64,000 bases of DNA, from the NCBI RefSeq assembly GCF_900176375.1, contig NZ_FWYF01000001.1, forward strand, positions 310,001 to 374,000. The letters are read 5' to 3'. Made by a program: the position numbers and the translations under genes. This DNA is from Reichenbachiella faecimaris (GTDB lineage: Bacteria; Bacteroidota; Bacteroidia; Cytophagales; Cyclobacteriaceae). Every line of letters starts with the position of its first letter. Positions within the stretch are counted from its first letter, which is position 1. Shown here piece by piece: positions 1-64,000 of this stretch. The notes under the pieces were generated by a model, which searched no databases, had not been told where the DNA came from, and saw only the letters and a list, made by a program, of their open reading frames with translations.

Positions 1-506
1 CATTTGATGATACACGAGTGGTCATACTTGGTCAGGATCCGTACCATGGTGAAGGACAAGCACATGGGCTCTGTTTTTCTGTACAAGAAGGCACACGTAT
101 GCCTCCATCTCTTCAAAACATTTTTAAAGAAATCAAAGATGATCTTGATATTGACCTGCCACCTCATGGCTGCCTCAATCGTTGGGCCGAACAGGGCGTA
201 TTGTTGTTGAATGCCACCTTGACTGTCCGTGCACATCAAGCGGGTTCACATCAGAATAAAGGCTGGGAACAGTTTACAGATGCCGTGATCCAAGTACTTT
301 CTGAAGAAAAGGAAAAACTGGTCTTTTTACTTTGGGGTGCGTATGCCCAGCGGAAAGGAGCACTCATAGACCAAACCAAACACTGCGTACTAGAGTCTCC
401 TCACCCTTCCCCTTTTGCAGCTCATAGAGGATTCTTTGGAAATAAACATTTCAGTAAGACCAATACATATTTGAGAGAAAATGGCTTAAAGGAAATTGAG
501 TGGTAA
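1..506 (+). CDS. ung: Uracil-DNA glycosylase (5' partial)
   Basis: Family 1 uracil-DNA glycosylase, which removes uracil from DNA to start base-excision repair in the cytoplasm. The reading frame is open from base 3 at the window edge, so the N-terminus (about 55-60 residues) lies outside. Visible motifs are GQDPYHG near the edge, the water-activating loop carrying the catalytic Asp, then LLLNATLTV and the C-terminal HPSP motif ([16 protein letters not shown]), the DNA minor-groove loop. The 3' end is intact. It converges on lepB across an 83-bp spacer that holds an inverted repeat. Family identity is certain; only the start is missing. Confidence 0.97.
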
Positions 507-511
507 TTATG

Positions 512-578
512 TTCAAGATTCAAAGCATAAAGTTCAAAATTCATTCACTACTCAGCGCATTGAACTTTGAACCTTGAA
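512..578. repeat. Imperfect inverted repeat between ung and lepB
   Basis: TTCAAGATTCAAAG at 512-525 pairs with CTTTGAACCTTGAA at 565-578 with one mismatch. A second overlapping pair is AAAGTTCAA (530-538) with TTGAACTTT (560-568). It sits between two convergent genes, so it may act as a bidirectional terminator. It lacks a GC-rich stem and a clean T-tract, so a dispersed intergenic repeat is equally possible. Confidence 0.5.
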
Positions 579-589
579 TTTTAAATCAA

Positions 590-1681
590 TTAGTCAATCC
601 CGTTAAACAGTCTAGACCATCTGATTTTGCTGAAGAAGCTTTCGTTTGGATCTATAGACATCCAGATAAATGAGGCTTCACCTACTACATGATCGCCTGG
701 GACAAAACCCCAGAATCTTGAATCTTCTGAGTTGTGACGATTGTCACCCATCATAAAATAGTAATTCTGTTTGAACGTATAAGAAGTTGCCTTTTTGCCA
801 TCAACGAAAAGCTCTGTTTCCTTCAGGTCTACATTGTCAAGCCCCTCATAGTTTCGGATAGTAGTGCCGTACATAGCCACGTTGTCTTCTGTAAGATCAA
901 TAGTCATGCCTTCTGCCGGTATGACTAGTGGTCCAAAAAAATCAGCATTCCATGGAAATCTTGAGGCATTCGGAAATATTCTAGGGTTTACGAAATCTTC
1001 TGGCTCTTTGTGAGGGATCACTTCTTCTACAAAGTCTAAATTTTCAAATTTCTTGGCATCTTCTGGCCGAGCATGCATTTGATAAAATCCATTGTTTGCG
1101 CCCCGATTATAATCCCAAACCCCATTTTTCTTAAAGACGCGATCATTAATTTTTTGATCAGTTCGTAAGTAATAAGCAAACTGCATATCTTCTGGATTCT
1201 CTCCTTTTTCTCCGTTTATATACACTTGAGAATCCCTTACTTCTATGGTATCACCACCCACTGCCACGCATCTTTTGATGTAGTGTGTTTTTAGATCTGT
1301 AGGATGCTCAAATTCTGGAGGGTAATTAAACACCACCACATCATTTCGTTCTACATCACCAAATCCAGGAAATCTAAATTGTGGCAATTGGATGGCATCT
1401 GTATAAGAAGGAATATTCGTCCCCCATATTTTTGCATGAGTAAGCGGAAACTGCAAAGGGGTTTTTGGCGTTCTGGGGCCATAATTGATTTTGCTCACGA
1501 AAAGAAAATCTCCTACCAACAGCGAATTCTCCATAGAAGGTGTAGGAATTGTAAACGCTTCCATAAATGCCCAACGTATGAGGGTTGCTGCTACTACTGC
1601 AAAGACAATGGCATCTACCCATTCCTTTACTGGACCTTTCTTTTCTACTTTCTTTTTGGGCTTAAAAAAATTCCAATTCAT
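590..1681 (-). CDS. lepB: Signal peptidase I
   Basis: Type I signal peptidase (MEROPS S26), which cleaves signal peptides on the outer face of the inner membrane. A basic N-terminus is followed by one membrane segment (about residues 22-44). The catalytic Ser lies in PTPSMENSL (Ser49) and the general-base Lys in YIKRCVAVGGD (Lys136). The conserved C-terminal box MGDNRHNSEDSRFWG is present. At 363 residues it has the long insert between the catalytic boxes typical of Bacteroidota enzymes. It is last in the apparent parA-parB-DUF5683-dapB-lepB run, 41 bp after dapB. All catalytic residues are present. Confidence 0.96.
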   Translation of the reverse strand: MNWNFFKPKKKVEKKGPVKEWVDAIVFAVVAATLIRWAFMEAFTIPTPSMENSLLVGDFLFVSKINYGPRTPKTPLQFPLTHAKIWGTNIPSYTDAIQLPQFRFPGFGDVERNDVVVFNYPPEFEHPTDLKTHYIKRCVAVGGDTIEVRDSQVYINGEKGENPEDMQFAYYLRTDQKINDRVFKKNGVWDYNRGANNGFYQMHARPEDAKKFENLDFVEEVIPHKEPEDFVNPRIFPNASRFPWNADFFGPLVIPAEGMTIDLTEDNVAMYGTTIRNYEGLDNVDLKETELFVDGKKATSYTFKQNYYFMMGDNRHNSEDSRFWGFVPGDHVVGEASFIWMSIDPNESFFSKIRWSRLFNGID

Positions 1682-1722
1682 AGTTGATTTAATTTCGGCA
1701 AATATATGATATTATATGAATC

Positions 1723-2436
1723 CTAAAGTTGGAGCAAATCGTCCATGGAGTAAATTCCTTTTTTTCCAGCCATAAACTCTGCTGCAAGTACTGCGCCCTG
1801 AGCAAAACCTTCTCTACTATGTGCTTCATGGCTGATCTTGATGGTATCCACTACTGAGCTGTAAGTAATCTCATGTGTCCCAGGCGCAGGATCTACACGC
1901 TCAGAAATAATTTCAAGTTCTTCAGGGTTGTTTGAATTTTTATTTACCCACTTGGTCTTACTGTCATTATTAGCTATCAGGCCTTCTGCTAATGTAATGG
2001 CCGTACCACTTGGCGCATCCAATTTCTGCGTATGGTGAATTTCTATCATTGAGCTTTCATAGTTCTGGCCATTCATCATTTTTGCTAATTGCTCATTGAG
2101 CTTAAAGAAAATGTTTACACCCAAACTATAATTAGAAGCATAGAAGAAACCTGCACCCTGCTGGTTGCAGAAATCCACCACCTCACTGTAATGATCCAAC
2201 CATCCTGTACTTCCAGAAACTACTGGTACCTTATTGGTTAGTACAGCTTTGATATTGTGGAGAGCAGATTCAGGAGCTGTAAACTCAATAACAACATCAG
2301 TATTTTCAGGGTTGATTGCTTTGATTCCGTCTATGTTATCAATATTGATAATTTTAGAAATACTGTGACCCTTGGCTATCAAAATTTTCTCAATGGCTTG
2401 CCCCATTTTTCCATACCCTACCAATCCTACTTTCAT
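1723..2436 (-). CDS. dapB: 4-hydroxy-tetrahydrodipicolinate reductase
   Basis: NAD(P)H-dependent reductase of the lysine/diaminopimelate pathway. It makes tetrahydrodipicolinate, the substrate of DapD, which is also in this window (32307-33122). The N-terminal Rossmann motif GYGKMG is at residues 7-12. The substrate/catalytic signature IHHTQKLDAPSGTA lies near residues 133-146. At 237 residues it is normal for the short Bacteroidota form. It lies between the DUF5683 gene and lepB on the same strand. Confidence 0.96.
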   Translation of the reverse strand: MKVGLVGYGKMGQAIEKILIAKGHSISKIINIDNIDGIKAINPENTDVVIEFTAPESALHNIKAVLTNKVPVVSGSTGWLDHYSEVVDFCNQQGAGFFYASNYSLGVNIFFKLNEQLAKMMNGQNYESSMIEIHHTQKLDAPSGTAITLAEGLIANNDSKTKWVNKNSNNPEELEIISERVDPAPGTHEITYSSVVDTIKISHEAHSREGFAQGAVLAAEFMAGKKGIYSMDDLLQL

Positions 2437-2494
2437 TACTCAGTACTTTAATTTATTAAACAGTTGATTAGTGCGAGCCATCTTTGATTTATTA

Positions 2495-3109
2495 CTATTT
2501 ATTCAATTTAAAAACCAAAGACATCCCTACATTTTGGGCAAAATATTTTTCTCGTGGATAATAAGTTGGCTGCAAAGCCAAGTCATCATTGATGTTGAAT
2601 TCTATTAGATGAGCTGATACGTGAGCATCAACGATTTGAACAAGATAATAGACCACCCCCATAATGATCATAAAATCACGATTTCTTTTAAATCTTTCAG
2701 CATTCAATTGCAGCGCTTGCTCAGAAAATTGATCAAATGGGTTTACTGTGTCCTCATTGCCATCTGTTTCCGCTATGTAGGCATTGCGAAAGGCATTATA
2801 AAAATCATTATTGTACTTAATGAAATGGCCAATCACCATGGCACCTCCATATAATATTGGGAGCTTCCAGTATTGCCTGTTATACATTTGGCCAAGACCT
2901 GGTAATATGGCCGCATAAAGTGCTGCCTTATCAGGGTCAAGTGTTGATTTACTTTGAAAGGTGTCAATTTTGTCGAACCCAGACATGACCACTGTAGAGT
3001 CCCTATTGGCACGAATAATAGTTTCATTTTGAGACATAGCTGATGTGCTAATGACTAAACATCCTATCCAGACAAGTACCGATGATTTCACTTTGTATTT
3101 AAGCGTCAA
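2495..3109 (-). CDS. DUF5683 domain protein, secreted or membrane-associated
   Basis: A 204-residue protein with an N-terminal hydrophobic segment and a probable signal peptide ending near SAMSQ (about residue 27). The core begins with KAALYAAILPGLGQMYN, the glycine-rich amphipathic hairpin typical of DUF5683, followed by two further hydrophobic stretches. No biochemical function is known for the family. Its start overlaps the end of parB by 11 bp, so the two are translationally coupled. This position between parB and dapB is, to my knowledge, common in Bacteroidota, which suggests an envelope role tied to cell growth rather than segregation itself. Confidence 0.8.
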   Translation of the reverse strand: MTLKYKVKSSVLVWIGCLVISTSAMSQNETIIRANRDSTVVMSGFDKIDTFQSKSTLDPDKAALYAAILPGLGQMYNRQYWKLPILYGGAMVIGHFIKYNNDFYNAFRNAYIAETDGNEDTVNPFDQFSEQALQLNAERFKRNRDFMIIMGVVYYLVQIVDAHVSAHLIEFNINDDLALQPTYYPREKYFAQNVGMSLVFKLNK

Positions 3110-4013
3110 TGATTTCCAAAAGACGATTCAATTCCGCGACGGAAGTGAAAGGTATTTTGATCTCTCCTTTGTTGTTATCTTTTGAGGCGATCTTGATTTT
3201 CGTCCCAAAGTGCGAAGATAACTTGTCTTGAACACTTAATATCTCTTTACTCTCTACTTTTTGCTCAGGAGCCTCTTGTGGCTCATCAGGAAATGATGCC
3301 TGCTTCACCAAGGCCTCAACCTTTCTTACTGAAAGATCTTCATTTAGTATTTTCTTGAGAAGCTCTAATTGCAGGGAGGTGCTTTCTACATTAATCAATG
3401 CCCTGGCATGGCCCATGGATATCTTCCCGTCTCTTACAGCTGCCTGAACATCTGGTGGCAACTTCAAGAGGCGCAAGTAATTATTGACTGTAGACCTTTT
3501 CTTGCCTACTCTATCCCCCAATTGCTCTTGCTTAAGATCACATTCAGAAAGCAAACGCTGATAACTCAGTGCCACTTCCATGGCATTCAAATCTTGACGT
3601 TGTATATTTTCAATCAGCGCCATTTCTAGCATTTGCTGATCGTCAGCAGTCCTTACATAGGCGGGCACTTTTTCCAGTCCAGCCAGTTTACTCGCTTGGA
3701 ACCTTCGCTCTCCAGAGATCAACTGAAAAGAGTTATTGTTCAATTTTCTAACTGTGATGGGCTGAATAATGCCTTGAACCTTAATAGATTCAGAGAGTTC
3801 TTGTAGGGCTTCTTGATCAAAATCAGTCCTGGGTTGAAATGGATTAACTTCGATCTGATCCAGATTAATTTCTGCAATACTACCAGCAGAAGCACTTCTT
3901 TCACGAAGAGGCTTTTTAGCCAATACGTTATTCTCTCCGCCACCATCATCAGTCAATAGTGCACCTAACCCTCTACCTAACGCATTTCTTCTATTTGCTT
4001 TCTTTTGGCTCAT
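3099..4013 (-). CDS. parB: Chromosome-partitioning protein ParB
   Basis: ParB/Spo0J family CTPase and parS-binding protein, partner of ParA. Residues 1-45 are basic and disordered, with the usual RNALGRGLGALL start. The N-terminal CTP-binding domain carries GERR at 101-104 and ENIQR at 135-139. A helix-turn-helix follows at about 165-190 (LGDRVGKKRSTVNNYLRLL), then a C-terminal dimerisation segment. At 304 residues the length is typical. It is 25 bp downstream of parA in the same orientation. No full parS site was recognised in this window. Confidence 0.97.
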   Translation of the reverse strand: MSQKKANRRNALGRGLGALLTDDGGGENNVLAKKPLRERSASAGSIAEINLDQIEVNPFQPRTDFDQEALQELSESIKVQGIIQPITVRKLNNNSFQLISGERRFQASKLAGLEKVPAYVRTADDQQMLEMALIENIQRQDLNAMEVALSYQRLLSECDLKQEQLGDRVGKKRSTVNNYLRLLKLPPDVQAAVRDGKISMGHARALINVESTSLQLELLKKILNEDLSVRKVEALVKQASFPDEPQEAPEQKVESKEILSVQDKLSSHFGTKIKIASKDNNKGEIKIPFTSVAELNRLLEIIDA

Positions 4014-4038
4014 CTAAGTATCTTTTTTAATCGGTCAG

Positions 4039-4821
4039 TTAGGCCATTTCAGCCAGTTGTTCATTGTTGGCCACAATTTCATTTGCAAGATTCAAGTAGC
4101 TTATAGCTCCTTTACTTTCTGCATCATGAGAGATAGCTGGCAAACCAAAACTTGGCGATTCACTGAGCTTAATATTTCTTGGGATCAAGGTGTCAAATAC
4201 CATTGATTTGAAATGTGTGGTTACCTCTTCTACCACTTGGTTTGAAAGCCTCAAACGCATGTCGTACATCGTAAGTAATATGCCTTCAATTTCCAAATCA
4301 GGATTCAACCTGGATTGAATAATTTTAATCGTATTTAATAATTTGCCCAAACCTTCTAGGGCAAAGTATTCGCATTGCACAGGAATGATTACAGAATCTG
4401 AAGCAGTTAGCGCATTGACTGTAATGAGGCCAAGTGACGGAGAACAATCAATAATGATAAAATCATAATCTCCTCTGATAGCCTCCAATGCAGTTTTCAT
4501 TTTCATTTCTCTCTCATCGTAGTTTACCAGTTCTACTTCAGCACCCACCAAGTCTATATGAGAAGGTAATAAATCCAAATAATCAATTTCAGATTTTATG
4601 ATGCACTCATACGGGTCAATAGCATCCACCATACATTCATAAATCCCAGCTTTCACTTGCTTAGGGTCTTCACCAATACCTGACGTAGAGTTGGCCTGAG
4701 GATCAGCATCTACTAAAAGCGTCTTGTATTCCAGTGCGGCTAAACTTGCTGCCAGATTAATCGCTGTAGTAGTTTTCCCTACTCCACCTTTTTGATTTGC
4801 AATTGAGATGATCTTGCCCAT
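4039..4821 (-). CDS. parA: Chromosome-partitioning ATPase ParA
   Basis: Deviant Walker A ATPase (ParA/Soj/MinD family) that drives origin segregation with ParB. The motif KGGVGKTT is at residues 11-18 and [10 protein letters not shown] follows at about 37-46. The second Asp-rich block [11 protein letters not shown] is present. At 260 residues it is a small chromosomal Soj type without the N-terminal HTH of plasmid ParAs. It is the first gene of the run parA-parB-DUF5683-dapB-lepB, with a -7-like promoter element about 66 bp upstream. Confidence 0.97.
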
Positions 4822-4886
4822 ATAGCTCGTTGTCAGATTTAATGAAAATTGTCAGTAGGTCGATAATTACACCTCATCGACCTTGG

Positions 4887-4894
4887 CAAATATA
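4887..4894 (-). promoter_or_regulatory. Putative -7 promoter element of the parA operon
   Basis: The minus strand reads TATATTTG, an exact match to the Bacteroidota -7 consensus TAnnTTTG, 66 bp before the parA start. I do not see a clear TTTG -33 element at the expected distance, so this is a moderate prediction. Confidence 0.4.
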
Positions 4895-4980
4895 ATTTTC
4901 GTTTCCACATTTATTCTATTTGTCTCTGGAAACTTCTCCACATCCAAATGTTGATAAATAGCTAATTGCCTAGAAACGAA

Positions 4981-5005
4981 AAAGTCCCGCTAGTTGCGGG
5001 ACTTT
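4981..5005 (-). terminator. Intrinsic terminator after yidC
   Basis: A perfect 10-bp stem AAAGTCCCGC / GCGGGACTTT encloses the loop TAGTT. On the minus strand the stem is followed by TTTTTC, giving a rho-independent terminator for the pyrG-yidC transcript, upstream of the parA promoter. Confidence 0.85.
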
Positions 5006-5030
5006 AAATTTACTTCTTTTTCTTATCCTC

Positions 5031-5100
5031 TCAGAGTTACTTCATGAAGAACTCTGAAATTAAATTCTAACTCAAAGTTCCTTGCAGGTAACTCTGAGTA
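5031..5100. repeat. Two related hairpins in the yidC 3' region
   Basis: Hairpin 1 pairs TCAGAGTT (5031-5038) with AACTCTGA (5050-5057), with an inner CTTC/GAAG extension. Hairpin 2 pairs ACTCAAAGTT with AACTCTGAGT in the remainder of the interval, with an inner CCT/AGG pair. Both share the CAGAGTT/AACTCTG arms. They lie between the yidC stop codon and the terminator, so they would be part of the yidC 3' UTR. Confidence 0.55.
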
Positions 5101-5104
5101 CGTA

Positions 5105-6940
5105 CTACTTCTTTTTCTTAGTTTTTTGTTTGCGCTGTTCTTCGCCTGCTTTCATCGCTTCTTCCAGTTTGAGCTGGAATTTGGATTTCTTTTTATTGGC
5201 ATTCTTCTTTCTGTTCTCTTCCATTACTTTCAGAATCTTATCCTCATCTACAAACTTTCTAAACAAAGCCATTTGTCCGAAAGAAACAATGTTGGACACG
5301 AAATAATAGAAGGTCAAACCCGCAGAGAAACTATTCAGAAAGAACAAGAACATAATAGGCATCATGTACTGCATCGACTTCATAGGCCCTTGCATTTGTG
5401 TATTCATTTGACTGTTTGACCAAGTATACAACAACGTAGAACCAGTCATTAATAGACAAAATAAACTGACGTGAGAACCATAAAATGGAATTTCAAAAGG
5501 AAGATTCAGGACGTTGTCATAAGTAGACAAGTCCGTCGCCCAAAGAAATGCTTGTTGTCTCAATTCTATTGAATTAGGGAAAAAGTTAAACATGGCCAGT
5601 AAGAAAGGAAACTGTAACAATACAGGGATGCAACCACTCAATGGATTGATTCCAGCCTTTCTATAGAGTTCCATGGTTTCCTGCTGAGACTTCTGCATAT
5701 CACCATCATGCTTCTCTTTGATCGCGTCCATTTCTGGTTTCAGTACTTTCATCTTCGCCATGGACATGTGCGACTTGTAAGTCAATGGTGCCAAGATCAA
5801 TCGAATCACAAATACCAAGATGATAATGATCACACCATAGTTTGAAATCACACCTTCCAATAAATTGAATATGGGTATAATCAACCATTTGTTAACCAAT
5901 CTGAAGATAAACCAACCCAGATCAACATTCTGCTCAAAGCCATCAACTACCTTCTTTTGAACCGTATAATCATTGGGTCCGAAGTAGTATTGATATTGGC
6001 CTTTGCCAGTCTTCAAATCACCAATGGGCAAAGTCAGCACTGCAGTACCAGATTTTACAGTCGTGCTATCAGATGTATCTACGTAGGTACTTAAAGTGGC
6101 TTTTGATATTTTGTTCTCTGCAATTAGAGCTGCCGAAAAGAATCTCTGCTTAAAAGCAAACCATTTCAGTCCTTGCTCTATCGTTTCAGATTCTGCTCCC
6201 TCGCTTATTCCCAGGTCATCAAAGTCACCGCCAATAGGCAAATAATTGATTGTAGTTTTTGCTCTTGACTCTTTGAGTGTATGCTCAACATTCTTCATGT
6301 TGTCCACCCAAGTCAGTTGAGCATCTTGATTATCAATCACCCCATCCATACCTACGAGATTGATTTCATATCTCAATTGAAATCCTGTACCTCCCAAGGT
6401 ATATTTATGTTCTAAGTATCTCCCATTATCCAAAGCTACTTTAAAGCTTACAGTCAAGGAATCTTCCCCTTCCACCTTAAGCTTGCGATAATCGACTTGA
6501 TAATACAGTTCAGAAACGTTGATTGGCTTATAGTTGCTAGCCAACAATAAATCTGATTGACTACTATTCCTATCTATTAATACCAATGGGTCTTTCTGAT
6601 AAGTCAAATAGTCCTTGAGTTCGACTCTTTTTACTATACCACCTTTGCTGGAAAGAACAATTTTAACCGATTCGTTTTCAATATTAACTTCCTCTGCTTC
6701 CCCAGTAGCAAATGGCGCAAAAACGCCATATCGTTCTTTATGAAGAGCTGAAGTCAAAGAATCTTCCGCAACCGAAACGGTAGTATTTGAAATTTTGGCT
6801 TGTTGTACTGCAGCAGGTGCAGCAGTTTCAATGGTTTCTGTTTCGACAGGCTGCTCTGGCACTTCCGGAGCAAAGAATTGAAAATATATGGTCATCAATG
6901 CAAGCATCAAGACCAAACCTGTGATCTGGTTTTTATCCAT
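5105..6940 (-). CDS. yidC: Membrane protein insertase YidC
   Basis: YidC/Oxa1 insertase of 611 residues, which inserts and folds inner-membrane proteins alone or with SecYEG. It has an N-terminal membrane anchor (about residues 5-24) and a long periplasmic beta-rich domain (about 50-350). The five-helix insertase core begins near VIIIILVFVIRLILAPLTYKS, with the positively charged groove residue in RLILAPL. It ends in a strongly basic Lys-rich cytoplasmic tail that would bind ribosomes. It starts 4 bp after the pyrG stop codon, so the two are cotranscribed. Confidence 0.97.
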   Translation of the reverse strand: MDKNQITGLVLMLALMTIYFQFFAPEVPEQPVETETIETAAPAAVQQAKISNTTVSVAEDSLTSALHKERYGVFAPFATGEAEEVNIENESVKIVLSSKGGIVKRVELKDYLTYQKDPLVLIDRNSSQSDLLLASNYKPINVSELYYQVDYRKLKVEGEDSLTVSFKVALDNGRYLEHKYTLGGTGFQLRYEINLVGMDGVIDNQDAQLTWVDNMKNVEHTLKESRAKTTINYLPIGGDFDDLGISEGAESETIEQGLKWFAFKQRFFSAALIAENKISKATLSTYVDTSDSTTVKSGTAVLTLPIGDLKTGKGQYQYYFGPNDYTVQKKVVDGFEQNVDLGWFIFRLVNKWLIIPIFNLLEGVISNYGVIIIILVFVIRLILAPLTYKSHMSMAKMKVLKPEMDAIKEKHDGDMQKSQQETMELYRKAGINPLSGCIPVLLQFPFLLAMFNFFPNSIELRQQAFLWATDLSTYDNVLNLPFEIPFYGSHVSLFCLLMTGSTLLYTWSNSQMNTQMQGPMKSMQYMMPIMFLFFLNSFSAGLTFYYFVSNIVSFGQMALFRKFVDEDKILKVMEENRKKNANKKKSKFQLKLEEAMKAGEEQRKQKTKKKK

Positions 6941-6944
6941 TTAA

Positions 6945-8579
6945 TTAATTATTATTTTCTGATAAATTATCTTTCTTATATGATAGGGCCGCTTTTACGA
7001 ACTTTACGAAAAGTGGGTGTGGATTGAGAACAGTACTCTTTAGTTCTGGATGAAATTGAACACCCACGAACCATCTGTGATCTTTCAACTCAATGATTTC
7101 AACCAAATTTGTTTTAGGATTTCTCCCTGAAGCTATCATGCCATTATCTTCAAAGTCTTTTAGATAGGCATCATTAAACTCATATCTGTGCCTATGACGC
7201 TCCTGAATTTTCGTTTGCCCATAGACATTGTACGCCTTAGTGCCTTTTTGGATGTTGCAATCATAGGCCCCTAATCTCATGGTCCCCCCCATCTCTGTGA
7301 TATTTTTTTGATCCTCCATGATATCAATGATCGGATGTTTCAGTTTTTCAGCCATTTCCTTAGAATTGGCATCTTTATGTCCCAATACATTTCTTGCAAA
7401 TTCTATACTCGCACATTGCATACCTAGGCAAATACCAAAGAAAGGAATACCACTTTCACGGGCAATTTTGATTGCTTCAATTTTTCCTTCTATTCCTCTT
7501 TCTCCAAACCCTGGTGCGACCAACAACCCATCAACACCTTCCAGTTGCTTGGTAGCATTGTCTGGTGTTACAGACTCTGAAGACAACCATTTCACTTTTA
7601 CTTTACATTCATTTTCCGCACCTGCGTGTACAAAAGCCTCTGAGATAGATTTGTACGCATCCTGTAGTTCAACATATTTTCCAACTACCGTGATATTCAC
7701 TTCATTGACAGGGTTTTTGAGCTTACCTAAAAAATTCTTCCAGTGCTCTAGTCCTGGCTCCTTTTTATAAGAGAATTTCATTCTGGCGAGTACCCTTTCA
7801 TCCAGTTTTTCTTTTCTCATCAATAATGGCACATCATAAATAGTATCCGCATCCTGTGCTTCTATTACGCAATTTACAGGTACGTTACAGAACAGTGCTA
7901 TTTTTTTCCTGAGGTCAGCACTGAGTTTGTGTTCACTTCTGCATACTAAAATATCTGGCTGAACTCCCGCTTCCAACAATTGCTTTACTGAATGCTGAGT
8001 TGGTTTAGTTTTTAATTCTCCAGCTGCTGCCAAATAGGGCACTAATGTCAAATGAATGTTGATCGCATTGGTGGGTCCCAATTCGAATCTGGCCTGCCTC
8101 ATGGCTTCTATAAATGGCAGGGATTCAATATCGCCTACACACCCGCCAACTTCAGTAATTACAAAATCATATTTTTCAGTATTACCAAGTCGGTAAATGC
8201 TTTCTTTGATTTCGTCTGTGATGTGCGGAACAACCTGAACAGTCTTGCCTAAAAACTCTCCCTCCCGTTCCTTTTTAATGACATTGTAATAAATACGACC
8301 AGTCGTTACATTATTTGCTTGAGAGGTGGGTTCATTCAAAAATCTTTCGTAGTGACCTAAGTCAAGGTCAGTTTCGGCACCATCATCTGTGACGTAGCAT
8401 TCTCCATGTTCATAAGGATTGAGCGTACCAGGATCTACATTGATGTATGGGTCCAATTTTTGAATGGTCACTGAAAACCCCCTGGCTTGCAATAACTTAC
8501 CTAAAGATGCTGATATGATTCCTTTACCAAGAGAAGAGGTAACCCCGCCCGTAACGAAAATGTATTTTGTAGATGTCAT
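6945..8579 (-). CDS. pyrG: CTP synthase
   Basis: Glutamine-hydrolysing CTP synthase, converting UTP to CTP in the last step of pyrimidine nucleotide synthesis. The N-terminal synthetase domain has [10 protein letters not shown] at residues 11-20. The class I glutamine amidotransferase domain has its nucleophile Cys384 in GICLGMQ and the His/Glu pair in FHPELKS. I chose the ATG at 8579 (MTSTKYIF) because it gives 544 residues, the usual length. The frame stays open to 8717, but the extra 46 residues look like untranslated leader. It is followed directly by yidC. Confidence 0.97.
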
Positions 8580-8612
8580 TTGATGTGTATTCGAAACTTT
8601 TGTTACGGGGCT

Positions 8613-8620
8613 CAAAGTTA
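8613..8620 (-). promoter_or_regulatory. Putative -7 promoter element of pyrG
   Basis: The minus strand reads TAACTTTG, matching TAnnTTTG, 34 bp before the chosen pyrG start. Its position supports that start over the longer open frame. No convincing -33 element was seen. Confidence 0.35.
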
Positions 8621-8781
8621 TGGTATTAGACTTAATAATCTTGGGACGGGCTAGATAATATTTTGAGAAGTGTAGTAAAAACAGGAAGTTTGGATAAATC
8701 CAAAATACGAATAACAAATTTAATCAGATTCATTTTAAACCATTACTCGATTCAAGCATCTAAGTTGCAAATTGCACTACT

Positions 8782-9321
8782 TTGACTGACCAGGAACTTA
8801 TAGAAAAACTCAGCAATGAGGAGAGCCGAAATTATGGGTTCAATTTGCTGGTACGTGAGTATCAGGAAAGGATTTATTGGCATATTCGGAAGATGGTGAT
8901 TGATCACGATGATGCGGATGACTTGGTACAGGATGTATTTATTAAGGTTTGGAATAATATTCACAAATTCCGTGAGGACTCAAGTCTTTACACATGGATT
9001 TATCGAATTGCCACCAACGAATGTCTGAATTTTTTAAAGAAGAAAAGAAACAAGTTTTTTCTACCCATCAATGATGTCGCCAATGAACTGTCTGATAAAT
9101 TGGATGAAAGTTCGCACGTCAGTGGGGAAGAAATACAAATGAAGTTGCAAAAAGCACTATTGAGGCTGCCGGACAAACAGCGGCTGGTTTTTAACATGAA
9201 ATATTTTGACGACATGAAATTCAGAGAAATAGCAGAAATCACGAAAACCAGTGAAGGTGCTTTAAAGGCCAGTTATCACTTAGCAGTAAAAAAAATTGAA
9301 CAATTTTTACAGCTTGATTAA
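8782..9321 (+). CDS. ECF-type RNA polymerase sigma factor
   Basis: Sigma-70 family extracytoplasmic-function sigma factor of 179 residues. Region 2 includes the -10-binding helix around DHDDADDLVQDVFIKVWNNI. Region 4 (about 125-175) carries the helix-turn-helix around MKFREIAEITKTSEGALKASYHLAVKKIEQ. The only start between the upstream in-frame stop (8761) and the conserved region is the TTG at 8782, giving MTDQELIEKL, a usual beginning for this group in Cytophagales. It heads a three-gene set with a single-TM protein and a Spy-like protein. Confidence 0.92.
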   Translation: MTDQELIEKLSNEESRNYGFNLLVREYQERIYWHIRKMVIDHDDADDLVQDVFIKVWNNIHKFREDSSLYTWIYRIATNECLNFLKKKRNKFFLPINDVANELSDKLDESSHVSGEEIQMKLQKALLRLPDKQRLVFNMKYFDDMKFREIAEITKTSEGALKASYHLAVKKIEQFLQLD

Positions 9322-9364
9322 ACCATCATTCGAATGGACTGTCTAATGTTCAGACGCTTATGTT

Positions 9365-9814
9365 ATGAAAAATAAGAAAATAGATATAGAATCACTTGAT
9401 AGGAAGAACATCCATCAAGTACCTGATGGATATTTTGATGGTTTACCATTAAAAATCCAGTCAAGGATCAACCAGAAGAATGGAGTATCAAGCGTTTTTT
9501 TCATAACTAGAATGCAGATGGTGTGGAGTGCGACCGCCGTAATTGCACTTTTTTTTATTGGCTGGTTTTGGTATCCTCAAGGGACTGAGCTATCCACAAC
9601 AGAACAGATACTCGCTGATCTAAATTCGGAAGACTTAATTGAATATCTATATGAAGAAGACATCAGCACTGATGAAATTATTGCAGCCATAAATGAAAAC
9701 TATTTGCTAGATGAAATAAGTTTAATCGAAGACGTAATCATAGACGAAAACTTGTCTGAAGAGGATTTGGAATCCATTTACTCGGAACTTGATTACTCAA
9801 CAGAAATTATGTAA
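9365..9814 (+). CDS. Single-pass membrane protein, probable anti-sigma partner
   Basis: A 149-residue protein that I cannot assign to a named family. It has a basic N-terminal cytoplasmic stretch with VPDGYFDGLP (a motif often seen in Bacteroidota anti-sigma-like proteins). One transmembrane helix follows at about residues 52-70 (WSATAVIALFFIGWFW). The C-terminal half is very acidic and probably periplasmic, rich in Asp, Glu and Ile. It starts 43 bp after the ECF sigma gene. The role as membrane-held regulator of that sigma factor is inferred from position and topology, and no zinc-binding HxxxCxxC anti-sigma motif is visible. Confidence 0.6.
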   Translation: MKNKKIDIESLDRKNIHQVPDGYFDGLPLKIQSRINQKNGVSSVFFITRMQMVWSATAVIALFFIGWFWYPQGTELSTTEQILADLNSEDLIEYLYEEDISTDEIIAAINENYLLDEISLIEDVIIDENLSEEDLESIYSELDYSTEIM

Positions 9815-9856
9815 GCACTGATATTAAAAATAAAAGCCATGAATATATTTGTACTA

Positions 9857-10354
9857 ATGAAAAAACTATTCCTAGCGATCATGCTGCTCGCAATAGCCAC
9901 AATTGCACAGGCTCAAAATGATGAAGCCCGTCAACGAATCGAGTCAGCAAAAATCGCTCTGATCAGTGAGAGGCTGGGCCTTACGCCAGAAGACGCCCAG
10001 CAATTTTGGCCCATATATAATGAGTACAGTCAAAAGCGAAGAGAAAACCACCACGAATTTGCTCAGGCCAGAAGAAATTTCAACCCTGAAACCGCAACTG
10101 AACAAGAAACACAGGACATGCTGAATTTTGGTCGCGAGGTGAAAGAGAAACAACTTAATCTGGAAAAGGAGTATTCAGATAGAATGCTAAAAGTAATAGA
10201 TTCCAAACAGCTCATGAATCTTCAAAATGCTGAACGTGATTTTAAAAGAATGTTGCTTGATCGTCTGGATCAAAGAAGACAACAGCAACAAAACTCTAGC
10301 GAGCAGCTCAGAAGACAAAACAATGAACGCATGAGAAACAAAAGAAACAATTAA
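9857..10354 (+). CDS. Spy/CpxP-like periplasmic protein
   Basis: About 165 residues with a clear signal peptide (MKKLFLAIMLLAIATIAQAQ). The rest is a charged all-alpha protein with the motif RLGLTPEDAQQFWPIYNEY and a Gln/Arg-rich tail. This is the pattern of small Spy/CpxP-like proteins often annotated in Cytophagales as sensors of ECF sigma factors. I chose the ATG at 9857 because it begins the signal peptide; an upstream in-frame ATG at 9839 would add six residues. It is 42 bp after the presumed anti-sigma gene. A role in envelope-stress sensing or as a chaperone is inferred. Confidence 0.7.
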   Translation: MKKLFLAIMLLAIATIAQAQNDEARQRIESAKIALISERLGLTPEDAQQFWPIYNEYSQKRRENHHEFAQARRNFNPETATEQETQDMLNFGREVKEKQLNLEKEYSDRMLKVIDSKQLMNLQNAERDFKRMLLDRLDQRRQQQQNSSEQLRRQNNERMRNKRNN

Positions 10355-10363
10355 TCCTTCTTT

Positions 10364-11464
10364 TTGCATACCCGTACTTTAACCATATTTATGACCCTCT
10401 GGGCAGGATTATTTGGCCTACCCTTTCAGACCTATGCTCAAACTCAGCTTCAAGATGAGCTGGCAGTACTTGACGCGGAATTGGATGCCATATTTGAAAA
10501 TGAATCAGACTCTACTTCCCTATTTGCACTGATAGATGAGCTTCTAAAACCCGAGCCCAAGCAATCTCAAATTCAGATGAGATTTGGCTATTCCAGTAGA
10601 GTGACATCAGCAGGCCGAGATTTTGGCATTGATCAGCAAGGCCTCACTCCAGCCCTATCTTTTTATCATTACTCAGGTTTATATGCTGATGCAACTGGTT
10701 TCTGGAATAGTGAATTTGACCCAAAGTACAACCTTACTGTTTTTACTTTGGGTTATATAGGTCAGATCAAAAAAAAGACAACTTACAGTTTTTCTTACGA
10801 TCACTCTTTTTATTCCCAAAAAGAAGATTATCAAACACTGACCAACTCGCTCAGCAGTTCTATCACACAGGATTTTAAGTACGTTTATACGGGTATTGAT
10901 TATTCCTTTTCTTTTGGGTCAGAAACTGCACATAGATTGATTTGGAATCTAACTGGGAATTTGGAAACCAAAGGTTTTGGACCACTTAAACGTATCACCT
11001 TTCTTCCATCCATTGCTGTTTTGTTTGGCAATCAAAACATAACTACTCAATATACACGAACCAATCATCTCACCAGATTTCAGCACGCCAGTGATAGAGA
11101 AATGATATTTTTTGCTGATCGCCTTCGTGATGCTGGCTATACTAATACTACTGCTGGTTTTCTGATTCGAATGAGGGATGCCGTGAATTCAGGAGAGGAA
11201 CTTAACGCCATTCAGACTCAGGCATACGAACTCCTCTTTCTTTCAGACTCTTCTGAAACTACCTTTAGTTTGATGAATTACTACCTGACGCTTCCGATAC
11301 TATTTGAAACCAAAAAAAGGCTGAATTTCTACTTGAGCTATAACTATAACATTCCGCGCAACTTGGATGGGGCAGAATATGAATTTGAATCTAATGGCTA
11401 TTTTGGATTTTCTATTGCATATAATTTGGCTTTAGAAAGTAAAGGTTCCACCAACATTAAATGA
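10364..11464 (+). CDS. Predicted outer-membrane beta-barrel protein
   Basis: About 366 residues. A signal peptide ends near TYAQTQ, followed by an acidic linker and alternating aromatic strands with periplasmic turns, as in outer-membrane barrels. It ends in a strand-like segment GYFGFSIAYNLAL. No specific family recognised. The frame begins with TTG at 10364; an ATG at 10391 would shorten the signal peptide. It starts 9 bp after the Spy-like gene and may be the last gene of the sigma-factor operon. Its 3' end overlaps the convergent gene by 33 bp. Confidence 0.6.
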   Translation: MHTRTLTIFMTLWAGLFGLPFQTYAQTQLQDELAVLDAELDAIFENESDSTSLFALIDELLKPEPKQSQIQMRFGYSSRVTSAGRDFGIDQQGLTPALSFYHYSGLYADATGFWNSEFDPKYNLTVFTLGYIGQIKKKTTYSFSYDHSFYSQKEDYQTLTNSLSSSITQDFKYVYTGIDYSFSFGSETAHRLIWNLTGNLETKGFGPLKRITFLPSIAVLFGNQNITTQYTRTNHLTRFQHASDREMIFFADRLRDAGYTNTTAGFLIRMRDAVNSGEELNAIQTQAYELLFLSDSSETTFSLMNYYLTLPILFETKKRLNFYLSYNYNIPRNLDGAEYEFESNGYFGFSIAYNLALESKGSTNIK

Positions 11465-12454
11465 ACCAAAATTTTCTAACGTAGCATATTTCATTTCAAA
11501 GCCAATTAATTGTTTGGTATTGATCGGCCAGCTCATCCCCAGACCCAGATAAATTCCAGATTCAGCTGAATTGGATTTACTTTTTCCATCTTGAGAACTA
11601 CTGAAAAACTCCATACCAACCTCAGCCCCGCCTACCAAACTTATATTAGTTGTTTTCCTGCTCAAATAATACCTTACCCCAAATGGAAGAATCAATCCAT
11701 ATAAATTAACATCAGTATTGCTTGGCACTAAATTATTTATCATGTTCTCCTTTCTGTAGCTACGGAATTTTATACTGAACCCAAGGTCTATTGCGATATT
11801 TTTGGAAAAGAAATTGGTTAAAACTCCATCAGTAAATACGCCGAATTCATTTGAAAGTCCGGCCTTTATAGTTGCTAATCTTTTGTACTGTATCCTATGG
11901 GTTTGAATTTGACTTTCTGTAGAATCAGTGACGTTATTGTATTGTTGACATACGGAAACTGCTATACTTTCAAACTGATTAAGATTGTATGGTTCGACCC
12001 AGGAATCATCTATCAGTTCTACAATTGATTGGTTGTCATTGATAAAAGATTGCAAATCGGATTTAAAACGATCCAATTCAAAGACCAATATGCTATCTCC
12101 TTTTTGAGCAATAAGTTTGCTGGACACAAGGGTCTTGTACAAATTGATTTTTCCATTGTCTATAAGTGTATTCACAAAAATCCACTTACCATCAATTTTT
12201 AATACCTGTACCTTTTGACCACTTAAATACAGAACAGACTGTATGCTCGCCTTGAAAGCTAATTCAGTGCCACCTTCAATTTCAACAAGTGCCGTAGAAT
12301 CATTTATCCAGATATTTTCTTCAGAGTATACAAGGTTGACTGTGTCAGGTGCATCAATGTAAATACCTGACAGAAATCCAGTTTGAGCATGGGAAAATAA
12401 GCTGAGCAGAAATGCAGAGCAAAAAAATAAAAATTTCACCTTAAGAAGAGTCAT
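11432..12454 (-). CDS. Predicted outer-membrane protein with porin-like C-terminal barrel
   Basis: About 340 residues, not assigned to a family. The ATG at 12454 gives a good signal peptide (MTLLKVKFLFFCSAFLLSLF, cut near SHAQ). The frame is open a further 16 residues upstream. The first half is a mixed domain with no motif I recognise. The second half (from about KAGLSNEFGVFTDG) has alternating beta strands as in outer-membrane beta-barrel domains and ends in phenylalanine (GGTFTF), the usual barrel terminus. Its 3' end overlaps the previous gene tail to tail. Confidence 0.6.
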   Translation of the reverse strand: MTLLKVKFLFFCSAFLLSLFSHAQTGFLSGIYIDAPDTVNLVYSEENIWINDSTALVEIEGGTELAFKASIQSVLYLSGQKVQVLKIDGKWIFVNTLIDNGKINLYKTLVSSKLIAQKGDSILVFELDRFKSDLQSFINDNQSIVELIDDSWVEPYNLNQFESIAVSVCQQYNNVTDSTESQIQTHRIQYKRLATIKAGLSNEFGVFTDGVLTNFFSKNIAIDLGFSIKFRSYRKENMINNLVPSNTDVNLYGLILPFGVRYYLSRKTTNISLVGGAEVGMEFFSSSQDGKSKSNSAESGIYLGLGMSWPINTKQLIGFEMKYATLENFGSFNVGGTFTF

Positions 12455-12568
12455 TAAATAATACAGTTCAAAGTATATAATTCCATAAATATAGAACTGC
12501 AATAATAGGTCATCCTTTCAAATCAACCTTTACCAAAGAAACGTTTTAAGACGGTTCTACGGGCTCCA

Positions 12569-13546
12569 TTAAACTGGTACACTTTTGCCATTTTCTATAT
12601 CTTCCAAGATCAAACTGGCTGCACCAATGATAGGTGTGTGCGTACTATCCAATTCGGATGGTAATATTTTGATTTTTCCCTGATAAACATTGAGCAGATT
12701 CTTCTCGAAATGCTTGATGGTAGGTTTGAAAATGAGATCACCTGCTTTGGCCAATCCACCCATAATAAAAATGGCTTCAGGACTTGTATGCCCAACAGCA
12801 TCAGCAAGTTTAGCCCCCAGCACTTTTCCTGTGTATTCAAATGCCTCTTTTGCCACAATGTCACCATTGTTAGCCGCATCTGCTACCATTTTGGTATTGA
12901 GGTCATCAAAACTATATCTCTTCAATTCGCTGTCCATGTGATGATCAGCCAATAATTTATAGACCGTTCTCTTCAATCCAGTCGCTGAAACATAGGTTTC
13001 CAAACAGCCCTTTTTTCCACATTTACATAGGCGACCCCCTCCTATTTTATATGCGATATGTCCCAGCTCTCCGGCATGTCCATCATGCCCTTGGATCAAT
13101 TGGCCATTCGCGACGAAACCAGAACCTAAACCAGTCCCTAGGGTGATAGCAATAAAGTCTTGCATGCCCTTCGCTCCACCAAACATCATTTCGCCCATGG
13201 CGGCTGCGTTGGCGTCATTCGTTAGCTTTACTGATACATTAAATTCATCCTCTAAAAGACTAGCAAGTGGAATAGTACCTTGCCATGGAAGATTTGGGGC
13301 ATCTTCGATTGTTCCCTTTTTGTAATTGGCATTTGGCGCACCTACACCAATGCCCAAGAATTCGACGGGTTCATCCAAACTGTCTTTAGCTTGTCTGACC
13401 GCATGGGCCAATTCTGTAATATAACCCTCAATATTCGGGTTTTCTGTCGCAATACTGCTATGTATCCTTACTTTGCCAGTCGTATCCACCAGACCAAATT
13501 TCGTACTGGTACCTCCTATATCTATTCCAACTATTAATTCAAGCAT
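12569..13546 (-). CDS. ROK-family sugar kinase (glucokinase-like)
   Basis: A 325-residue ROK family kinase. The N-terminal phosphate-binding motif is VGIDIGGTSTKFG. The ROK zinc-binding signature CKCGKKGCLE is at about residues 173-182, preceded by the conserved GHxGELGHI segment. There is no N-terminal HTH, so this is an enzyme and not a NagC-type repressor. Its start codon overlaps the stop of the preceding BadF-type kinase by one base (TAATG), so they are translationally coupled. The context predicts glucose, GlcNAc or a related hexosamine as substrate, which sequence alone cannot settle. Confidence 0.88.
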   Translation of the reverse strand: MLELIVGIDIGGTSTKFGLVDTTGKVRIHSSIATENPNIEGYITELAHAVRQAKDSLDEPVEFLGIGVGAPNANYKKGTIEDAPNLPWQGTIPLASLLEDEFNVSVKLTNDANAAAMGEMMFGGAKGMQDFIAITLGTGLGSGFVANGQLIQGHDGHAGELGHIAYKIGGGRLCKCGKKGCLETYVSATGLKRTVYKLLADHHMDSELKRYSFDDLNTKMVADAANNGDIVAKEAFEYTGKVLGAKLADAVGHTSPEAIFIMGGLAKAGDLIFKPTIKHFEKNLLNVYQGKIKILPSELDSTHTPIIGAASLILEDIENGKSVPV

Positions 13547-14403
13547 TATTTTGTAGTGTAGTGTTTATTAATATGATATTGTACCAAATGCTCAATAGGC
13601 TCCTTGATGATCTGGCCTAGAGCAATTTCTTTTTCTATTAAAATTTCTCTCAAAATGTCCTCGAAAAAGTATGGTATTGAACCCACGAAATGAACCGTGT
13701 AATTCTTATGATCTGAAAAACACTCCAAATAAATTTCAACGTACTTTCTGATTCCATCTTTTAGAATTACTCTAAAAAATGGATGATCTCTGTGTTCGTG
13801 AATAAATTGTGAAAATGATGCCAGATACACATTTGCAAAAGGTTTCATATAAACATTTTGCAAAATATCATGCTTGGTAATGTTGTATGTTTGTTCGAAT
13901 GCTGTTGCGATTTCAGGTGGTAGCTGCTTGCGCAAAAATGACTGAAGCAAAATCTTACCAAAGTAGGCCCCACTCCCTTCATCTCCTAATACATAATCTA
14001 TCCCAGGAACTTCTTGCCGGACAATGTCCCCATCAAAAAAACAGGAGTTGGCTCCAGTGCCCATCAAACAGGTAATGCTGGGTGTGCCCTCATAGGTAGC
14101 AAATGCAGCCGCTACTATGTCATGATTGACATAAATATGCGATTTTGTGAAAATTCTAGATAAAGATCGTTCGACAATATTCTGAAGTTTTTTGCTAGAG
14201 CAGCCACTACCATAAAAGAAAACTACTTCGATCTCTTCCATGCGAGCCACCAGTTCTCCCAAAGAGCGCACAGATACTTCAATAATATCCTCAGTATGAA
14301 AATATGGATTGATTCCGCTAGAACTCAAGGTCAACACTTTTTTGTTGTCTTGGATAAGCTCCCAGTCGCATTTAGATGATCCGCTAGTGCCGATGAGTAT
14401 CAT
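13546..14403 (-). CDS. BadF/NAGK-type ATPase, probable N-acetylglucosamine kinase
   Basis: A 285-residue member of the BadF/BadG/BcrA/BcrD ATPase fold, the group that contains eukaryotic-type N-acetylglucosamine kinase. The first phosphate loop is IGTSGSSKCDW. The adenosine region has CLMGTGANSC, and the motif VLGDEGSGAYFGK matches the GDEGSG signature of NAGK-like enzymes. In this island it would phosphorylate GlcNAc to GlcNAc-6-P after uptake. It is coupled to the downstream ROK kinase by a one-base overlap, so two unrelated sugar-kinase folds are made together. Confidence 0.82.
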   Translation of the reverse strand: MILIGTSGSSKCDWELIQDNKKVLTLSSSGINPYFHTEDIIEVSVRSLGELVARMEEIEVVFFYGSGCSSKKLQNIVERSLSRIFTKSHIYVNHDIVAAAFATYEGTPSITCLMGTGANSCFFDGDIVRQEVPGIDYVLGDEGSGAYFGKILLQSFLRKQLPPEIATAFEQTYNITKHDILQNVYMKPFANVYLASFSQFIHEHRDHPFFRVILKDGIRKYVEIYLECFSDHKNYTVHFVGSIPYFFEDILREILIEKEIALGQIIKEPIEHLVQYHINKHYTTK

Positions 14404-14512
14404 ATTGAATTTTTGGCTTGAACTCGAAATTAAATGTATTCTTCGTATTGCTCGATTTTCTTAAAATAAATTACAATAAAACTTAAATTTATTATGACAT
14501 TTTAAATTTCAC

Positions 14513-15604
14513 CTACACCTTGATGAAAATATTCCTTCTATACAACAACAGTACAGGTAAATAACAAAGAACGACAAATCCGAGCGCATAGATGAATGAT
14601 GCAAAATAATAATCATCAAAAATGTCAACCAAACCATCATATAAAACTTGATGTATAGAACTATTTCCTAGCGGAATTATCCCAAAAAGCGAGGCTAAGA
14701 TGCCAGACAAAGCATAGGCAGTAATTGCATTAGACCCAAACACTTCAAAGGGGAAGGTAAGTTTTGATCGATACCTTAATACATCAAGCAACCAATAAAG
14801 TACTCCAAAGAAATTCATAGCCACACCCCCAGTATATAAGACAAAGGAGCTGGTCCATAAACTTTTGTTAATAGGAAAAAACATATCCCAGATCAACCCA
14901 GCCATGATCAGGAGATTTCCCAATACAAAGACCTTGGCCAGTCCATGCAACTTCTCTTCAGTTCTGAAAAGCAACTGCCCTGTAACAATTCCTAACAACC
15001 CAGTACCTATAGCTGGTAGCGTACTTAGCAATCCTTCAGGATCCCAAGTCTTACTCATACTCCACATATGATCAGTAAGGAAGAGACGATCAAACCAAGC
15101 AGCAAAATTCGTGTCTGATTCTAAGTTGGCCTCACCAATACCTGGTACAGGTACAAAAGTCATGATAATCCAATAGCCTATCAGAAGACTTGAACCAATA
15201 ATTATTTGAGCTCTATGGCTCATATAGTGATGCATCAAAGCAATGACCAAGAATACCATGGCTATTCGCTGAAGTACGCCTGGAATCCGAAGTGAAGCAA
15301 ACTCAAAACTTGGAAATGCATTCAGAAATAAACCTATAAGGACGAGGTATAGACTTCTTTTTAATATTTTCCTGGTGATTTGTTTCCTGGCTTCACCTGT
15401 TTTTGGCATTCCAATCGAAACAGCCATTCCTACCATAAAAAGAAAAAACGGAAAGATTAAATCTGTAGGTGTGCATCCATGCCATTCGGCATGCAGCAAT
15501 GGTGAATAAACATACGACCAAGAACCAGGGTCGTTTACCAATATCATGGCAGCAATTGTGAGGCCTCTGAAAACATCGAGGCTAAGGAGTCGATCTTTAT
15601 TCAA
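14513..15604 (-). CDS. NagX/HGSNAT-like membrane acyltransferase
   Basis: A 363-residue polytopic membrane protein with about ten hydrophobic segments. The start RLLSLDVFRGLTIAAMILVN and the following WHGCTPTDLIFPFFLFMVG are typical of the family related to lysosomal heparan-alpha-glucosaminide N-acetyltransferase and bacterial NagX (DUF5009/DUF1624 type). In other bacteria nagX-like genes sit in GlcNAc/chitin regulons, where roles in acetylating or transporting amino sugars across the inner membrane have been proposed. Here it lies between nagB and the GlcNAc-kinase candidate, in the same orientation, which fits. Confidence 0.8.
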   Translation of the reverse strand: MNKDRLLSLDVFRGLTIAAMILVNDPGSWSYVYSPLLHAEWHGCTPTDLIFPFFLFMVGMAVSIGMPKTGEARKQITRKILKRSLYLVLIGLFLNAFPSFEFASLRIPGVLQRIAMVFLVIALMHHYMSHRAQIIIGSSLLIGYWIIMTFVPVPGIGEANLESDTNFAAWFDRLFLTDHMWSMSKTWDPEGLLSTLPAIGTGLLGIVTGQLLFRTEEKLHGLAKVFVLGNLLIMAGLIWDMFFPINKSLWTSSFVLYTGGVAMNFFGVLYWLLDVLRYRSKLTFPFEVFGSNAITAYALSGILASLFGIIPLGNSSIHQVLYDGLVDIFDDYYFASFIYALGFVVLCYLPVLLLYRRNIFIKV

Positions 15605-15623
15605 ATTATGGAATTAAAGGTTG

Positions 15624-15646
15624 GCTCGACGAAATATTCGTCGAGC
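15624..15646. terminator. Perfect palindrome between nagB and nagX
   Basis: GCTCGACGAA and TTCGTCGAGC form a perfect 10-bp stem around ATA in the 58-bp gap between nagB and nagX. On the minus strand no long T-tract follows, so it may be a weak or regulated terminator, an mRNA-stabilising hairpin at the nagB 3' end, or a protein-binding palindrome. Confidence 0.6.
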
Positions 15647-15662
15647 AATTTCATTATCCAAC

Positions 15663-17636
15663 TTAAAGGAAATGATATCTTCTAAATCCTTCTATGGCTT
15701 CATATTCTGCCAGGCCAAGGTTGTCGTACATTTGGGCAGTCTCTTTGTTTCGATCTTCAGACCTTTGCCAAAATTCACGACTATCATCTCCCTGAAATAC
15801 CACGCCGTCCTTTTGCGACTGGTGTCTAAAAATAGCCATTCTTTTCTTCAATAGCTCTTCTGGACTGATGGGAACAGCCATTTCGATTTCGTCAATCGGA
15901 TACTCGTGCCATGCGCCTCTGTACAACCATACCCAGCAGTCTTTCATGTACTTCTGTTTTTTCAAGTCTTCCAAAGCTGCAAAAATCCCTTTCAGGCATA
16001 CTTCATGGGTGCCATGTGGGTCTGCCAAATCGCCAGCAGCATATATTTGATGAGGCTTGACTTCTGCAATTAGGTTTTTGATGATTTCTACATCAGCTTT
16101 GCCTAACGGATGCTTCTCCACCTTGCCCGTTTCATAAAATGGCAAGTCTAAGTAGTGCACCTGGTTGTCCGGAATACCATAATACCTACAGGCACTGATG
16201 GCTTCTCCTCTCCTGATCAGTCCTTTTACCTTTCTGACATCTACTGAAGTGACTTCTTTCTTTGACTTTGACCTTAGGTCTTTTAAAAGTTTATCAAATA
16301 CCTTATGGTCTGCTTTTTCGCCGGCTGCATATTCATAAAGCTCCTTTGCAAACTCTGCAAAACGATGGGCTTCGTGATCTGCCACTGCAATGTTTCCTGA
16401 AGTTTGATAGGCTACATGCACTTCATGTCCTTGATCTACTAACCTCAAGAAGGTACCTCCCATGGAGATCACATCATCATCTGGATGTGGACTAAATATG
16501 ATAATTCTTTTCTTGGCAGGATTGGCTCGCTCTGGACGGTTGGTGTCGTCTGCATTTGGTTTGCCACCTGGCCACCCGGTAATGGTATGCTGAAAGTGGT
16601 TGAACATCTTGATGTTCACCTCATAAGCGCCACCTTCGCCTAGTATCTCTGACATGCCGTGGTCGTTATAGTTGCGATCAGCAAGCTTGAGAATAGGTTT
16701 GTTCAATTTTTGGCTCAGCCAAACCACTGCTTTCCTTTTTAGATCTTTTGTCCATTCACAATCGCCTACTATCCATGGTGTTTCGAACCTGGTCAAATCT
16801 TTCGCTGAGTTTTCATCCAGAATGAAAGAAACATCGTCATGCTGTTGGAGAAAAGTGGCCGGCACATCTGATGACATTTCACCCTCTACAGTTTTTCGTA
16901 CGATTTCGGCCTTCTTCATGCCATAGGCCATGATGACGATTCGCTTGGCTTTGAGAATGGTGCCTACCCCCATGGTCACTGCCTTTCTGGGCACATCCGC
17001 CATGCTGTTGAAAGCAAAGGCATTGTCTTGACGGGTGAGGTAATCTAGCGTAATCATCCGTGTGGTTGAACTGATCTTAGAGCCGGGTTCGTTGAACCCG
17101 ATATGGCCGGTACGGCCAATGCCCAGGAGCTGAAAATCCAGTCCGCCATAGCTTTCTATTTTTTCTTCATACTGGGTGCAGTATTCTGCAATATGCTCGA
17201 AGGCAATCTTTCCGCTTGGTACATTGATGTTTTCCAGAAGAATATCCACATGGTCAAATAGGTGATGATGCATAAAGTGTATATAGCTCTGGCTGTCTGT
17301 CTTATCCAATCCATAATATTCATCCAGGTTAAATGAAACTACGTTCTGGAAACTTAAACCCTCTTTTTTATGCATTCGGACCAATTCGGCATACACCTGG
17401 ATGGGTGAAGAACCCGTGGCCAATCCCAAAATACATTTCTCGTTCTTTTCTGTTTTATACCTGATCAGTGCGGCAATTTCTTGCGCTATGATTTTTGATG
17501 CTTCATCTGCACCTTCAAATATCTCGGTATGTATCTTCTCGAATTTGGTGGATTCCATCGCACTCCACTCCTTGCGACTGGTTCTCTTCGATGTGGCTAT
17601 TGTAGCTCCTTTTACCATTGTTACACTCATATCCAA
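15663..17636 (-). CDS. nagB: Glucosamine-6-phosphate deaminase fused to a PIG-L deacetylase-like domain
   Basis: A 657-residue two-domain protein. Residues about 35-300 are NagB, which converts glucosamine-6-P to fructose-6-P and ammonia; FNLDEYYGL carries the catalytic Asp region and GIGRTGHIGFNEPGS the His/Glu active site. From about residue 375 comes a PIG-L/LmbE-type domain with SPHPDDDVISMGG (zinc-binding HPDD) and a later DPHGTHE. The PIG-L family deacetylates N-acetylglucosaminyl groups, so the fusion could couple deacetylation and deamination of GlcNAc-6-P, which would explain the absence of nagA here. Fusions of this length are known in other Bacteroidota. The start is uncertain by a few residues. 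Confidence 0.93.
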   Translation of the reverse strand: MDMSVTMVKGATIATSKRTSRKEWSAMESTKFEKIHTEIFEGADEASKIIAQEIAALIRYKTEKNEKCILGLATGSSPIQVYAELVRMHKKEGLSFQNVVSFNLDEYYGLDKTDSQSYIHFMHHHLFDHVDILLENINVPSGKIAFEHIAEYCTQYEEKIESYGGLDFQLLGIGRTGHIGFNEPGSKISSTTRMITLDYLTRQDNAFAFNSMADVPRKAVTMGVGTILKAKRIVIMAYGMKKAEIVRKTVEGEMSSDVPATFLQQHDDVSFILDENSAKDLTRFETPWIVGDCEWTKDLKRKAVVWLSQKLNKPILKLADRNYNDHGMSEILGEGGAYEVNIKMFNHFQHTITGWPGGKPNADDTNRPERANPAKKRIIIFSPHPDDDVISMGGTFLRLVDQGHEVHVAYQTSGNIAVADHEAHRFAEFAKELYEYAAGEKADHKVFDKLLKDLRSKSKKEVTSVDVRKVKGLIRRGEAISACRYYGIPDNQVHYLDLPFYETGKVEKHPLGKADVEIIKNLIAEVKPHQIYAAGDLADPHGTHEVCLKGIFAALEDLKKQKYMKDCWVWLYRGAWHEYPIDEIEMAVPISPEELLKKRMAIFRHQSQKDGVVFQGDDSREFWQRSEDRNKETAQMYDNLGLAEYEAIEGFRRYHFL

Positions 17637-17789
17637 TTTTCTTTAGAAAGTGAGTAATTACACTTTCACCTCTTTTATTGAGAAATAAAAGTAGATATTG
17701 ACAGCATGGAGAGGAAATATATTAGCTAAAGGGATATTTTTTGAAGCTAAACGGGAAACTAGCTTCTAAAGGGTCTAAAAAAGAAAAGA

Positions 17790-17804
17790 TCACGCAAAAC
17801 GTGA
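17790..17804 (-). terminator. Secondary hairpin upstream of nagB
   Basis: A 5-bp stem TCACG/CGTGA with loop CAAAA, extended outward by G-C and A-T pairs with two mismatches. On the minus strand it is followed by a CTTTTCTTTTTT run. It is a possible second terminator of susCD or a leader attenuator for nagB. Confidence 0.4.
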
Positions 17805-17935
17805 CCCTTTCTAACCCAAAACTCTAATTTAATTTCTTGTGTACTATTACTTCATGTGATGACTAATGTAGAGTAGTTCATCAAGGCAAGGAAATTATTT
17901 CGCTGGATGCATTTATATCATAGCTCTTCAGCAAA

Positions 17936-17969
17936 AAAAAGGAGGTGAATTTAATTTCACCTCCTTTTT
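17936..17969 (-). terminator. Intrinsic terminator of the susCD transcript
   Basis: A 14-bp stem (AAAAAGGAGGTGAA with TTCACCTCCTTTTT) around TTTAAT. On the minus strand the stem runs into eight T's, giving a strong rho-independent terminator about 60 bp after the susD stop. Confidence 0.85.
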
Positions 17970-18030
17970 AGAATTGTCAAACTGTCAAATTCGAAAAATC
18001 TTCAAACCAGCAGTTTAACTATTATTTAAA

Positions 18031-19530
18031 CTATTTCGACCAATAAATCTTAGTAGCCTCATTATCTGCTCCTTGTCTTGCAACAGCTGCAGTGTATTGA
18101 TCACCATTTAAGGTCTGCTCTGTCACTGGATAATCCAATCTCTCTGGAATTGCACCATTGACTTGGGTAAACCAATCTAATCCAGCACTACCCTTTGCTC
18201 TTCTCAAATCAGCCCAGGATTCGTACTCATCACCAAAAAGAGCTAACCATTTTTGAGTAGCAATTTGATCTAGTCTATCCTCAGTAGATCCTCCTGTATT
18301 AAACACTACATTAGCACCTGCACTGTAAGTACCACCATCATCTACATTGTGATACTGAAGAGAGGCCGAGATACCTTGTTCATAAAGTTCCTGTGCCGTA
18401 CCTGCACCAGATACATTCCATCCTCTTTCAGCTGCCTCAGCAAGAAGAAACAACACTTCTGGATAACCTAACAATACTGCGTCTGCATCTATTGCAAAAA
18501 CTGTTGTGTTATTTGGCAATGAGTAGTCTACTCCAATAGCAGGAGTGATTGGTGTAGCAGGTGCACCATTAGGCACACCCATGTAATTGCCGTTATTTAC
18601 AGTGCCTGAAGTAGGCAATGCATAAACAGGCAGCCTTGGATCTGCATTGTCAACTAGGACATTAATAAAATCAGCGGTCATAAAACTTCCAGTGAAAGCC
18701 TGAATTGGTGCTGAACTACCATTACTTTCTGCACTCCATTGATCATCATTTGAAGCTGAATAGAAAGGAACTCTTGCAGTACCTGCATTAGACGAAATCA
18801 AACTTCCAGCTACAGCAGCTTCTACATTTGATTGCGCTAATGTAGCATTGGCATTGGTCAATCTCATCCCTAATCTCAGTCTTAGAGAATTGCCAAATGC
18901 AATCCAAGAGTCATGATCTCCACCATAAAGAATATCATTAGCTCCAAATGAATTCCCACCTGGAGACAAATCACCTACCGCTTCTGCAAGCTCATTAAGC
19001 ATATCAGCATAAATCGACTCTTGCGTGTCATAGGCAGGGGTAACAGTACCATCAGCAGTATGTCCTAATCCAGCCTCACTGTATGGTACATCTCCCCAAA
19101 AGTCAGTAATTCTATGGAAAATGAAAACTTTCCATATTCTGGCAATTGACTTTTTACCTAGTTTGGTAGCATCACTAAGCTCACTGTTGTTGTCAATGAT
19201 AGAGATGCATTCTTTGATGTTGGATACTTCTCTTACATACATTCTATCCCAGTACGCTGGATTCCAACCTTCATTAGTTGCATAAGGCGTGCTCCACGGC
19301 GTCATCATGTGATTGGCATTCGTAGCTGCATGCAATAAATTAGATCTCCAAGCTTCATATCTATGAGCCGCTATACCATTTTGCGTGTATGCCAACAGCA
19401 TGTCAGACAAAATTACGGGAGAAGCATTAGGATTTACATTTAATTCATCAAATCCATCGTCGCATGAACTGACCAAGGATACTATTGCAAGTATGCCTAG
19501 TGTCATTTTAATATTTTTATAAAAATTCAT
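18031..19530 (-). CDS. SusD/RagB-like surface glycan-binding lipoprotein
   Basis: A 499-residue SusD-family outer-membrane lipoprotein, the lid that binds oligosaccharide over the SusC transporter. The lipobox is SLVSSC with Cys23 as the lipidation site, and DDG after it fits surface export. The start of the mature part, FDELNVNPNASP, and WRSNLLHAATNANHM are typical of the SusD-like_2 group. It follows susC by 30 bp. The island context predicts chitin- or peptidoglycan-derived amino-sugar oligosaccharides as ligand; that is inference. Confidence 0.93.
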   Translation of the reverse strand: MNFYKNIKMTLGILAIVSLVSSCDDGFDELNVNPNASPVILSDMLLAYTQNGIAAHRYEAWRSNLLHAATNANHMMTPWSTPYATNEGWNPAYWDRMYVREVSNIKECISIIDNNSELSDATKLGKKSIARIWKVFIFHRITDFWGDVPYSEAGLGHTADGTVTPAYDTQESIYADMLNELAEAVGDLSPGGNSFGANDILYGGDHDSWIAFGNSLRLRLGMRLTNANATLAQSNVEAAVAGSLISSNAGTARVPFYSASNDDQWSAESNGSSAPIQAFTGSFMTADFINVLVDNADPRLPVYALPTSGTVNNGNYMGVPNGAPATPITPAIGVDYSLPNNTTVFAIDADAVLLGYPEVLFLLAEAAERGWNVSGAGTAQELYEQGISASLQYHNVDDGGTYSAGANVVFNTGGSTEDRLDQIATQKWLALFGDEYESWADLRRAKGSAGLDWFTQVNGAIPERLDYPVTEQTLNGDQYTAAVARQGADNEATKIYWSK

Positions 19531-19560
19531 ATTATAAATTTTATATAGTAAATCAATTAA

Positions 19561-22500
19561 TTAAAACTGAAGATTTAGATTGAATCCAAAACTTCTAGTA
19601 GTCGGAATCGAACCAGATTCAATTCCTTGAGCATTACCATTGTTGTAGTTTGACTCTGGGTCAAACCCTGGTAAATTGTTTTTCAAGAAGAATAAGTTTC
19701 TTCCAACAACAGACACTTTAACTGAGCTAAAGATATTGCCCACAAGTGACTGAGGAAGCGTATATCCAATGCTCATTTCACGCATCTTGATATAGCTTGC
19801 ATCATATATAAAGTCTGTAATAATACCTTGCGCTGAAACGCTTCCCGTTCCTACATTGGCATCAGAAGCATCTACGATTACAGGAGCCGTATTCCAATAA
19901 ACTTCTGGGTCTACAGCTACTGTATTGGTAGATCCATCTTGGCTTACTCCAGCACCTACATATCCTCCAGTACCTGCGTACCAAGCATCTCTTCCTTCAA
20001 GAGATTGAGCGCTATTTCCTTGAATTGTAGCATTTCGATTTGATATTGAGAACATTTCTCCACCCTGACGGATATCAATCAATGCGTTGAAAGAAATACC
20101 TTTGTAAGTCAAAGTTGTTCCTATACCACCAGTCCAATCTGGAGTAGCTGTACCAAGTACTTCAGTCTCTTCAGATCTTAATGGCAACCCATTCGATCCA
20201 AAAACTTTATTGCCATTATCATCTCTCAGGTAGTCATAGCCTTCAATTAATGCATAAGACTCACCTGGACGAGCTGTAATAAATACATTTCTATCCTGTC
20301 CCAATACAAATTGATCTACTCCTTCTGCAAGTGAATGAACTATATTTTCATTTTTAGCAAAATTGAATGACAGATCCCATCTCAAATCGCTGGTTTGAAT
20401 TGGTGTACCTTTTACAAGGAATTCAAAACCTTTGTTGTCGATCTGTCCTGCACTAAATGTAATATTGTCAAACCCAGAAGCTTTAGATACTGATGATCTT
20501 AAGATTTGATCAACTGCCTGATTTTTGTAGTAAGCAAAATCAAAACTCAATCGGTCGTTGAAGAATCTTAAATCAGCTCCGAATTCAAGAACCTTGGTAG
20601 ATGAAGGTTTTGGGTCCAAATTTGGAATATTGCTGGTAGGTACAAATTGATTGTCAATCGAACCTAAGAACCCAAATGTTGGATTTGCTGAAGTAGCTAC
20701 ACCATAAGTCAACGAATTCAAATAAGGTGCAGGTGATCCATTACCCACTGTTGCATAAGATGCTCTAATTTTAGCAAATGATAAGACATCTGACTCCACA
20801 TTCAATGCCTCTGTAAGCACTAAGCCAAGTCCAGCTGAACTATAAAGTGCCGAAACATCTCCAGGTGCCAAAGAGGAAAACCAATCATTTCTAACTGAAG
20901 CATCTAAGAATAAGAAGTTCTTGTAAGATGCGTAAGCAGCTCCATAAAGAGAATTAACTTCTGTGGTAGAGTTGTTCTGAAGATTAGTTACCGTTTGAGC
21001 ATTTGAAATGTGATAAAAACCAGGTATAACTAGCCCTTGACCATCAAATCCAACTTGCTTGGTGTCTTGTAATAAATGATTTCCTCCAAGGTTTACTGAA
21101 AATGATATATCTTCTGTCACGTCTTTTGCTACAGTAACCAAGAAATCAGAGTTGTTTTCTCTTACATTGAACTGATTTGTAATAATCTGGCCTCCCATTC
21201 TATATCTGGTTCCAACCACTACTCTATTTGATCGATCAGATGCATAGAAATCAGTACCACTTCTTAGCTGCAAACTTAACCAATCAGTAAACTGATACTT
21301 CAATGCAGCATAACCCATCATACGATCCTTACGATCATTATTGGTGTTTTCGTTCATTGCAAAGTAAGGATTCAACCTGAAATCATCAGTAGTGTATAGT
21401 CTTTGCAATCCGTCCTCAGTTTTGTAAGGCTGTAAACTAGACAATGGCACACTTCGTGGAAGAAAAAGCAAACCGTTGGCTGGGTTATCCATGATATCAG
21501 ACATATTTACTCTATTTTTCGCTTCAGCTTTAATATAGGTTAACTTATAATCAGCTGATAGTTTATCCGTAATCTGTGAAGTCCCTCTAAAGCTCACAGA
21601 ATATCTTTCAAATTCACTTGTAGGCACAATCCCTTTATTATCCAACTTAGACAATGACATTCTGAAATCACTGGCCTTTGTACCTGCAGAAAGGACTAAA
21701 GTATTAGTGAAGGTTGTTCCTGTTTCATAAAAATCTTTAATATTATCTGGTTGAGCACTATAGGGTCTACTTACTCCATCCCAAAAAGCAGCTCCTGACT
21801 GTCCAGTCATTCGAGCACCCCAACTTGTACCATTTACACCCGTTCCTAGGCTAAGTGCCTCTGCTTGAGTTGTCGGGAAATTACCTCCAATTCCGTGTCC
21901 ATATTCATTTTGAACATCAGGAGTAATAAGTGCATTTTCAAAAGTAAAATTCGAATTGTATTCGACTCCAATTCCCTCTTTATTTTGCCCTTTTTTAGTA
22001 GTCACCAAGATGACACCGTTAGCAGCTCTAAATCCATATAGAGCAGTAGCACTACCACCTTTCAATACGGTCATGCTCTCAATATCGTCTGGGTTTAGAT
22101 CAGAGACTCCGTCTCCATAATCTATACCACCCCATCTACCAGCAGCTTGAAGGTTTTGATTATCAATCGGAACTCCGTCAACTACATAAAGTGGTTGGTT
22201 ATTTCCGTCCAATACATTGTTGCCTCGAATAATCACCCTGGTAGAACCAGAGGCACCTGAAGCTGTTTTGCTTACTTGAACACCTGCAATTTTACCCGAA
22301 AGAGAATTGGCTATGTTTGACTCTCTGCTTTCTGTCAAACTTTTCCCTTTCAACTCTGATACTGAGTAAGTAAGAGACTTTCTTTCTCTTTCAATACCCA
22401 AAGATGTCACCACCACCTCACTCAATTGTGTGGCATCCTGGTTCAAAGTGATATCGATAGATGATCTCCCACCAACAGTAACTTCCTGGGTATTGTAACC

Positions 22501-22725
22501 AATAAATGAAAATATCAAAACGTCACTTTCTGAAGCTTCAATTTTATAGTTACCGTCCATATCACTTATAGTACCTGTTGTGGTTCCTTTTAGTGTTATG
22601 TTCACACCGGGCAGTCCCGATGAATCATCTGACCCGATGATATTACCTGATACGGTTCGGGTCTGTGCGTGTGCAAATACAAAGATGCACATCATAAAAC
22701 TTAATAAAAGTATTCTCTGTTTCAT
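19561..22725 (-). CDS. SusC/RagA-type TonB-dependent outer-membrane transporter
   Basis: A 1,054-residue SusC-family transporter that imports glycan fragments with energy from TonB-ExbBD. The signal peptide ends near FAHAQ. A carboxypeptidase-regulatory-like domain spans about residues 23-105. A plug (about 112-235) follows with SGKIAGVQVSK, RGNN and the SusC signature ALYGFRAANGVILVTTKKG. The rest is the 22-strand barrel, ending in an aromatic terminus (FGFNLNLQF). It is the first gene of the island, divergent from the FG-GAP lipoprotein gene across 282 bp. Confidence 0.95.
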   Translation of the reverse strand: MKQRILLLSFMMCIFVFAHAQTRTVSGNIIGSDDSSGLPGVNITLKGTTTGTISDMDGNYKIEASESDVLIFSFIGYNTQEVTVGGRSSIDITLNQDATQLSEVVVTSLGIERERKSLTYSVSELKGKSLTESRESNIANSLSGKIAGVQVSKTASGASGSTRVIIRGNNVLDGNNQPLYVVDGVPIDNQNLQAAGRWGGIDYGDGVSDLNPDDIESMTVLKGGSATALYGFRAANGVILVTTKKGQNKEGIGVEYNSNFTFENALITPDVQNEYGHGIGGNFPTTQAEALSLGTGVNGTSWGARMTGQSGAAFWDGVSRPYSAQPDNIKDFYETGTTFTNTLVLSAGTKASDFRMSLSKLDNKGIVPTSEFERYSVSFRGTSQITDKLSADYKLTYIKAEAKNRVNMSDIMDNPANGLLFLPRSVPLSSLQPYKTEDGLQRLYTTDDFRLNPYFAMNENTNNDRKDRMMGYAALKYQFTDWLSLQLRSGTDFYASDRSNRVVVGTRYRMGGQIITNQFNVRENNSDFLVTVAKDVTEDISFSVNLGGNHLLQDTKQVGFDGQGLVIPGFYHISNAQTVTNLQNNSTTEVNSLYGAAYASYKNFLFLDASVRNDWFSSLAPGDVSALYSSAGLGLVLTEALNVESDVLSFAKIRASYATVGNGSPAPYLNSLTYGVATSANPTFGFLGSIDNQFVPTSNIPNLDPKPSSTKVLEFGADLRFFNDRLSFDFAYYKNQAVDQILRSSVSKASGFDNITFSAGQIDNKGFEFLVKGTPIQTSDLRWDLSFNFAKNENIVHSLAEGVDQFVLGQDRNVFITARPGESYALIEGYDYLRDDNGNKVFGSNGLPLRSEETEVLGTATPDWTGGIGTTLTYKGISFNALIDIRQGGEMFSISNRNATIQGNSAQSLEGRDAWYAGTGGYVGAGVSQDGSTNTVAVDPEVYWNTAPVIVDASDANVGTGSVSAQGIITDFIYDASYIKMREMSIGYTLPQSLVGNIFSSVKVSVVGRNLFFLKNNLPGFDPESNYNNGNAQGIESGSIPTTRSFGFNLNLQF

Positions 22726-23007
22726 AGACTTAAATTTTAGATTTAGTCATTATTAATAGATTTTAGCATCCTTAATTTTCATTATTCTATAGCTAGAGGC
22801 AAAAAATATTAGCTGAATGGTGCTAAATATCCTTTGTTTGCACTTGACTTTTGCAATTCTATCTTAACCTATCAATTCCTGCTATTCGCAGACAATGCTT
22901 GCCTATTCAGCGAAACTTTATATCACCTGAGAGTATTTTAATTCATATTGGCATATAATTATGTAGTTGATAATATTTGAATCACGCTAGACCAAAAATA
23001 TTTAATA

Positions 23008-26000
23008 ATGAAAAAATTATTGACAGTCCTCTTGCGAATAATTGAGCAATCTTCATGTGTTGCTGTAGTGATCATCATGCTAGGCGCATGCGATAAGGCC
23101 GACAACACAGAGAAAAAAAAATTCACCCTCATTCCTTCAGAAAAGTCGGGAATAACTTTTGAAAACACAATCGTAGACGAAACTGAAAGAAATATATTGA
23201 TTTATGACAATTACTATCAAGGAAGTGGTGTTGGGCTTGGGGACTTTAATAATGACGGTCTAACAGATATCTTTTTCGGCGGCAACTTGGTTAGTGATAA
23301 GTTGTACATCAATCAGGGAGAATTCTCATTTCAAGATCAAACTGAAATAGCTGGAATCATCAATGATGGAGGTTGGACGTCTGGAGTGACGTTAGTCGAC
23401 ATAAATATGGATGGTCATTTAGACATCTATCTGAGTCGTGAACTTTATGATGAATCTCCCAAACTGAGAGAAAACAAATTATATATCAACAATGGTGATT
23501 TGACTTTCTCGGAACGAGCTCAGGAATATGGATTGGCCGAAAATCAACGAACTAGACATGCTTCATTTTTCGACTATGACAAAGATGGAGATCCAGATGT
23601 CTTTTTGCTTAATCAACCCCCCAACCCTGGCAACTACTCAGCATACTATGGGATAGACTTACTAGCGCCACAGTATAGTCCTCGATTACTTGAAAACAGA
23701 AATGGTAAGTTTATAGATGTTACTGTGAGGGCGAAATTGCTCAAATCTGGTTTTTGCAATAGTGTCATTACAACTGATCTAAATGGAGATGGGTGGATCG
23801 ATATTTATGTGACCAACGATTTCGAAGCCCCAGACTTTTTGTATATAAATAACGGCGATGGAACATTCAGTGATCAAGCTGTCAAACAGCTAAACCATAT
23901 GTCTTATTTCAGTATGGGTGTGGATGCAGCTGATATTAATCATGATGGCAAGTTGGATATAATGGTCACGGATATGTCTGCTGAAGACAATTTCAGACTA
24001 AAAGCCAATATGAGCGGGATGAATCCTAAAGCATTTTGGAATGTGGTGAAAAATGGTGGTCACTATCAATACATGTACAATATGTTGCAGATGAATCAAG
24101 GAGACTCTTCCTACAGTGATATTGGCCAGCTAAGCGGCTTGTCAAGTACTGACTGGAGTTGGTCAAGTTTCTTTGCTGATTTTGACAATGATGGCTATCA
24201 GGATGTCTTTGTAGCCAACGGCCTATTGCGTGATATGCGAAATACAGATGCTAAAAAGAAATTCCCGAAGTATGTTGAAAACACAATCAACGATTACATC
24301 AAGGCCAATCCGAACGCAGGTGATGTGAGCATTTGGGATATTCTTGATCTTGAAGAAGCCTTGTCAATCATTCCTTCTCAAAAATTGGCCAATTATACCT
24401 TCAAAAATAACGGAGATCTCACGTTTGCCAAGGTATCTGATCTATGGGGATTAAATCAAAAAACATTTTCAAATGGTGCTGCTTATGCTGATTTGGACAA
24501 TGATGGTGATTTGGATTTAGTAATAAACAACATTAACGACAAGGCTTCCATCTATAGAAATAATTTTAATAAGGAAAATAACTATCTGAGAGTGCAGATC
24601 AAACCAACAATCAATCAAACCATGCTTGGCACTAAAGTGAAAATAAAATATGGTGAAGAGACTCAGTATCAGGAACTAACCAATGTTCGTGGCATGTTTT
24701 CTACCAGTGAAAGTATTATTCATTTTGGTTTGGGCAAGACTGAATCCATTGATTTATTGGAAGTAGAGTGGCTGAATGGTGAAAAATCAACCCTTTACGA
24801 AGTCAAGGTAAACCAAACACTGATCATTGACTCAGATCTAGCACAAGGGAACCCTGCTCCTGCAAGTCCACCCACTTCAAAATTTTTCACTTCAGTTATT
24901 GACAGCATGGGTATTGATTTTGTTCATGAAGAAAATGAATTTGATGATTTTGAGTCACAAATTTTACTCCCTCATAAGCTTTCGAATTTTGGTCCAGCAC
25001 TAGCAATAGGCGACTTAAATAATGACCAACTTGATGACTTTTTTGTGGGAGGAGCATCAGGACAATCTGGAGCCATCTACTTTCAAACGATGGAACGAAG
25101 TTTCAGCAGACAAAACTTCAAAGATGAAGATAGCAAGTTTGAGGATGTGGATGCTGCCTTTATCGATTTTGACAATGATGGTGATCTTGACTTGTATATC
25201 GTAAGTGGAGGCAATGAATTTGAATTGGGTTCAAAGTATTACCATGACCGTCTGTACATCAATGATGGTTTAGGTTCATTTAGTCTTTCAAATAATCTTC
25301 TCCCTGAGATCAGCATGAGTGGGTCAAAAATCCGACCATTCGATTTTGATCAGGACAATGACCTCGACTTATTACTAACTGGGCGATTAGATCCACACAA
25401 TTATCCTGCTCCTACTTCTTCCAGATTACTCCAAAACAATAATGGGGTATTTACTGACGTGACAGGTGTAATAGCACCAGATCTTTTGGACATGGGTATG
25501 GCTACAGATGCCATGTGGTCAGATTTCAATGGAGATGGCAGTACAGATCTGATAGTGGTAGGAGAATGGATGCCAATAACCCTGCTGAAAAATGAAAATA
25601 ATGTACTGAGGAAAGTAGAAATTCCATCCTTGCAAAATAGTCATGGCTGGTGGTTTAGTATAGAGGGCTCAGATATAGATAAAGATGGAGACCAGGACTA
25701 TTTAGTCGGCAACTTAGGGTTGAATTACAAATATAAAGCCTCCGAAAAGGAACCCTTTAGTGTTCATTATTATGATTTTGATGACAACAATTCCAATGAT
25801 ATTATACTGAGCTATTACAATTTTGGCAAGGAGTATCCACTACGTGGCAGGTCTTGCTCTGCCAGTCAGGTTCCTTCACTGAAAAAAGAATTCCCAACGT
25901 ATACTGAATTTGCTGGCGCAACGCTCAGCCAAGTATATACTCCAGAAAAATTAGCCAGTGCTTTAACTTATCAAGTCGAAAGTTTTTCTAGCATCTATTT

Positions 26001-26352
26001 AGAAAATCTTGGTGGCGCAAAGTTCAAAGCTCACCCCTTGCCTATGGAAGCCCAAATTGCACCAATTAATGATTTCCTTATCAAGGATATTAATGAGGAT
26101 GGACATGCTGATGTGGTTATTGCAGGCAATTTGTATGCATCAGAAATAGAAACACCAAGAGCTGATGCGGGCAGAGGCCTTCTAATGCTTGGCAATGGAA
26201 AGGGCAACTTCGAACCTGTAAAATTTGAGCGATCTGGAATTTCGTTCAATTCAGACGTAAAGGCGCTGGACTGTATTCAAATAGGTTCCACATTTGGAGT
26301 TTTGGCAGCTAGTAATAATGGCAATTTAAAACTTATCCTGGCGCAGGATTAA
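23008..26352 (+). CDS. FG-GAP/VCBS repeat lipoprotein with ASPIC/UnbV domain
   Basis: A large surface lipoprotein of 1,114 residues. The lipobox MLGAC places the lipidated Cys at residue 28. Many FG-GAP/VCBS beta-propeller blades follow, each with a Ca-binding loop of the type DxNxDGxxD (for example DFNNDGLTDIFFGG and DLNGDGWIDIYV). A UnbV/ASPIC segment lies at about residues 525-595 (LTNVRGMFSTSESIIHFGLG). A second propeller fills the C-terminal half. Such proteins often sit beside susCD pairs in Bacteroidota; their function is not established, with roles in surface binding or glycan processing suggested. It is transcribed divergently from susC. Confidence 0.87.
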   Translation: MKKLLTVLLRIIEQSSCVAVVIIMLGACDKADNTEKKKFTLIPSEKSGITFENTIVDETERNILIYDNYYQGSGVGLGDFNNDGLTDIFFGGNLVSDKLYINQGEFSFQDQTEIAGIINDGGWTSGVTLVDINMDGHLDIYLSRELYDESPKLRENKLYINNGDLTFSERAQEYGLAENQRTRHASFFDYDKDGDPDVFLLNQPPNPGNYSAYYGIDLLAPQYSPRLLENRNGKFIDVTVRAKLLKSGFCNSVITTDLNGDGWIDIYVTNDFEAPDFLYINNGDGTFSDQAVKQLNHMSYFSMGVDAADINHDGKLDIMVTDMSAEDNFRLKANMSGMNPKAFWNVVKNGGHYQYMYNMLQMNQGDSSYSDIGQLSGLSSTDWSWSSFFADFDNDGYQDVFVANGLLRDMRNTDAKKKFPKYVENTINDYIKANPNAGDVSIWDILDLEEALSIIPSQKLANYTFKNNGDLTFAKVSDLWGLNQKTFSNGAAYADLDNDGDLDLVINNINDKASIYRNNFNKENNYLRVQIKPTINQTMLGTKVKIKYGEETQYQELTNVRGMFSTSESIIHFGLGKTESIDLLEVEWLNGEKSTLYEVKVNQTLIIDSDLAQGNPAPASPPTSKFFTSVIDSMGIDFVHEENEFDDFESQILLPHKLSNFGPALAIGDLNNDQLDDFFVGGASGQSGAIYFQTMERSFSRQNFKDEDSKFEDVDAAFIDFDNDGDLDLYIVSGGNEFELGSKYYHDRLYINDGLGSFSLSNNLLPEISMSGSKIRPFDFDQDNDLDLLLTGRLDPHNYPAPTSSRLLQNNNGVFTDVTGVIAPDLLDMGMATDAMWSDFNGDGSTDLIVVGEWMPITLLKNENNVLRKVEIPSLQNSHGWWFSIEGSDIDKDGDQDYLVGNLGLNYKYKASEKEPFSVHYYDFDDNNSNDIILSYYNFGKEYPLRGRSCSASQVPSLKKEFPTYTEFAGATLSQVYTPEKLASALTYQVESFSSIYLENLGGAKFKAHPLPMEAQIAPINDFLIKDINEDGHADVVIAGNLYASEIETPRADAGRGLLMLGNGKGNFEPVKFERSGISFNSDVKALDCIQIGSTFGVLAASNNGNLKLILAQD

Positions 26353-26481
26353 TTCCTTAACCAACCTTTTGACATGATGCCGTTTAGCTTCGTTTTTGTA
26401 CTACTTGGCTAAATATTCTCATCTGTCGCATATAATTAAGTATCATATCTACCGAAATTCATTTTACAACTGAAAGTAATA

Positions 26482-27588
26482 GTGTTAACTTCCGATCAAC
26501 TTTTTTTTAAGCCAGAAGATACTCTCATGCAAGGAACCATAAGCTTTGCTAAGCGACCAGTTGTATATCACACCCTGTTTTGGGTGACTTACTTTTCCTT
26601 TAATTGGGTACGCTGGGGATCTTACTTTGATGATTATGCTTATTCCTTTCGATCTAATCTAGTAGAGTTTCCGCTTCATATTGTCATTGTCTATTTCAAT
26701 ATCTACTATTTGATGCCTAGGCTTATCCCTAAAAAAGTGACCTGGTATATCATTGTCTTGTTTCTCTCCACACTTGGCATTACTCTTATTAGAATCATAC
26801 TCACTTATTTATTAGTAACCACAGAGGTATACAAAGAGTCCGGTATTCAGGATTTACCGCTTTTTAATTTCAACTATGTCATGGCCTCTTTCATTGGGGA
26901 AATCTATGTCGTTGCTATTGGTACTGCAATCAAAATGACCATTGACTGGATTCAATTCAAAAATAAAACCACCCAGCTTCAAAAAGTAAATCTGGAAACA
27001 GAGCTGGCTTTCCTGAAATCTCAGATACAGCCACACTTCTTCTTCAATACACTGAACAACTTGTACTCACTCACCTTAGACAAGTCAAATAAAGCACCAT
27101 ATACTGTACTGAAATTATCAGAACTGATGAGCTATGTCATCTATGACGCCAAACAAAAACAAGTACCCCTAGTCAATGAGATCAAGCATATTCAAAACTA
27201 TTTGGATTTGGAAATGCTTCGCTATGGAGAAAGGCTCAATGTAGACCTTGAGATCTCTGGAGATATAGAAGGTAAACTCATCCCTCCTGTCCTTTTATTG
27301 CCATTTATTGAAAACAGCTTCAAACATGGCACAAGGCTTATTGGACAAGATATTCCAATCCTCATATCGCTAAGTGTGAAAGATGGTAGATTGACATTTA
27401 TCACAGAAAACAATAAGTCTCCAGGGCCCATTGCCGACAATGGTTTACAGACATATAATCATGGAGTCGGTTTAGAAAATACAAAAAGAAGGCTTAAATT
27501 GATATATGAAGAAGACTACTCTCTTGAACTGATTGAAGGTGAGGAAAAGTACAGAACAATTTTAAATATTCCACTGAATGAAAATTAA
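26482..27588 (+). CDS. LytS-type sensor histidine kinase
   Basis: A histidine kinase of the LytS/YehU group (His_kinase plus HATPase_c), up to 368 residues. It has four N-terminal membrane segments and no large sensor domain. The phospho-acceptor His185 lies in LKSQIQPHFFFNTLNNLYSL. The ATP-binding part has LPFIENSFKHG and ends with GVGLENTKRRL. The frame starts with GTG at 26482; the ATG at 26527 (MQGTISFAKRP) is an equally good start. It overlaps the response regulator by 11 bp. The adjacent lipoprotein and susC suggest a signal related to that locus, unproven. Confidence 0.9.
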   Translation: MLTSDQLFFKPEDTLMQGTISFAKRPVVYHTLFWVTYFSFNWVRWGSYFDDYAYSFRSNLVEFPLHIVIVYFNIYYLMPRLIPKKVTWYIIVLFLSTLGITLIRIILTYLLVTTEVYKESGIQDLPLFNFNYVMASFIGEIYVVAIGTAIKMTIDWIQFKNKTTQLQKVNLETELAFLKSQIQPHFFFNTLNNLYSLTLDKSNKAPYTVLKLSELMSYVIYDAKQKQVPLVNEIKHIQNYLDLEMLRYGERLNVDLEISGDIEGKLIPPVLLLPFIENSFKHGTRLIGQDIPILISLSVKDGRLTFITENNKSPGPIADNGLQTYNHGVGLENTKRRLKLIYEEDYSLELIEGEEKYRTILNIPLNEN

Positions 27589-28291
27589 TTGCTTGATAAT
27601 TGACGATGAGCCTTTAGCCATCAATGTGATAAAAAATTTCCTGGTCAATTTCAAAAACTTTGAAATTGTAGGCACTTGTAAGGACGCTGTGGAAGGATTT
27701 AATTTTTTATCCAGTCAAGAAGTAGATGTTATATTTCTTGACATCAATATGCCAACTATATCTGGACTGGACTTTCTAAGAAGTTTGCAAAACCCTCCTG
27801 CTGTGGTAATCACTACGGCCTATAGAGAGTACGCAGTAGAAAGTTTTGAATTGGATGTTATTGACTACCTCGTAAAACCTTTCTCTTTACAACGATTCAT
27901 GAAGACCATCAATCGTATCGAACAACGAAGTGCCGAAAAAGAAACCAATGAGGGTGGCTCTTCTGATGATGGCGAAAAAGCACATGTGTTTTTTAAGATT
28001 GATAAGAAAATGATCAAAGTCTATTTGGACGATATTCTCTATATAGAAAGCTTAAAAGACTACGTTCGGATCAAAACCTATGACGAAAGCCTGATCAATC
28101 ATAATAACCTGGTAGGCATTGCGGAAATTCTACCTGGTGACGAATTTGTGAGAATTCATCGCTCATACATCATTGCAAAAAACAAGGTAAAAGCCATAGA
28201 CGGCAATCAAGTAGAGATTGCAGATAAGCTCTTGCCTATCGGTCGCAACTATCAGAAGGACATTAAGAACCTGCTGCTGGGAACAGAATAG
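27578..28291 (+). CDS. LytTR-family response regulator
   Basis: A 237-residue DNA-binding response regulator. The receiver domain has the acidic pair DDEP at residues 9-12 and the phosphorylation site Asp55 in FLDINMP. Thr and Lys switch residues are in ITTAYREYAVESF and YLVKPF. A linker near 130 is followed by a LytTR DNA-binding domain (about 137-235) with IESLKDYVRIKT and VRIHRSYIIAK. It is the partner of the preceding LytS-type kinase, coupled by an 11-bp overlap. Target promoters are not known; susC and the FG-GAP gene nearby are candidates. Confidence 0.93.
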   Translation: MKINCLIIDDEPLAINVIKNFLVNFKNFEIVGTCKDAVEGFNFLSSQEVDVIFLDINMPTISGLDFLRSLQNPPAVVITTAYREYAVESFELDVIDYLVKPFSLQRFMKTINRIEQRSAEKETNEGGSSDDGEKAHVFFKIDKKMIKVYLDDILYIESLKDYVRIKTYDESLINHNNLVGIAEILPGDEFVRIHRSYIIAKNKVKAIDGNQVEIADKLLPIGRNYQKDIKNLLLGTE

Positions 28292-28303
28292 TCTTTAAAA
28301 TCA

Positions 28304-28370
28304 CAAGCATCAAAAACAAATCACCAAAATGAGCCTAAATTTCATTTGAGCTTTTGAGATTTGATGCTTG
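28304..28370. repeat. Imperfect inverted repeat upstream of xseA
   Basis: CAAGCATCAAA (28304-28314) is repeated in inverted form as TTTGATGCTTG (28360-28370), with weaker complementarity inside. It fills the 118-bp gap between the LytTR gene and xseA and resembles in style the repeat near 512-578. It may serve as a terminator for the two-component genes. Confidence 0.5.
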
Positions 28371-28409
28371 GAATTTGGATATTGTCATTTCCCCTATGAG
28401 CTTTGGCCT

Positions 28410-29639
28410 GTGAATCACTACACCCTACACGAATTCAATTTACTAGTCAAAGAAGTCCTCTCTGAACAGCTAGAAAAATCCTACTGGATCGTAGCCGAAA
28501 TAGGCCAAATTAACTTACATGGCAATGGTCATTGCTACCTGGAACTGGTGGAAAAAGACAACAACTATGTAAAAGCCAAGTCGCGTGGTACTATCTGGGC
28601 CAATGTCTATAGAGAAATACATCCTTGGTTCGTATCGCAAACGGGCACAGAATTAAAGCAAGGCATGAAAGTATTGCTCAATGCTTCTTTTGAGTTTCAT
28701 GAAGTCTATGGTGTGAGTCTCAACATTAGAGACATTGATGTCAATTTCACTATTGGAGAAAGGGAAAGAAAAAAGCAAGAGACGCTTCAAAAACTGGAAG
28801 CAGAAGGTATCATGGAAATGAATCATGAATTGGAATTGCCGATTGTGGTTCAGCATTTGGCTATAATCAGTTCTGAAACTGCTGCAGGTTATGAGGACTT
28901 TATGAATCAATTTGAAAACAATCCATACCATTATCAAGCCACTTTGGATCTATTTCCTGCCACCATGCAAGGTGATACAGCTCCTGGTTCTATTATTGAA
29001 TGTCTGCATCAAATTCATGAGTCTGAAAAGGATTATGAAGCCATAGTTTTAATTCGTGGAGGTGGATCAAAGATGGATTTGGATTGCTTTGACGATTATG
29101 AACTCTGTGCTCATTTGGCACAGTTTCCTATTCCCGTCCTTACAGGCATTGGTCACGAAAGAGATCAATCCATTGCAGACTTAGTCGCTCACACCAGATT
29201 GAAAACCCCTACCTCTGTTGCTGAGTTTCTGATATCTAGAATGCTAACCTTCGAATCAGAGATTAATCAGTGGCAGGAGCATATAGCACAGCACACACAG
29301 GAATTATTATATCGTCAAACTGAAAAGATCAGTGATTTGAATTTCAGGTGGCAGTTGAGTACCAAACAAATAGTCCAACGTAGCAACTATCAACTAGAGC
29401 AAATGAACCACACGATTGAACATAGACCCCAGTCTATCATCAATCAGAGTAAAACCAATTTATTGCACAGCGAAAAACTTATTGAGGCCTATAATCCACA
29501 AAATTTACTGAACAAGGGCTACTCTATTACTCGAGTGAATGGAAAAGCATTAAAGAATCAAAAAATCAAGCCTGGTGATGAGTTGGAAACCCAGACGGCT
29601 ACTAATAGAATTACCAGCACCATAAATAAAATCAAATGA
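28410..29639 (+). CDS. xseA: Exodeoxyribonuclease VII large subunit
   Basis: Large subunit of ExoVII, which degrades single-stranded DNA bidirectionally. It has an N-terminal OB-fold (about residues 1-100) and a catalytic core with IRGGGSKMDLDCFDDYELC, where the conserved acidic residues lie, and TGIGHERDQSIADLVAH. A C-terminal coiled-coil follows. I chose the GTG at 28410 (VNHYTLHEFNLLVKEVL) because homologues begin here; the frame also has a TTG at 28368 that falls inside the upstream inverted repeat. The stop overlaps the xseB start (ATGA). Confidence 0.94.
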   Translation: MNHYTLHEFNLLVKEVLSEQLEKSYWIVAEIGQINLHGNGHCYLELVEKDNNYVKAKSRGTIWANVYREIHPWFVSQTGTELKQGMKVLLNASFEFHEVYGVSLNIRDIDVNFTIGERERKKQETLQKLEAEGIMEMNHELELPIVVQHLAIISSETAAGYEDFMNQFENNPYHYQATLDLFPATMQGDTAPGSIIECLHQIHESEKDYEAIVLIRGGGSKMDLDCFDDYELCAHLAQFPIPVLTGIGHERDQSIADLVAHTRLKTPTSVAEFLISRMLTFESEINQWQEHIAQHTQELLYRQTEKISDLNFRWQLSTKQIVQRSNYQLEQMNHTIEHRPQSIINQSKTNLLHSEKLIEAYNPQNLLNKGYSITRVNGKALKNQKIKPGDELETQTATNRITSTINKIK

Positions 29640-29827
29640 GCAAAAAGAAACTTACTTATCAATCTGCATACAATGAACTTCAATCCATCTGTGAGCAGCT
29701 AGAGTCTGAAGAAGTAGATGTGGATCAAATTACGGACTTGGTAAAACGTGCCAATGAATTGGTCAAATATTGCCAGGATCGTTTGAGGAGTATAGAAAAA
29801 GACTTGAACACTGTAACCAAAGACTAA
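29636..29827 (+). CDS. xseB: Exodeoxyribonuclease VII small subunit
   Basis: A 63-residue small subunit with two helices, starting with LTYQSAYNELQSICEQLESEE and containing VKRANELVKYCQDRL, the family pattern. It overlaps xseA by 4 bp (ATGA). Its stop codon directly abuts the stop codon of the convergent esterase gene, leaving no spacer, so no terminator can lie between the two genes. Confidence 0.93.
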   Translation: MSKKKLTYQSAYNELQSICEQLESEEVDVDQITDLVKRANELVKYCQDRLRSIEKDLNTVTKD

Positions 29828-30886
29828 TCAGTTTAGTAGCTTGGCTTTGATTTTCACCTTCTTGCTGAATTCCTTGTAGGTTACAAGGACTTCCAGATTT
29901 TCACTTCCATATAATTCAAATCTGCCTTCCTCATATACCCTTCCTGCTTCTGGATTGATCACTTCATACTTGGCCTCGTAGGCCAACGAGTATTTGAGAC
30001 CATCTTTACAAGTCACAACAGGATTGAGTCTGGTAAATTTCTTACCAGGCGTAGACTGGCTTGGAATAATCTCAATCTCCACTTCCATTTTGGTAATGGT
30101 ATGAGGCTTTGTTCCTGCAAAAATCAAAAAGGGCATGGCCATTCGTTTTTGCCAATCTGTACTTGTATGTGCTGCATGAGGCACTTCCAAATAAAAAACA
30201 TCCTCATTGACTTTAGCACTATTGTCTTTCAACAGCTTTTGAAATGGCACATAGTAGTTCCATTCAGCAGTTCCTATGTCAAACCAAATCTTTTGACCCA
30301 TTTGATACTTGGGTGCTTCATTAAACATTTCAAAATCATTGACCCAAAATGAAGCAGAAAATCCAGCCGCCATTGAAAAAAAATCAGGATAATTAAACAT
30401 CATCCAAAGTGAATTTAGCCCTCCAAATGAAAATCCAAATATGGCTCTCCCCTCAGATTTTTGGATGGTTTTATATTTTTCATCAATTAATGGCACAATC
30501 TTGTTCACGATCAAATCTGCGTAGTATGCAGCATAAGTACCACCATCTGGCATACGCTTAAAGCTATCGTCCTGATAGGGAACATATTTTTCAGTTCGCA
30601 TTCTGTCTGCGGCAATCCCTACAACAATCAACTCTTGAATAAGGTTGTTTTGAATTAAACTGTCTAAAGTCACCTGAAGTGCCATACCTATTGATGGATG
30701 CCCAAATAACATCTGCCCATCATTGAAATAAACCACAGGATAGTTCTTGTCTTGCGAGTAGTTTGGAGGTGTATAGATGTCAACAGCCGTACCCTCAATT
30801 TCTAAAAAATCGAGCTTGCCCTGACTGTAAGCTAAGTCAATGGTCAGCAGGACACTTACTAGGATACATACCAGTTTACCTTTCAT
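29828..30886 (-). CDS. Secreted esterase (PF00756-type alpha/beta hydrolase)
   Basis: A 352-residue periplasmic or secreted hydrolase with a signal peptide (MKGKLVCILVSVLLTIDLAYS). The esterase-D/IroE-like fold is recognisable by the VVYFNDGQMLFG oxyanion segment, the nucleophile elbow GFSFGG (Ser near residue 152), and AHTSTDWQKRM near the catalytic His. After about residue 265 there is an extra beta-rich C-terminal region with no assigned domain. The substrate is unknown; siderophore, carbohydrate-ester and lipid esterases all share this fold. Confidence 0.83.
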   Translation of the reverse strand: MKGKLVCILVSVLLTIDLAYSQGKLDFLEIEGTAVDIYTPPNYSQDKNYPVVYFNDGQMLFGHPSIGMALQVTLDSLIQNNLIQELIVVGIAADRMRTEKYVPYQDDSFKRMPDGGTYAAYYADLIVNKIVPLIDEKYKTIQKSEGRAIFGFSFGGLNSLWMMFNYPDFFSMAAGFSASFWVNDFEMFNEAPKYQMGQKIWFDIGTAEWNYYVPFQKLLKDNSAKVNEDVFYLEVPHAAHTSTDWQKRMAMPFLIFAGTKPHTITKMEVEIEIIPSQSTPGKKFTRLNPVVTCKDGLKYSLAYEAKYEVINPEAGRVYEEGRFELYGSENLEVLVTYKEFSKKVKIKAKLLN

Positions 30887-31520
30887 GTTTTTTTATTAAC
30901 AGTCAAGGATAAACATTCCATTATCAATTTTAGTATATCAACAATGATTATGTTCCTTTCGAGTGAGGAAATACTCAACATTCACTGGATTGGTCTTTGG
31001 GGTTGACCACCCAAATTTCTTTTTGATCTGGTCAAAAAATTTACGAAGAAATTTCATACATAAAATAGCCTGGTTACCCCAAAGATACGAATTTTTCGAA
31101 TTGATGTTTGATTCAAAATCGTACAAAATTAGTACGGGTTTACTATTCATTTTTTTTAAAACAAAAAATAAGTCAATTATAAATCATCAAATAAATTCCT
31201 TTCCAATGCATAGACCGCCTGGCCTGCAACGTTCTTGCTGCCTGTTTTTTGGCAAATTTCTTTTGTGCACGCCCACAGTTCTCATCCTCTATTTCCTTAT
31301 CAGCATGCTCTTCACAAATGACAAATGAGGTGTAAAATTTCAAGTTCTCTTGTGGTAAGAGGATTTTCTAGAGACCATCTCTGTTTAGATTTTTGTCATT
31401 AGACAAGTCGTTCATAATATCCGTCACCTCCCTAGAATAAAATTTCCCCTTTTACTGAAAACAGGAATAACGAAATTCTGCCCAATTATGAATGTATTGA
31501 GTGTATCTACTAATAAGTAA
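30887..31520. other. 634-bp region between two hydrolase genes; two tandem small ORFs only
   Basis: No recognised gene. On the minus strand there are two consecutive small open frames. One runs from a TTG at 31343 to 31173 (56 residues, Lys/Arg-rich, containing FVICEEHADKEIEDENCGR). The other runs from an ATG at 31150 to 30938 (70 residues), or from an inner ATG at 31057 (MKFLRKFFDQIKKKFGW, 39 residues). Neither matches a family I know. A 121-residue plus-strand frame overlaps them but has no plausible composition. The region may be a decayed gene or encode small proteins. Confidence 0.35.
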
Positions 31521-32261
31521 TTAGAGGTACTGATTCAGAAATGCAATAACCACCTCCCAATATCCTTGACTATCTGTGAATTTACTCCAGAGGGCTTTAG
31601 ACCCATGATTTCCTGAAGTTTTGGGTAAGTAGTAGGTTTTTGAATCTGTAGGGATCGCCTCATAGATAGACCACCAGCTGTTTTTCTCACTTCTGGCAGA
31701 AGTAATGAATGAAGGACATTTGATGTTCATAGCACTGGTGGTAATATAATTTTTAGGCTTACCCATAGATTGAAAATATTCTCCTGGTGAAAAAGCCAAC
31801 ACACCACTTACATCTCCTGGGCGATCTCCAGCAATTTTCAAGGCCAATGCAGAAGAATAAGAACTGCCCCAAATAATCAAGTCTCCTTTTGCTAGGTAGG
31901 ATTTGGCATGATCAATTGCCGCATTCATGTCAGGCAGGGCATTCACATACTTTGTTTCCTTCATTAATTTTCGAGCACTCACAAAGGTCAGATTCTGTAC
32001 GCCGTTCACTGCATTGCCCGAGCGTTGATCTACGGTCATACAATTGAATCCCAACTGATTCAACATGGGTGCAATTTCCTGATATTCTCCTCTACTCCAA
32101 CCTGCCTGATGAAACAAAACAACGAATGGAACAGTATCTGGATGCGATATATGTAAATCTACCGTCACCTCTACTCCATCAGAAGCTTTTATTTTAATGG
32201 TCTCGTATGCCTCAACATAAAAGCTTATCAGCAAGGAAAATATCAGGAATAAAACTCTCAT
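31521..32261 (-). CDS. Secreted alpha/beta hydrolase (dienelactone hydrolase-like)
   Basis: A roughly 246-residue alpha/beta hydrolase with a signal peptide (MRVLFLIFSLLISFYVEA). I chose the ATG at 32261 for this; the frame continues eight residues upstream. Strand and elbow motifs are FVVLFHQAGWSRGEY and WGSSYSSALALKIAG, with the nucleophile Ser in GSSYS. The catalytic His is likely in KTSGNHGSKALW near the C-terminus. The substrate cannot be inferred. It is 45 bp downstream of dapD on the same strand, and may be cotranscribed. Confidence 0.8.
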   Translation of the reverse strand: MRVLFLIFSLLISFYVEAYETIKIKASDGVEVTVDLHISHPDTVPFVVLFHQAGWSRGEYQEIAPMLNQLGFNCMTVDQRSGNAVNGVQNLTFVSARKLMKETKYVNALPDMNAAIDHAKSYLAKGDLIIWGSSYSSALALKIAGDRPGDVSGVLAFSPGEYFQSMGKPKNYITTSAMNIKCPSFITSARSEKNSWWSIYEAIPTDSKTYYLPKTSGNHGSKALWSKFTDSQGYWEVVIAFLNQYL

Positions 32262-32306
32262 ATGATTGGATTTACTTAATACCAATAAATCTAATCAAAG
32301 TAAACT

Positions 32307-33122
32307 TTATACTGCTACACTGTTATCCCTAAGCGCATCGTTCAAGGAAGTTTTTTTATCCGTGCTTTCTTTTCTTTTGCCAATAATGATGGCACATGGC
32401 ACATTGTATTCACCAGCTGGAAACTTCTTGGCATACGACCCTGGGATGACTACAGACCTAGGTGGTACATACCCCTTATATTCAATAGGTTCATCTCCAG
32501 TCACGTCAATAATTTTAGAACTTGCTGTTAATGTCACATTAGCGCCAAGTACAGCTTCTTTGCCAATTCTTACTCCTTCTACAATGATACATCTTGATCC
32601 AATAAAGGCATTGTCTTCAATAATCACAGGTGCAGCTTGTACTGGCTCTAACACACCTCCAATACCCACACCACCACTTAAGTGCACACCTTTACCTATT
32701 TGAGCACAGCTTCCAACTGTGGCCCAAGTATCCACCATGGTTCCTTCATCTACATACGCACCAATGTTGACATAAGAAGGCATCAAAATCGTACCCTTAG
32801 AAAGGTAAGCACCATATCTGGCCACTGCGTGAGGAACCACACGAACACCTAACTTATCATAGTCCGACTTGAGAGCCATCTTGTCGTGAAACTCAAAAGG
32901 TCCCACTTCAATTTTTTCCATTTTTCGAATTGGAAAATATAAAATCACAGCTTTTTTTACCCAGTCATTTACCTGCCATCCATCGCTTGTTGGCTGCGCA
33001 CATCTCAATCTTCCTTTATCCAATTCCTCAAGTACAAACTCAATGGTTTTTACCACTTCAGGATCTTCAAGTTTCGAACGATCTTCCCAAGTTGACTCTA
33101 TGATTTTTTTGATGTCTTCCAT
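32307..33122 (-). CDS. dapD: 2,3,4,5-tetrahydropyridine-2,6-dicarboxylate N-succinyltransferase
   Basis: Left-handed beta-helix acyltransferase of the succinylase branch of diaminopimelate/lysine synthesis, using succinyl-CoA and the product of DapB. At 271 residues it matches the family. An N-terminal helical domain is followed by hexapeptide repeats from about residue 105 (VGSCAQIGKGVHLSGGVGIGGVLEP, described here by its extent). PVIIEDNAFIGSRCIIVEG is the conserved CoA/substrate region. It carries its own -7-like promoter element. Confidence 0.96.
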   Translation of the reverse strand: MEDIKKIIESTWEDRSKLEDPEVVKTIEFVLEELDKGRLRCAQPTSDGWQVNDWVKKAVILYFPIRKMEKIEVGPFEFHDKMALKSDYDKLGVRVVPHAVARYGAYLSKGTILMPSYVNIGAYVDEGTMVDTWATVGSCAQIGKGVHLSGGVGIGGVLEPVQAAPVIIEDNAFIGSRCIIVEGVRIGKEAVLGANVTLTASSKIIDVTGDEPIEYKGYVPPRSVVIPGSYAKKFPAGEYNVPCAIIIGKRKESTDKKTSLNDALRDNSVAV

Positions 33123-33171
33123 TTTTAAATTCTAATTTAATTTGCCTACAGAGGCCTTCATATATGTACCA

Positions 33172-33179
33172 CAAAACTA
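33172..33179 (-). promoter_or_regulatory. Putative -7 promoter element of dapD
   Basis: The minus strand reads TAGTTTTG, matching TAnnTTTG, 50 bp before the dapD start. The -33 position carries only a degenerate TTTTTCG. Confidence 0.4.
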
Positions 33180-33241
33180 GCTACAATTCGAAGTACGAAA
33201 AACATATACGTTGCTTTCATTTTCACGAAGCCATCATCTTG

Positions 33242-33257
33242 TGTTAATTTATTAACA
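33242..33257. promoter_or_regulatory. Palindrome TGTTAA-N4-TTAACA, possible operator
   Basis: A perfect 6-bp inverted repeat with 4-bp spacer in the divergent dapD/acyl-CoA dehydrogenase region, about 120 bp upstream of dapD and 270 bp upstream of the other gene. AT-rich palindromes occur by chance, so confidence is low. Confidence 0.25.
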
Positions 33258-33529
33258 TCACTGTAGATCGACTTGACTATGAACGTCTCATATTCTATTT
33301 CATACACATGTATTCCATTTTACTTTAATTACATAATTATAACTATTTGATAAAAAGTAATTTATATATTCAAACCAAATAATATTTGGCAATGAAATAA
33401 TCAATAAATTCAGTATTAACAGGTTCAACAACCTGCAATTATTAATTCCAAAAAATCAAATTTGACTACCCTTGCCCCTTCCTATAATCCAATCAATTTA
33501 CTAACTTGAAACTCCATCAAACCATACCC

Positions 33530-34741
33530 ATGATTGATCTTTTTGCTACAACAAAAGTCCAAGAGCTAATCCCTAAATACGTTACTTTCATTGAGGAAGA
33601 AGTAATCCCGATTGAGCTTCAATTATTAGATGTTTCTGACATAAATGCACATGAACAGCAGCTCATGAAGCTAAGAGAAAAGGCGAAAATAGCTGGTCTT
33701 TGGGCTCCACATCTATCCCAATCACATGGGGGTCTTGGACTCAATCTTGTCGAATTTGCCCAAGTGAGTGAGGTCATGGGCATGACCCCGTTTGGTCATT
33801 ATGCATTCAACTGTCAAGCACCTGACATTGGTAATATGGAGTTGCTTGAAGGTTACGCATCCAATGATATCAAGTCTGCTTTTTTAGCTCCATTGCAAGA
33901 AGGGAAAATCAGAAGTTGCTTTTCTATGACAGAACCTGAACACGCTGGTTCTAACCCAAAATATCTAAGCACAACTGCTGTTAAACATGGCGATTACTAT
34001 GTCATCAATGGGCACAAGTGGTTTACCTCTTCGGCAGATGGTGCAGCCTTTGCTATTGTAATGGCTGTCACAAATCCGGAAGCTGAAAGTCCATATCAAC
34101 GGGCGAGTATGATTGTAGTGCCTACAACAACTGATGGTTTTGAATTGGTTAGAAATATTCCTATCATGGGAGAAGCAGGCGCGAGGTATGTGAGTCATGC
34201 AGAGGTTAGATACAACAACTGTAAGGTTCCTGCCAGTCATCTTATTCATGAAGAAGGCCAAGGCTTTATGCTGGCGCAGCAGCGTCTTGGTCCCGGTAGA
34301 ATTCATCACTGCATGCGTTGGATTGGGATATGTGAACGAGCACTGGATTTAATGTGCAAACGTGCCACCAAGCGTAAAATTTCGAGTAAGGAAGTGTTGG
34401 GTGACAAACAAACAATCCAAAACTGGATAGCTGAATCAAGAACGGAAATTGATGCTGCCCGTCTTCTGGTGCTACATGCTGCCCATAAAATTGAAATCCA
34501 TGGAAGTAAGGCAGCTAAACAAGAAATTTCTTCCATCAAATACTATGTAGCCCATGTGCTACAGCAGGTACTCGACAGAGCCATACAGGTGCATGGCGCT
34601 ATGGGTATAACTGACGACTTAATCCTCTCTTGGTGGTACAGACACGAGCGAGGCGCAAGAATTTATGATGGTCCTGATGAAGTGCATAAGTCTGTTATCG
34701 CCAGATCCGTTTTGAAGGACTACCAAACTAAAGAACAATAA
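33530..34741 (+). CDS. Acyl-CoA dehydrogenase, ACAD10/11 type
   Basis: FAD-dependent acyl-CoA dehydrogenase, about 403 residues from the ATG at 33530; a TTG at 33506 would add eight. Typical segments are CFSMTEPEHAGSNP (FAD/substrate region), INGHKWFTSSADGA, and the C-terminal VHGAMGITDDLILSWW and RIYDGPDEVHKSVIA, the last being characteristic of the ACAD10/ACAD11 branch. The next gene, 4 bp on, is an APH-type kinase, and in animals the two domains are one protein. Together they would process 4-hydroxyacyl-CoAs: the kinase phosphorylates the 4-hydroxyl group and the dehydrogenase-fold enzyme handles the phosphorylated acyl-CoA. Confidence 0.92.
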   Translation: MIDLFATTKVQELIPKYVTFIEEEVIPIELQLLDVSDINAHEQQLMKLREKAKIAGLWAPHLSQSHGGLGLNLVEFAQVSEVMGMTPFGHYAFNCQAPDIGNMELLEGYASNDIKSAFLAPLQEGKIRSCFSMTEPEHAGSNPKYLSTTAVKHGDYYVINGHKWFTSSADGAAFAIVMAVTNPEAESPYQRASMIVVPTTTDGFELVRNIPIMGEAGARYVSHAEVRYNNCKVPASHLIHEEGQGFMLAQQRLGPGRIHHCMRWIGICERALDLMCKRATKRKISSKEVLGDKQTIQNWIAESRTEIDAARLLVLHAAHKIEIHGSKAAKQEISSIKYYVAHVLQQVLDRAIQVHGAMGITDDLILSWWYRHERGARIYDGPDEVHKSVIARSVLKDYQTKEQ

Positions 34742-34745
34742 CCTG

Positions 34746-35831
34746 ATGAGTCTGAGAGAAAAAAACATGTTGATGGATCGATCAGGGATGATCCGACATG
34801 GCGAAAGCCTTGATCTGAATAAACTAAGTGAGTTCTTAAAAGCCTCTCCTGACTTTGAAGAAGGGAGCATTAGTGTGGAGCAATTTCCTAGTGGATTCTC
34901 TAATCTTACTTATTTGTTGAAATGTAATGATCAGGAATTTGTTTTACGCCGACCTCCAATTGGAGCTGACGTAAAAGGTGGGCATGACATGAAACGTGAA
35001 TATGATCTACTAACCAAAATCAATCCCGTTTGCCCCTATTCTCCCAGGCCTATTCTGCATTGCCAAGACAAAGACATTATTGGAGATGAGTTCTTTATTA
35101 TGGAACGTGTCAGGGGTATAATCCTCAGAAATGCACCACCAAAAAATATGCCTATGACTGCTGATCTTATGCAAACCATAAGTACAAATGCAGTAGACAT
35201 ATTGTGTGATTTACATCAATTGGATCTTGATAAAAACAACCTTTGGGAATTGGGTAAACCTGAAGGCTATGTTGAGCGCCAGATTGATGGATGGATTGAT
35301 CGATATGCTAAATCTAAGACAGATCAGCTACCAGGTATGGAAGCACTTGGTGATTGGTTAGGTCAAAACATACCAAACAGTGAAGCGGTTACGCTTCTAC
35401 ACAATGACTACAAGTATGACAATCTTGTACTTTCTCTTGACAACTATTCAGATGTATTGGCTGTACTAGACTGGGAAATGGCTACCATTGGTGATCCACT
35501 CATGGATTTAGGAACTGCTTTGGCTTATTGGGTTGAACTGATTGACCCTCCGGCACTTAAAGCATTTAACCTGACCTGGATGCCTGGCAACCTGAATAGA
35601 AAGCAGGTATTAGAAAGATATACCGAAAAAACGGGCATAGATACTTCCAACATACACTTCTATTATGTTTTTGCTTGTTTCAAACTAGGTGTGATTTGTC
35701 AGCAGATTTATGCCAGATATAAAAAAGGACTGACGAAAGACCCACGTTTTGCAGGACTCATAGGCGTGGTCAATGCGTGTGCCATGAATGGCAAAAAAGC
35801 TTTGGACACTGGCTCCATTTCTAATTATTAA
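34746..35831 (+). CDS. APH-family kinase, probable 4-hydroxyacyl-CoA kinase
   Basis: A 361-residue phosphotransferase of the aminoglycoside phosphotransferase (APH) fold. The N-lobe has FPSGFSNLTYLLKC and FVLRRPP. The catalytic loop is LLHNDYKYDNLVL (HxDxxxxN type) and the metal-binding motif is VLDWEMATIGDPLMDLG. It resembles the N-terminal kinase domain of ACAD10/11 and LvaA of the Pseudomonas levulinate pathway, which phosphorylates 4-hydroxyvaleryl-CoA, and not an antibiotic-resistance enzyme. It follows the acyl-CoA dehydrogenase by 4 bp and ends at a strong bidirectional terminator. Confidence 0.88.
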   Translation: MSLREKNMLMDRSGMIRHGESLDLNKLSEFLKASPDFEEGSISVEQFPSGFSNLTYLLKCNDQEFVLRRPPIGADVKGGHDMKREYDLLTKINPVCPYSPRPILHCQDKDIIGDEFFIMERVRGIILRNAPPKNMPMTADLMQTISTNAVDILCDLHQLDLDKNNLWELGKPEGYVERQIDGWIDRYAKSKTDQLPGMEALGDWLGQNIPNSEAVTLLHNDYKYDNLVLSLDNYSDVLAVLDWEMATIGDPLMDLGTALAYWVELIDPPALKAFNLTWMPGNLNRKQVLERYTEKTGIDTSNIHFYYVFACFKLGVICQQIYARYKKGLTKDPRFAGLIGVVNACAMNGKKALDTGSISNY

Positions 35832-35834
35832 TCC

Positions 35835-35874
35835 ATAAAAAAACCTCAACTTTTGTGAGTTGAGGTTTTTTTAT
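35835..35874. terminator. Bidirectional intrinsic terminator
   Basis: A perfect 17-bp stem (ATAAAAAAACCTCAACT with its complement) around TTTGTG. It has A/T runs on both sides, so it serves both the plus-strand kinase gene and the convergent CmpX-like gene. Confidence 0.9.
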
Positions 35875-35888
35875 GACTAGACTCAGTA

Positions 35889-37058
35889 TTAATCCTTTCT
35901 GAATTTCTTGAGGATTTGCTCCATGTGCTTACCAGCTGCTTCACGTCCACCTAAACCATAAGCCAGGGCGACAGTTACGGCTAATGAGCCTAGCGTCAAA
36001 CCAAAAGCCAAGTCAATAATACTATTGGCTATTCCCATAGTTCTCAACGCAATCGCAAGAAATAAGCCTATGATGGCCATTCTAGCTACACCTGCAGCAA
36101 ATTCATTTTCTTTCTTTTTACTCATAGAGCCATAAACCACTGAAGCCACAAAATTTCCAAGCACCATGACTACTAATCCAAATAGAATATCTCCAGATAG
36201 ATTCAAGATATTATGCATGACCTCAGTCAAACGATCCATTCCTAAAAGTTCGACTCCAGAGATCACCCCAAAGAATACAATGAAGAAATGCAACACGTGA
36301 GAAATCACTTTAGATAATGATTGATCATCCGATATGATGAACAAGTGGAGTTGTTTTGACAGCTTGTCTACACCTATGTTGACCAATAAGTCATTGATGA
36401 AAGTAGCTATAAACTTCCCTCCTATAAAGAAGATTGTCATGATTAGACCTGCACCAATAATATGTGGTACTGCGTCCATCAGCTTGTGCAAAATATTATT
36501 GGCTGGAGTGGTTATTGCATCCAACTCTAAGGCATTTAGTCCTTGAATGATAGCAGGAATAAATATGGCAATAAAAACGATTTGCTGAAGGAAGTAAACC
36601 AGCTTATCAGTTTCCTTAAAACCAATTTGATCTCCTAATCTATCCAAAAAGCTACCGGCCATTTTTACCAAATTAGAAACAAATTTGGCTAAGATGTAAC
36701 CAATGAATACTACTGCTCCTGCAGCTACTATTTTTGGAATAAAGCTCAAAAACTCATCGAGCATATTTCTAATTGGATCCAGCACATAGCTAAATCCTAA
36801 CATTTCCAGTACAATCAATAAATTGATCACCATGAAAATGTAGTAGGCCAGATTAGCTAAAAATTTATTTGTGTCTACTATGGTATTGCCTAGCAGACGT
36901 TCATCCCAATCTGTTTTTTTCATGAGACCATGTACGACCCTACGAATTACGACAGCTATAAGCCAGCCTACGATGAAGACAACCAAAGCGCCTAACACGC
37001 CTGGCATGATTTCGTGGAGAGAGTTAATTAGTGTTTGTAAATAATCAGGAAAGACCAT
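35889..37058 (-). CDS. CmpX-like membrane protein with conserved TM helices (mechanosensitive-channel related)
   Basis: A 389-residue inner-membrane protein with roughly eight to ten hydrophobic segments. It contains repeated conserved TM-helix modules (PF05552 type). The first is LGALVVFIVGWLIAVVIRRVV followed by KKTDWDERLLGN; the last is LTLGSLAVTVALAYGLGGREAAGKHME. Such proteins are annotated as small-conductance mechanosensitive ion channel or CmpX-like. It lacks the full MscS beta domain, so true channel activity is uncertain. Monocistronic by appearance. Confidence 0.8.
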   Translation of the reverse strand: MVFPDYLQTLINSLHEIMPGVLGALVVFIVGWLIAVVIRRVVHGLMKKTDWDERLLGNTIVDTNKFLANLAYYIFMVINLLIVLEMLGFSYVLDPIRNMLDEFLSFIPKIVAAGAVVFIGYILAKFVSNLVKMAGSFLDRLGDQIGFKETDKLVYFLQQIVFIAIFIPAIIQGLNALELDAITTPANNILHKLMDAVPHIIGAGLIMTIFFIGGKFIATFINDLLVNIGVDKLSKQLHLFIISDDQSLSKVISHVLHFFIVFFGVISGVELLGMDRLTEVMHNILNLSGDILFGLVVMVLGNFVASVVYGSMSKKKENEFAAGVARMAIIGLFLAIALRTMGIANSIIDLAFGLTLGSLAVTVALAYGLGGREAAGKHMEQILKKFRKD

Positions 37059-37182
37059 TTCTTCTTATGCATTTAGTTGATTAAAAATTCTGACGAATAA
37101 GATAGCCCAAGACCATGAATTATCCTAACAATCAAAGGCTAGAGCCATTAGAATAATTCAATATGATCTATTTTTTATCTAA

Positions 37183-37755
37183 TTAATGCAGTGCTTTTTT
37201 GATTAAAGTGAGGTCATTCTCTGAATAGTCAAGCTTCAGAGCTAGTTCATGACCTTTTTCTGTCATTTTAGCCCAGGTCTTTTGAACGATAGAAACAATC
37301 TTCTCCTCTTCATGCTCAGCAGCAAAATCTGAGAAGTAATATTTCAGGAAAACCAAACAGATGACATCCTCTAGCTCTTGAGTTTCAGGATCATTTTTCA
37401 ACCTCTTTTTGGTTACCAAATCGTTCACTTTCTCAATCAAGGAGATATCGACTTGCTCCTCTCGAAGAATTTCAGATAATATTTCACCATGCATCAATTT
37501 CAATTCAGTTCTCCATTTCAAATAGCCTTTTCTATCCATTGGATAATCAGACCTTGGGATCGCCCATCGTTGAATATGCTGACCACGAGCTGCAATCTGC
37601 ATGGCTAATGAAGGTGTAGAGTCATACTCATGCAGCATGTCAGTCATTCGCTGTCCATAAACCAATTCCTTGGGACACTCCTCTCCATGATAAATAACAA
37701 TGTTGGGATCCTCGGCATTGATTGCATCTATTTTCGCACTAATTTTTTCAATCAT
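37183..37755 (-). CDS. DUF4202 domain protein
   Basis: A 190-residue soluble protein recognisable as the DUF4202 family by GQRMTDMLHEYDSTPSLAMQIAARGQHIQRW and RKGYLKWRTELKLMHGEI (quoted in short parts). It is all-alpha, with conserved His and Arg residues that suggest an HD-like enzyme. No function is established for the family. I chose the ATG at 37755 because the conserved part starts there; the frame extends 67 residues further upstream, where it overlaps the likely promoter region and has a non-protein-like composition. Confidence 0.82.
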   Translation of the reverse strand: MIEKISAKIDAINAEDPNIVIYHGEECPKELVYGQRMTDMLHEYDSTPSLAMQIAARGQHIQRWAIPRSDYPMDRKGYLKWRTELKLMHGEILSEILREEQVDISLIEKVNDLVTKKRLKNDPETQELEDVICLVFLKYYFSDFAAEHEEEKIVSIVQKTWAKMTEKGHELALKLDYSENDLTLIKKALH

Positions 37756-37833
37756 AGTTCTCCTTTTATTGACGTAAAGATATACGATGAAAGTCAATTG
37801 GCATTCGTCAAATGATAGTCCTAACTTCGCCGC

Positions 37834-38337
37834 ATGAATATAGGAAACGAAAAAGTAGTATCCATCACCTATAAGCTCCAAGAGGGAAATAAGAGTGGTG
37901 AGGTAGTCCAGGAAGTGGACAGTAAAGAACCATTCGTGTTTTTGTTTGGAACACAACAGGTATTACCTGATTTTGAAATTAATCTAAAAGACAAATCGAT
38001 TGGTGACACATTCGAATTTGGTATAGCAAGCGACAAGGCGTATGGGCCTGTGGATGACAATGCAGTTGTAAATTTACCAAGAAACATGTTCGAGGCGGAT
38101 GGTAAATTGGGAGAAATCGTGAAGGTTGGAAACTTCCTGCCTATGAAAGATCAAGAAGGCAACCCCTTACAAGGCTTAGTCAAAGAAATCACGGATGAGC
38201 ATGTAAGAATGGACTTCAATCACCCAATGGCCGGAAAAGATCTCTTCTTTTCGGGTGAAGTCATAGAAGTAAGAGAAGCGACAGCCGAGGAGCTGGCACA
38301 TGGTCATGTACACGGGCCAGGTGGACATCAGCATTAA
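37834..38337 (+). CDS. slyD: FKBP-type peptidyl-prolyl isomerase, SlyD-like
   Basis: A 167-residue cytoplasmic prolyl isomerase/chaperone. The N-terminal FKBP segment has VSITYKLQ, then EPFVFLFGTQQVLPDFE. The insert-in-flap chaperone domain follows in the middle (about residues 72-125). The FKBP core resumes with HPMAGKDLFFSGEVIEVR. The tail HGHVHGPGGHQH is a short His-rich metal-binding segment, as in nickel-binding SlyD but smaller. It is divergent from the DUF4202 gene. Confidence 0.92.
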   Translation: MNIGNEKVVSITYKLQEGNKSGEVVQEVDSKEPFVFLFGTQQVLPDFEINLKDKSIGDTFEFGIASDKAYGPVDDNAVVNLPRNMFEADGKLGEIVKVGNFLPMKDQEGNPLQGLVKEITDEHVRMDFNHPMAGKDLFFSGEVIEVREATAEELAHGHVHGPGGHQH

Positions 38338-38352
38338 TAAAAAGAATAAAAA

Positions 38353-38398
38353 AGCTACCAGATTTAGAACAATGGAGAAAGTTCTGTGTCTGGTAGCT
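38353..38398 (-). terminator. Hairpin terminator between slyD and the DUF2490 gene
   Basis: AGCTACCAGA pairs perfectly with TCTGGTAGCT, and the loop contains a second AGAAC/GTTCT stem. On the minus strand a TTTTTT-ATT-CTTTTT tract follows, so it mainly terminates the minus-strand DUF2490 gene. Confidence 0.75.
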
Positions 38399-38421
38399 AA
38401 CAAAAGATACTCTACCCTCTA

Positions 38422-39135
38422 CTAAAAATCATATTGCAGAGTCAACTGCAAGGTGGGACGTTTCATATAGTTTTCCGAACCAGATTTAACCCATTGATGC
38501 ATATAGCCTAGTTGCACATTACCTGTTTTTGCCACGCGATACCCTACTCCTGCATACAACCAGTTTCTATCGAATGAAGATGGTTTTAAGCCGTCTTGAT
38601 GAATCCAAACCTCATTGAATAAATGAGCAAACCAGATATCTCCCAAATCTCTTTTTACAGTTAACCTATATCTAAATCTATTAGCGAATTTGTGGCCGTC
38701 TATCACATAGTCTCCTTGAGCATCCTCCTCTGGCATACCTATGAATCTATGTTCCATTCTATATCTATGGGAAATCATTAGTTTTCCATACGTTTGATTT
38801 AGTGTCAATTGTTCCCAGACATTATTTTCTGGGACTGCAATGGGCAATTGAGTCTGAGCAACTTGCGAGGTTTTTAGATATGTATATCCTGCAGTTAGTA
38901 TGGCATTTTCATTTAATTTGTAGTCTATGTAGGGACGAATGAGAAACTGTTCTTGTTCTTTTATCCCATAGTTTCTGCGAACATGCAATTCATTCCCTAC
39001 TCTCCATTTTTCATTAATAGAATAATGATTGAGTATCAAAAACCACCCGCCTAGTTCACCTTCAACTTCCTGACCGCAAACATCTACAACGCTAAATAGA
39101 AGGATAATACCACCTATTATTTGCTTCATCTTCAA
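38422..39135 (-). CDS. DUF2490 family outer-membrane beta-barrel protein
   Basis: A 237-residue protein with a signal peptide ending near VCGQE. The mature part has the DUF2490 pattern: GGWFLILNHYSINEKWRVGNEL, repeated aromatic beta strands such as FLIRPYIDYKL and YRMEHRF, and a C-terminal strand LQLTLQYDF ending in Phe, as in outer-membrane barrels. Function is unknown. It is downstream of the giant repeat protein on the same strand, but separated from it by a terminator. Confidence 0.8.
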   Translation of the reverse strand: MKMKQIIGGIILLFSVVDVCGQEVEGELGGWFLILNHYSINEKWRVGNELHVRRNYGIKEQEQFLIRPYIDYKLNENAILTAGYTYLKTSQVAQTQLPIAVPENNVWEQLTLNQTYGKLMISHRYRMEHRFIGMPEEDAQGDYVIDGHKFANRFRYRLTVKRDLGDIWFAHLFNEVWIHQDGLKPSSFDRNWLYAGVGYRVAKTGNVQLGYMHQWVKSGSENYMKRPTLQLTLQYDF

Positions 39136-39265
39136 ATAATTAAAATTCTAATCTGAATTCAATATTAGGGCGAAATGTGGTTTGAAACCTTCCGCATTTT
39201 TACGGATTTGATTAGGGAGAAATTACTGAATTTAGAATCTTATACATCCTGAATTGGTTAAAAAA

Positions 39266-39297
39266 AAATGCCTCTCTGAATAATCAAAGAGGCATTT
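39266..39297 (-). terminator. Intrinsic terminator of the giant repeat-protein gene
   Basis: AAATGCCTCT and AGAGGCATTT form a 10-bp stem with a 12-base loop. On the minus strand it is followed by a run of T's, placing a rho-independent terminator just after the stop codon of the 11-kb gene. Confidence 0.85.
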
Positions 39298-39319
39298 ATA
39301 TATCAGATAAGTGAACTAT

Positions 39320-42300
39320 CTATTTCTTAAGTATTCTGAATTTCTCATTACTGTGATTGGTATTGATTAATACGTGATACACGCCTGTTTTTAGGCTTGA
39401 GACATCTATTTTGAATTCAGATGAATAGATACCACTCAATACTTGCTGTAGAACTACACCACCAGTTATTGAAATAATCTGAATGTTAACATTGTCCAAC
39501 TTTTCATTGGTTTCAATGGTTAGCATCTCATCTACAGGGTTAGGGTAATAGTTCACTTCAAATGTGTATAGTGGAGAATCTACCTTTATGATCTCAGAAT
39601 AAGTAAACTCCCCATCAAAATCCATTACTTTAATTCTGTAATAATTGGTAGAAATCGAAGGTGATCCATGCGTATAGCTATAGTCGTTTTCAGAGGCTTT
39701 TACGTTGGCTGCTTCAGTATTTCCAATTGCAACAAATGTACTTCCATCCAAACCATGCTCTATTTCGAAATGACTAACATTAATTTCATTAGCTGTAACC
39801 CAATCCAACTGGACTTCCTCATTATCATAGTGCCCAGAAAAGGATAAGAAATCCAATGGAAGAGGGACTGTTTCATCGTCCTCGTTCGTCACAACAACAG
39901 TCTGTGCGGCCACTGAAAGGAATGCGGCATCACTAGTTCCATCCACTGATACAGTGATGGCATATATTTGATTGCCATCCTCATCTACATCGTCTGCGGG
40001 AGTCACAGTGATGACTTGAGGAATGTTCCAATCGCCATTGTCAAAAGTAATATTGGTAGGGTTCACATCCCCCTCATCGCTACTTTCAGCAATGGTAATA
40101 TTTACATCCGTAGCAGGCATGACATCCAGTACAACTGTGAAACTACCTGTAGTACCATCCTCTGTAGTAGTCACACTATTCGTACTCAACACTACGCCCA
40201 ATTCATCATCTTCATTTGTCACTGCGATCACTTCATCACCAGCAGAATCAAAGGCATCATCACTCAATGCATCGTTGACAGAAAGAGTAATATTGAATCC
40301 TTGGTCTCCGTCTAACTCACTGTCGTCCTGTGGACTGACAGTTACATCTTTGGGTGTGTCCCAATCCAGTGAAGTGAAGACCAGTGTCGCTGGACTTACA
40401 GTCCCTTCGTCACTAGAACCATCATCTATATCTACCACTACATTAGTAGCTGGTTGAACACTCAATTCAACAGAGAATGTGACATCAGTCCCACCTTCAG
40501 TGGTTGTCACTGTATTCGTGGATACTCTAATGGACCCTTCATTGTCTTCATTGATACCATCAACAATTTGATCCTCTGCATCGTCGTAATCGTCATCGCT
40601 ACTGGCATCATTTACGGAAACGGTTATTTCAAAAGGTTCATCTCCGTCATAAAGTGCGTCATTTTCTCCAGTGACAGTTACTGTCTGAGGAATATTCCAA
40701 TTGCCGTTATCAAAGGTGAGGCTGTTATTATCCAACGACACTTCATCTGCTGCATTAGTTATTGCAATACTTATAACCACATCAGTGATTGGCATCAGTG
40801 TAAGTGAGACATCAAAACTGTCAGCTGTTCCATCCTCACCAGTTGTAATAAAGGTAGGGGTCACTATGAAATCACCGTTTTTGTCAATGAAGTTTTCCTT
40901 CCCATCGGCATCATTATCTGGTTTCCCGCTTACATTTCCATAGAAATCACCACCCTGATCTGTATCAAATAGGTTAATTATACCATCACCATCTGAATCT
41001 ATATACCACCCAGAATCTGGGTCTAGGAAATCAGGCCAATCATCTGCGTCCGTATCACTATTAAACCAAGTCATATCTAATTGATTGTAATGACTAGCAT
41101 TACCATACGCTATTGCCCTGGCTTCATAATCATCTTGATATGCATCATCTTCATCATCATCAAAGCCTTCTAAGTAATCAAATGTCCCATCATCATCAGC
41201 ATCTAAATCAAGATAGTCAGGATTATCAGCACTGTCTGTATTAGGTATGGTAAGTGCGGTGCCGCCATTATCAGCATCCACCAAGTTGCTCCAACCGTCC
41301 CCATCTGTATCTCCTACAGTATCCAAAATACCATCTCCATTGGCATCATTTCCTCCAGCTTCAATAAGGTCAACAATTCCGTCATTGTCTGAATCCTTAT
41401 CAAACATATTGTCAATCCCATCTCCATCAAAATCATCAATAACAAGTGCTGTTCCTCCTTCATCAGGATCAATGGTATCAATGAGCCCATCATTGTCATC
41501 ATCTCTGTCGACATCATCTTCTATACCATCACCATCTGCATCAGGCCCATCTTGAAATGCATCATCAATACCATCACCATCTACATCAGTTCCCAAAGTC
41601 ACATCTACGTCATAAGTATCCAGCAAACCGTCATTGTCAGCGTCATCTAAGCCGTCCAATTTACCATCTCCGTCCGCATCAGTTCCTCCATTCTCAACCA
41701 AATCTGGAATACCATCATTATCACTATCCAAATCAAAGAAATTAGGTACGCCATCTAAATCAGTATCATACTCATCCCAGACACCATCTCCATCAGAATC
41801 TGTCAACCCACCTGGGTTATCAGGGTCATTGTAATTGTATATACCATCTGCATCTGCATCCCCAAATGGATCAATTGAGGTCAAATAGTACTCATCATCA
41901 TTTAATACACCATCTTGATCACCATCCAAATCTTGTCCATCAGCTACTAAATCCTTATCAGAGTCATTGAAATACAAATAATCAGGAGTAGCACCACCAC
42001 CTTGTGTTTTGTCGTTTGTCCAGATACCATCTCCATCTACGTCTTCCACTATGGTGGTAATATTATCCTGATCATCGTCTGTATCCCTAAAATCAAGAAT
42101 CTCATCACCATCAGTATCTTGAAGATCAGCATGGCTACCATTTATATTATTGACTCCCCTACCAGAATAAGTATCGAACAAGTCCCATAATCCATCACCA
42201 TCTGTATCTGTGTTGTAGCCTGTTTCATCAGAAATTAAACCATCTAAATCTGAATCCAAGTCACTAAACCCATTTCGATTGGCGTCATATCCTTCTATGA

Positions 42301-45300
42301 AATCTGGGATCGTTAATCCATTACTTAAGTCGTTGTCAGAGTTAGTGTCTCTGTAGTCTGGCTCATCCGTACTGTCCGAATTTGTGGGTGTGATAGGTGT
42401 ACCACCATTGTCATTATCAAAACTGTCATCCAGACCGTCACCATCCGTATCACTTCCTGAAGGAGCAACAAAATCAGTTGAAATCTGGCTTTCAATATTG
42501 TCAGTCAATCCGTCATTATCACTATCTAGGTCTAGATAATCATCAAGTGCCCCACCATCCAAGTTATCTTTGTTTAGTGGAGAAGCAGCTATTGCATCTA
42601 CTAGACCATCATTAGGAGAACTATCAGTGCCGCTAAATCTACCTGTATTGAGATCAAATCCACCAATCACAGGGACTATTCCATCATTGGCCTCTATGGC
42701 ATCATAAATGCCATCATTGTCTGAATCAAGGTCAAAAAAGTTTGGAATTCCATCCCTGTCCTGATCGACTTGATCGTCAACATTATCATTATTGACATCT
42801 ACGAAAGATCCATTGTTGATATCATCATCATCTAGGTAGTTATAAATTCCATCTCCATCAGCATCATCAAAAGGAGTACCACCTGCATTGTAAACTGCTG
42901 AAGCATATTCGTCTGTGTTTAATATTCCATCATTATCAGAATCAAGGTCCACAATGTCTAATACACCATCTCCATCATTGTCGGGTGCGAATAGATAATC
43001 TGGAATGCTTCCACCGCCCTGAGTAAAGTCATTGGTCCAGTCTCCATCAGCACCTCCACCCATTCCATCTCCTGTATCTTCTGCACTTGTTAATGTGCCA
43101 TCCTCATCATCATCGTCATCTCTAAAATCTTGGTTCGAATCACCATCAGTATCCTGAAGCGATTGGTTTGATCCATCTATATTGGCAATAGAACCCAAAC
43201 CACTGTTGCTGTCAAAAATGTTCCAGATTCCATCATTATCTGTGTCAATGTTGTATCCAGTTTCGTCTGTAATATCATTGTCGCCATCAGTGTCCCAATC
43301 TGCAAAGCCATTGCTATTGCCGTCCCATCCTTCAATTTCATCAGGAATGCCGTCATTGTCAGAATCTGTATCCAGAAAGTCGTCATTATCGGCTGCATCA
43401 CTGTTTATTGGATCAATGGCATTACCAGCAGAAATGTCTTCATCATAAACATCCAAAATACCATCACCATCAGTATCCCCACTAGATGGAGCAACATAAG
43501 TAAGCGCTGATTGAGCCTCACGGTTATCCGAAATGCCGTCATTATCGGAATCCAAATCGAGGTAGTTATCTATACCATCTGAGTCTGTATCAATTGCAAT
43601 CAGCCCTGATCCGTCATCCACACCACAAGCATTTGCGGCATAGTTATAGTTCAAATAATCAATGAGGATCAGTCCTCCTGCAAAATTGGAAATCCTAAAT
43701 CGGAAGTAACGTGCCGATCCGCCTATCAACTTATAATAATAATCCTCTTCTACACCTGATGCAACAAATGAATAAGATTGAAGATTAGGGGCAGTAAAAT
43801 CACTTCCGTCAGTGGATTGTTCTATTGTAATTTCACTGCCTAGAACAGTTGTGGCAATTTGCCACTGTACAGATTGACCTTCTGGAATATCCACACCCAA
43901 ATCAATGACCATTTCATCAGTACCAGCATCAAAAAATGCATACCCATTGTCATTACCTCCTATCACATTGGTATCATTGGTTACACTTGTAGAAGAAAAC
44001 ACTGCTGTAGCATTGCCCGCTGCCCCTGCCGTGGCAGTACATGGATCATACGCATCGTCAAGACCATCATTGTCCACATCTGTAATTCCACCTCCTTCGT
44101 CTAATGTGCCATCTTCATCGGCATCAGTGAGACCAAATTCAATGATATCAGCAATACCATCATTGTCACTATCTAGGTCTCGAAAATCAGGAACACCATC
44201 CAAATCCTTATCAAACTGATCTATCACTCCATCAGAGTTGGTATCTGTCAGGCTGAAGCTATCTGTATTTAGATCGCCATCTGCATCTGTATCTGCTGCA
44301 TTTGCAATACCATCACCATCCATATCAGCATCCTGATAGTTTAATAGTCCATCACTATCTTCATCTCCTGAAGGATCAATGGCCAAACCACCATCTTCCA
44401 GGACATTTCTCAATCCATCGTTGTCAGCATCTAAATCGGCTACATCATTTTGTCCATCTCCATCTGTATCTTGATTTCCATATAGATAATCTGGAATAAT
44501 ACCGTTAGGGTCTGTAACAGGTGTAGTAGCTTCTGCGGAAGTCAAAATACCGTCGTTATCATCATCATCGTCCTGAAAATCCCAGATTTGATCTGCATCA
44601 CTATCTTGAGTTGCGGAAGAACTTCCAATCACGTTAGCAGCACCAGTACCATTATAGCTATCAAACAAATCAAAAATACCATCTTCATCCACATCATCGT
44701 CCCAGCCCGTTTCATCTGTTGGATCATTGTTGTTGTTGGAATCCCAGTCTGCCCATTGATTACGGTCACTATTGGCCCCTTCAATATCATCATTCACTCC
44801 ATCATCATCTGCGTCAGTATCCAGATAGTCTTCATCGCCAGTGCCATCTGTATTCACAGGAGTGAGTAGAGTCCCTCCATTATCTGGATCATAGGCATCA
44901 TCTAATCCATCACCATCAGTATCTACTCCTGACAAACCAATATATGCTGACTTGTTTTGGGCTTCAATATTATCAGGAATACCGTCATCATCTGAATCAA
45001 GATCGACAAAGTCCGCGATCCCAAATGGATCTCCATCAGTATCTGGAGGTGTGATTGGTGTGGCCTCTTGTGCATCATTCCATCCGTTGGCGTTGGCATC
45101 CGTAAAACCAGAAAGTTGCCCAGTAGCAGGATCAACCGTTTGTCCGTACTCGTAGGGATTGGTAATTCCGTCATTATCTGAATCTAAATCGTGAGAATCA
45201 GGGTTTCCATCTCCATCAGTATCTAAGTTATCATAAGGATTGGCCTCAACCAAATCATCTAATCCATTGCCGTCAGCATCTGAATCAAAGGTATTATCTA

Positions 45301-48300
45301 TACTATCTCCGTCAGTATCGTTTCCTACTGTTTGGTCTACATCAAAGCTATCATCAATTCCATCAGCATCTGAATCCACACCTGAGCCTCCATTCGTTGC
45401 AAAATAAGTAACATCTACGTTATCAGGGATACCATCCATGTCCGCATCAAGTGCGTCATCGACCATTCCGTCGTTATCTGCATCTGTACCGCCAGCCTCT
45501 ACTATATCAGGAAGTCCGTCATTGTCTGCATCCAAGTCTTGGTGGTTCAGTATGCCATCATTATCATCATCTAGTGCTCCAGCAGGCGTACCTCCATTGT
45601 CTGGATCTGCTGCATCTGGCCAACCATCTCCATCAGTGTCTGTTGCATTATCCACGATACCATCTCCATCTGTATCCCCTAACCTGCTTTCTGTAGCATC
45701 CGTAATGCCGTCATTGTCAGAGTCCAAATCTTTGTAATCGTATAGACCATCACCATCTGCATCAGGTATTGTATAAGCACTTCCACCATTATCGGAATCT
45801 ACACTATCTACAAATCCATCTGCATCTGTATCTGTCAGGTCATCCACTTTGCCATCATTGTCGGCGTCCGTACCACCAGCTTCTATTATATCTGGTAAAC
45901 CGTCATTATCAGAATCAAGGTCTGCAGCATCTATTTTACCATCTCCATCAAAGTCCACAACTACTAGTGGTGTACCTCCATCATCTGAATCATAGACATT
46001 GGCTAAACCGTCACCATCGATATCCAGATCACCAGTATCCAGAATATCATCTCCATCAGTATCTGTTCCCCCGCTTACGCTAAAGTCATATATATCGTCA
46101 ATACTATCTCCGTCAGAATCGACACCTCCAGTTTGGTCCACATCCACGTTATCTGGAATACCATCACCATCTGAGTCGTCTAAACCATCTATTACTCCAT
46201 TTCCATCAACATCAACTCCTCCTGCTTCCACCAAATCAGGAATGCCATCATTGTCTGAATCAAGGTCTTTAAAATCAGGTGAGCCATCTAAATCACTATC
46301 GAAATTATCCCAAATACCATCTCCATTTGAATCTATTTCGACCATATTATTGATGACTCCTGGGTCATCTAAATCTCTAAAATTAGGAATACCATCTGCA
46401 TCTGCATCTCCACTCGGATCAACTATTTCACCATTGGCTTCATCTGTATCTAAAATCCCGTCATTATCCGAGTCAATATCTGAGGCATCTGCGATAAGAT
46501 CTAAATCAAAATCTCCATTATAGAGATAATCAGGAATTGCTCCAGATTGGCCACTGGTTTGATCATCCGCATAGTTTCCATTTCCATTGTTATCTTCATC
46601 TATGGTATTCGCCCCGTCATTATCGTCGTTACTGTCTCTCCAATCTTTGAAATCAGTACCATCTGTATTTTGTAAATCAGTATTAGTCCCAGTTGCGTTA
46701 TCTCCTGAACCCAGTGCAACTGTATCAAAAATATCATCAAGACCATCTCCATCACTATCAATACCATATCCACTGCCTCCTTCATCAGTAATGTCATTAT
46801 CACTATCTGTATCCCAGTCTCCATACCCGTCAAAATTGGTATCGTCCCCTTCAATAATATCTAACACGCCATCATTGTCTGAATCATCATCTAAATAATC
46901 AGCCAAGTCAGCCCCATCAGAATTTATGGCACTTATTAGTGTGCCACCATCATTTGGATCAAAACTATCGTCTATACCATCACCATCATTATCCAAACCG
47001 CTCGCTGCTATATATCCAGCAGTTGTTTGAAATTCAATAATATCTACAATTCCATCTCCATCACTATCTATATCACGATAGTCATTTATTCCATCGCCAT
47101 CAGAATCTGCATTGGCCAAAGTGGAATTACCGCCAGGATTTACGGCATCACTATCGATATAGTTCATAAGACCGTCATTATCAGGATCTTGTAAATTGAA
47201 CATACCCGTAGACTCGTTGAGTCCAAATGGAACTTCTCCATTATTTGCTTCTATAGCATCCAACATCCCATCGTTATCCGAATCCAAATCCAGAAAATCA
47301 GGTACTCCATCTAAATCTGAATCAAACACATCATAAACTCCGTCACCATTGATATCATTGGTTGATGTAAGTCCACCACTTACAGTTGCATCAGATAAAT
47401 CTCTGTAGTTTGGTACCGAATCCCCATCTTCATCTCCACTTGGATCTATGGATTCACCATTACTCTCTGTGGCATCACTTATTCCATCATTGTCAGAATC
47501 AAAATCTGACGCATCTGCAATAGCATCTCCGTCGTAATCCCCTCTATATAGGTAATCTGGCGTACCTGACCCCTGACCTTCTGTGAAGTCATCTGTCCAA
47601 TCTCCATTGCTATTGGCATCTTCACCTGCTGTGAGTTTACCGTCATTGTCATCATCTGTATCTTGAAAGTTGTCTAAATCCGCACCATCAGAATTCTGAA
47701 CTGCTGCTGCCGTTCCTCCATTGTCGGTATCAAACACATCCCATAAGCCGTCGTTGTCAGTATCTACATTGTATCCAGTTTCGTCGCTTACGTCGTTGTT
47801 AGAACCTGTAGCATCCCAATCACCAAACCCATCATAATTGGCATCATGTCCTTCAATTAGATCAAAAACTCCGTCGTCATCTGCGTCTGTATCAATATAA
47901 TCTTCGTTTCCATCAGTGTCTGTATCCACTGGTGTGATCAAGGTTCCGCCATTATTAGGATCATAAACATCAAGCAATCCATTATTATTGGCATCTCCAG
48001 CAACTGAAACTATAAATACGTTACTTGCTTGTGCTTCCGTATTGTCCAGTATCCCATCATTGTCAGAATCAATATCCAAGTAGTTTGGAAAAACGCCATC
48101 CCCATCTGTGTCAATAAATGAGAGTGGGGTACTTTCTTGTGCATCATTCCATCCATTGCCATTAGTATCTGTAAACCCTGAAACTTGAGCGTTGGCATCG
48201 GCTGTCCCACCAAATTCGTAAACGTCAAGCAGGCCGTCATTGTCGGAATCTATATCAAAATGGTTGTCTACACCGTCACTGTCTGTGTCAGGAACTGTAA

Positions 48301-50563
48301 TGGCCACACCTGTAATCGCACCACACGGACTACCTGTATAACTATAACTCAATCCATAAATACCAATTCTTTCTGTTGCTGATATGGTAGAAGATGTAAA
48401 CCTTAAATAACGAGCCGGATTTGTTAATACATAGTTATCCGTTTGAGTGGCTGGGAATGTTGAATTCTGTCCAAAAGTCTGAGTGTTTGGTGTGGAATAA
48501 TCGATACCATTGATAGACTGTTCAACAGTATAGCTTTCTACTCCGCCAGTTTCAGTAGTTGCGGTTATGACGATTGTTTCTCCCGCAGGCACGCCCACGC
48601 CAATATCCAATACCAGCACATCAAATATATTATCAAATAAAGCAAATGTAGCTCCTGGCACACCTAACGCATCAGTTGGAGCACCTACAGTAAACGAATC
48701 AAAAACGGCAGTAGCATTTCCTGCTTGTGCACCACTGGCACAATTTGGGTCGTATTCATCAGCAAGACCATTAGTATTCACATCATTGATACCCACACCA
48801 TCATCCAACGAACCGTCATTGTCGGCATCTGTCAATCCTAGTTCTAGAATATCTGGGATGCCATCATTATCACTGTCTTTATCAAGCGCATTGACAACGC
48901 CATCCAGATCTAAGTCATAGTTATCATTGATACCATCACCATTTGTATCAACATAACCTACAATATCTTCATCCAAATAATCAGGAATATTGTCGGCATC
49001 AGCATCATTGAGGTAATCACCTTCATCAGAGTCCGTCTGACCATCATTGTCACTGTCAATATCATTTGAACCTAAAATTCCATCTCCATCTGAATCACAA
49101 ACAAAATCAAAGTCAATGGTTTGAGCATTGACCTGATAGTATCCAAAAGACCATGTGTTGTGTAGGTCTTCGTCTGTACCTGTCCAATTGTGGTTGTTTG
49201 AATTTGAACCATCTAGTTCGACTGTTGGCGTTTGATTAGTTGTAACATTGGAATCATCCCAAAAAATGAGGTCAAAGCTGGTGGCAGGCCTAACATCCAA
49301 CATTCGTATACCAGCAGTATTGTCTTCAACATCAAAAAGAGGAACGTGCAAAGGCCCAGAAGTAAACCTTCCTGTAATAGTGATCTCTGTACCAGAAGCT
49401 ACAGCTACTCCGTTTCCATCCAATCCATCCCAGCGAATGGTGGAATATCCTTCACTTGCTATTTCGGCCTCCATTATTACGTCAGCAGTACCATCTTGAT
49501 AGCCATTCACTCCATTCAAATCTATGATTACTGCTACTTGCCCAGTTTGATTGGATTCAAACGAAATCACAGCTTCACCTCCTGTTCCAGCTGCATTGCA
49601 AAAAATATTTGCGTCAGTAATGGTCACGGCTGGCAACGAACTAGTAGGATAAATTTCTAAATCTGGATTATTGATAAACAGATCGTATTCAATTAATGCA
49701 TTATCTACAAGTTGTGATTGTCTTAGTAAAGTAAAATCTGTCGTACCTGCCAGAACTGGATCCGCACCTGTAGAATTGGCATATACCAGTACCGAATAAG
49801 GATCAATGCCAGATATATCCACTTCTTTTACATAGTAGCCGGCATTAACCCCTCCCACGGTAGAAGGAATTAAAGAAAACAACTGAAAATCTGTCGACAA
49901 CAGCCTGTTAAAGTCACCTGCGGTAAAATTCCATTTCTGAGAGTGTAACCGACCGGTTTTTTCTTCAGTACCTGCATAAACTGAGAAGTCCCAAAGGTCG
50001 TACCAGCTACGCCCGTTTATATTGTTGGCTTCATTGGTACTACCTCCATCAAATTGCACAAAAGCAATGTAGAAATCTTGATCGGATCCAGTATTGTTTG
50101 TATAGGATAGAGCATCATATCCTGAAGCCCCTACTAGAATGGCAGGGCCTGCTGCCGCTTCTGCATGAGACTCTATAACTCCGTTTTGAGGCGTATCAAA
50201 GCTGGCACTATTGGTACTTCCGTCATCGTCGGTGAGTGTCCAAGAATTCGCAATTGTGCCATCATTCTCGTACAACACAACCGTAAGATCTTGATTGGTA
50301 TTCCCATCGTTGGTAGGTACACGCCGAAGACCCCAGTATAATGTTTCCCCTGCTTTGATATACACATAGACCCTTTCTTCTGCCACTGCATCAGAATGCA
50401 AGAAATCCCCTGAGAATCCCGCTGCATCATGCTCAAGATAACCTACAAAGGTATTGGTACCATTGACGACACCAGTGTTGGACGGAGTGAGGTTTTTTGA
50501 ACCTTCTGAATAAACATTCCATGACCATGAGGTCAGAATCAATGCTGCTAGTAACTTTCTCAT
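39320..50563 (-). CDS. Giant secreted thrombospondin type 3 repeat protein with T9SS sorting domain
   Basis: A 3,747-residue, extremely acidic surface or secreted protein. Residues 1-19 are a signal peptide. About 20-490 is a beta-rich domain of unknown type. About 492-3225 is dominated by Asp-rich Ca-binding loops ([15 protein letters not shown] types) of the thrombospondin type 3 class, interrupted by two similar discoidin-like modules (about 601-748 and 2171-2313). Three Calx-beta-like repeats of about 105-110 residues follow (about 3228-3565), each with a TNEDDE/INEDNE-type end. Then come a fibronectin-like domain and a type A C-terminal sorting domain ([13 protein letters not shown], ending KFRILKK) for the type IX system. 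It likely acts as a calcium-stiffened adhesin or surface fibre. No frameshift seen. Confidence 0.88.
43625..44050 (-). other. Second discoidin-like module of the giant protein
   Basis: A roughly 140-residue module beginning GNATAVFSS and ending near YNYAANACG. It includes [22 protein letters not shown] and ARYFRFRI, the pattern of F5/8C or discoidin-like carbohydrate-binding modules. It is a diverged copy of the module at 48320-48760. Confidence 0.6.
48320..48760 (-). other. First discoidin-like module of the giant protein
   Basis: It begins GNATAVFDS and contains [22 protein letters not shown] and ARYLRFTS, ending YSYTGSPCG. It has the same fold signature as the module at 43625-44050, placed about 4.7 kb away in the gene. 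Confidence 0.6.
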
Positions 50564-50618
50564 TTAATGCTGCTTACGCTTAAAACCAAAACAATTTACC
50601 CCAGATACCCTACACTTA

Positions 50619-50633
50619 GTCCTTTTATAGGAC
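50619..50633. promoter_or_regulatory. Palindrome upstream of the giant gene
   Basis: GTCCT-TTTAT-AGGAC, a perfect 5-bp inverted repeat 56 bp before the start codon of the giant gene. It could be a 5' UTR hairpin or an operator. No TAnnTTTG promoter was found nearby. Confidence 0.3.
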
Positions 50634-50792
50634 GAATGCGCAAAGTTTCTCTACGAAAAAGTAAAATACGAGGTAGTGCTAGTTGAAAACGGGTTGACAT
50701 TAAATGCATTGACCCTATTTAATCCCACAATGATACTAAAGAATAACATGGTATGGAACATAAAAGTGTCAAAAAATATGGCTATGATATGG

Positions 50793-51242
50793 TCAATTTA
50801 TGAATTGACTTGTATGATTTTTGGTATTGACCTTAGAGATGATTTCTTCGATAAGACCAGTCTCACTTATCAAGAATGTAGTTCTAACCGTACCCATATA
50901 CTTACGGCCAAATGTTTGTTTTTCGGCCCAAGTGCCATATAAATTATGAACCATTTTATCTGGATCAGCTATCAGGTCAAAAGGAAGTTCAAACTTGTTG
51001 ATGAATTTAACATGCGATTTTTCAGTATCCGTACTGACACCAAGCACTATGTATCCTTGCTTCAACAAGGAATCATAGTTGTCTCTCAAATTGCATGATT
51101 GAGCCGTACACCCTGGGGTATTGTCCTTAGGATAAAAATAAAGCACTACTTTTTTACCTAGATAATCGGAAAGTTTGATACTCGATCCATCTTGAATCTT
51201 AGCCTCAAAATTTGGTGCCTTGTCACCTACTTTTAAATTCAT
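50793..51242 (-). CDS. bcp: Thioredoxin-dependent thiol peroxidase (Bcp/PrxQ)
   Basis: Peroxiredoxin Q/BCP of 149 residues that reduces hydrogen peroxide and organic hydroperoxides in the cytoplasm. The peroxidatic Cys45 is in FYPKDNTPGCTAQSC and the resolving Cys50 is five residues on, the alpha-type PrxQ arrangement. The Thr of TPGC and a downstream conserved Arg (TVRTTFLI) complete the site. It is the last gene of the kinase-regulator-DksA-like-bcp run, 19 bp after the zinc-finger gene, which links it to the oxygen-responsive cluster. Confidence 0.95.
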   Translation of the reverse strand: MNLKVGDKAPNFEAKIQDGSSIKLSDYLGKKVVLYFYPKDNTPGCTAQSCNLRDNYDSLLKQGYIVLGVSTDTEKSHVKFINKFELPFDLIADPDKMVHNLYGTWAEKQTFGRKYMGTVRTTFLISETGLIEEIISKVNTKNHTSQFIN

Positions 51243-51261
51243 ATTTAATCTGCGTTGAAAT

Positions 51262-51588
51262 TCAAGCGCAATTTACACACTTATTTGATTGAGGCATGAG
51301 TAGGATTCTACCCACAGGAATAGGCCGCTTGCAACGGATACAAATCCCAAAATCCTTATCGTCTACTTTAGATAGTGCCACCTTTAACTTGTTCAACTTC
51401 TCTTCTGATTTTCTCAATGAAGCTTCATTGATACTTTTGTTGTTGATTGCATCCATCCTGCTTACTCTTCCAATCGCGTTTTCTGGTGATATGGGTTGTG
51501 TGAAATCTCTGAGAACAACAATGTCTTGCTCAACCTTGATAAGCTCTTCTCTAATAATCTCTTTGATTTTCTGCTTGTCCAGTTCCAT
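51262..51588 (-). CDS. TraR/DksA-type zinc-finger protein
   Basis: A 108-residue DksA/TraR family protein. An N-terminal coiled-coil (about residues 5-75) is followed by a C4 zinc finger with Cys83, Cys86, Cys104 and Cys107 in CIRC and CVNC. It is shorter than Escherichia coli DksA and closer in size to small Bacteroidota TraR/DksA proteins. The DksA coiled-coil tip DxxDxA is not obvious, so action in the RNA polymerase secondary channel is likely by family but unproven. It lies 12 bp after the receiver-CRP regulator gene and 19 bp before bcp. Confidence 0.9.
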   Translation of the reverse strand: MELDKQKIKEIIREELIKVEQDIVVLRDFTQPISPENAIGRVSRMDAINNKSINEASLRKSEEKLNKLKVALSKVDDKDFGICIRCKRPIPVGRILLMPQSNKCVNCA

Positions 51589-51600
51589 ATCAGTAAGATA

Positions 51601-52659
51601 CTAATACCCTCTGGAAATGATAATTGTCAATTCATTCATGTCAAGCAAAGTGATCTGATTAGACTTGATCTCAATCAATCCCTCTTTCTTAAAATCAGAC
51701 AGCGTGCGAATCACAGATTCTGGTGAAGTACCCACTATATTCGACAGGTCTTCTCGAGAAAATTGAAATTTCTTACCCTCTGCACCATAATTTTTTTGAA
51801 CTGTAAGTAACGCTTCTGCCACACGTTGTCTCACAGAGTTATAAGCAATATGAAGCATTTTTTCCTCCTGATCCTTTAGATTTCCCGAGAGAATTTTAAT
51901 AAATCTAGAAGCTACTGATCGATCCTTATAAATCAATTGTAAGAAATCGTCTTTAGGAATATAGTAGGATTCACTATCCTCTATGGCCATGGCGGAGTCA
52001 CTATGATCTGATTGCGTAATGAGATCGTTGAACCCAATAAAGTCACCTGGGCCATATAGGCCAGTAATTAGCTCCTTTCCGTCTTTATTGGTTTTGTATG
52101 TTTTTATTTTGCCTTTATTGATAAATATCAGATAGTTAGGATAATCTCCTTCGTAGTACAGATTCGTTTTCTTTTTGTGGTGTCTAATACGCTTTTCTTT
52201 AGACAATTCTTTCAGACTCTCAATTTCTTTTGCATCATTGAAAAAACTATCTAATCCTGAAATATTAGCATCATATTCACTTTGAATTTGCTTGGTTCGC
52301 TTTAGTCTGGCTTCTACTGCTCCAAGCAATTCAATATCATCAAATGGCTTGGTCAGATAGTCATCTGCACCCAAATTCATTCCCCTTCTAATATCCATTT
52401 TCTCAACCTTTGCTGTAAGAAAAATGAAGGGTATGTGGGCTGTAGACGGATTTTTAGAAACAATATGCAGTACACCGTAGCCATCCAAAACTGGCATCAT
52501 TATGTCACATATAATCAAATCAGGTTTTATACTTTTTAGTATGTCAAGCCCTTCCTTTCCATTGCTTGCCACCATGACTTTATAACCAGACAATTCTAAA
52601 ATTTCGGCCGTATTTTCGCGTACCTCTACATTATCTTCAATCAATAGTATCTTATTCAT
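51601..52659 (-). CDS. Response regulator with CRP/FNR-type output domain
   Basis: A 352-residue hybrid. Residues 1-122 are a CheY-like receiver (acidic DN at 9-10, phospho-Asp52 in ICDIMMP, Lys104 in LTKPF). About 140-265 is a cyclic-nucleotide-binding-type beta roll (YYEGDYPNYLIFINKGKI). About 270-350 is a CRP/FNR winged helix. The recognition helix TSPESVIRTL keeps Glu314 and Arg318 at the FNR Glu209/Arg213 positions and lacks the Arg used by CRP to read TGTGA, which predicts a TGAT-type half site. It has only one Cys, so it cannot hold an FNR iron-sulfur cluster. It overlaps the kinase gene by 8 bp. It is the probable regulator of the nearby FNR-type sites. Confidence 0.92.
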   Translation of the reverse strand: MNKILLIEDNVEVRENTAEILELSGYKVMVASNGKEGLDILKSIKPDLIICDIMMPVLDGYGVLHIVSKNPSTAHIPFIFLTAKVEKMDIRRGMNLGADDYLTKPFDDIELLGAVEARLKRTKQIQSEYDANISGLDSFFNDAKEIESLKELSKEKRIRHHKKKTNLYYEGDYPNYLIFINKGKIKTYKTNKDGKELITGLYGPGDFIGFNDLITQSDHSDSAMAIEDSESYYIPKDDFLQLIYKDRSVASRFIKILSGNLKDQEEKMLHIAYNSVRQRVAEALLTVQKNYGAEGKKFQFSREDLSNIVGTSPESVIRTLSDFKKEGLIEIKSNQITLLDMNELTIIISRGY

Positions 52660-53908
52660 TTTTTAAAGATTTGATGCTTAATATGAATGTTGAACCTTTG
52701 CCCTCTGTACTTTCAAATTTTATATGCCCCCCTATCAGTTCAAGGTATTTTTGTACAATATTTAATCCAAGACCTGTTCCTTGGATATGAGAAGCATTAT
52801 TCGCTCTGAAAAATTTATTGAAAAGATGTTTTTGATCAACCTTAGGAATACCAATTCCTTTGTCAATGACTTTGACCAGAAGGTCATCTTTATCTAACTC
52901 CACTTCTAAAACCACCCTTTCTCCTTCTGGAGAATACTTTATTGCATTGGATATCAGGTTGGCAAGTACTTGCTTTAGTATCTGCGGATCTGTGTAAAAT
53001 ATGGCATCAGGAGTCGAGCATTTCAAATCCAGTGACTGATCCTTTTTCATGAGTTCGCTCATTTCATCAGTGATCTCATGCAAAAAATTGCAAATTAAAA
53101 CCTCTCTACCAGCCACATTCATTTTGCCTGCATCCAATCTATCCATGGAGAGAAAATCATTGAGGATATTTGTCAATTCGCCTACACTGGATTTGATACG
53201 ATTGATATGCTTCATTTTTTTTTCTTTATTATCCTCTGATATATACTTACCTATCAGGGAGACAGAAGATAAAACCGCACTGAGCGGCGTTCTGAATTCG
53301 TGAGAAGCCATAGATACAAATCGCGTTTTCAGTTCATTGAGCTCTTTCTCTCTTTCCAAGGCAATTCTTGCTTCATTTTCAGCTTTGATCCTCTCTTTGA
53401 TTTGCAGTTCTAGATTTTTATTGGATTTCTGAAGCCCTTCAATGGCTTCATTCAATTTCTTTGTTCTGTCTTTTACGCGCTGTTCCAGTTCCGCAGCATA
53501 ACTGATCAACTGCTCCTCGCTGCGCTGAAGTTCTAGTTCTGCCTTTTTGCGCATGGAAATATCTATCACGTAAGCAATTGTCATGGCTACCCCATCTACT
53601 TCAGCTACGTTCAAACTGATTTCAACAGGGAAAGTGGTGCCATCTTTTTTGAGTGCTACTAGGTCTCTACCCACTCCCATCTGTCTGGGTTCTGGCTTTT
53701 TTTCGTAATTCGACCTCACTGCCTCGTGAGACTTTCGAACTTTTTGCGGCATTAGATGCTCTATTTTCATACCTACTAACTCATTAATCTTATAACCAAA
53801 CAAATTTTCACTCGATGGATTTGCCAGGACAATTTCCCCCTTATTGACCAGGAGAATGCCTTCCACACAGGAATTAAATATGCTTTGATAGGTATTAGGA
53901 CTTTTCAT
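52652..53908 (-). CDS. PAS-domain histidine kinase, FixL-like oxygen-sensor candidate
   Basis: A 418-residue kinase with no membrane segment. The N-terminal PAS domain (about residues 5-120) has the FixL-like run LFGYKINELVG, LMPQKVRKSHEAV and GVGRDLVALKKDGTTFPVEI. His61 aligns with the FixL heme-ligand His and Arg81 with the distal Arg. A coiled-coil follows (125-195), then the DHp with His203 in SMASHEFRTPL, and the ATPase domain with NLISNAIKYSP, DKGIGIP and GTGLGLNIV. It is coupled to the CRP-type regulator and divergent from the usp-ccoI-ccoS genes. Heme binding is inferred: the His motif also occurs in PAS domains not shown to bind heme. Confidence 0.92.
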   Translation of the reverse strand: MKSPNTYQSIFNSCVEGILLVNKGEIVLANPSSENLFGYKINELVGMKIEHLMPQKVRKSHEAVRSNYEKKPEPRQMGVGRDLVALKKDGTTFPVEISLNVAEVDGVAMTIAYVIDISMRKKAELELQRSEEQLISYAAELEQRVKDRTKKLNEAIEGLQKSNKNLELQIKERIKAENEARIALEREKELNELKTRFVSMASHEFRTPLSAVLSSVSLIGKYISEDNKEKKMKHINRIKSSVGELTNILNDFLSMDRLDAGKMNVAGREVLICNFLHEITDEMSELMKKDQSLDLKCSTPDAIFYTDPQILKQVLANLISNAIKYSPEGERVVLEVELDKDDLLVKVIDKGIGIPKVDQKHLFNKFFRANNASHIQGTGLGLNIVQKYLELIGGHIKFESTEGKGSTFILSIKSLKNE

Positions 53909-53928
53909 GTACTGTATTTATGGTGTTT

Positions 53929-53936
53929 CAAATTTA
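53929..53936 (-). promoter_or_regulatory. Putative -7 element of the kinase-regulator operon
   Basis: The minus strand reads TAAATTTG, an exact TAnnTTTG match, 21 bp before the kinase start. The FNR-type site at 53960-53971 would then be centred about 42 bp upstream of transcription start, the class II activator position, allowing autoregulation. Confidence 0.4.
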
Positions 53937-53959
53937 TGATGATCAACTATTCAAAAAAC

Positions 53960-53971
53960 TGACATTTATCA
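53960..53971 (+). promoter_or_regulatory. FNR-type site upstream of usp-ccoI-ccoS
   Basis: TGAC-ATTT-ATCA, one mismatch from TGATNNNNATCA. Its centre (53965.5) is 51.5 bp before the start of a TATTTTTG -7 box and 82.5 bp before the usp start codon. It also lies between the divergent kinase gene and usp. Confidence 0.6.
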
Positions 53972-54016
53972 TATTCTCACTTGATCGTTGGCATAAATAA
54001 TAATTAGACCCCAGCC

Positions 54017-54024
54017 TATTTTTG
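54017..54024 (+). promoter_or_regulatory. -7 promoter element of usp-ccoI-ccoS
   Basis: TATTTTTG, an exact TAnnTTTG match 24 bp before the usp start codon, and 51.5 bp downstream of the centre of the FNR-type site. No good -33 box is present, as expected for an activator-dependent promoter. Confidence 0.6.
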
Positions 54025-54047
54025 AAACCAACTTCAACGTCGTCAGA

Positions 54048-54599
54048 ATGAATACAAATCGCACGCTGCTTATACCCATTGATTTCTCAAATGCCTCGAA
54101 ACTAGCGGTCAAATACGCATTGTCCAACGAATATAAAGAAGGCGACCAATTAATCTTACTCCACTGCTATAGACTTATATCTGACGACTATACTTCCTAT
54201 CGTGATGCACCCCGCAAACTCAAGATGGCCATTGAAAAAAAACTAGAAATTAAGTTTAATCAATTTAGCAGAACCTTAGATCTTGATAAATACGGTCCAA
54301 ACATAAAATTTGGAATGAAATTAGGATTTACAGCTAACGGCATACATACCTTGTCCTTTGAATGCCACATTGACCTGATAGTGTATGCATTAAAAATTGG
54401 TAAAAGCAATCACGAACTCATTGAACTATTAAGTTCTGGATCTACTCCTGTGATGCTGATAACAGAAGCCATAAATCTCAAAAAAAACATTCCCAATGTG
54501 GAAAAAACCATAAGCAGCTCGGATTTCTCCAATCAGCCTCAGCACTTTTTGAATGAAATTTACAAACGTCCTAATACCCCATTTTTAGTGACACTTTAA
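54048..54599 (+). CDS. Universal stress protein, single-domain
   Basis: A 183-residue UspA-like protein. The start LLIPIDFSNASKLAVKYAL is the typical first strand and helix. LILLHCYRL is the second strand and HIDLIVYALKIG the fourth. The usual ATP-binding GxxGxxxxxxxGS loop near the end is degenerate (ELLSSGSTPVMLI), so nucleotide binding is uncertain. It is the first gene of a likely operon with ccoI and ccoS, 46 bp before ccoI. The FNR-type site upstream suggests induction at low oxygen. Confidence 0.85.
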   Translation: MNTNRTLLIPIDFSNASKLAVKYALSNEYKEGDQLILLHCYRLISDDYTSYRDAPRKLKMAIEKKLEIKFNQFSRTLDLDKYGPNIKFGMKLGFTANGIHTLSFECHIDLIVYALKIGKSNHELIELLSSGSTPVMLITEAINLKKNIPNVEKTISSSDFSNQPQHFLNEIYKRPNTPFLVTL

Positions 54600-54645
54600 A
54601 TGGAACTTTTCAATTGATAATAATTAATTTTAATTAAAACTTTCT

Positions 54646-57039
54646 GTGCCACAATCAGCGACTAAAGATAAAACCCTCTGCTACCACTGCGGAGACGATT
54701 GCAATGAAAAGCCTATATGGTATCATGCACATTCCTTTTGTTGCTATGGCTGTCAGACCGTCTTTGAGCTATTAACTGAAAATGATCTTTGTGATTATTA
54801 CACGTTTGAAACCAACCCAGGTAACCAGCTAAGTCACTTTATAAAAGACAAATATTTGTTCCTTGATAATCAGGAAATAGTAGATCATTTACTTGATTTC
54901 AAATCAGATCAATTGGCCAAAATCACATTGAGCATTCCATCAATTCACTGTAGTAGCTGTATCTGGCTTTTGGAAAACATTCAACGGTTTGATCATGGTA
55001 TTATTCAGTCAAAAATCAATTTCGCTAAGAAAAAACTAGCGATAGACTACAATCCTACTAAAACTAACCTCAGAAAGCTCGCCGATTTACTATACCAGCT
55101 CAGCTATGAGCCTGAAATATCACTGGATCAAAAAAAGGATATACCAGCAGATAAAAACAAAAGTGAGAATCTGAAAATTGGAATAGCGGGTTTTTGCTTT
55201 GGCAACATTATGCTGCTAGCGTTCCCTGAATATTTAGGAATAGAAATGGATTCTGAATTCATAAACTACTTCACTTATCTCAGTTTGGGTTTGTCGTTAC
55301 CTGTGTTATTCTATTGCTCTAGCATTTTTTTCATTTCTGCCATCGCAGGCATTCGTAAAAAATTCTTGAACATAGACTTGCCCATTGCTATTGGAATTCT
55401 CGTGCTATTTGTAAGAAGTCTGTTCGAAATATTCACTGGGATTGGCCCAGGTTATTTGGACTCTATGTCTGCTTTGGTGTTCTTCTTATTGATTGGACGA
55501 TGGGTACAGAGCAAAACCTATGAGGGGTTAGCTTTCGATAGGGATTTCAAGTCTTATTTCCCTCTTGCCGTTCAAAAAATTGAAAATGAATTGAAAGAAA
55601 GCGTGCTAGTGTCACAACTCAAGATCAACGATCTCATCGAGGTAAGAAATGAGGAAATCATCCCATGTGATGCTGTTTTGGTGAGCAAACAGGCTATAAT
55701 AGATTACAGTTTTGTCTCAGGAGAATCAGAACCCACTGCTATAGACAAAGGAGCCCAGATTTATGCAGGAGGAAGAATAAAAGGTACGGCTACGCAGATG
55801 ATTGTGACTAAGGCTGTGTCTCAAAGTTATCTAACTCAACTCTGGAATCATTCCTCATTTGACGACCCAACTGGACAAAGCACCCCTTCACTCATTGATA
55901 AGGTGAGTCAGTACTTCACACCTATCATCTTGCTCATAGCCCTCACTGCTGGTGTGTACTGGTTTTTTATGGATAGTTCGAAAGTGCTTTTCGTGGTATC
56001 TTCTGTATTGATTGTAGCCTGTCCTTGTGCATTGGCCCTTGCGGCACCTTTTACCTTGAGTTCGACAATGAATACGCTAGGACTGCAGAACATGTACCTG
56101 AAGGGAACTCATATCATTGAAAAAATATGGCAAATAAAAAGAATTGTATTTGACAAAACCGGCACCATAACCACGCTATCAAATGAGAAAATAGAGTGGC
56201 ACGGAAGAAAGTTAAGTACCATAGAAAAAGAAAGAATTCAAGTCTTGGCCTCTCAATCCGTGCATCCATTGAGCGTGCAACTCTCAAATTACCTGCGTGA
56301 CAACAAAACTAACAAGGAGGTACTACAATTTGATGAACAAAAGGGACAAGGTATCTCTGGTGTAGTAGATAATTGTCAAATGAAAATAGGCTCTCCAGAT
56401 TTTGTGGGACTTTCTATTTCGAATATTGAAGGTTCTATCATTGGCCTAAAAGTCGACAAAGCAGTTCTTGGCTACTTCTTAGTTAGAAATGGATACAGAG
56501 ATGGACTCAAAACTATGATTAGCCAACTGGAAAACGATTATCATTTTACTGTACTATCTGGGGATAATGATCATGAATTCAGCAATTTAACTTCTTTATT
56601 CCCTGAAAACACACCCTTAATTTTCAATCAAACCCCAGCCGATAAACTAAAGGTCATACAAGCGCTTGAAGTTAAAGAAAAAACCATGATGGTGGGAGAT
56701 GGATTGAACGATGCAGGCGCTCTCAAAAGCAGCTTTATTGGAGTGTCAGTAGCTGAGCACAGATCGAGCTTTACTCCTGCGAGTGATATTATTATACTGG
56801 GCAATCAGCTCACGCAATTACCCAAATTTTTGACTTTAATTCATCACTCAAAAAAAATAATAATGGCTGGATTCTTAATCTCCTTTCTCTACAATGTTAT
56901 AGGTTTATCACTAGCAGTAGCTGGATTCATCACACCAGTAATCGCTGCTATTTTGATGCCATTGAGTAGCATATCTGTAGTCGCTTTATCTACCTTAGGT
57001 ATTAAATATTTAAGTCACTCATTAAAACTGAATGCATGA
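54646..57039 (+). CDS. ccoI: Copper-translocating P1B-type ATPase for cbb3 oxidase assembly
   Basis: A 797-residue heavy-metal P-type ATPase of the CcoI/FixI group, which supplies copper for the CuB site of cbb3 oxidase. The extra N-terminal Cys-rich segment has CYHCGDDC and CCYGC (about residues 11-40). An HMA domain follows with SIHCSSCIW. The membrane part carries the CPC motif in VACPCALALAAPF (near 455-467). The phosphorylation site is DKTGTIT (near 504) and the hinge is MVGDGLNDAGAL. The start is the GTG at 54646 (VPQSATKDK). The stop overlaps the ccoS start by 4 bp. Confidence 0.95.
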   Translation: MPQSATKDKTLCYHCGDDCNEKPIWYHAHSFCCYGCQTVFELLTENDLCDYYTFETNPGNQLSHFIKDKYLFLDNQEIVDHLLDFKSDQLAKITLSIPSIHCSSCIWLLENIQRFDHGIIQSKINFAKKKLAIDYNPTKTNLRKLADLLYQLSYEPEISLDQKKDIPADKNKSENLKIGIAGFCFGNIMLLAFPEYLGIEMDSEFINYFTYLSLGLSLPVLFYCSSIFFISAIAGIRKKFLNIDLPIAIGILVLFVRSLFEIFTGIGPGYLDSMSALVFFLLIGRWVQSKTYEGLAFDRDFKSYFPLAVQKIENELKESVLVSQLKINDLIEVRNEEIIPCDAVLVSKQAIIDYSFVSGESEPTAIDKGAQIYAGGRIKGTATQMIVTKAVSQSYLTQLWNHSSFDDPTGQSTPSLIDKVSQYFTPIILLIALTAGVYWFFMDSSKVLFVVSSVLIVACPCALALAAPFTLSSTMNTLGLQNMYLKGTHIIEKIWQIKRIVFDKTGTITTLSNEKIEWHGRKLSTIEKERIQVLASQSVHPLSVQLSNYLRDNKTNKEVLQFDEQKGQGISGVVDNCQMKIGSPDFVGLSISNIEGSIIGLKVDKAVLGYFLVRNGYRDGLKTMISQLENDYHFTVLSGDNDHEFSNLTSLFPENTPLIFNQTPADKLKVIQALEVKEKTMMVGDGLNDAGALKSSFIGVSVAEHRSSFTPASDIIILGNQLTQLPKFLTLIHHSKKIIMAGFLISFLYNVIGLSLAVAGFITPVIAAILMPLSSISVVALSTLGIKYLSHSLKLNA

Positions 57040-57200
57040 AAATTCTCGTCATACTTATTGTGGTAAGTTTGGTGATTGCACTAGTTTTTTTAGCGCTTTT
57101 TGTTTGGTCCGTGAAATCAGATCAGTATGAAGATACAGATTCTCCAGCCATGAGGATTTTCTACGACGACAAACCTAGACCCTCGAACGTCAAGGATAAT
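57036..57200 (+). CDS. ccoS: cbb3-type cytochrome oxidase assembly protein CcoS
   Basis: A 54-residue membrane protein. It begins with one membrane helix (MKILVILIVVSLVIALVFLA), followed by LFVWSVKSDQYEDTDSPAMR and IFYDDKPRP, the conserved CcoS pattern (W-x-x-KSxQYDD, then a short acidic stretch). It is needed for cofactor insertion into cbb3 oxidase. It overlaps ccoI by 4 bp (ATGA). The FNR-type site of hemN begins 5 bp after its stop. Confidence 0.93.
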
Positions 57201-57204
57201 CAAT

Positions 57205-57216
57205 GATGCAAATCAT
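57205..57216 (+). promoter_or_regulatory. FNR-type site upstream of hemN
   Basis: TGAT-GCAA-ATCA, a perfect TGATNNNNATCA palindrome centred 75.5 bp before the hemN start codon. A -7-like TTGTTTTG begins 50.5 bp downstream of its centre. Confidence 0.65.
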
Positions 57217-57260
57217 GTTTTCCAATGATTTAGGACTTTAGAAATCAGGCAATGAGATAG

Positions 57261-57268
57261 TTGTTTTG
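57261..57268 (+). promoter_or_regulatory. -7-like element of hemN
   Basis: TTGTTTTG, one mismatch from TAnnTTTG, 18 bp before the hemN start codon. Its spacing from the FNR-type site is one base shorter than at the other three promoters. Confidence 0.4.
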
Positions 57269-57285
57269 CTACAAACATAAATCTC

Positions 57286-58644
57286 ATGACAACTTCTCTT
57301 ATTCGCAAATACAACATACCTGGCCCAAGATACACGAGCTACCCTACCGTGCCCCTCTGGAAAGAAGAATTAGACCTAGATCATTGGAAACAACAACTCA
57401 AGCAAACCTTCCACCTCACAAATAAGAATGAAGGCATCAGTCTCTACATCCACCTACCATATTGTGAAAGTCTGTGTACTTACTGTGGTTGCACGACGCG
57501 TATCACAGTTAATCACGCGGTAGAAAAACCGTATATTGACACCGTACTGAAAGAATGGGAACTGTATTTGAATTTATTTGAGGATGTCCCTGAATTGACA
57601 GAAATCCACCTAGGTGGTGGCACACCGACTTTCTTTGACCCTAAAAATTTGGCTAGACTTATTGAAGGTATCAGGCAAACTGTGACGGTCAGGGCAGGTG
57701 CCAAATTTGGTTTTGAAGGTCATCCAAACAATACAACAGAAGAACATTTACAGACCTTATATGATCTAGGGTTTAAACGTGTCAGTTTTGGCATTCAAGA
57801 TTTTGACCCTACAGTTCAGAAGATGATCAACAGAGTTCAAACTTATAATCAGGTCGAAAAAGTTGTGGATCAAGCTAGAACCATAGGCTATGAATCTATC
57901 AACTTTGATTTGATATATGGACTTCCCTTGCAAACTAAAAAAAGTATTACAGACACCTGTCAAAAAGTTCAAATTCTAAAACCTGATCGAATTGCTTTCT
58001 ACAGTTATGCACATGTGCCTTGGGTTAAACCCGGCCAACGCATGTTTACTGAGAAAGATCTACCCAGCCATGAAGAAAAAAGAGAACTCTATGAACTAGG
58101 CAAGCAGTTGCTCACTGAGATCGGATATGGGGAAATTGGAATGGATCACTTTTCATTACCTACAGATTCATTGTATATGGCATCTCATAATGGAGATATG
58201 CATCGCAATTTTATGGGATACACCACGCATCACAGTACGGTTTCCATAGGACTTGGTGTATCAGCCATTGGAGATTCTTGGAATGCTTATGGGCAAAACC
58301 TAAAAAGAGTAGAGGAATATAAAAAAGTGGTAGAGACTGGTGAATTTCCTATATTCAAAACTCACGTCCTCACAAAAAAGGAATCTTTTGTTCGCAAACA
58401 CATCACTAACCTCATGTGCCAATTTGAGACCTCCTGGGAACCGTCAGATTTAGCTACTGAAGTATTCAGCTCTGTTGACATCAAACTGACTGATATGATC
58501 GCGGATGATTTGGTCAGGCTCATACCAGGTCGTTTGACAATCACCAAAAAAGGCAGGCCTTTTGTGAGAAATGCTTGCATGGCCTTGGATATCCACTTGT
58601 GGAATAAAACTGATCAACAGCAAAAATTCAGTCTAACGATCTAA
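57286..58644 (+). CDS. hemN: Oxygen-independent coproporphyrinogen III oxidase
   Basis: A 452-residue radical-SAM enzyme that makes protoporphyrinogen IX without oxygen, for heme synthesis at low oxygen. The iron-sulfur Cys residues are C60, C64 and C67 in HLPYCESLCTYCGC, with the extra C69 as in true HemN. The GGGTPTF SAM-binding motif follows. The length is right for HemN proper, against the shorter HemW. It sits between the cbb3 assembly genes and the oxidase genes and supplies their heme. Confidence 0.96.
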   Translation: MTTSLIRKYNIPGPRYTSYPTVPLWKEELDLDHWKQQLKQTFHLTNKNEGISLYIHLPYCESLCTYCGCTTRITVNHAVEKPYIDTVLKEWELYLNLFEDVPELTEIHLGGGTPTFFDPKNLARLIEGIRQTVTVRAGAKFGFEGHPNNTTEEHLQTLYDLGFKRVSFGIQDFDPTVQKMINRVQTYNQVEKVVDQARTIGYESINFDLIYGLPLQTKKSITDTCQKVQILKPDRIAFYSYAHVPWVKPGQRMFTEKDLPSHEEKRELYELGKQLLTEIGYGEIGMDHFSLPTDSLYMASHNGDMHRNFMGYTTHHSTVSIGLGVSAIGDSWNAYGQNLKRVEEYKKVVETGEFPIFKTHVLTKKESFVRKHITNLMCQFETSWEPSDLATEVFSSVDIKLTDMIADDLVRLIPGRLTITKKGRPFVRNACMALDIHLWNKTDQQQKFSLTI

Positions 58645-58647
58645 ACC

Positions 58648-58659
58648 TGATCTAAATCA
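58648..58659 (+). promoter_or_regulatory. FNR-type site upstream of the usp pair
   Basis: TGAT-CTAA-ATCA, a perfect TGATNNNNATCA palindrome beginning 4 bp after the hemN stop and centred 89.5 bp before the usp start codon. A TACCTTAG -7-like box starts 51.5 bp from its centre. Confidence 0.65.
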
Positions 58660-58704
58660 TTTTTTGATTTGAGATTGCTCAGAGGATTGCCCTTAGGACT
58701 ACTC

Positions 58705-58712
58705 TACCTTAG
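58705..58712 (+). promoter_or_regulatory. -7-like element of the usp pair
   Basis: TACCTTAG, one mismatch from TAnnTTTG, with the same TAnnTTAGTG extension as at the ccoN promoter (60730). It is 31 bp before the start codon. Confidence 0.5.
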
Positions 58713-58742
58713 TGTCATTAAATAACCAAACACAATTAAATC

Positions 58743-59585
58743 ATGCAAACAATAGCTGTTCCATACGATTTTAGTGAGTACGCAGAGGCCGCATTAGATT
58801 TTGCCATCCAGATCGGAGAAAAAACCAATGCTACTATCAGGCTCATTCATGTGATAGAATATCCGCTCGCCACAACCTTTAATGTAACGGGTGAAGTTGA
58901 AGAATATGAGCCCATGGATAAGATTTATGCCCTTGAACTGATCAAAAAAACCAATGAGAGAATGGCAAAAGTCATATCAGACCACAATCAGAATGTTACT
59001 ATACAGCGAACCATACTCATGGGCAAAGCATACGATGGCATCACTGACCAAATAGAAGAAACTGAAGCTGACCTGATAGTAATGGGTACCAAAGGCGCTA
59101 CAGGCCTCAAAGAGCTCTTTGTAGGTTCTAACACAGAAAAAATCGTTCGTAACGCCCACTGTCCTGTTCTAGCCATTCATAAGAAATGTGATATCAATGC
59201 AATTAAAAATGTGGTCTTTGCCTCTGACCTTGATGGAACGCATAGCAAAGTATTACAGACCTTTAAGTATTATCAGGAGTTGTTTGATGCCAAACTACAT
59301 TTGGTGTGGGTAGACACTCCACATAATTCTGTAAATGGTGACCTAGCAAAAGAGAGACTTAAAGCTCTGGCCATTGATAATCACTTGAAAAATTACGAAG
59401 TGCACGTAACCAAAGCATTCCAACCAGAAGAAGGCATACTAACTTTTGGATGGCAGATAAAAGCAGACCTGATTGCCATGAGCACACATAGTCATAAAGG
59501 ACTCATTCATTTATTTGTAGGCAGTGTGGCTGAAGATGTGGTAAACCATAGCAACCTTCCAGTATGGACTTGTACAATCAAATAA
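58743..59585 (+). CDS. Tandem-domain universal stress protein
   Basis: A 280-residue protein with two Usp domains. The first runs to about residue 145 with AVPYDFSEYAEAALDFA and the nucleotide-binding run MGTKGATGLKELFVGSNTEKIVRNAHCPVLAIH (cited in short). The second, to the end, has VVFASDLDG and MSTHSHKGLIHLFVGSVAEDVVNHSNLPVW. Both keep the GxxG...GS ATP-binding pattern. It is followed 7 bp later by a second tandem usp gene. It is probably induced with cbb3 oxidase under microaerobic conditions. Confidence 0.93.
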   Translation: MQTIAVPYDFSEYAEAALDFAIQIGEKTNATIRLIHVIEYPLATTFNVTGEVEEYEPMDKIYALELIKKTNERMAKVISDHNQNVTIQRTILMGKAYDGITDQIEETEADLIVMGTKGATGLKELFVGSNTEKIVRNAHCPVLAIHKKCDINAIKNVVFASDLDGTHSKVLQTFKYYQELFDAKLHLVWVDTPHNSVNGDLAKERLKALAIDNHLKNYEVHVTKAFQPEEGILTFGWQIKADLIAMSTHSHKGLIHLFVGSVAEDVVNHSNLPVWTCTIK

Positions 59586-59592
59586 AATCGTC

Positions 59593-60429
59593 ATGAAAAT
59601 AAATACTATTCTAGTCCCAATGGACTATTCACCTTGTGCAAAAAACGCTTTTGAAACGGCTCTGATTCTAGCAAAAAAGGCTCAGGCAAATATACAAGTA
59701 GTATCTGTGTCACACATGCCTCATATACACGCAGAGGTGGTCGGGGCAGCTAGCATTATCCAACCACTTCTTCAAGAGTATCATGAGCAATTAGACCAAC
59801 AATTCGAAGAATTAATTTCCTCAAGTAACATCGAAGAAGTTTCAGTAACAAACACTAAGTACAATGCTCCTTTACACGACGCCATATACAGCTGCACCAT
59901 ACAAAATGAATGCGACCTGATAGTCACTGGTACCAAGTCCCAGCAGGACTGGCTCACCCAGTTAGTTGGGAGCAATAGCATGGACATGGTCGAAAGAGCT
60001 AAAATCCCAGTTCTTGTCATTCCTGAGCGTGTTAAGTCACCTTCATTCAAGAAAATTGGTGTAGCCGTAGATTACTCAGATTTCACAGATCCTGAGATAT
60101 TAGCACCTCTTAGGGATTTTGCTACTTTCAATTTTTCATCACTTTGTTTTTTGAATGTGACAGAAAAGCAGCATAAGCTTTTCGTTTATGATGACGTAAA
60201 ACTGCGTATTTCCGACTATTTTAATGGTCTCAAGCAGTCTTACCACACTTTCACTGATAGCAGGCCACTTGATGAAATATTGAATGAGGCCATAAACGAT
60301 TTAGGTCTTGGCATGCTATTTATGCTTCCCAAAAACCACTCAATCATAGAAAGATTAATTGGAACAAGACATACCAAGTCCATGGTTAAGCATATCGCCA
60401 TACCTCTAATGACCATACACGAAAAATAA
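59593..60429 (+). CDS. Tandem-domain universal stress protein (second)
   Basis: A 278-residue paralogue of the preceding gene. The first domain begins ILVPMDYSPCAKNAFETAL and ends with TGTKSQQDWLTQLVGSNSMD, keeping the ATP loop. The second domain begins IGVAVDYSDF and its end, MLPKNHSIIERLIGTRHTKSMV, has a degenerate loop, so nucleotide binding may be limited to the first domain. It is cotranscribed with the preceding usp and the small PLDc_N gene that starts 8 bp later. Confidence 0.9.
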   Translation: MKINTILVPMDYSPCAKNAFETALILAKKAQANIQVVSVSHMPHIHAEVVGAASIIQPLLQEYHEQLDQQFEELISSSNIEEVSVTNTKYNAPLHDAIYSCTIQNECDLIVTGTKSQQDWLTQLVGSNSMDMVERAKIPVLVIPERVKSPSFKKIGVAVDYSDFTDPEILAPLRDFATFNFSSLCFLNVTEKQHKLFVYDDVKLRISDYFNGLKQSYHTFTDSRPLDEILNEAINDLGLGMLFMLPKNHSIIERLIGTRHTKSMVKHIAIPLMTIHEK

Positions 60430-60437
60430 CCTGAACT

Positions 60438-60605
60438 ATGAACGGAATTATTTTCGCATTGATTGCTTCAGCATTTGCCATTTGGGCACTCATTGCTGTC
60501 GCCAACAGCAAGCTAAGTACGAATAAAAAAATCCTTTGGTTTGCACTTATCATTTTAGTGCCTTTTATCGGCCCAATCGCCTACTGGTTCAGGTATAAAT
60601 ATTGA
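60438..60605 (+). CDS. Small membrane protein, PLDc_N domain
   Basis: A 55-residue protein with two membrane helices joined by a short basic loop. The second helix, KKILWFALIILVPFIGPIAYWF, is the signature of the phospholipase_D-nuclease N-terminal (PLDc_N) family, which normally precedes a catalytic domain but is found here alone, as is common for small proteins of this family. It starts 8 bp after the second usp gene. The function is unknown; its place in the cbb3 cluster hints at a membrane role under low oxygen. Confidence 0.8.
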   Translation: MNGIIFALIASAFAIWALIAVANSKLSTNKKILWFALIILVPFIGPIAYWFRYKY

Positions 60606-60672
60606 GTGCATAAATGACTCTTAAAACTGAATATTCTTTTTTTGAAATTACTGAACAGCAAACTGTTTCACA

Positions 60673-60684
60673 TGATATTAATCA
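60673..60684 (+). promoter_or_regulatory. FNR-type site upstream of ccoNO
   Basis: TGAT-ATTA-ATCA, a perfect palindrome extended to CATGAT-ATTA-ATCATG (60671-60686), centred 89.5 bp before the ccoN start codon. A TAATTTAG -7-like box starts 51.5 bp from its centre. Confidence 0.7.
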
Positions 60685-60729
60685 TGTTTTTGAATGATTA
60701 TAAAAATTCCAAGACCTGACATTGTAACT

Positions 60730-60737
60730 TAATTTAG
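60730..60737 (+). promoter_or_regulatory. -7-like element of ccoNO
   Basis: TAATTTAG, one mismatch from TAnnTTTG, at the same spacing from the FNR-type site as in the usp promoters. It is 31 bp before the start codon, identical to the usp pair. Confidence 0.5.
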
Positions 60738-60767
60738 TGCTCAAATCATAAAATCAATTGCCTCGAT

Positions 60768-62885
60768 ATGGAACTAGAAAAATTCAGCTATGACAATAAG
60801 ATTGTCAAGTACTTTACTATTGCCTCCATTGTATTTGGAGTGGTGGCTATGTTGGCAGGTCTGACTGCAGCTATACAGCTCTTCTACCCTGCTTTCAACT
60901 TCGACTTACAATACACGACATTTGGCAGAGTCAGACCGTTGCATACCAATGCCGTCATTTTTGCTTTTGTAGGCAATGCCATGTTTGCTGGTGTCTATTA
61001 CTCCATGCAAAGGCTCTTGAAAACCAGAATGTTCAACGACCTACTTTCCTGGATTCATTTCTGGGGATGGCAATTGATTATTCTAGCAGCAGCTATTACG
61101 TTACCCATGGGTTTTACGACCAGTAAAGAATATGCGGAATTAGAATGGCCAATTGATATCGCGATCACTTTGATTTGGGTGATTTTCGGAATCAACATGA
61201 TAGGGACGATTATCAAAAGACGTGAGCGTCACATGTATGTTGCCATTTGGTTCTATATAGCTACGTTCGTCACTGTAGCTGTTCTCCATGTTGTAAATTC
61301 CATGGAGATTCCAGTTACTTTATTTAAGAGTTACTCCTGGTACGCTGGTGTACAAGATGCATTGGTACAATGGTGGTACGGGCACAACGCTGTTGCATTT
61401 TTCCTAACTACCCCATTTTTAGGAATCATGTATTACTACCTTCCTAAGGCTGCCAATAGACCAGTATACTCCTATCGACTTTCGATCATTCACTTTTGGT
61501 CATTGATTTTTATCTATATCTGGGCTGGCCCTCACCATTTACTTTACACTTCATTACCAGACTGGGCACAGTCATTAGGCGTGGTATTTTCTATCATGCT
61601 CATCGCTCCATCTTGGGGAGGAATGCTCAATGGACTTTTAACTCTTAGAGGTGCTTGGGATCGTGTGAGAGAAGATCCAGTACTAAAATTTATGGTGGTG
61701 GCAGTGACTGCTTATGGTATGGCTACTTTTGAAGGCCCTATGCTTTCGCTTAAAAATGTAAGTGCCATAGCTCACTACACAGATTGGATTGTGGCTCACG
61801 TTCATGTAGGTGGTTTAGGATGGAATGGGTTTCTAATCTTTGGCATGTTCTATTGGCTTGTTCCCAAAATGTGGAAGACTGAACTATTTTCCAGAAATCT
61901 AGCCAATACACATTTCTGGCTAGGTACGCTAGGAATTATTTTTTATGCATTACCTCTATACATTGCAGGCATCACGCAGGCCTCTATGTGGAAGCAATTT
62001 GATGCAGAGGGATTCTTAGTTTATAAAAACTTCCTAGAAACTGTGGTTCAGATCTTACCCATGTACATGCTACGTGCAGTAGGTGGCAGTTTGTATTTGA
62101 TTGGTGTATTCATCATGATTTACAATTTGATTAAAACCGCAGGTATTGGATCTTTTGTAAGTGACGAAGAAGCTGAAGCGCCAGCCTTAGAAAAGAAAGA
62201 AATTACTGGCGGACACTGGCATAGCGTACTGGAAAGAAAACCTGTGATTTTTACTGCTTTGTCTTTAGTTGCCATTTTAATTGGTGGTATTATAGAAATG
62301 GTCCCTACGTTTTTGATCAAATCAAATGTCCCCACCATAGCTTCTGTAAAACCATATACTCCACTTGAATTGTTCGGTAGAGATATCTACATCAGAGAAG
62401 GTTGCAATAATTGTCACTCTCAGATGATCAGACCATTTAGATCCGAAACAGAGCGATATGGTGAATATTCTAAAGCTGGCGAGTTTGTTTACGATCACCC
62501 CTTCCTTTGGGGATCAAAGCGTACTGGCCCAGATTTAGCACGTGAAGGTGTGGGGAAACTAAAAAAATCTGATTCCTGGCATTTCTATCACATGCTAGAT
62601 CCTGCTCAAGTATCAGAAGGATCAATCATGCCTCCATACCCATGGCTATTTGAACAAAGCATAGACCAAGGCTTAACTGCTAGTAAAATCAATGCATTGA
62701 GGACTGTAGGTGTACCCTATCCAGATGGATATGAAGAAAGCGCTAATAACGATTTGCAAGCTCAGGCTAAAACCATCACAGACAATCTTGCAGCTGAAGA
62801 TATTGAGATATCAGGAGATGCAGAAATCATAGCATTGATTGCTTATCTACAAAGACTAGGAAAGGATATTACTGTAAAAGACTAA
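60768..62885 (+). CDS. ccoNO: cbb3-type cytochrome c oxidase fused subunits I and II
   Basis: A 705-residue fusion of CcoN and CcoO, the high-affinity terminal oxidase core in the inner membrane. The CcoN part (about 1-480) has heme and CuB ligands in RPLHTNAVIFAF (His59), WWYGHNAVAFFLT, GPHHLLYTS and HYTDWIVAHVHVGGLGWNG. A further membrane anchor near 505-525 leads to CcoO, whose single heme c motif is CNNCH (Cys546, Cys549, His550), followed by SQMIRPF. N-O fusions are usual in Bacteroidota. It is followed by ccoQ and ccoP. Confidence 0.97.
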   Translation: MELEKFSYDNKIVKYFTIASIVFGVVAMLAGLTAAIQLFYPAFNFDLQYTTFGRVRPLHTNAVIFAFVGNAMFAGVYYSMQRLLKTRMFNDLLSWIHFWGWQLIILAAAITLPMGFTTSKEYAELEWPIDIAITLIWVIFGINMIGTIIKRRERHMYVAIWFYIATFVTVAVLHVVNSMEIPVTLFKSYSWYAGVQDALVQWWYGHNAVAFFLTTPFLGIMYYYLPKAANRPVYSYRLSIIHFWSLIFIYIWAGPHHLLYTSLPDWAQSLGVVFSIMLIAPSWGGMLNGLLTLRGAWDRVREDPVLKFMVVAVTAYGMATFEGPMLSLKNVSAIAHYTDWIVAHVHVGGLGWNGFLIFGMFYWLVPKMWKTELFSRNLANTHFWLGTLGIIFYALPLYIAGITQASMWKQFDAEGFLVYKNFLETVVQILPMYMLRAVGGSLYLIGVFIMIYNLIKTAGIGSFVSDEEAEAPALEKKEITGGHWHSVLERKPVIFTALSLVAILIGGIIEMVPTFLIKSNVPTIASVKPYTPLELFGRDIYIREGCNNCHSQMIRPFRSETERYGEYSKAGEFVYDHPFLWGSKRTGPDLAREGVGKLKKSDSWHFYHMLDPAQVSEGSIMPPYPWLFEQSIDQGLTASKINALRTVGVPYPDGYEESANNDLQAQAKTITDNLAAEDIEISGDAEIIALIAYLQRLGKDITVKD

Positions 62886-62898
62886 AAGGAAAAAAATT

Positions 62899-63072
62899 AT
62901 GTTTAAATACTATTTCGAACAGGTAAATGGTGTGGAAATATGGCCAATTATTTCCTTATCCATCTTTTTTATCTTTTTTGTTGGCCTGCTGTGGTGGGTA
63001 TTCAAAGGAGTAAGCAATTCATACATTGATGAAATGAAAAATCTTCCGATCAATAAAACCCTTAAATCTTAA
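62899..63072 (+). CDS. ccoQ: cbb3-type cytochrome c oxidase subunit CcoQ
   Basis: A 57-residue protein. An N-terminal amphipathic part (MFKYYFEQVNGVEIWP) is followed by one membrane helix (IISLSIFFIFFVGLLWWVF) and a short charged tail. This size and topology, and its place between ccoNO (13 bp upstream) and ccoP (4 bp downstream), identify CcoQ/FixQ, which stabilises the oxidase complex. Confidence 0.88.
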   Translation: MFKYYFEQVNGVEIWPIISLSIFFIFFVGLLWWVFKGVSNSYIDEMKNLPINKTLKS

Positions 63073-63076
63073 TCAA

Positions 63077-63976
63077 ATGGCGAATATCAAAAAATATATT
63101 AAAGGGCTAGGGGTTTGTTTGATATTACTTCTTACAGGACCCATAACTTTTGCACAGACTGAAAGCCTAGGCATGATGGAATCACTTGATCCTTCAAAAA
63201 TCATGACCATTCTGGTTCTCATAGTGATGCTTTTGGTATTATTAGTGGCTTTTTACCTTCTAATCATCTTGCGATTCATGGTGAGAGAAGATGCCATCAG
63301 AAGAGCCAAAGAAAAGGGTGTGGAGTATGTGGAAGAACCAAGTGCCTGGTCTAAATTTTATGCAGGATTGACTGATGCTGTTCCTATTGAGCATGAAGCT
63401 ACAGTAGAACTAGATCACAATTATGATGGAATTCGTGAATTGGATAATCACCTACCACCCTGGTGGAAATACATGTTTTATGCCTCGATAGTCTTCGCAG
63501 TTGTCTACATGTTTATGTATCATATAAATGGTTCGCTTCCATTGCAGGTACAAGAATATGAAATAGCCATGGCCGAAGCTCAAGCTAATAAACCCAATGT
63601 TGAGGAAGGTAGTTCTATTGATGAATCCAATATTGTCTTCTCTGATGACCCAGTTGTATTAGCGAGTGGGAAGACTGTTTATGATAGAAACTGTGTCGCT
63701 TGCCATAAGGCTGCAGGTGAAGGGGGGATTGGCCCAAATCTTACAGATGACTATTGGTTACATGGTGGAGGTATTCAGGACATTTATAACACCATAAAAA
63801 ATGGTGTGCCTGATAAAGGTATGATTGCTTGGGGAGATGTACTTTCTCCATCCAAAATGAATGATGTTTCTTCCTACATTCATACCTTAAAAGGAACAAA
63901 CCCAGACAATGCAAAAGCACCTCAAGGTGATGTATATAAAGAAGAAGTACTGGCAGAAGAAGGGGCATCAGAATAA
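63077..63976 (+). CDS. ccoP: cbb3-type cytochrome c oxidase subunit III, single heme
   Basis: A 299-residue membrane-anchored cytochrome c. It has an N-terminal signal-like segment and membrane helix (to about residue 70) and a FixP_N-type segment with NLPPWW-like DNHLPPWWKYMFYASIVF (second helix, about 127-150). One cytochrome c domain follows with CVACH (Cys206, Cys209, His210) and a later Met ligand candidate in GMIAWG. Proteobacterial CcoP carries two heme c groups; only one CxxCH is present here, so electron entry is through a shorter heme chain. It follows ccoQ by 4 bp. Confidence 0.94.
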   Translation: MANIKKYIKGLGVCLILLLTGPITFAQTESLGMMESLDPSKIMTILVLIVMLLVLLVAFYLLIILRFMVREDAIRRAKEKGVEYVEEPSAWSKFYAGLTDAVPIEHEATVELDHNYDGIRELDNHLPPWWKYMFYASIVFAVVYMFMYHINGSLPLQVQEYEIAMAEAQANKPNVEEGSSIDESNIVFSDDPVVLASGKTVYDRNCVACHKAAGEGGIGPNLTDDYWLHGGGIQDIYNTIKNGVPDKGMIAWGDVLSPSKMNDVSSYIHTLKGTNPDNAKAPQGDVYKEEVLAEEGASE

Positions 63977-63978
63977 AA

Positions 63979-64000
63979 ATGGATAATCACTACGAGTTTG
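63979..64000 (+). CDS. ccoG: Start of the next gene, probably ccoG (3' truncated)
   Basis: Only seven codons are visible (MDNHYEF), starting 2 bp after the ccoP stop. The position directly after ccoP and an MDN start fit CcoG/FixG, the iron-sulfur protein of cbb3 assembly. The identification rests on gene order. Confidence 0.45.

Follow-up and report, generated by a model that had tools for sequence, protein, structure and literature searches.

Oxygen control of the cbb3 oxidase has been worked out in Proteobacteria. Among the open-access papers in the matches listed, titles and abstract openings named no regulator or operator for cbb3 in Bacteroidota, a weak negative. The 64,000-nucleotide stretch of Reichenbachiella faecimaris DNA analysed here (the window) carries a cbb3 gene cluster in which four promoters appear to share one architecture, and it raises the question of which regulator reads them and how oxygen is sensed. 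All genes of the cluster lie on the plus strand: usp1 (54048..54599), a universal stress protein gene (Pfam Usp); ccoI (54646..57039, GTG start), encoding a copper-type ATPase (Pfam E1-E2_ATPase and ATPase-cat_bd, CcoI type) assigned to cbb3 assembly by context and scoring under the cut-off as an NCBIfam heavy-metal P-type ATPase; ccoS (57036..57206; FixS); hemN (57286..58644; Radical SAM), encoding oxygen-independent coproporphyrinogen III oxidase; usp2 (58743..59585) and usp3 (59593..60429), both Usp; a small PLDc_N membrane protein gene (60438..60605; Pfam PLDc_N); ccoNO (60768..62885; COX1, FixO), which fuses the catalytic subunit and CcoO in a single frame; probable ccoQ (62899..63072); and ccoP (63077..63976; FixP_N, Cytochrome_CBB3). 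The gene names given in the initial annotation hold by Pfam, and for hemN by NCBIfam TIGR00538 over its cut-off, but CcoQ is recognised solely by a FixQ match (E 0.001) under the Pfam cut-off. By tblastn, ccoQ and ccoP are each retained in six of seven genus stretches, the seventh ending inside ccoN.

The four palindromes and four -7 boxes described earlier are all present in the window. In addition, each palindrome is followed, at a step of exactly 22 bp, by a second, degenerate operator that the initial annotation had missed. Palindrome, second operator and -7 box are TGACATTTATCA (53960..53971, assigned to neither strand), TGATCGTTGGCA (53982..53993, +) and TATTTTTG (54017..54024, +) for usp1-ccoI-ccoS; TGATGCAAATCA (57204..57215, +, overlapping the ccoS stop), TGATTTAGGACT (57226..57237, +) and TTGTTTTG (57261..57268, +) for hemN; TGATCTAAATCA (58648..58659, +), TGAGATTGCTCA (58670..58681, +, with the form TGA-N6-TCA) and TACCTTAG (58705..58712, +) for usp2-usp3-PLDc_N; and TGATATTAATCA (60673..60684, +), TGATTATAAAAA (60695..60706, +, first half-site only) and TAATTTAG (60730..60737, +) for ccoNO-ccoQ-ccoP. 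The distance from palindrome centre to -7 box had been given correctly as 51.5 bp at three promoters and wrongly as 50.5 bp at hemN, where it is also 51.5 bp because the palindrome starts at 57204, not 57205. The -7 box is the same as that of the Bacteroidota primary-sigma promoter, TAnnTTTG, of Flavobacterium psychrophilum, which has been mapped to -12 to -5 in the excerpted text of PMC9723704. In all four promoters the second operator is centred 29.5 bp away from where the -7 box begins, so that with TAnnTTTG placed at -12 on that mapping the operators would be centred at -63.5 and -41.5. The single class I site first proposed at about -61.5 does not describe this arrangement: the distal centre would be at -63.5 on that placement, and a second operator is present. 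With start positions carried over from F. psychrophilum, the geometry suggests a class II site (-41.5) with an upstream partner (-63.5).

Divergent from usp1, on the minus strand, and likewise missed in the initial annotation, lie genes for a PAS histidine kinase with a FixL-like PAS domain (52652..53908; Pfam PAS, HisKA, HATPase_c) and a response regulator, REC-CRP, that joins a receiver domain to a cNMP-binding fold and a Crp-type helix-turn-helix and is the likely activator (51601..52659; Pfam Response_reg, cNMP_binding, HTH_Crp_2). The two genes overlap by 8 bp and we read them as one operon. REC-CRP belongs to the CRP/FNR family by its domains (cNMP_binding E 2.4e-20, HTH_Crp_2 E 7.3e-17), and residues D52, E314, I317 and R318 are invariant (14/14). 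In FNR, Glu209 and Arg213 of the recognition helix match TGA half-sites; with E314 and R318, the REC-CRP helix is predicted to have FNR-type operator specificity and to bind such sites. The label 'FNR-type' fits the operator, but the adjoining regulator, in which a receiver is fused to a CRP part and which is paired with a FixL-like kinase, is not a one-component FNR. We rejected REC-CRP as FNR proper: it has no cysteine where the proteins of L003, L185, L203 and L205 have theirs, and a receiver domain stands in front. Its match to the NCBIfam Fnr model is far under the cut-off (85 of 228 bits).

The best PDB match of the kinase PAS domain is FixL (E 4.7e-14), and H61 and R81 align with the heme His and Arg, which we take to be the proximal heme His and the distal Arg220 of B. 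japonicum FixL. The heme His equivalent is present in 12/12 close kinases and in 59 of 74 wider kinases. The Arg220 equivalent, R81 in the window kinase, is found in 10/12 close kinases; the distal Arg is not general, since just 27/74 wider kinases have it. By PAS similarity, heme His and Arg, the window kinase fits a FixL-type heme-PAS and would be expected to bind heme and to be switched off by oxygen. Read on the other strand, the usp1/ccoI palindrome (TGACATTTATCA in the window) also precedes the -7 box of the kinase-regulator operon, at 34-35 bp in 8/8 genus genomes, a second use that had escaped the initial annotation; in the window this box is TAAATTTG (53929..53936, minus strand), at a distance of 35 bp from the palindrome start. 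The one palindrome would serve as the distal site (-63.5) for usp1-ccoI-ccoS and the proximal site (-41.5) for the divergent operon, which would give positive feedback in this genus. Self-regulation is not general outside it: of 51 loci with a placeable kinase start, 8 have a promoter of this kind ending no more than 200 bp from that start.

We consider it probable that these elements form a small, closely packed regulon for microaerobic life, controlled by an abridged version of the FixL-FixJ-FixK pathway. When oxygen is scarce, the FixL-like PAS kinase would release the oxygen held by its heme and would phosphorylate the REC-CRP receiver domain at D52. The phosphorylated REC-CRP dimer would then bind the tandem operator, with a near-perfect TGAYNNNNRTCA at -63.5 and a weaker copy at -41.5 on the same helix face. 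The dimer at -41.5 would work as a class II activator in contact with RNA polymerase, presumably activating and not repressing, and the strong distal site would aid its loading. The output would comprise the ccoNOQP cbb3 oxidase, ccoI and ccoS for copper supply and assembly, hemN for oxygen-independent heme synthesis, the universal stress proteins and, far from the cluster, a YceI operon. In the genus, the usp1 palindrome, read the opposite way, would be the -41.5 site for the operon of kinase and regulator and would close a positive feedback loop.

Does REC-CRP or another CRP/FNR protein read these sites? Among 125 Cytophagales genomes with ccoN, 56 have REC-CRP only, 49 a standalone cysteine-bearing FNR only, 14 both and 6 neither; the two regulators largely substitute for each other on the same operator. 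In 32 of the 70 genomes that have REC-CRP as well as ccoN, the two are no more than 15 kb apart. The standalone proteins of L185, L203 and L205, whose genes there lie at 4-8 kb from ccoN, have a similar helix (E-T-V-I-R or E-S-A-I-R) and by their sequence would sense directly through N-terminal cysteines, whereas the window has a kinase and a receiver domain. The tandem operator occurs at ccoN in 14/36 loci with REC-CRP versus 13/33 without, and no such promoter lies within 260 bp of ccoN in 20/36 and 15/33, respectively. The tandem operator does not follow REC-CRP presence, and by itself it does not identify the regulator.

The sites could instead be read mainly by a distant standalone cysteine-bearing CRP/FNR of the same genome with iron-sulphur oxygen sensing (G000:C7:1111836-1112570), the kinase and REC-CRP being secondary or serving another target. 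This protein is present in 8/8 genus genomes, and its N-terminal cysteines and helix E-Q-V-I-R (E-x-V-I-R), near the E-S-V-I-R of REC-CRP, suggest that it could bind the same sites; other Cytophagales with a cysteine-bearing FNR and without REC-CRP also show the operator at ccoN (tandem box in 13/32 such loci). However, its gene, although on the contig that carries the cluster, is ~0.75 Mb away, it has only ~31% identity to the FNR near ccoN in G167, and 7/8 orthologues have no box within 500 bp upstream, the sole one lying at -338. The REC-CRP operon shares the operator and the standalone gene does not. Furthermore, eight genomes of the order (G059, G113, G179, G040, G091, G077, G105 and G131) combine a tandem box at ccoN with REC-CRP, and there the best match to an FNR query, which was the close FNR and not the distant CRP, is REC-CRP itself. 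We regard this reading as unlikely.

That the two regulators share the tandem operators, each taking one of the sites or each acting at its own oxygen levels, is a distinctly improbable variant. Their recognition residues are identical, the two sites are unequal in strength, and REC-CRP and a close FNR do occur together in the 14 genomes noted above, but replacement, not coexistence, is the general pattern and no feature in the data assigns either site to one regulator.

A further possibility concerns the sites themselves. Bacteroidota promoters have a -33 element. The distal palindrome might be bound alone (class I, -63.5), with the conserved bases at offset 22 belonging to another promoter element, such as an RNA polymerase contact or a variant of the -33 element. 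The second sites in the window are degenerate, the ccoN promoter retaining TGA only, in one half-site, and the second-operator score is 0-3 in 2/8 genus ccoN promoters. Yet the second element shows the same dyad, TGA-N6-TCA, and across genus sites the operator score at offset 22 is 5.45 of 8, with 3.45 at the runner-up offset and a maximum of 3.86 in 2000 shuffles. Around 79 REC-CRP loci outside the genus, second boxes peak at offset 22, where 117 of 632 boxes from other Bacteroidota have a match of 7-8 of 8 (mean 4.08 per offset). Three ccoN promoters (L071, L075 and L086) have a single box, and it occupies the proximal position, 35 bp from the -7 box. Binding at the distal site alone is very doubtful.

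How far does the architecture exceed chance? The initial annotation had expected about one palindrome per window, which is too low: in dinucleotide shuffles of both strands TGAYNNNNATCA is expected 11-12 times, and it is seen 33 times, so a single palindrome carries little meaning. A palindrome followed after exactly 45 bp by TWNNTTWG occurs 4 times in the window against a mean of 0.02 and a maximum of 1 in 300 shuffles, a somewhat optimistic contrast because TWNNTTWG was written to fit those four -7 boxes. The significance rests on the full architecture of palindrome, 45 bp and -7 box, not on the palindrome. A promoter profile run over the whole 4.7 Mb genome gave five matches at E <= 0.01, the four promoters and one YceI operon, and further untrained matches in the genus lie upstream of a YceI gene and a hemerythrin gene.

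The statistics take the genomes as they stand, ignoring kinship. Boxes are present at usp1/ccoI, hemN and ccoN in 8/8 genus genomes each, the seven relatives included, and at usp2 in five of the seven genomes that have usp2. The -7 box lies at exactly +57 in 24/29 genus sites and at +58 in two; three of the five usp2 sites lack it at +57. Outside the genus, 24 of 29 ccoN upstream regions have a box (offset-22 score 5.75 of 8), and in the 79 REC-CRP loci the distance from box to TAnnTTTG peaks at 35 (31 cases) and 57 (38 cases) against a mean of 1.36 per offset. Chance, or duplication of an ancestral promoter inside one cluster without regulation, is hardly credible even though all four promoters lie within 7 kb, since the elements are conserved and the sequence between them is not, the geometry is seen again in distant genera, and five Markov resamples gave at most 2 matches at any offset against the 31 and 38 found. 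The earlier proposal of a co-regulated low-oxygen gene set with fixed promoter geometry is well supported, the geometry being kept in 7/7 other genus genomes and the genome adding a single match at E <= 0.01.

The proposed pathway resembles several known systems. FixJ has a receiver and a LuxR-type output. Rhizobial FixJ switches on the fixK gene, whereas in the window the receiver and a FixK-like DNA-binding part are one protein, FixJ and FixK fused in effect; as they form one chain, phosphorylation would act straight on the operator. FixL-FixJ-FixK2 of Bradyrhizobium, in the available excerpt of PMC9104804, likewise has a FixL-type heme-PAS kinase, a response regulator and an activator of the CRP/FNR family, with cbb3 oxidase genes as core targets, and a Rhizobium variant runs hFixL-FxkR-FixK (PMC7888657, in excerpt). 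Rhizobial fixK2 is described as auto-repressed in the same part of PMC9104804, whereas the window geometry suggests self-activation in this genus. We rejected membership in the FixLJ-FixK cascade: no separate FixJ lies beside the kinase, receiver and Crp output are in one chain, and the system would only work like that cascade.

FNR class II promoters of E. coli have their operator centred at -41.5. In Sphingopyxis granuli, Fnr boxes lie at -41.5 for ccoN and uspA and at -42.5 for hemN2 (partial text of PMC7713065), the gene set being the same as in the window, where the proximal operators would also be centred at -41.5. The window differs from FNR class II systems in its TAnnTTTG-type -7 box, a stronger second operator placed at -63.5 with 22-bp steps, and a neighbouring regulator without iron-sulphur cysteines. 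In F. psychrophilum, cbb3 is up-regulated under oxygen limitation, and the available main text of that report contains neither 'crp' nor 'fixk' (PMC9723704).

On a broader scale, we see an even chance that in much of Bacteroidota respiration at low oxygen is under one tandem operator, whose sites at -63.5 and -41.5 are spaced from TAnnTTTG in steps of 22 bp, and that the sensor has been swapped repeatedly, iron-sulphur FNR versus FixL-like kinase with receiver-CRP, while the operator, DNA-reading residues and targets stayed unchanged; in Reichenbachiella the sensor operon would be wired into that operator, a one-step phosphorelay with positive feedback. If true, this would supply cbb3 control in Bacteroidota with a directly testable regulator, operator and geometry, and with a natural example of sensor replacement with the operator unchanged. 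It would also describe an oxygen-sensing system of just two genes, shorter than that of rhizobia, that merges steps kept apart in nitrogen-fixing bacteria.

We found all four palindromes and -7 boxes in the window sequence where the initial annotation had placed them, except at hemN, where the box starts at 57204 and the spacing is 51.5 bp rather than 50.5 bp, making it identical in all four. The palindrome had been expected by chance about once per window, which is too low: TGAYNNNNATCA has 33 matches on the two strands of the window compared with 11-12 in shuffles. The palindrome followed by exactly 45 bp and TWNNTTWG occurs four times in the window, compared with 0.02 times on average over 300 dinucleotide-shuffled versions; several of the motif definitions are post hoc, and the fairest tests are the offset histograms and the profile matches outside the training set. 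Palindromes at window positions 5821 and 20066 have a TGA 22 bp downstream and lack a -7 box at +57 (counted from the palindrome's first base). Several chance palindrome matches fall within a 3747-residue frame at 39320-50563 (-), rich in Asp repeats and ending in a Por_Secre_tail domain (Pfam), which is predicted to encode a giant secreted protein.

The window (G000:C7:310001-374000, from a genome of 4.7 Mb) was compared with seven other genomes of the genus, including Reichenbachiella versicolor, which is filed under Cytophagales. A palindromic box precedes usp1/ccoI (ccoI directly in L041), hemN and ccoN in 7/7 of these genomes and usp2 in four of the six that possess it; the count of box sites leaves out usp2 of L045 and L046, which have no box, and of L041, where usp2 was not found in the stretch. 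With the window included, the -7 box lies exactly +57 from the palindrome at 24 of 29 genus sites and at +58 at two, and is not at this place in three, all of them at usp2. Palindromes and spacing, for which a comparison with related genomes had been proposed, are largely kept across the genus. Because the DNA between the elements shows no conservation, that of the promoters reflects more than similarity between close strains.

Two further groups of columns stood out across the genus promoters, +22 to +24 (TGA) and +32 (C). A second operator, a degenerate TGA-N6-TCA, lies 22 bp from the palindrome, centre to centre. Scored on the same consensus, offset 22 reaches 5.45 out of 8, compared with 3.45 for the runner-up offset and a maximum of 3.86 at any offset in 2000 shuffles. 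Upstream of ccoN in 29 other genomes of the order, the box is present in 24, and when the five without it are left out offset 22 scores 5.75 against a shuffle maximum of 3.75; by eye, the 3' half-site of these second operators is usually the better preserved. We also examined 632 boxes in 79 loci from other genera encoding REC-CRP, the receiver-CRP fusion discussed below. The distance to TAnnTTTG was 35 in 31 cases, 57 in 38, 34 in five and 58 in seven, with a mean of 1.36 per offset, and second boxes lay at offset 22 (117 times) or 23 (27 times), with a mean of 4.08 per offset; in these histograms palindromes are counted on both strands, two perfect boxes in one promoter are each entered at their own distance, and L090 is omitted as a genus member. 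No offset exceeded 2 in any of five Markov resamples. Of the 79 loci, 43 carry one or more such promoters. In a contrast set of 13 stretches of the genus taken from outside the kinase cluster, the distances had no peak (62 boxes, mean 0.10). Single-box ccoN promoters place the box at +35 (L071, L075, L086), +79 (L089) or +80 (L082), positions that follow roughly 22-bp steps.

TAnnTTTG occupies -12 to -5 in Flavobacterium psychrophilum (PMC9723704). If this register is taken over, the window operators are centred at -63.5 and -41.5, and by this analogy the predicted proximal operator would be at the classic class II position. A lone class I site near -61.5, as implied in the initial annotation, was rejected on account of the second operator and of a -7 box that would start at -12. 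Proteobacterial FNR/FixK regulons share the gene set, the operator type and the predicted class II geometry of the window promoters. The Fnr boxes of Sphingopyxis granuli lie at -41.5 at ccoN and uspA and at -42.5 at hemN2 (PMC7713065), and the FixLJ-FixK2 cascade is described in PMC9104804. Among the matches listed from the open-access literature, covered by titles and abstract starts and with subscription journals mostly missing, none dealt with a REC-CRP fusion controlled by a FixL-like kinase or with an operator of this type in Bacteroidota, a weak sign of novelty.

The operon divergent from usp1 encodes a PAS histidine kinase (52652..53908, -) and REC-CRP (51601..52659, -), which combines receiver, cNMP-binding and Crp-type HTH domains, in overlapping frames. 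FixL is the top match of the kinase PAS domain among PDB chains (E 4.7e-14), followed by DosP, and H61 and R81 align with residues of FixL that we take to be its heme-binding His and distal Arg. H61 is present in 12/12 close kinases and R81 in 10/12; of 74 kinase frames adjoining REC-CRP in the wider loci, 59 retain the His and 27 the Arg. This count excludes six of the 80 loci, in which no kinase frame could be used; one of them is L090 of R. versicolor, probably dropped only for the overlap of its kinase with the regulator. In REC-CRP, D52 and the helix residues E314, I317 and R318 are present in 14/14 proteins, and alignment with FNR-like proteins revealed no N-terminal cysteines of the FNR-like type. 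Directly downstream of the operon, at 50793-51588 (-), lie genes for a peroxiredoxin (AhpC-TSA) and a DksA/TraR-type zinc-finger protein.

In 8/8 genus genomes the usp1 palindrome, read on the minus strand, is followed after 34-35 bp by a TAnnTTTG belonging to the kinase operon. Judged from this arrangement, one palindrome probably serves as the distal operator of usp1-ccoI and the proximal operator of the kinase operon, and this dual use suggests that the kinase-regulator operon may activate itself in the genus. Outside the genus, where such a promoter lies within 200 bp upstream of the kinase start in 8 of 51 loci with the start placed (loci whose kinase match begins past residue 12 are dropped), self-regulation as a general trait of REC-CRP operons is unsupported. 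The fetched flank includes ccoN in 24 of 80 REC-CRP loci.

A whole-genome scan had also been proposed, and we carried it out with a promoter profile built from 24 sites, excluding the five of 29 without a -7 box at exactly +57. At E <= 0.01 the genome yielded five matches, the four promoters and a single extra one at C4:600321-600390 (E 4.4e-5); the next had E 0.07. The extra match (L246) lies ahead of two genes, one assigned to YceI by Pfam and the other, porin-like by eye, without a Pfam match. The eight genus genomes gave 33 matches, 25 of them, largely training sites, within the cco cluster and eight elsewhere, five of which were inspected: two precede YceI genes, in two species (L246 and L292), one is upstream of a hemerythrin gene, and the remaining two are questionable. 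With looser box definitions, matches beyond the cco cluster were scattered. The untrained matches before hemerythrin and, in two species, YceI support a putative low-oxygen gene set. The hemerythrin match, in one genus member, is L291 (G004, 1503-2009), a similarly organised promoter with a distal box of 7/8 ahead of a hemerythrin-domain gene. Of the two questionable matches, L290, whose neighbouring gene matches Globin below the cut-off, is partial and has no -7 box at +57, and L289, at a TonB_C protein, has TTACTTAG at +57, outside the -7 consensus.

REC-CRP (E <= 1e-75) is encoded in 79 of the 194 order genomes sampled, our own counted. Among 125 other genomes with ccoN, defined by strong ccoNO matches (125 of 162 passing E <= 0.001), 70 have REC-CRP, 32 of them within 15 kb of ccoN; these distances use the total of 194, and the FNR comparison uses 193. 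In the window, CcoN and CcoO form a single 705-residue protein (COX1 and FixO; 60768-62885), and most of the order's strong matches align across nearly all 705 residues. The tandem operator is present at ccoN in 14 of 36 loci with REC-CRP versus 13 of 33 without, which rules it out as a marker of REC-CRP. At some ccoN loci with no promoter of this kind within 260 bp (such as L080 and L088), ccoN by eye sits right behind a ccoS-like frame.

Relatives that lack REC-CRP encode an FNR-like standalone protein whose N terminus bears cysteines and whose recognition helix is nearly identical; in three stretches its gene is 4-8 kb away from ccoN. The operators in the window might have as their main reader L003, a standalone CRP encoded away from the cluster that does bear cysteines. 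We keep this as a rival reading but consider it unlikely; L003 is distant and only 31% identical to the close cysteine-bearing FNR. The genome's best match to that FNR is REC-CRP itself (E 4.4e-39), and eight genomes have a tandem box at ccoN with the close FNR absent.

For REC-CRP, the 125 ccoN genomes divide into 56 with REC-CRP only, 49 with FNR only, 14 with both and six with neither (Fisher p 2e-15, ignoring kinship, as do the statistics throughout). The exclusion loses strength when all 193 genomes are counted (60 REC-CRP only, 52 FNR only, 18 both, 63 neither; p 0.002). FNR was called among the matches listed at E <= 1.1e-48, in frames below 320 aa with the match starting by residue 23, and another cut-off would shift some genomes between classes. 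At ccoN, loci with the tandem operator number 11 of 31 in the REC-CRP-only class, 13 of 32 in the FNR-only class, three of five with both and zero of one with neither. The window's own family is mixed, with REC-CRP only in G059, G113 and G179, FNR only in G167, G216, G154 and others, and both in G024. Across the order, these distributions make it seem that REC-CRP and the cysteine-bearing FNR replace each other.
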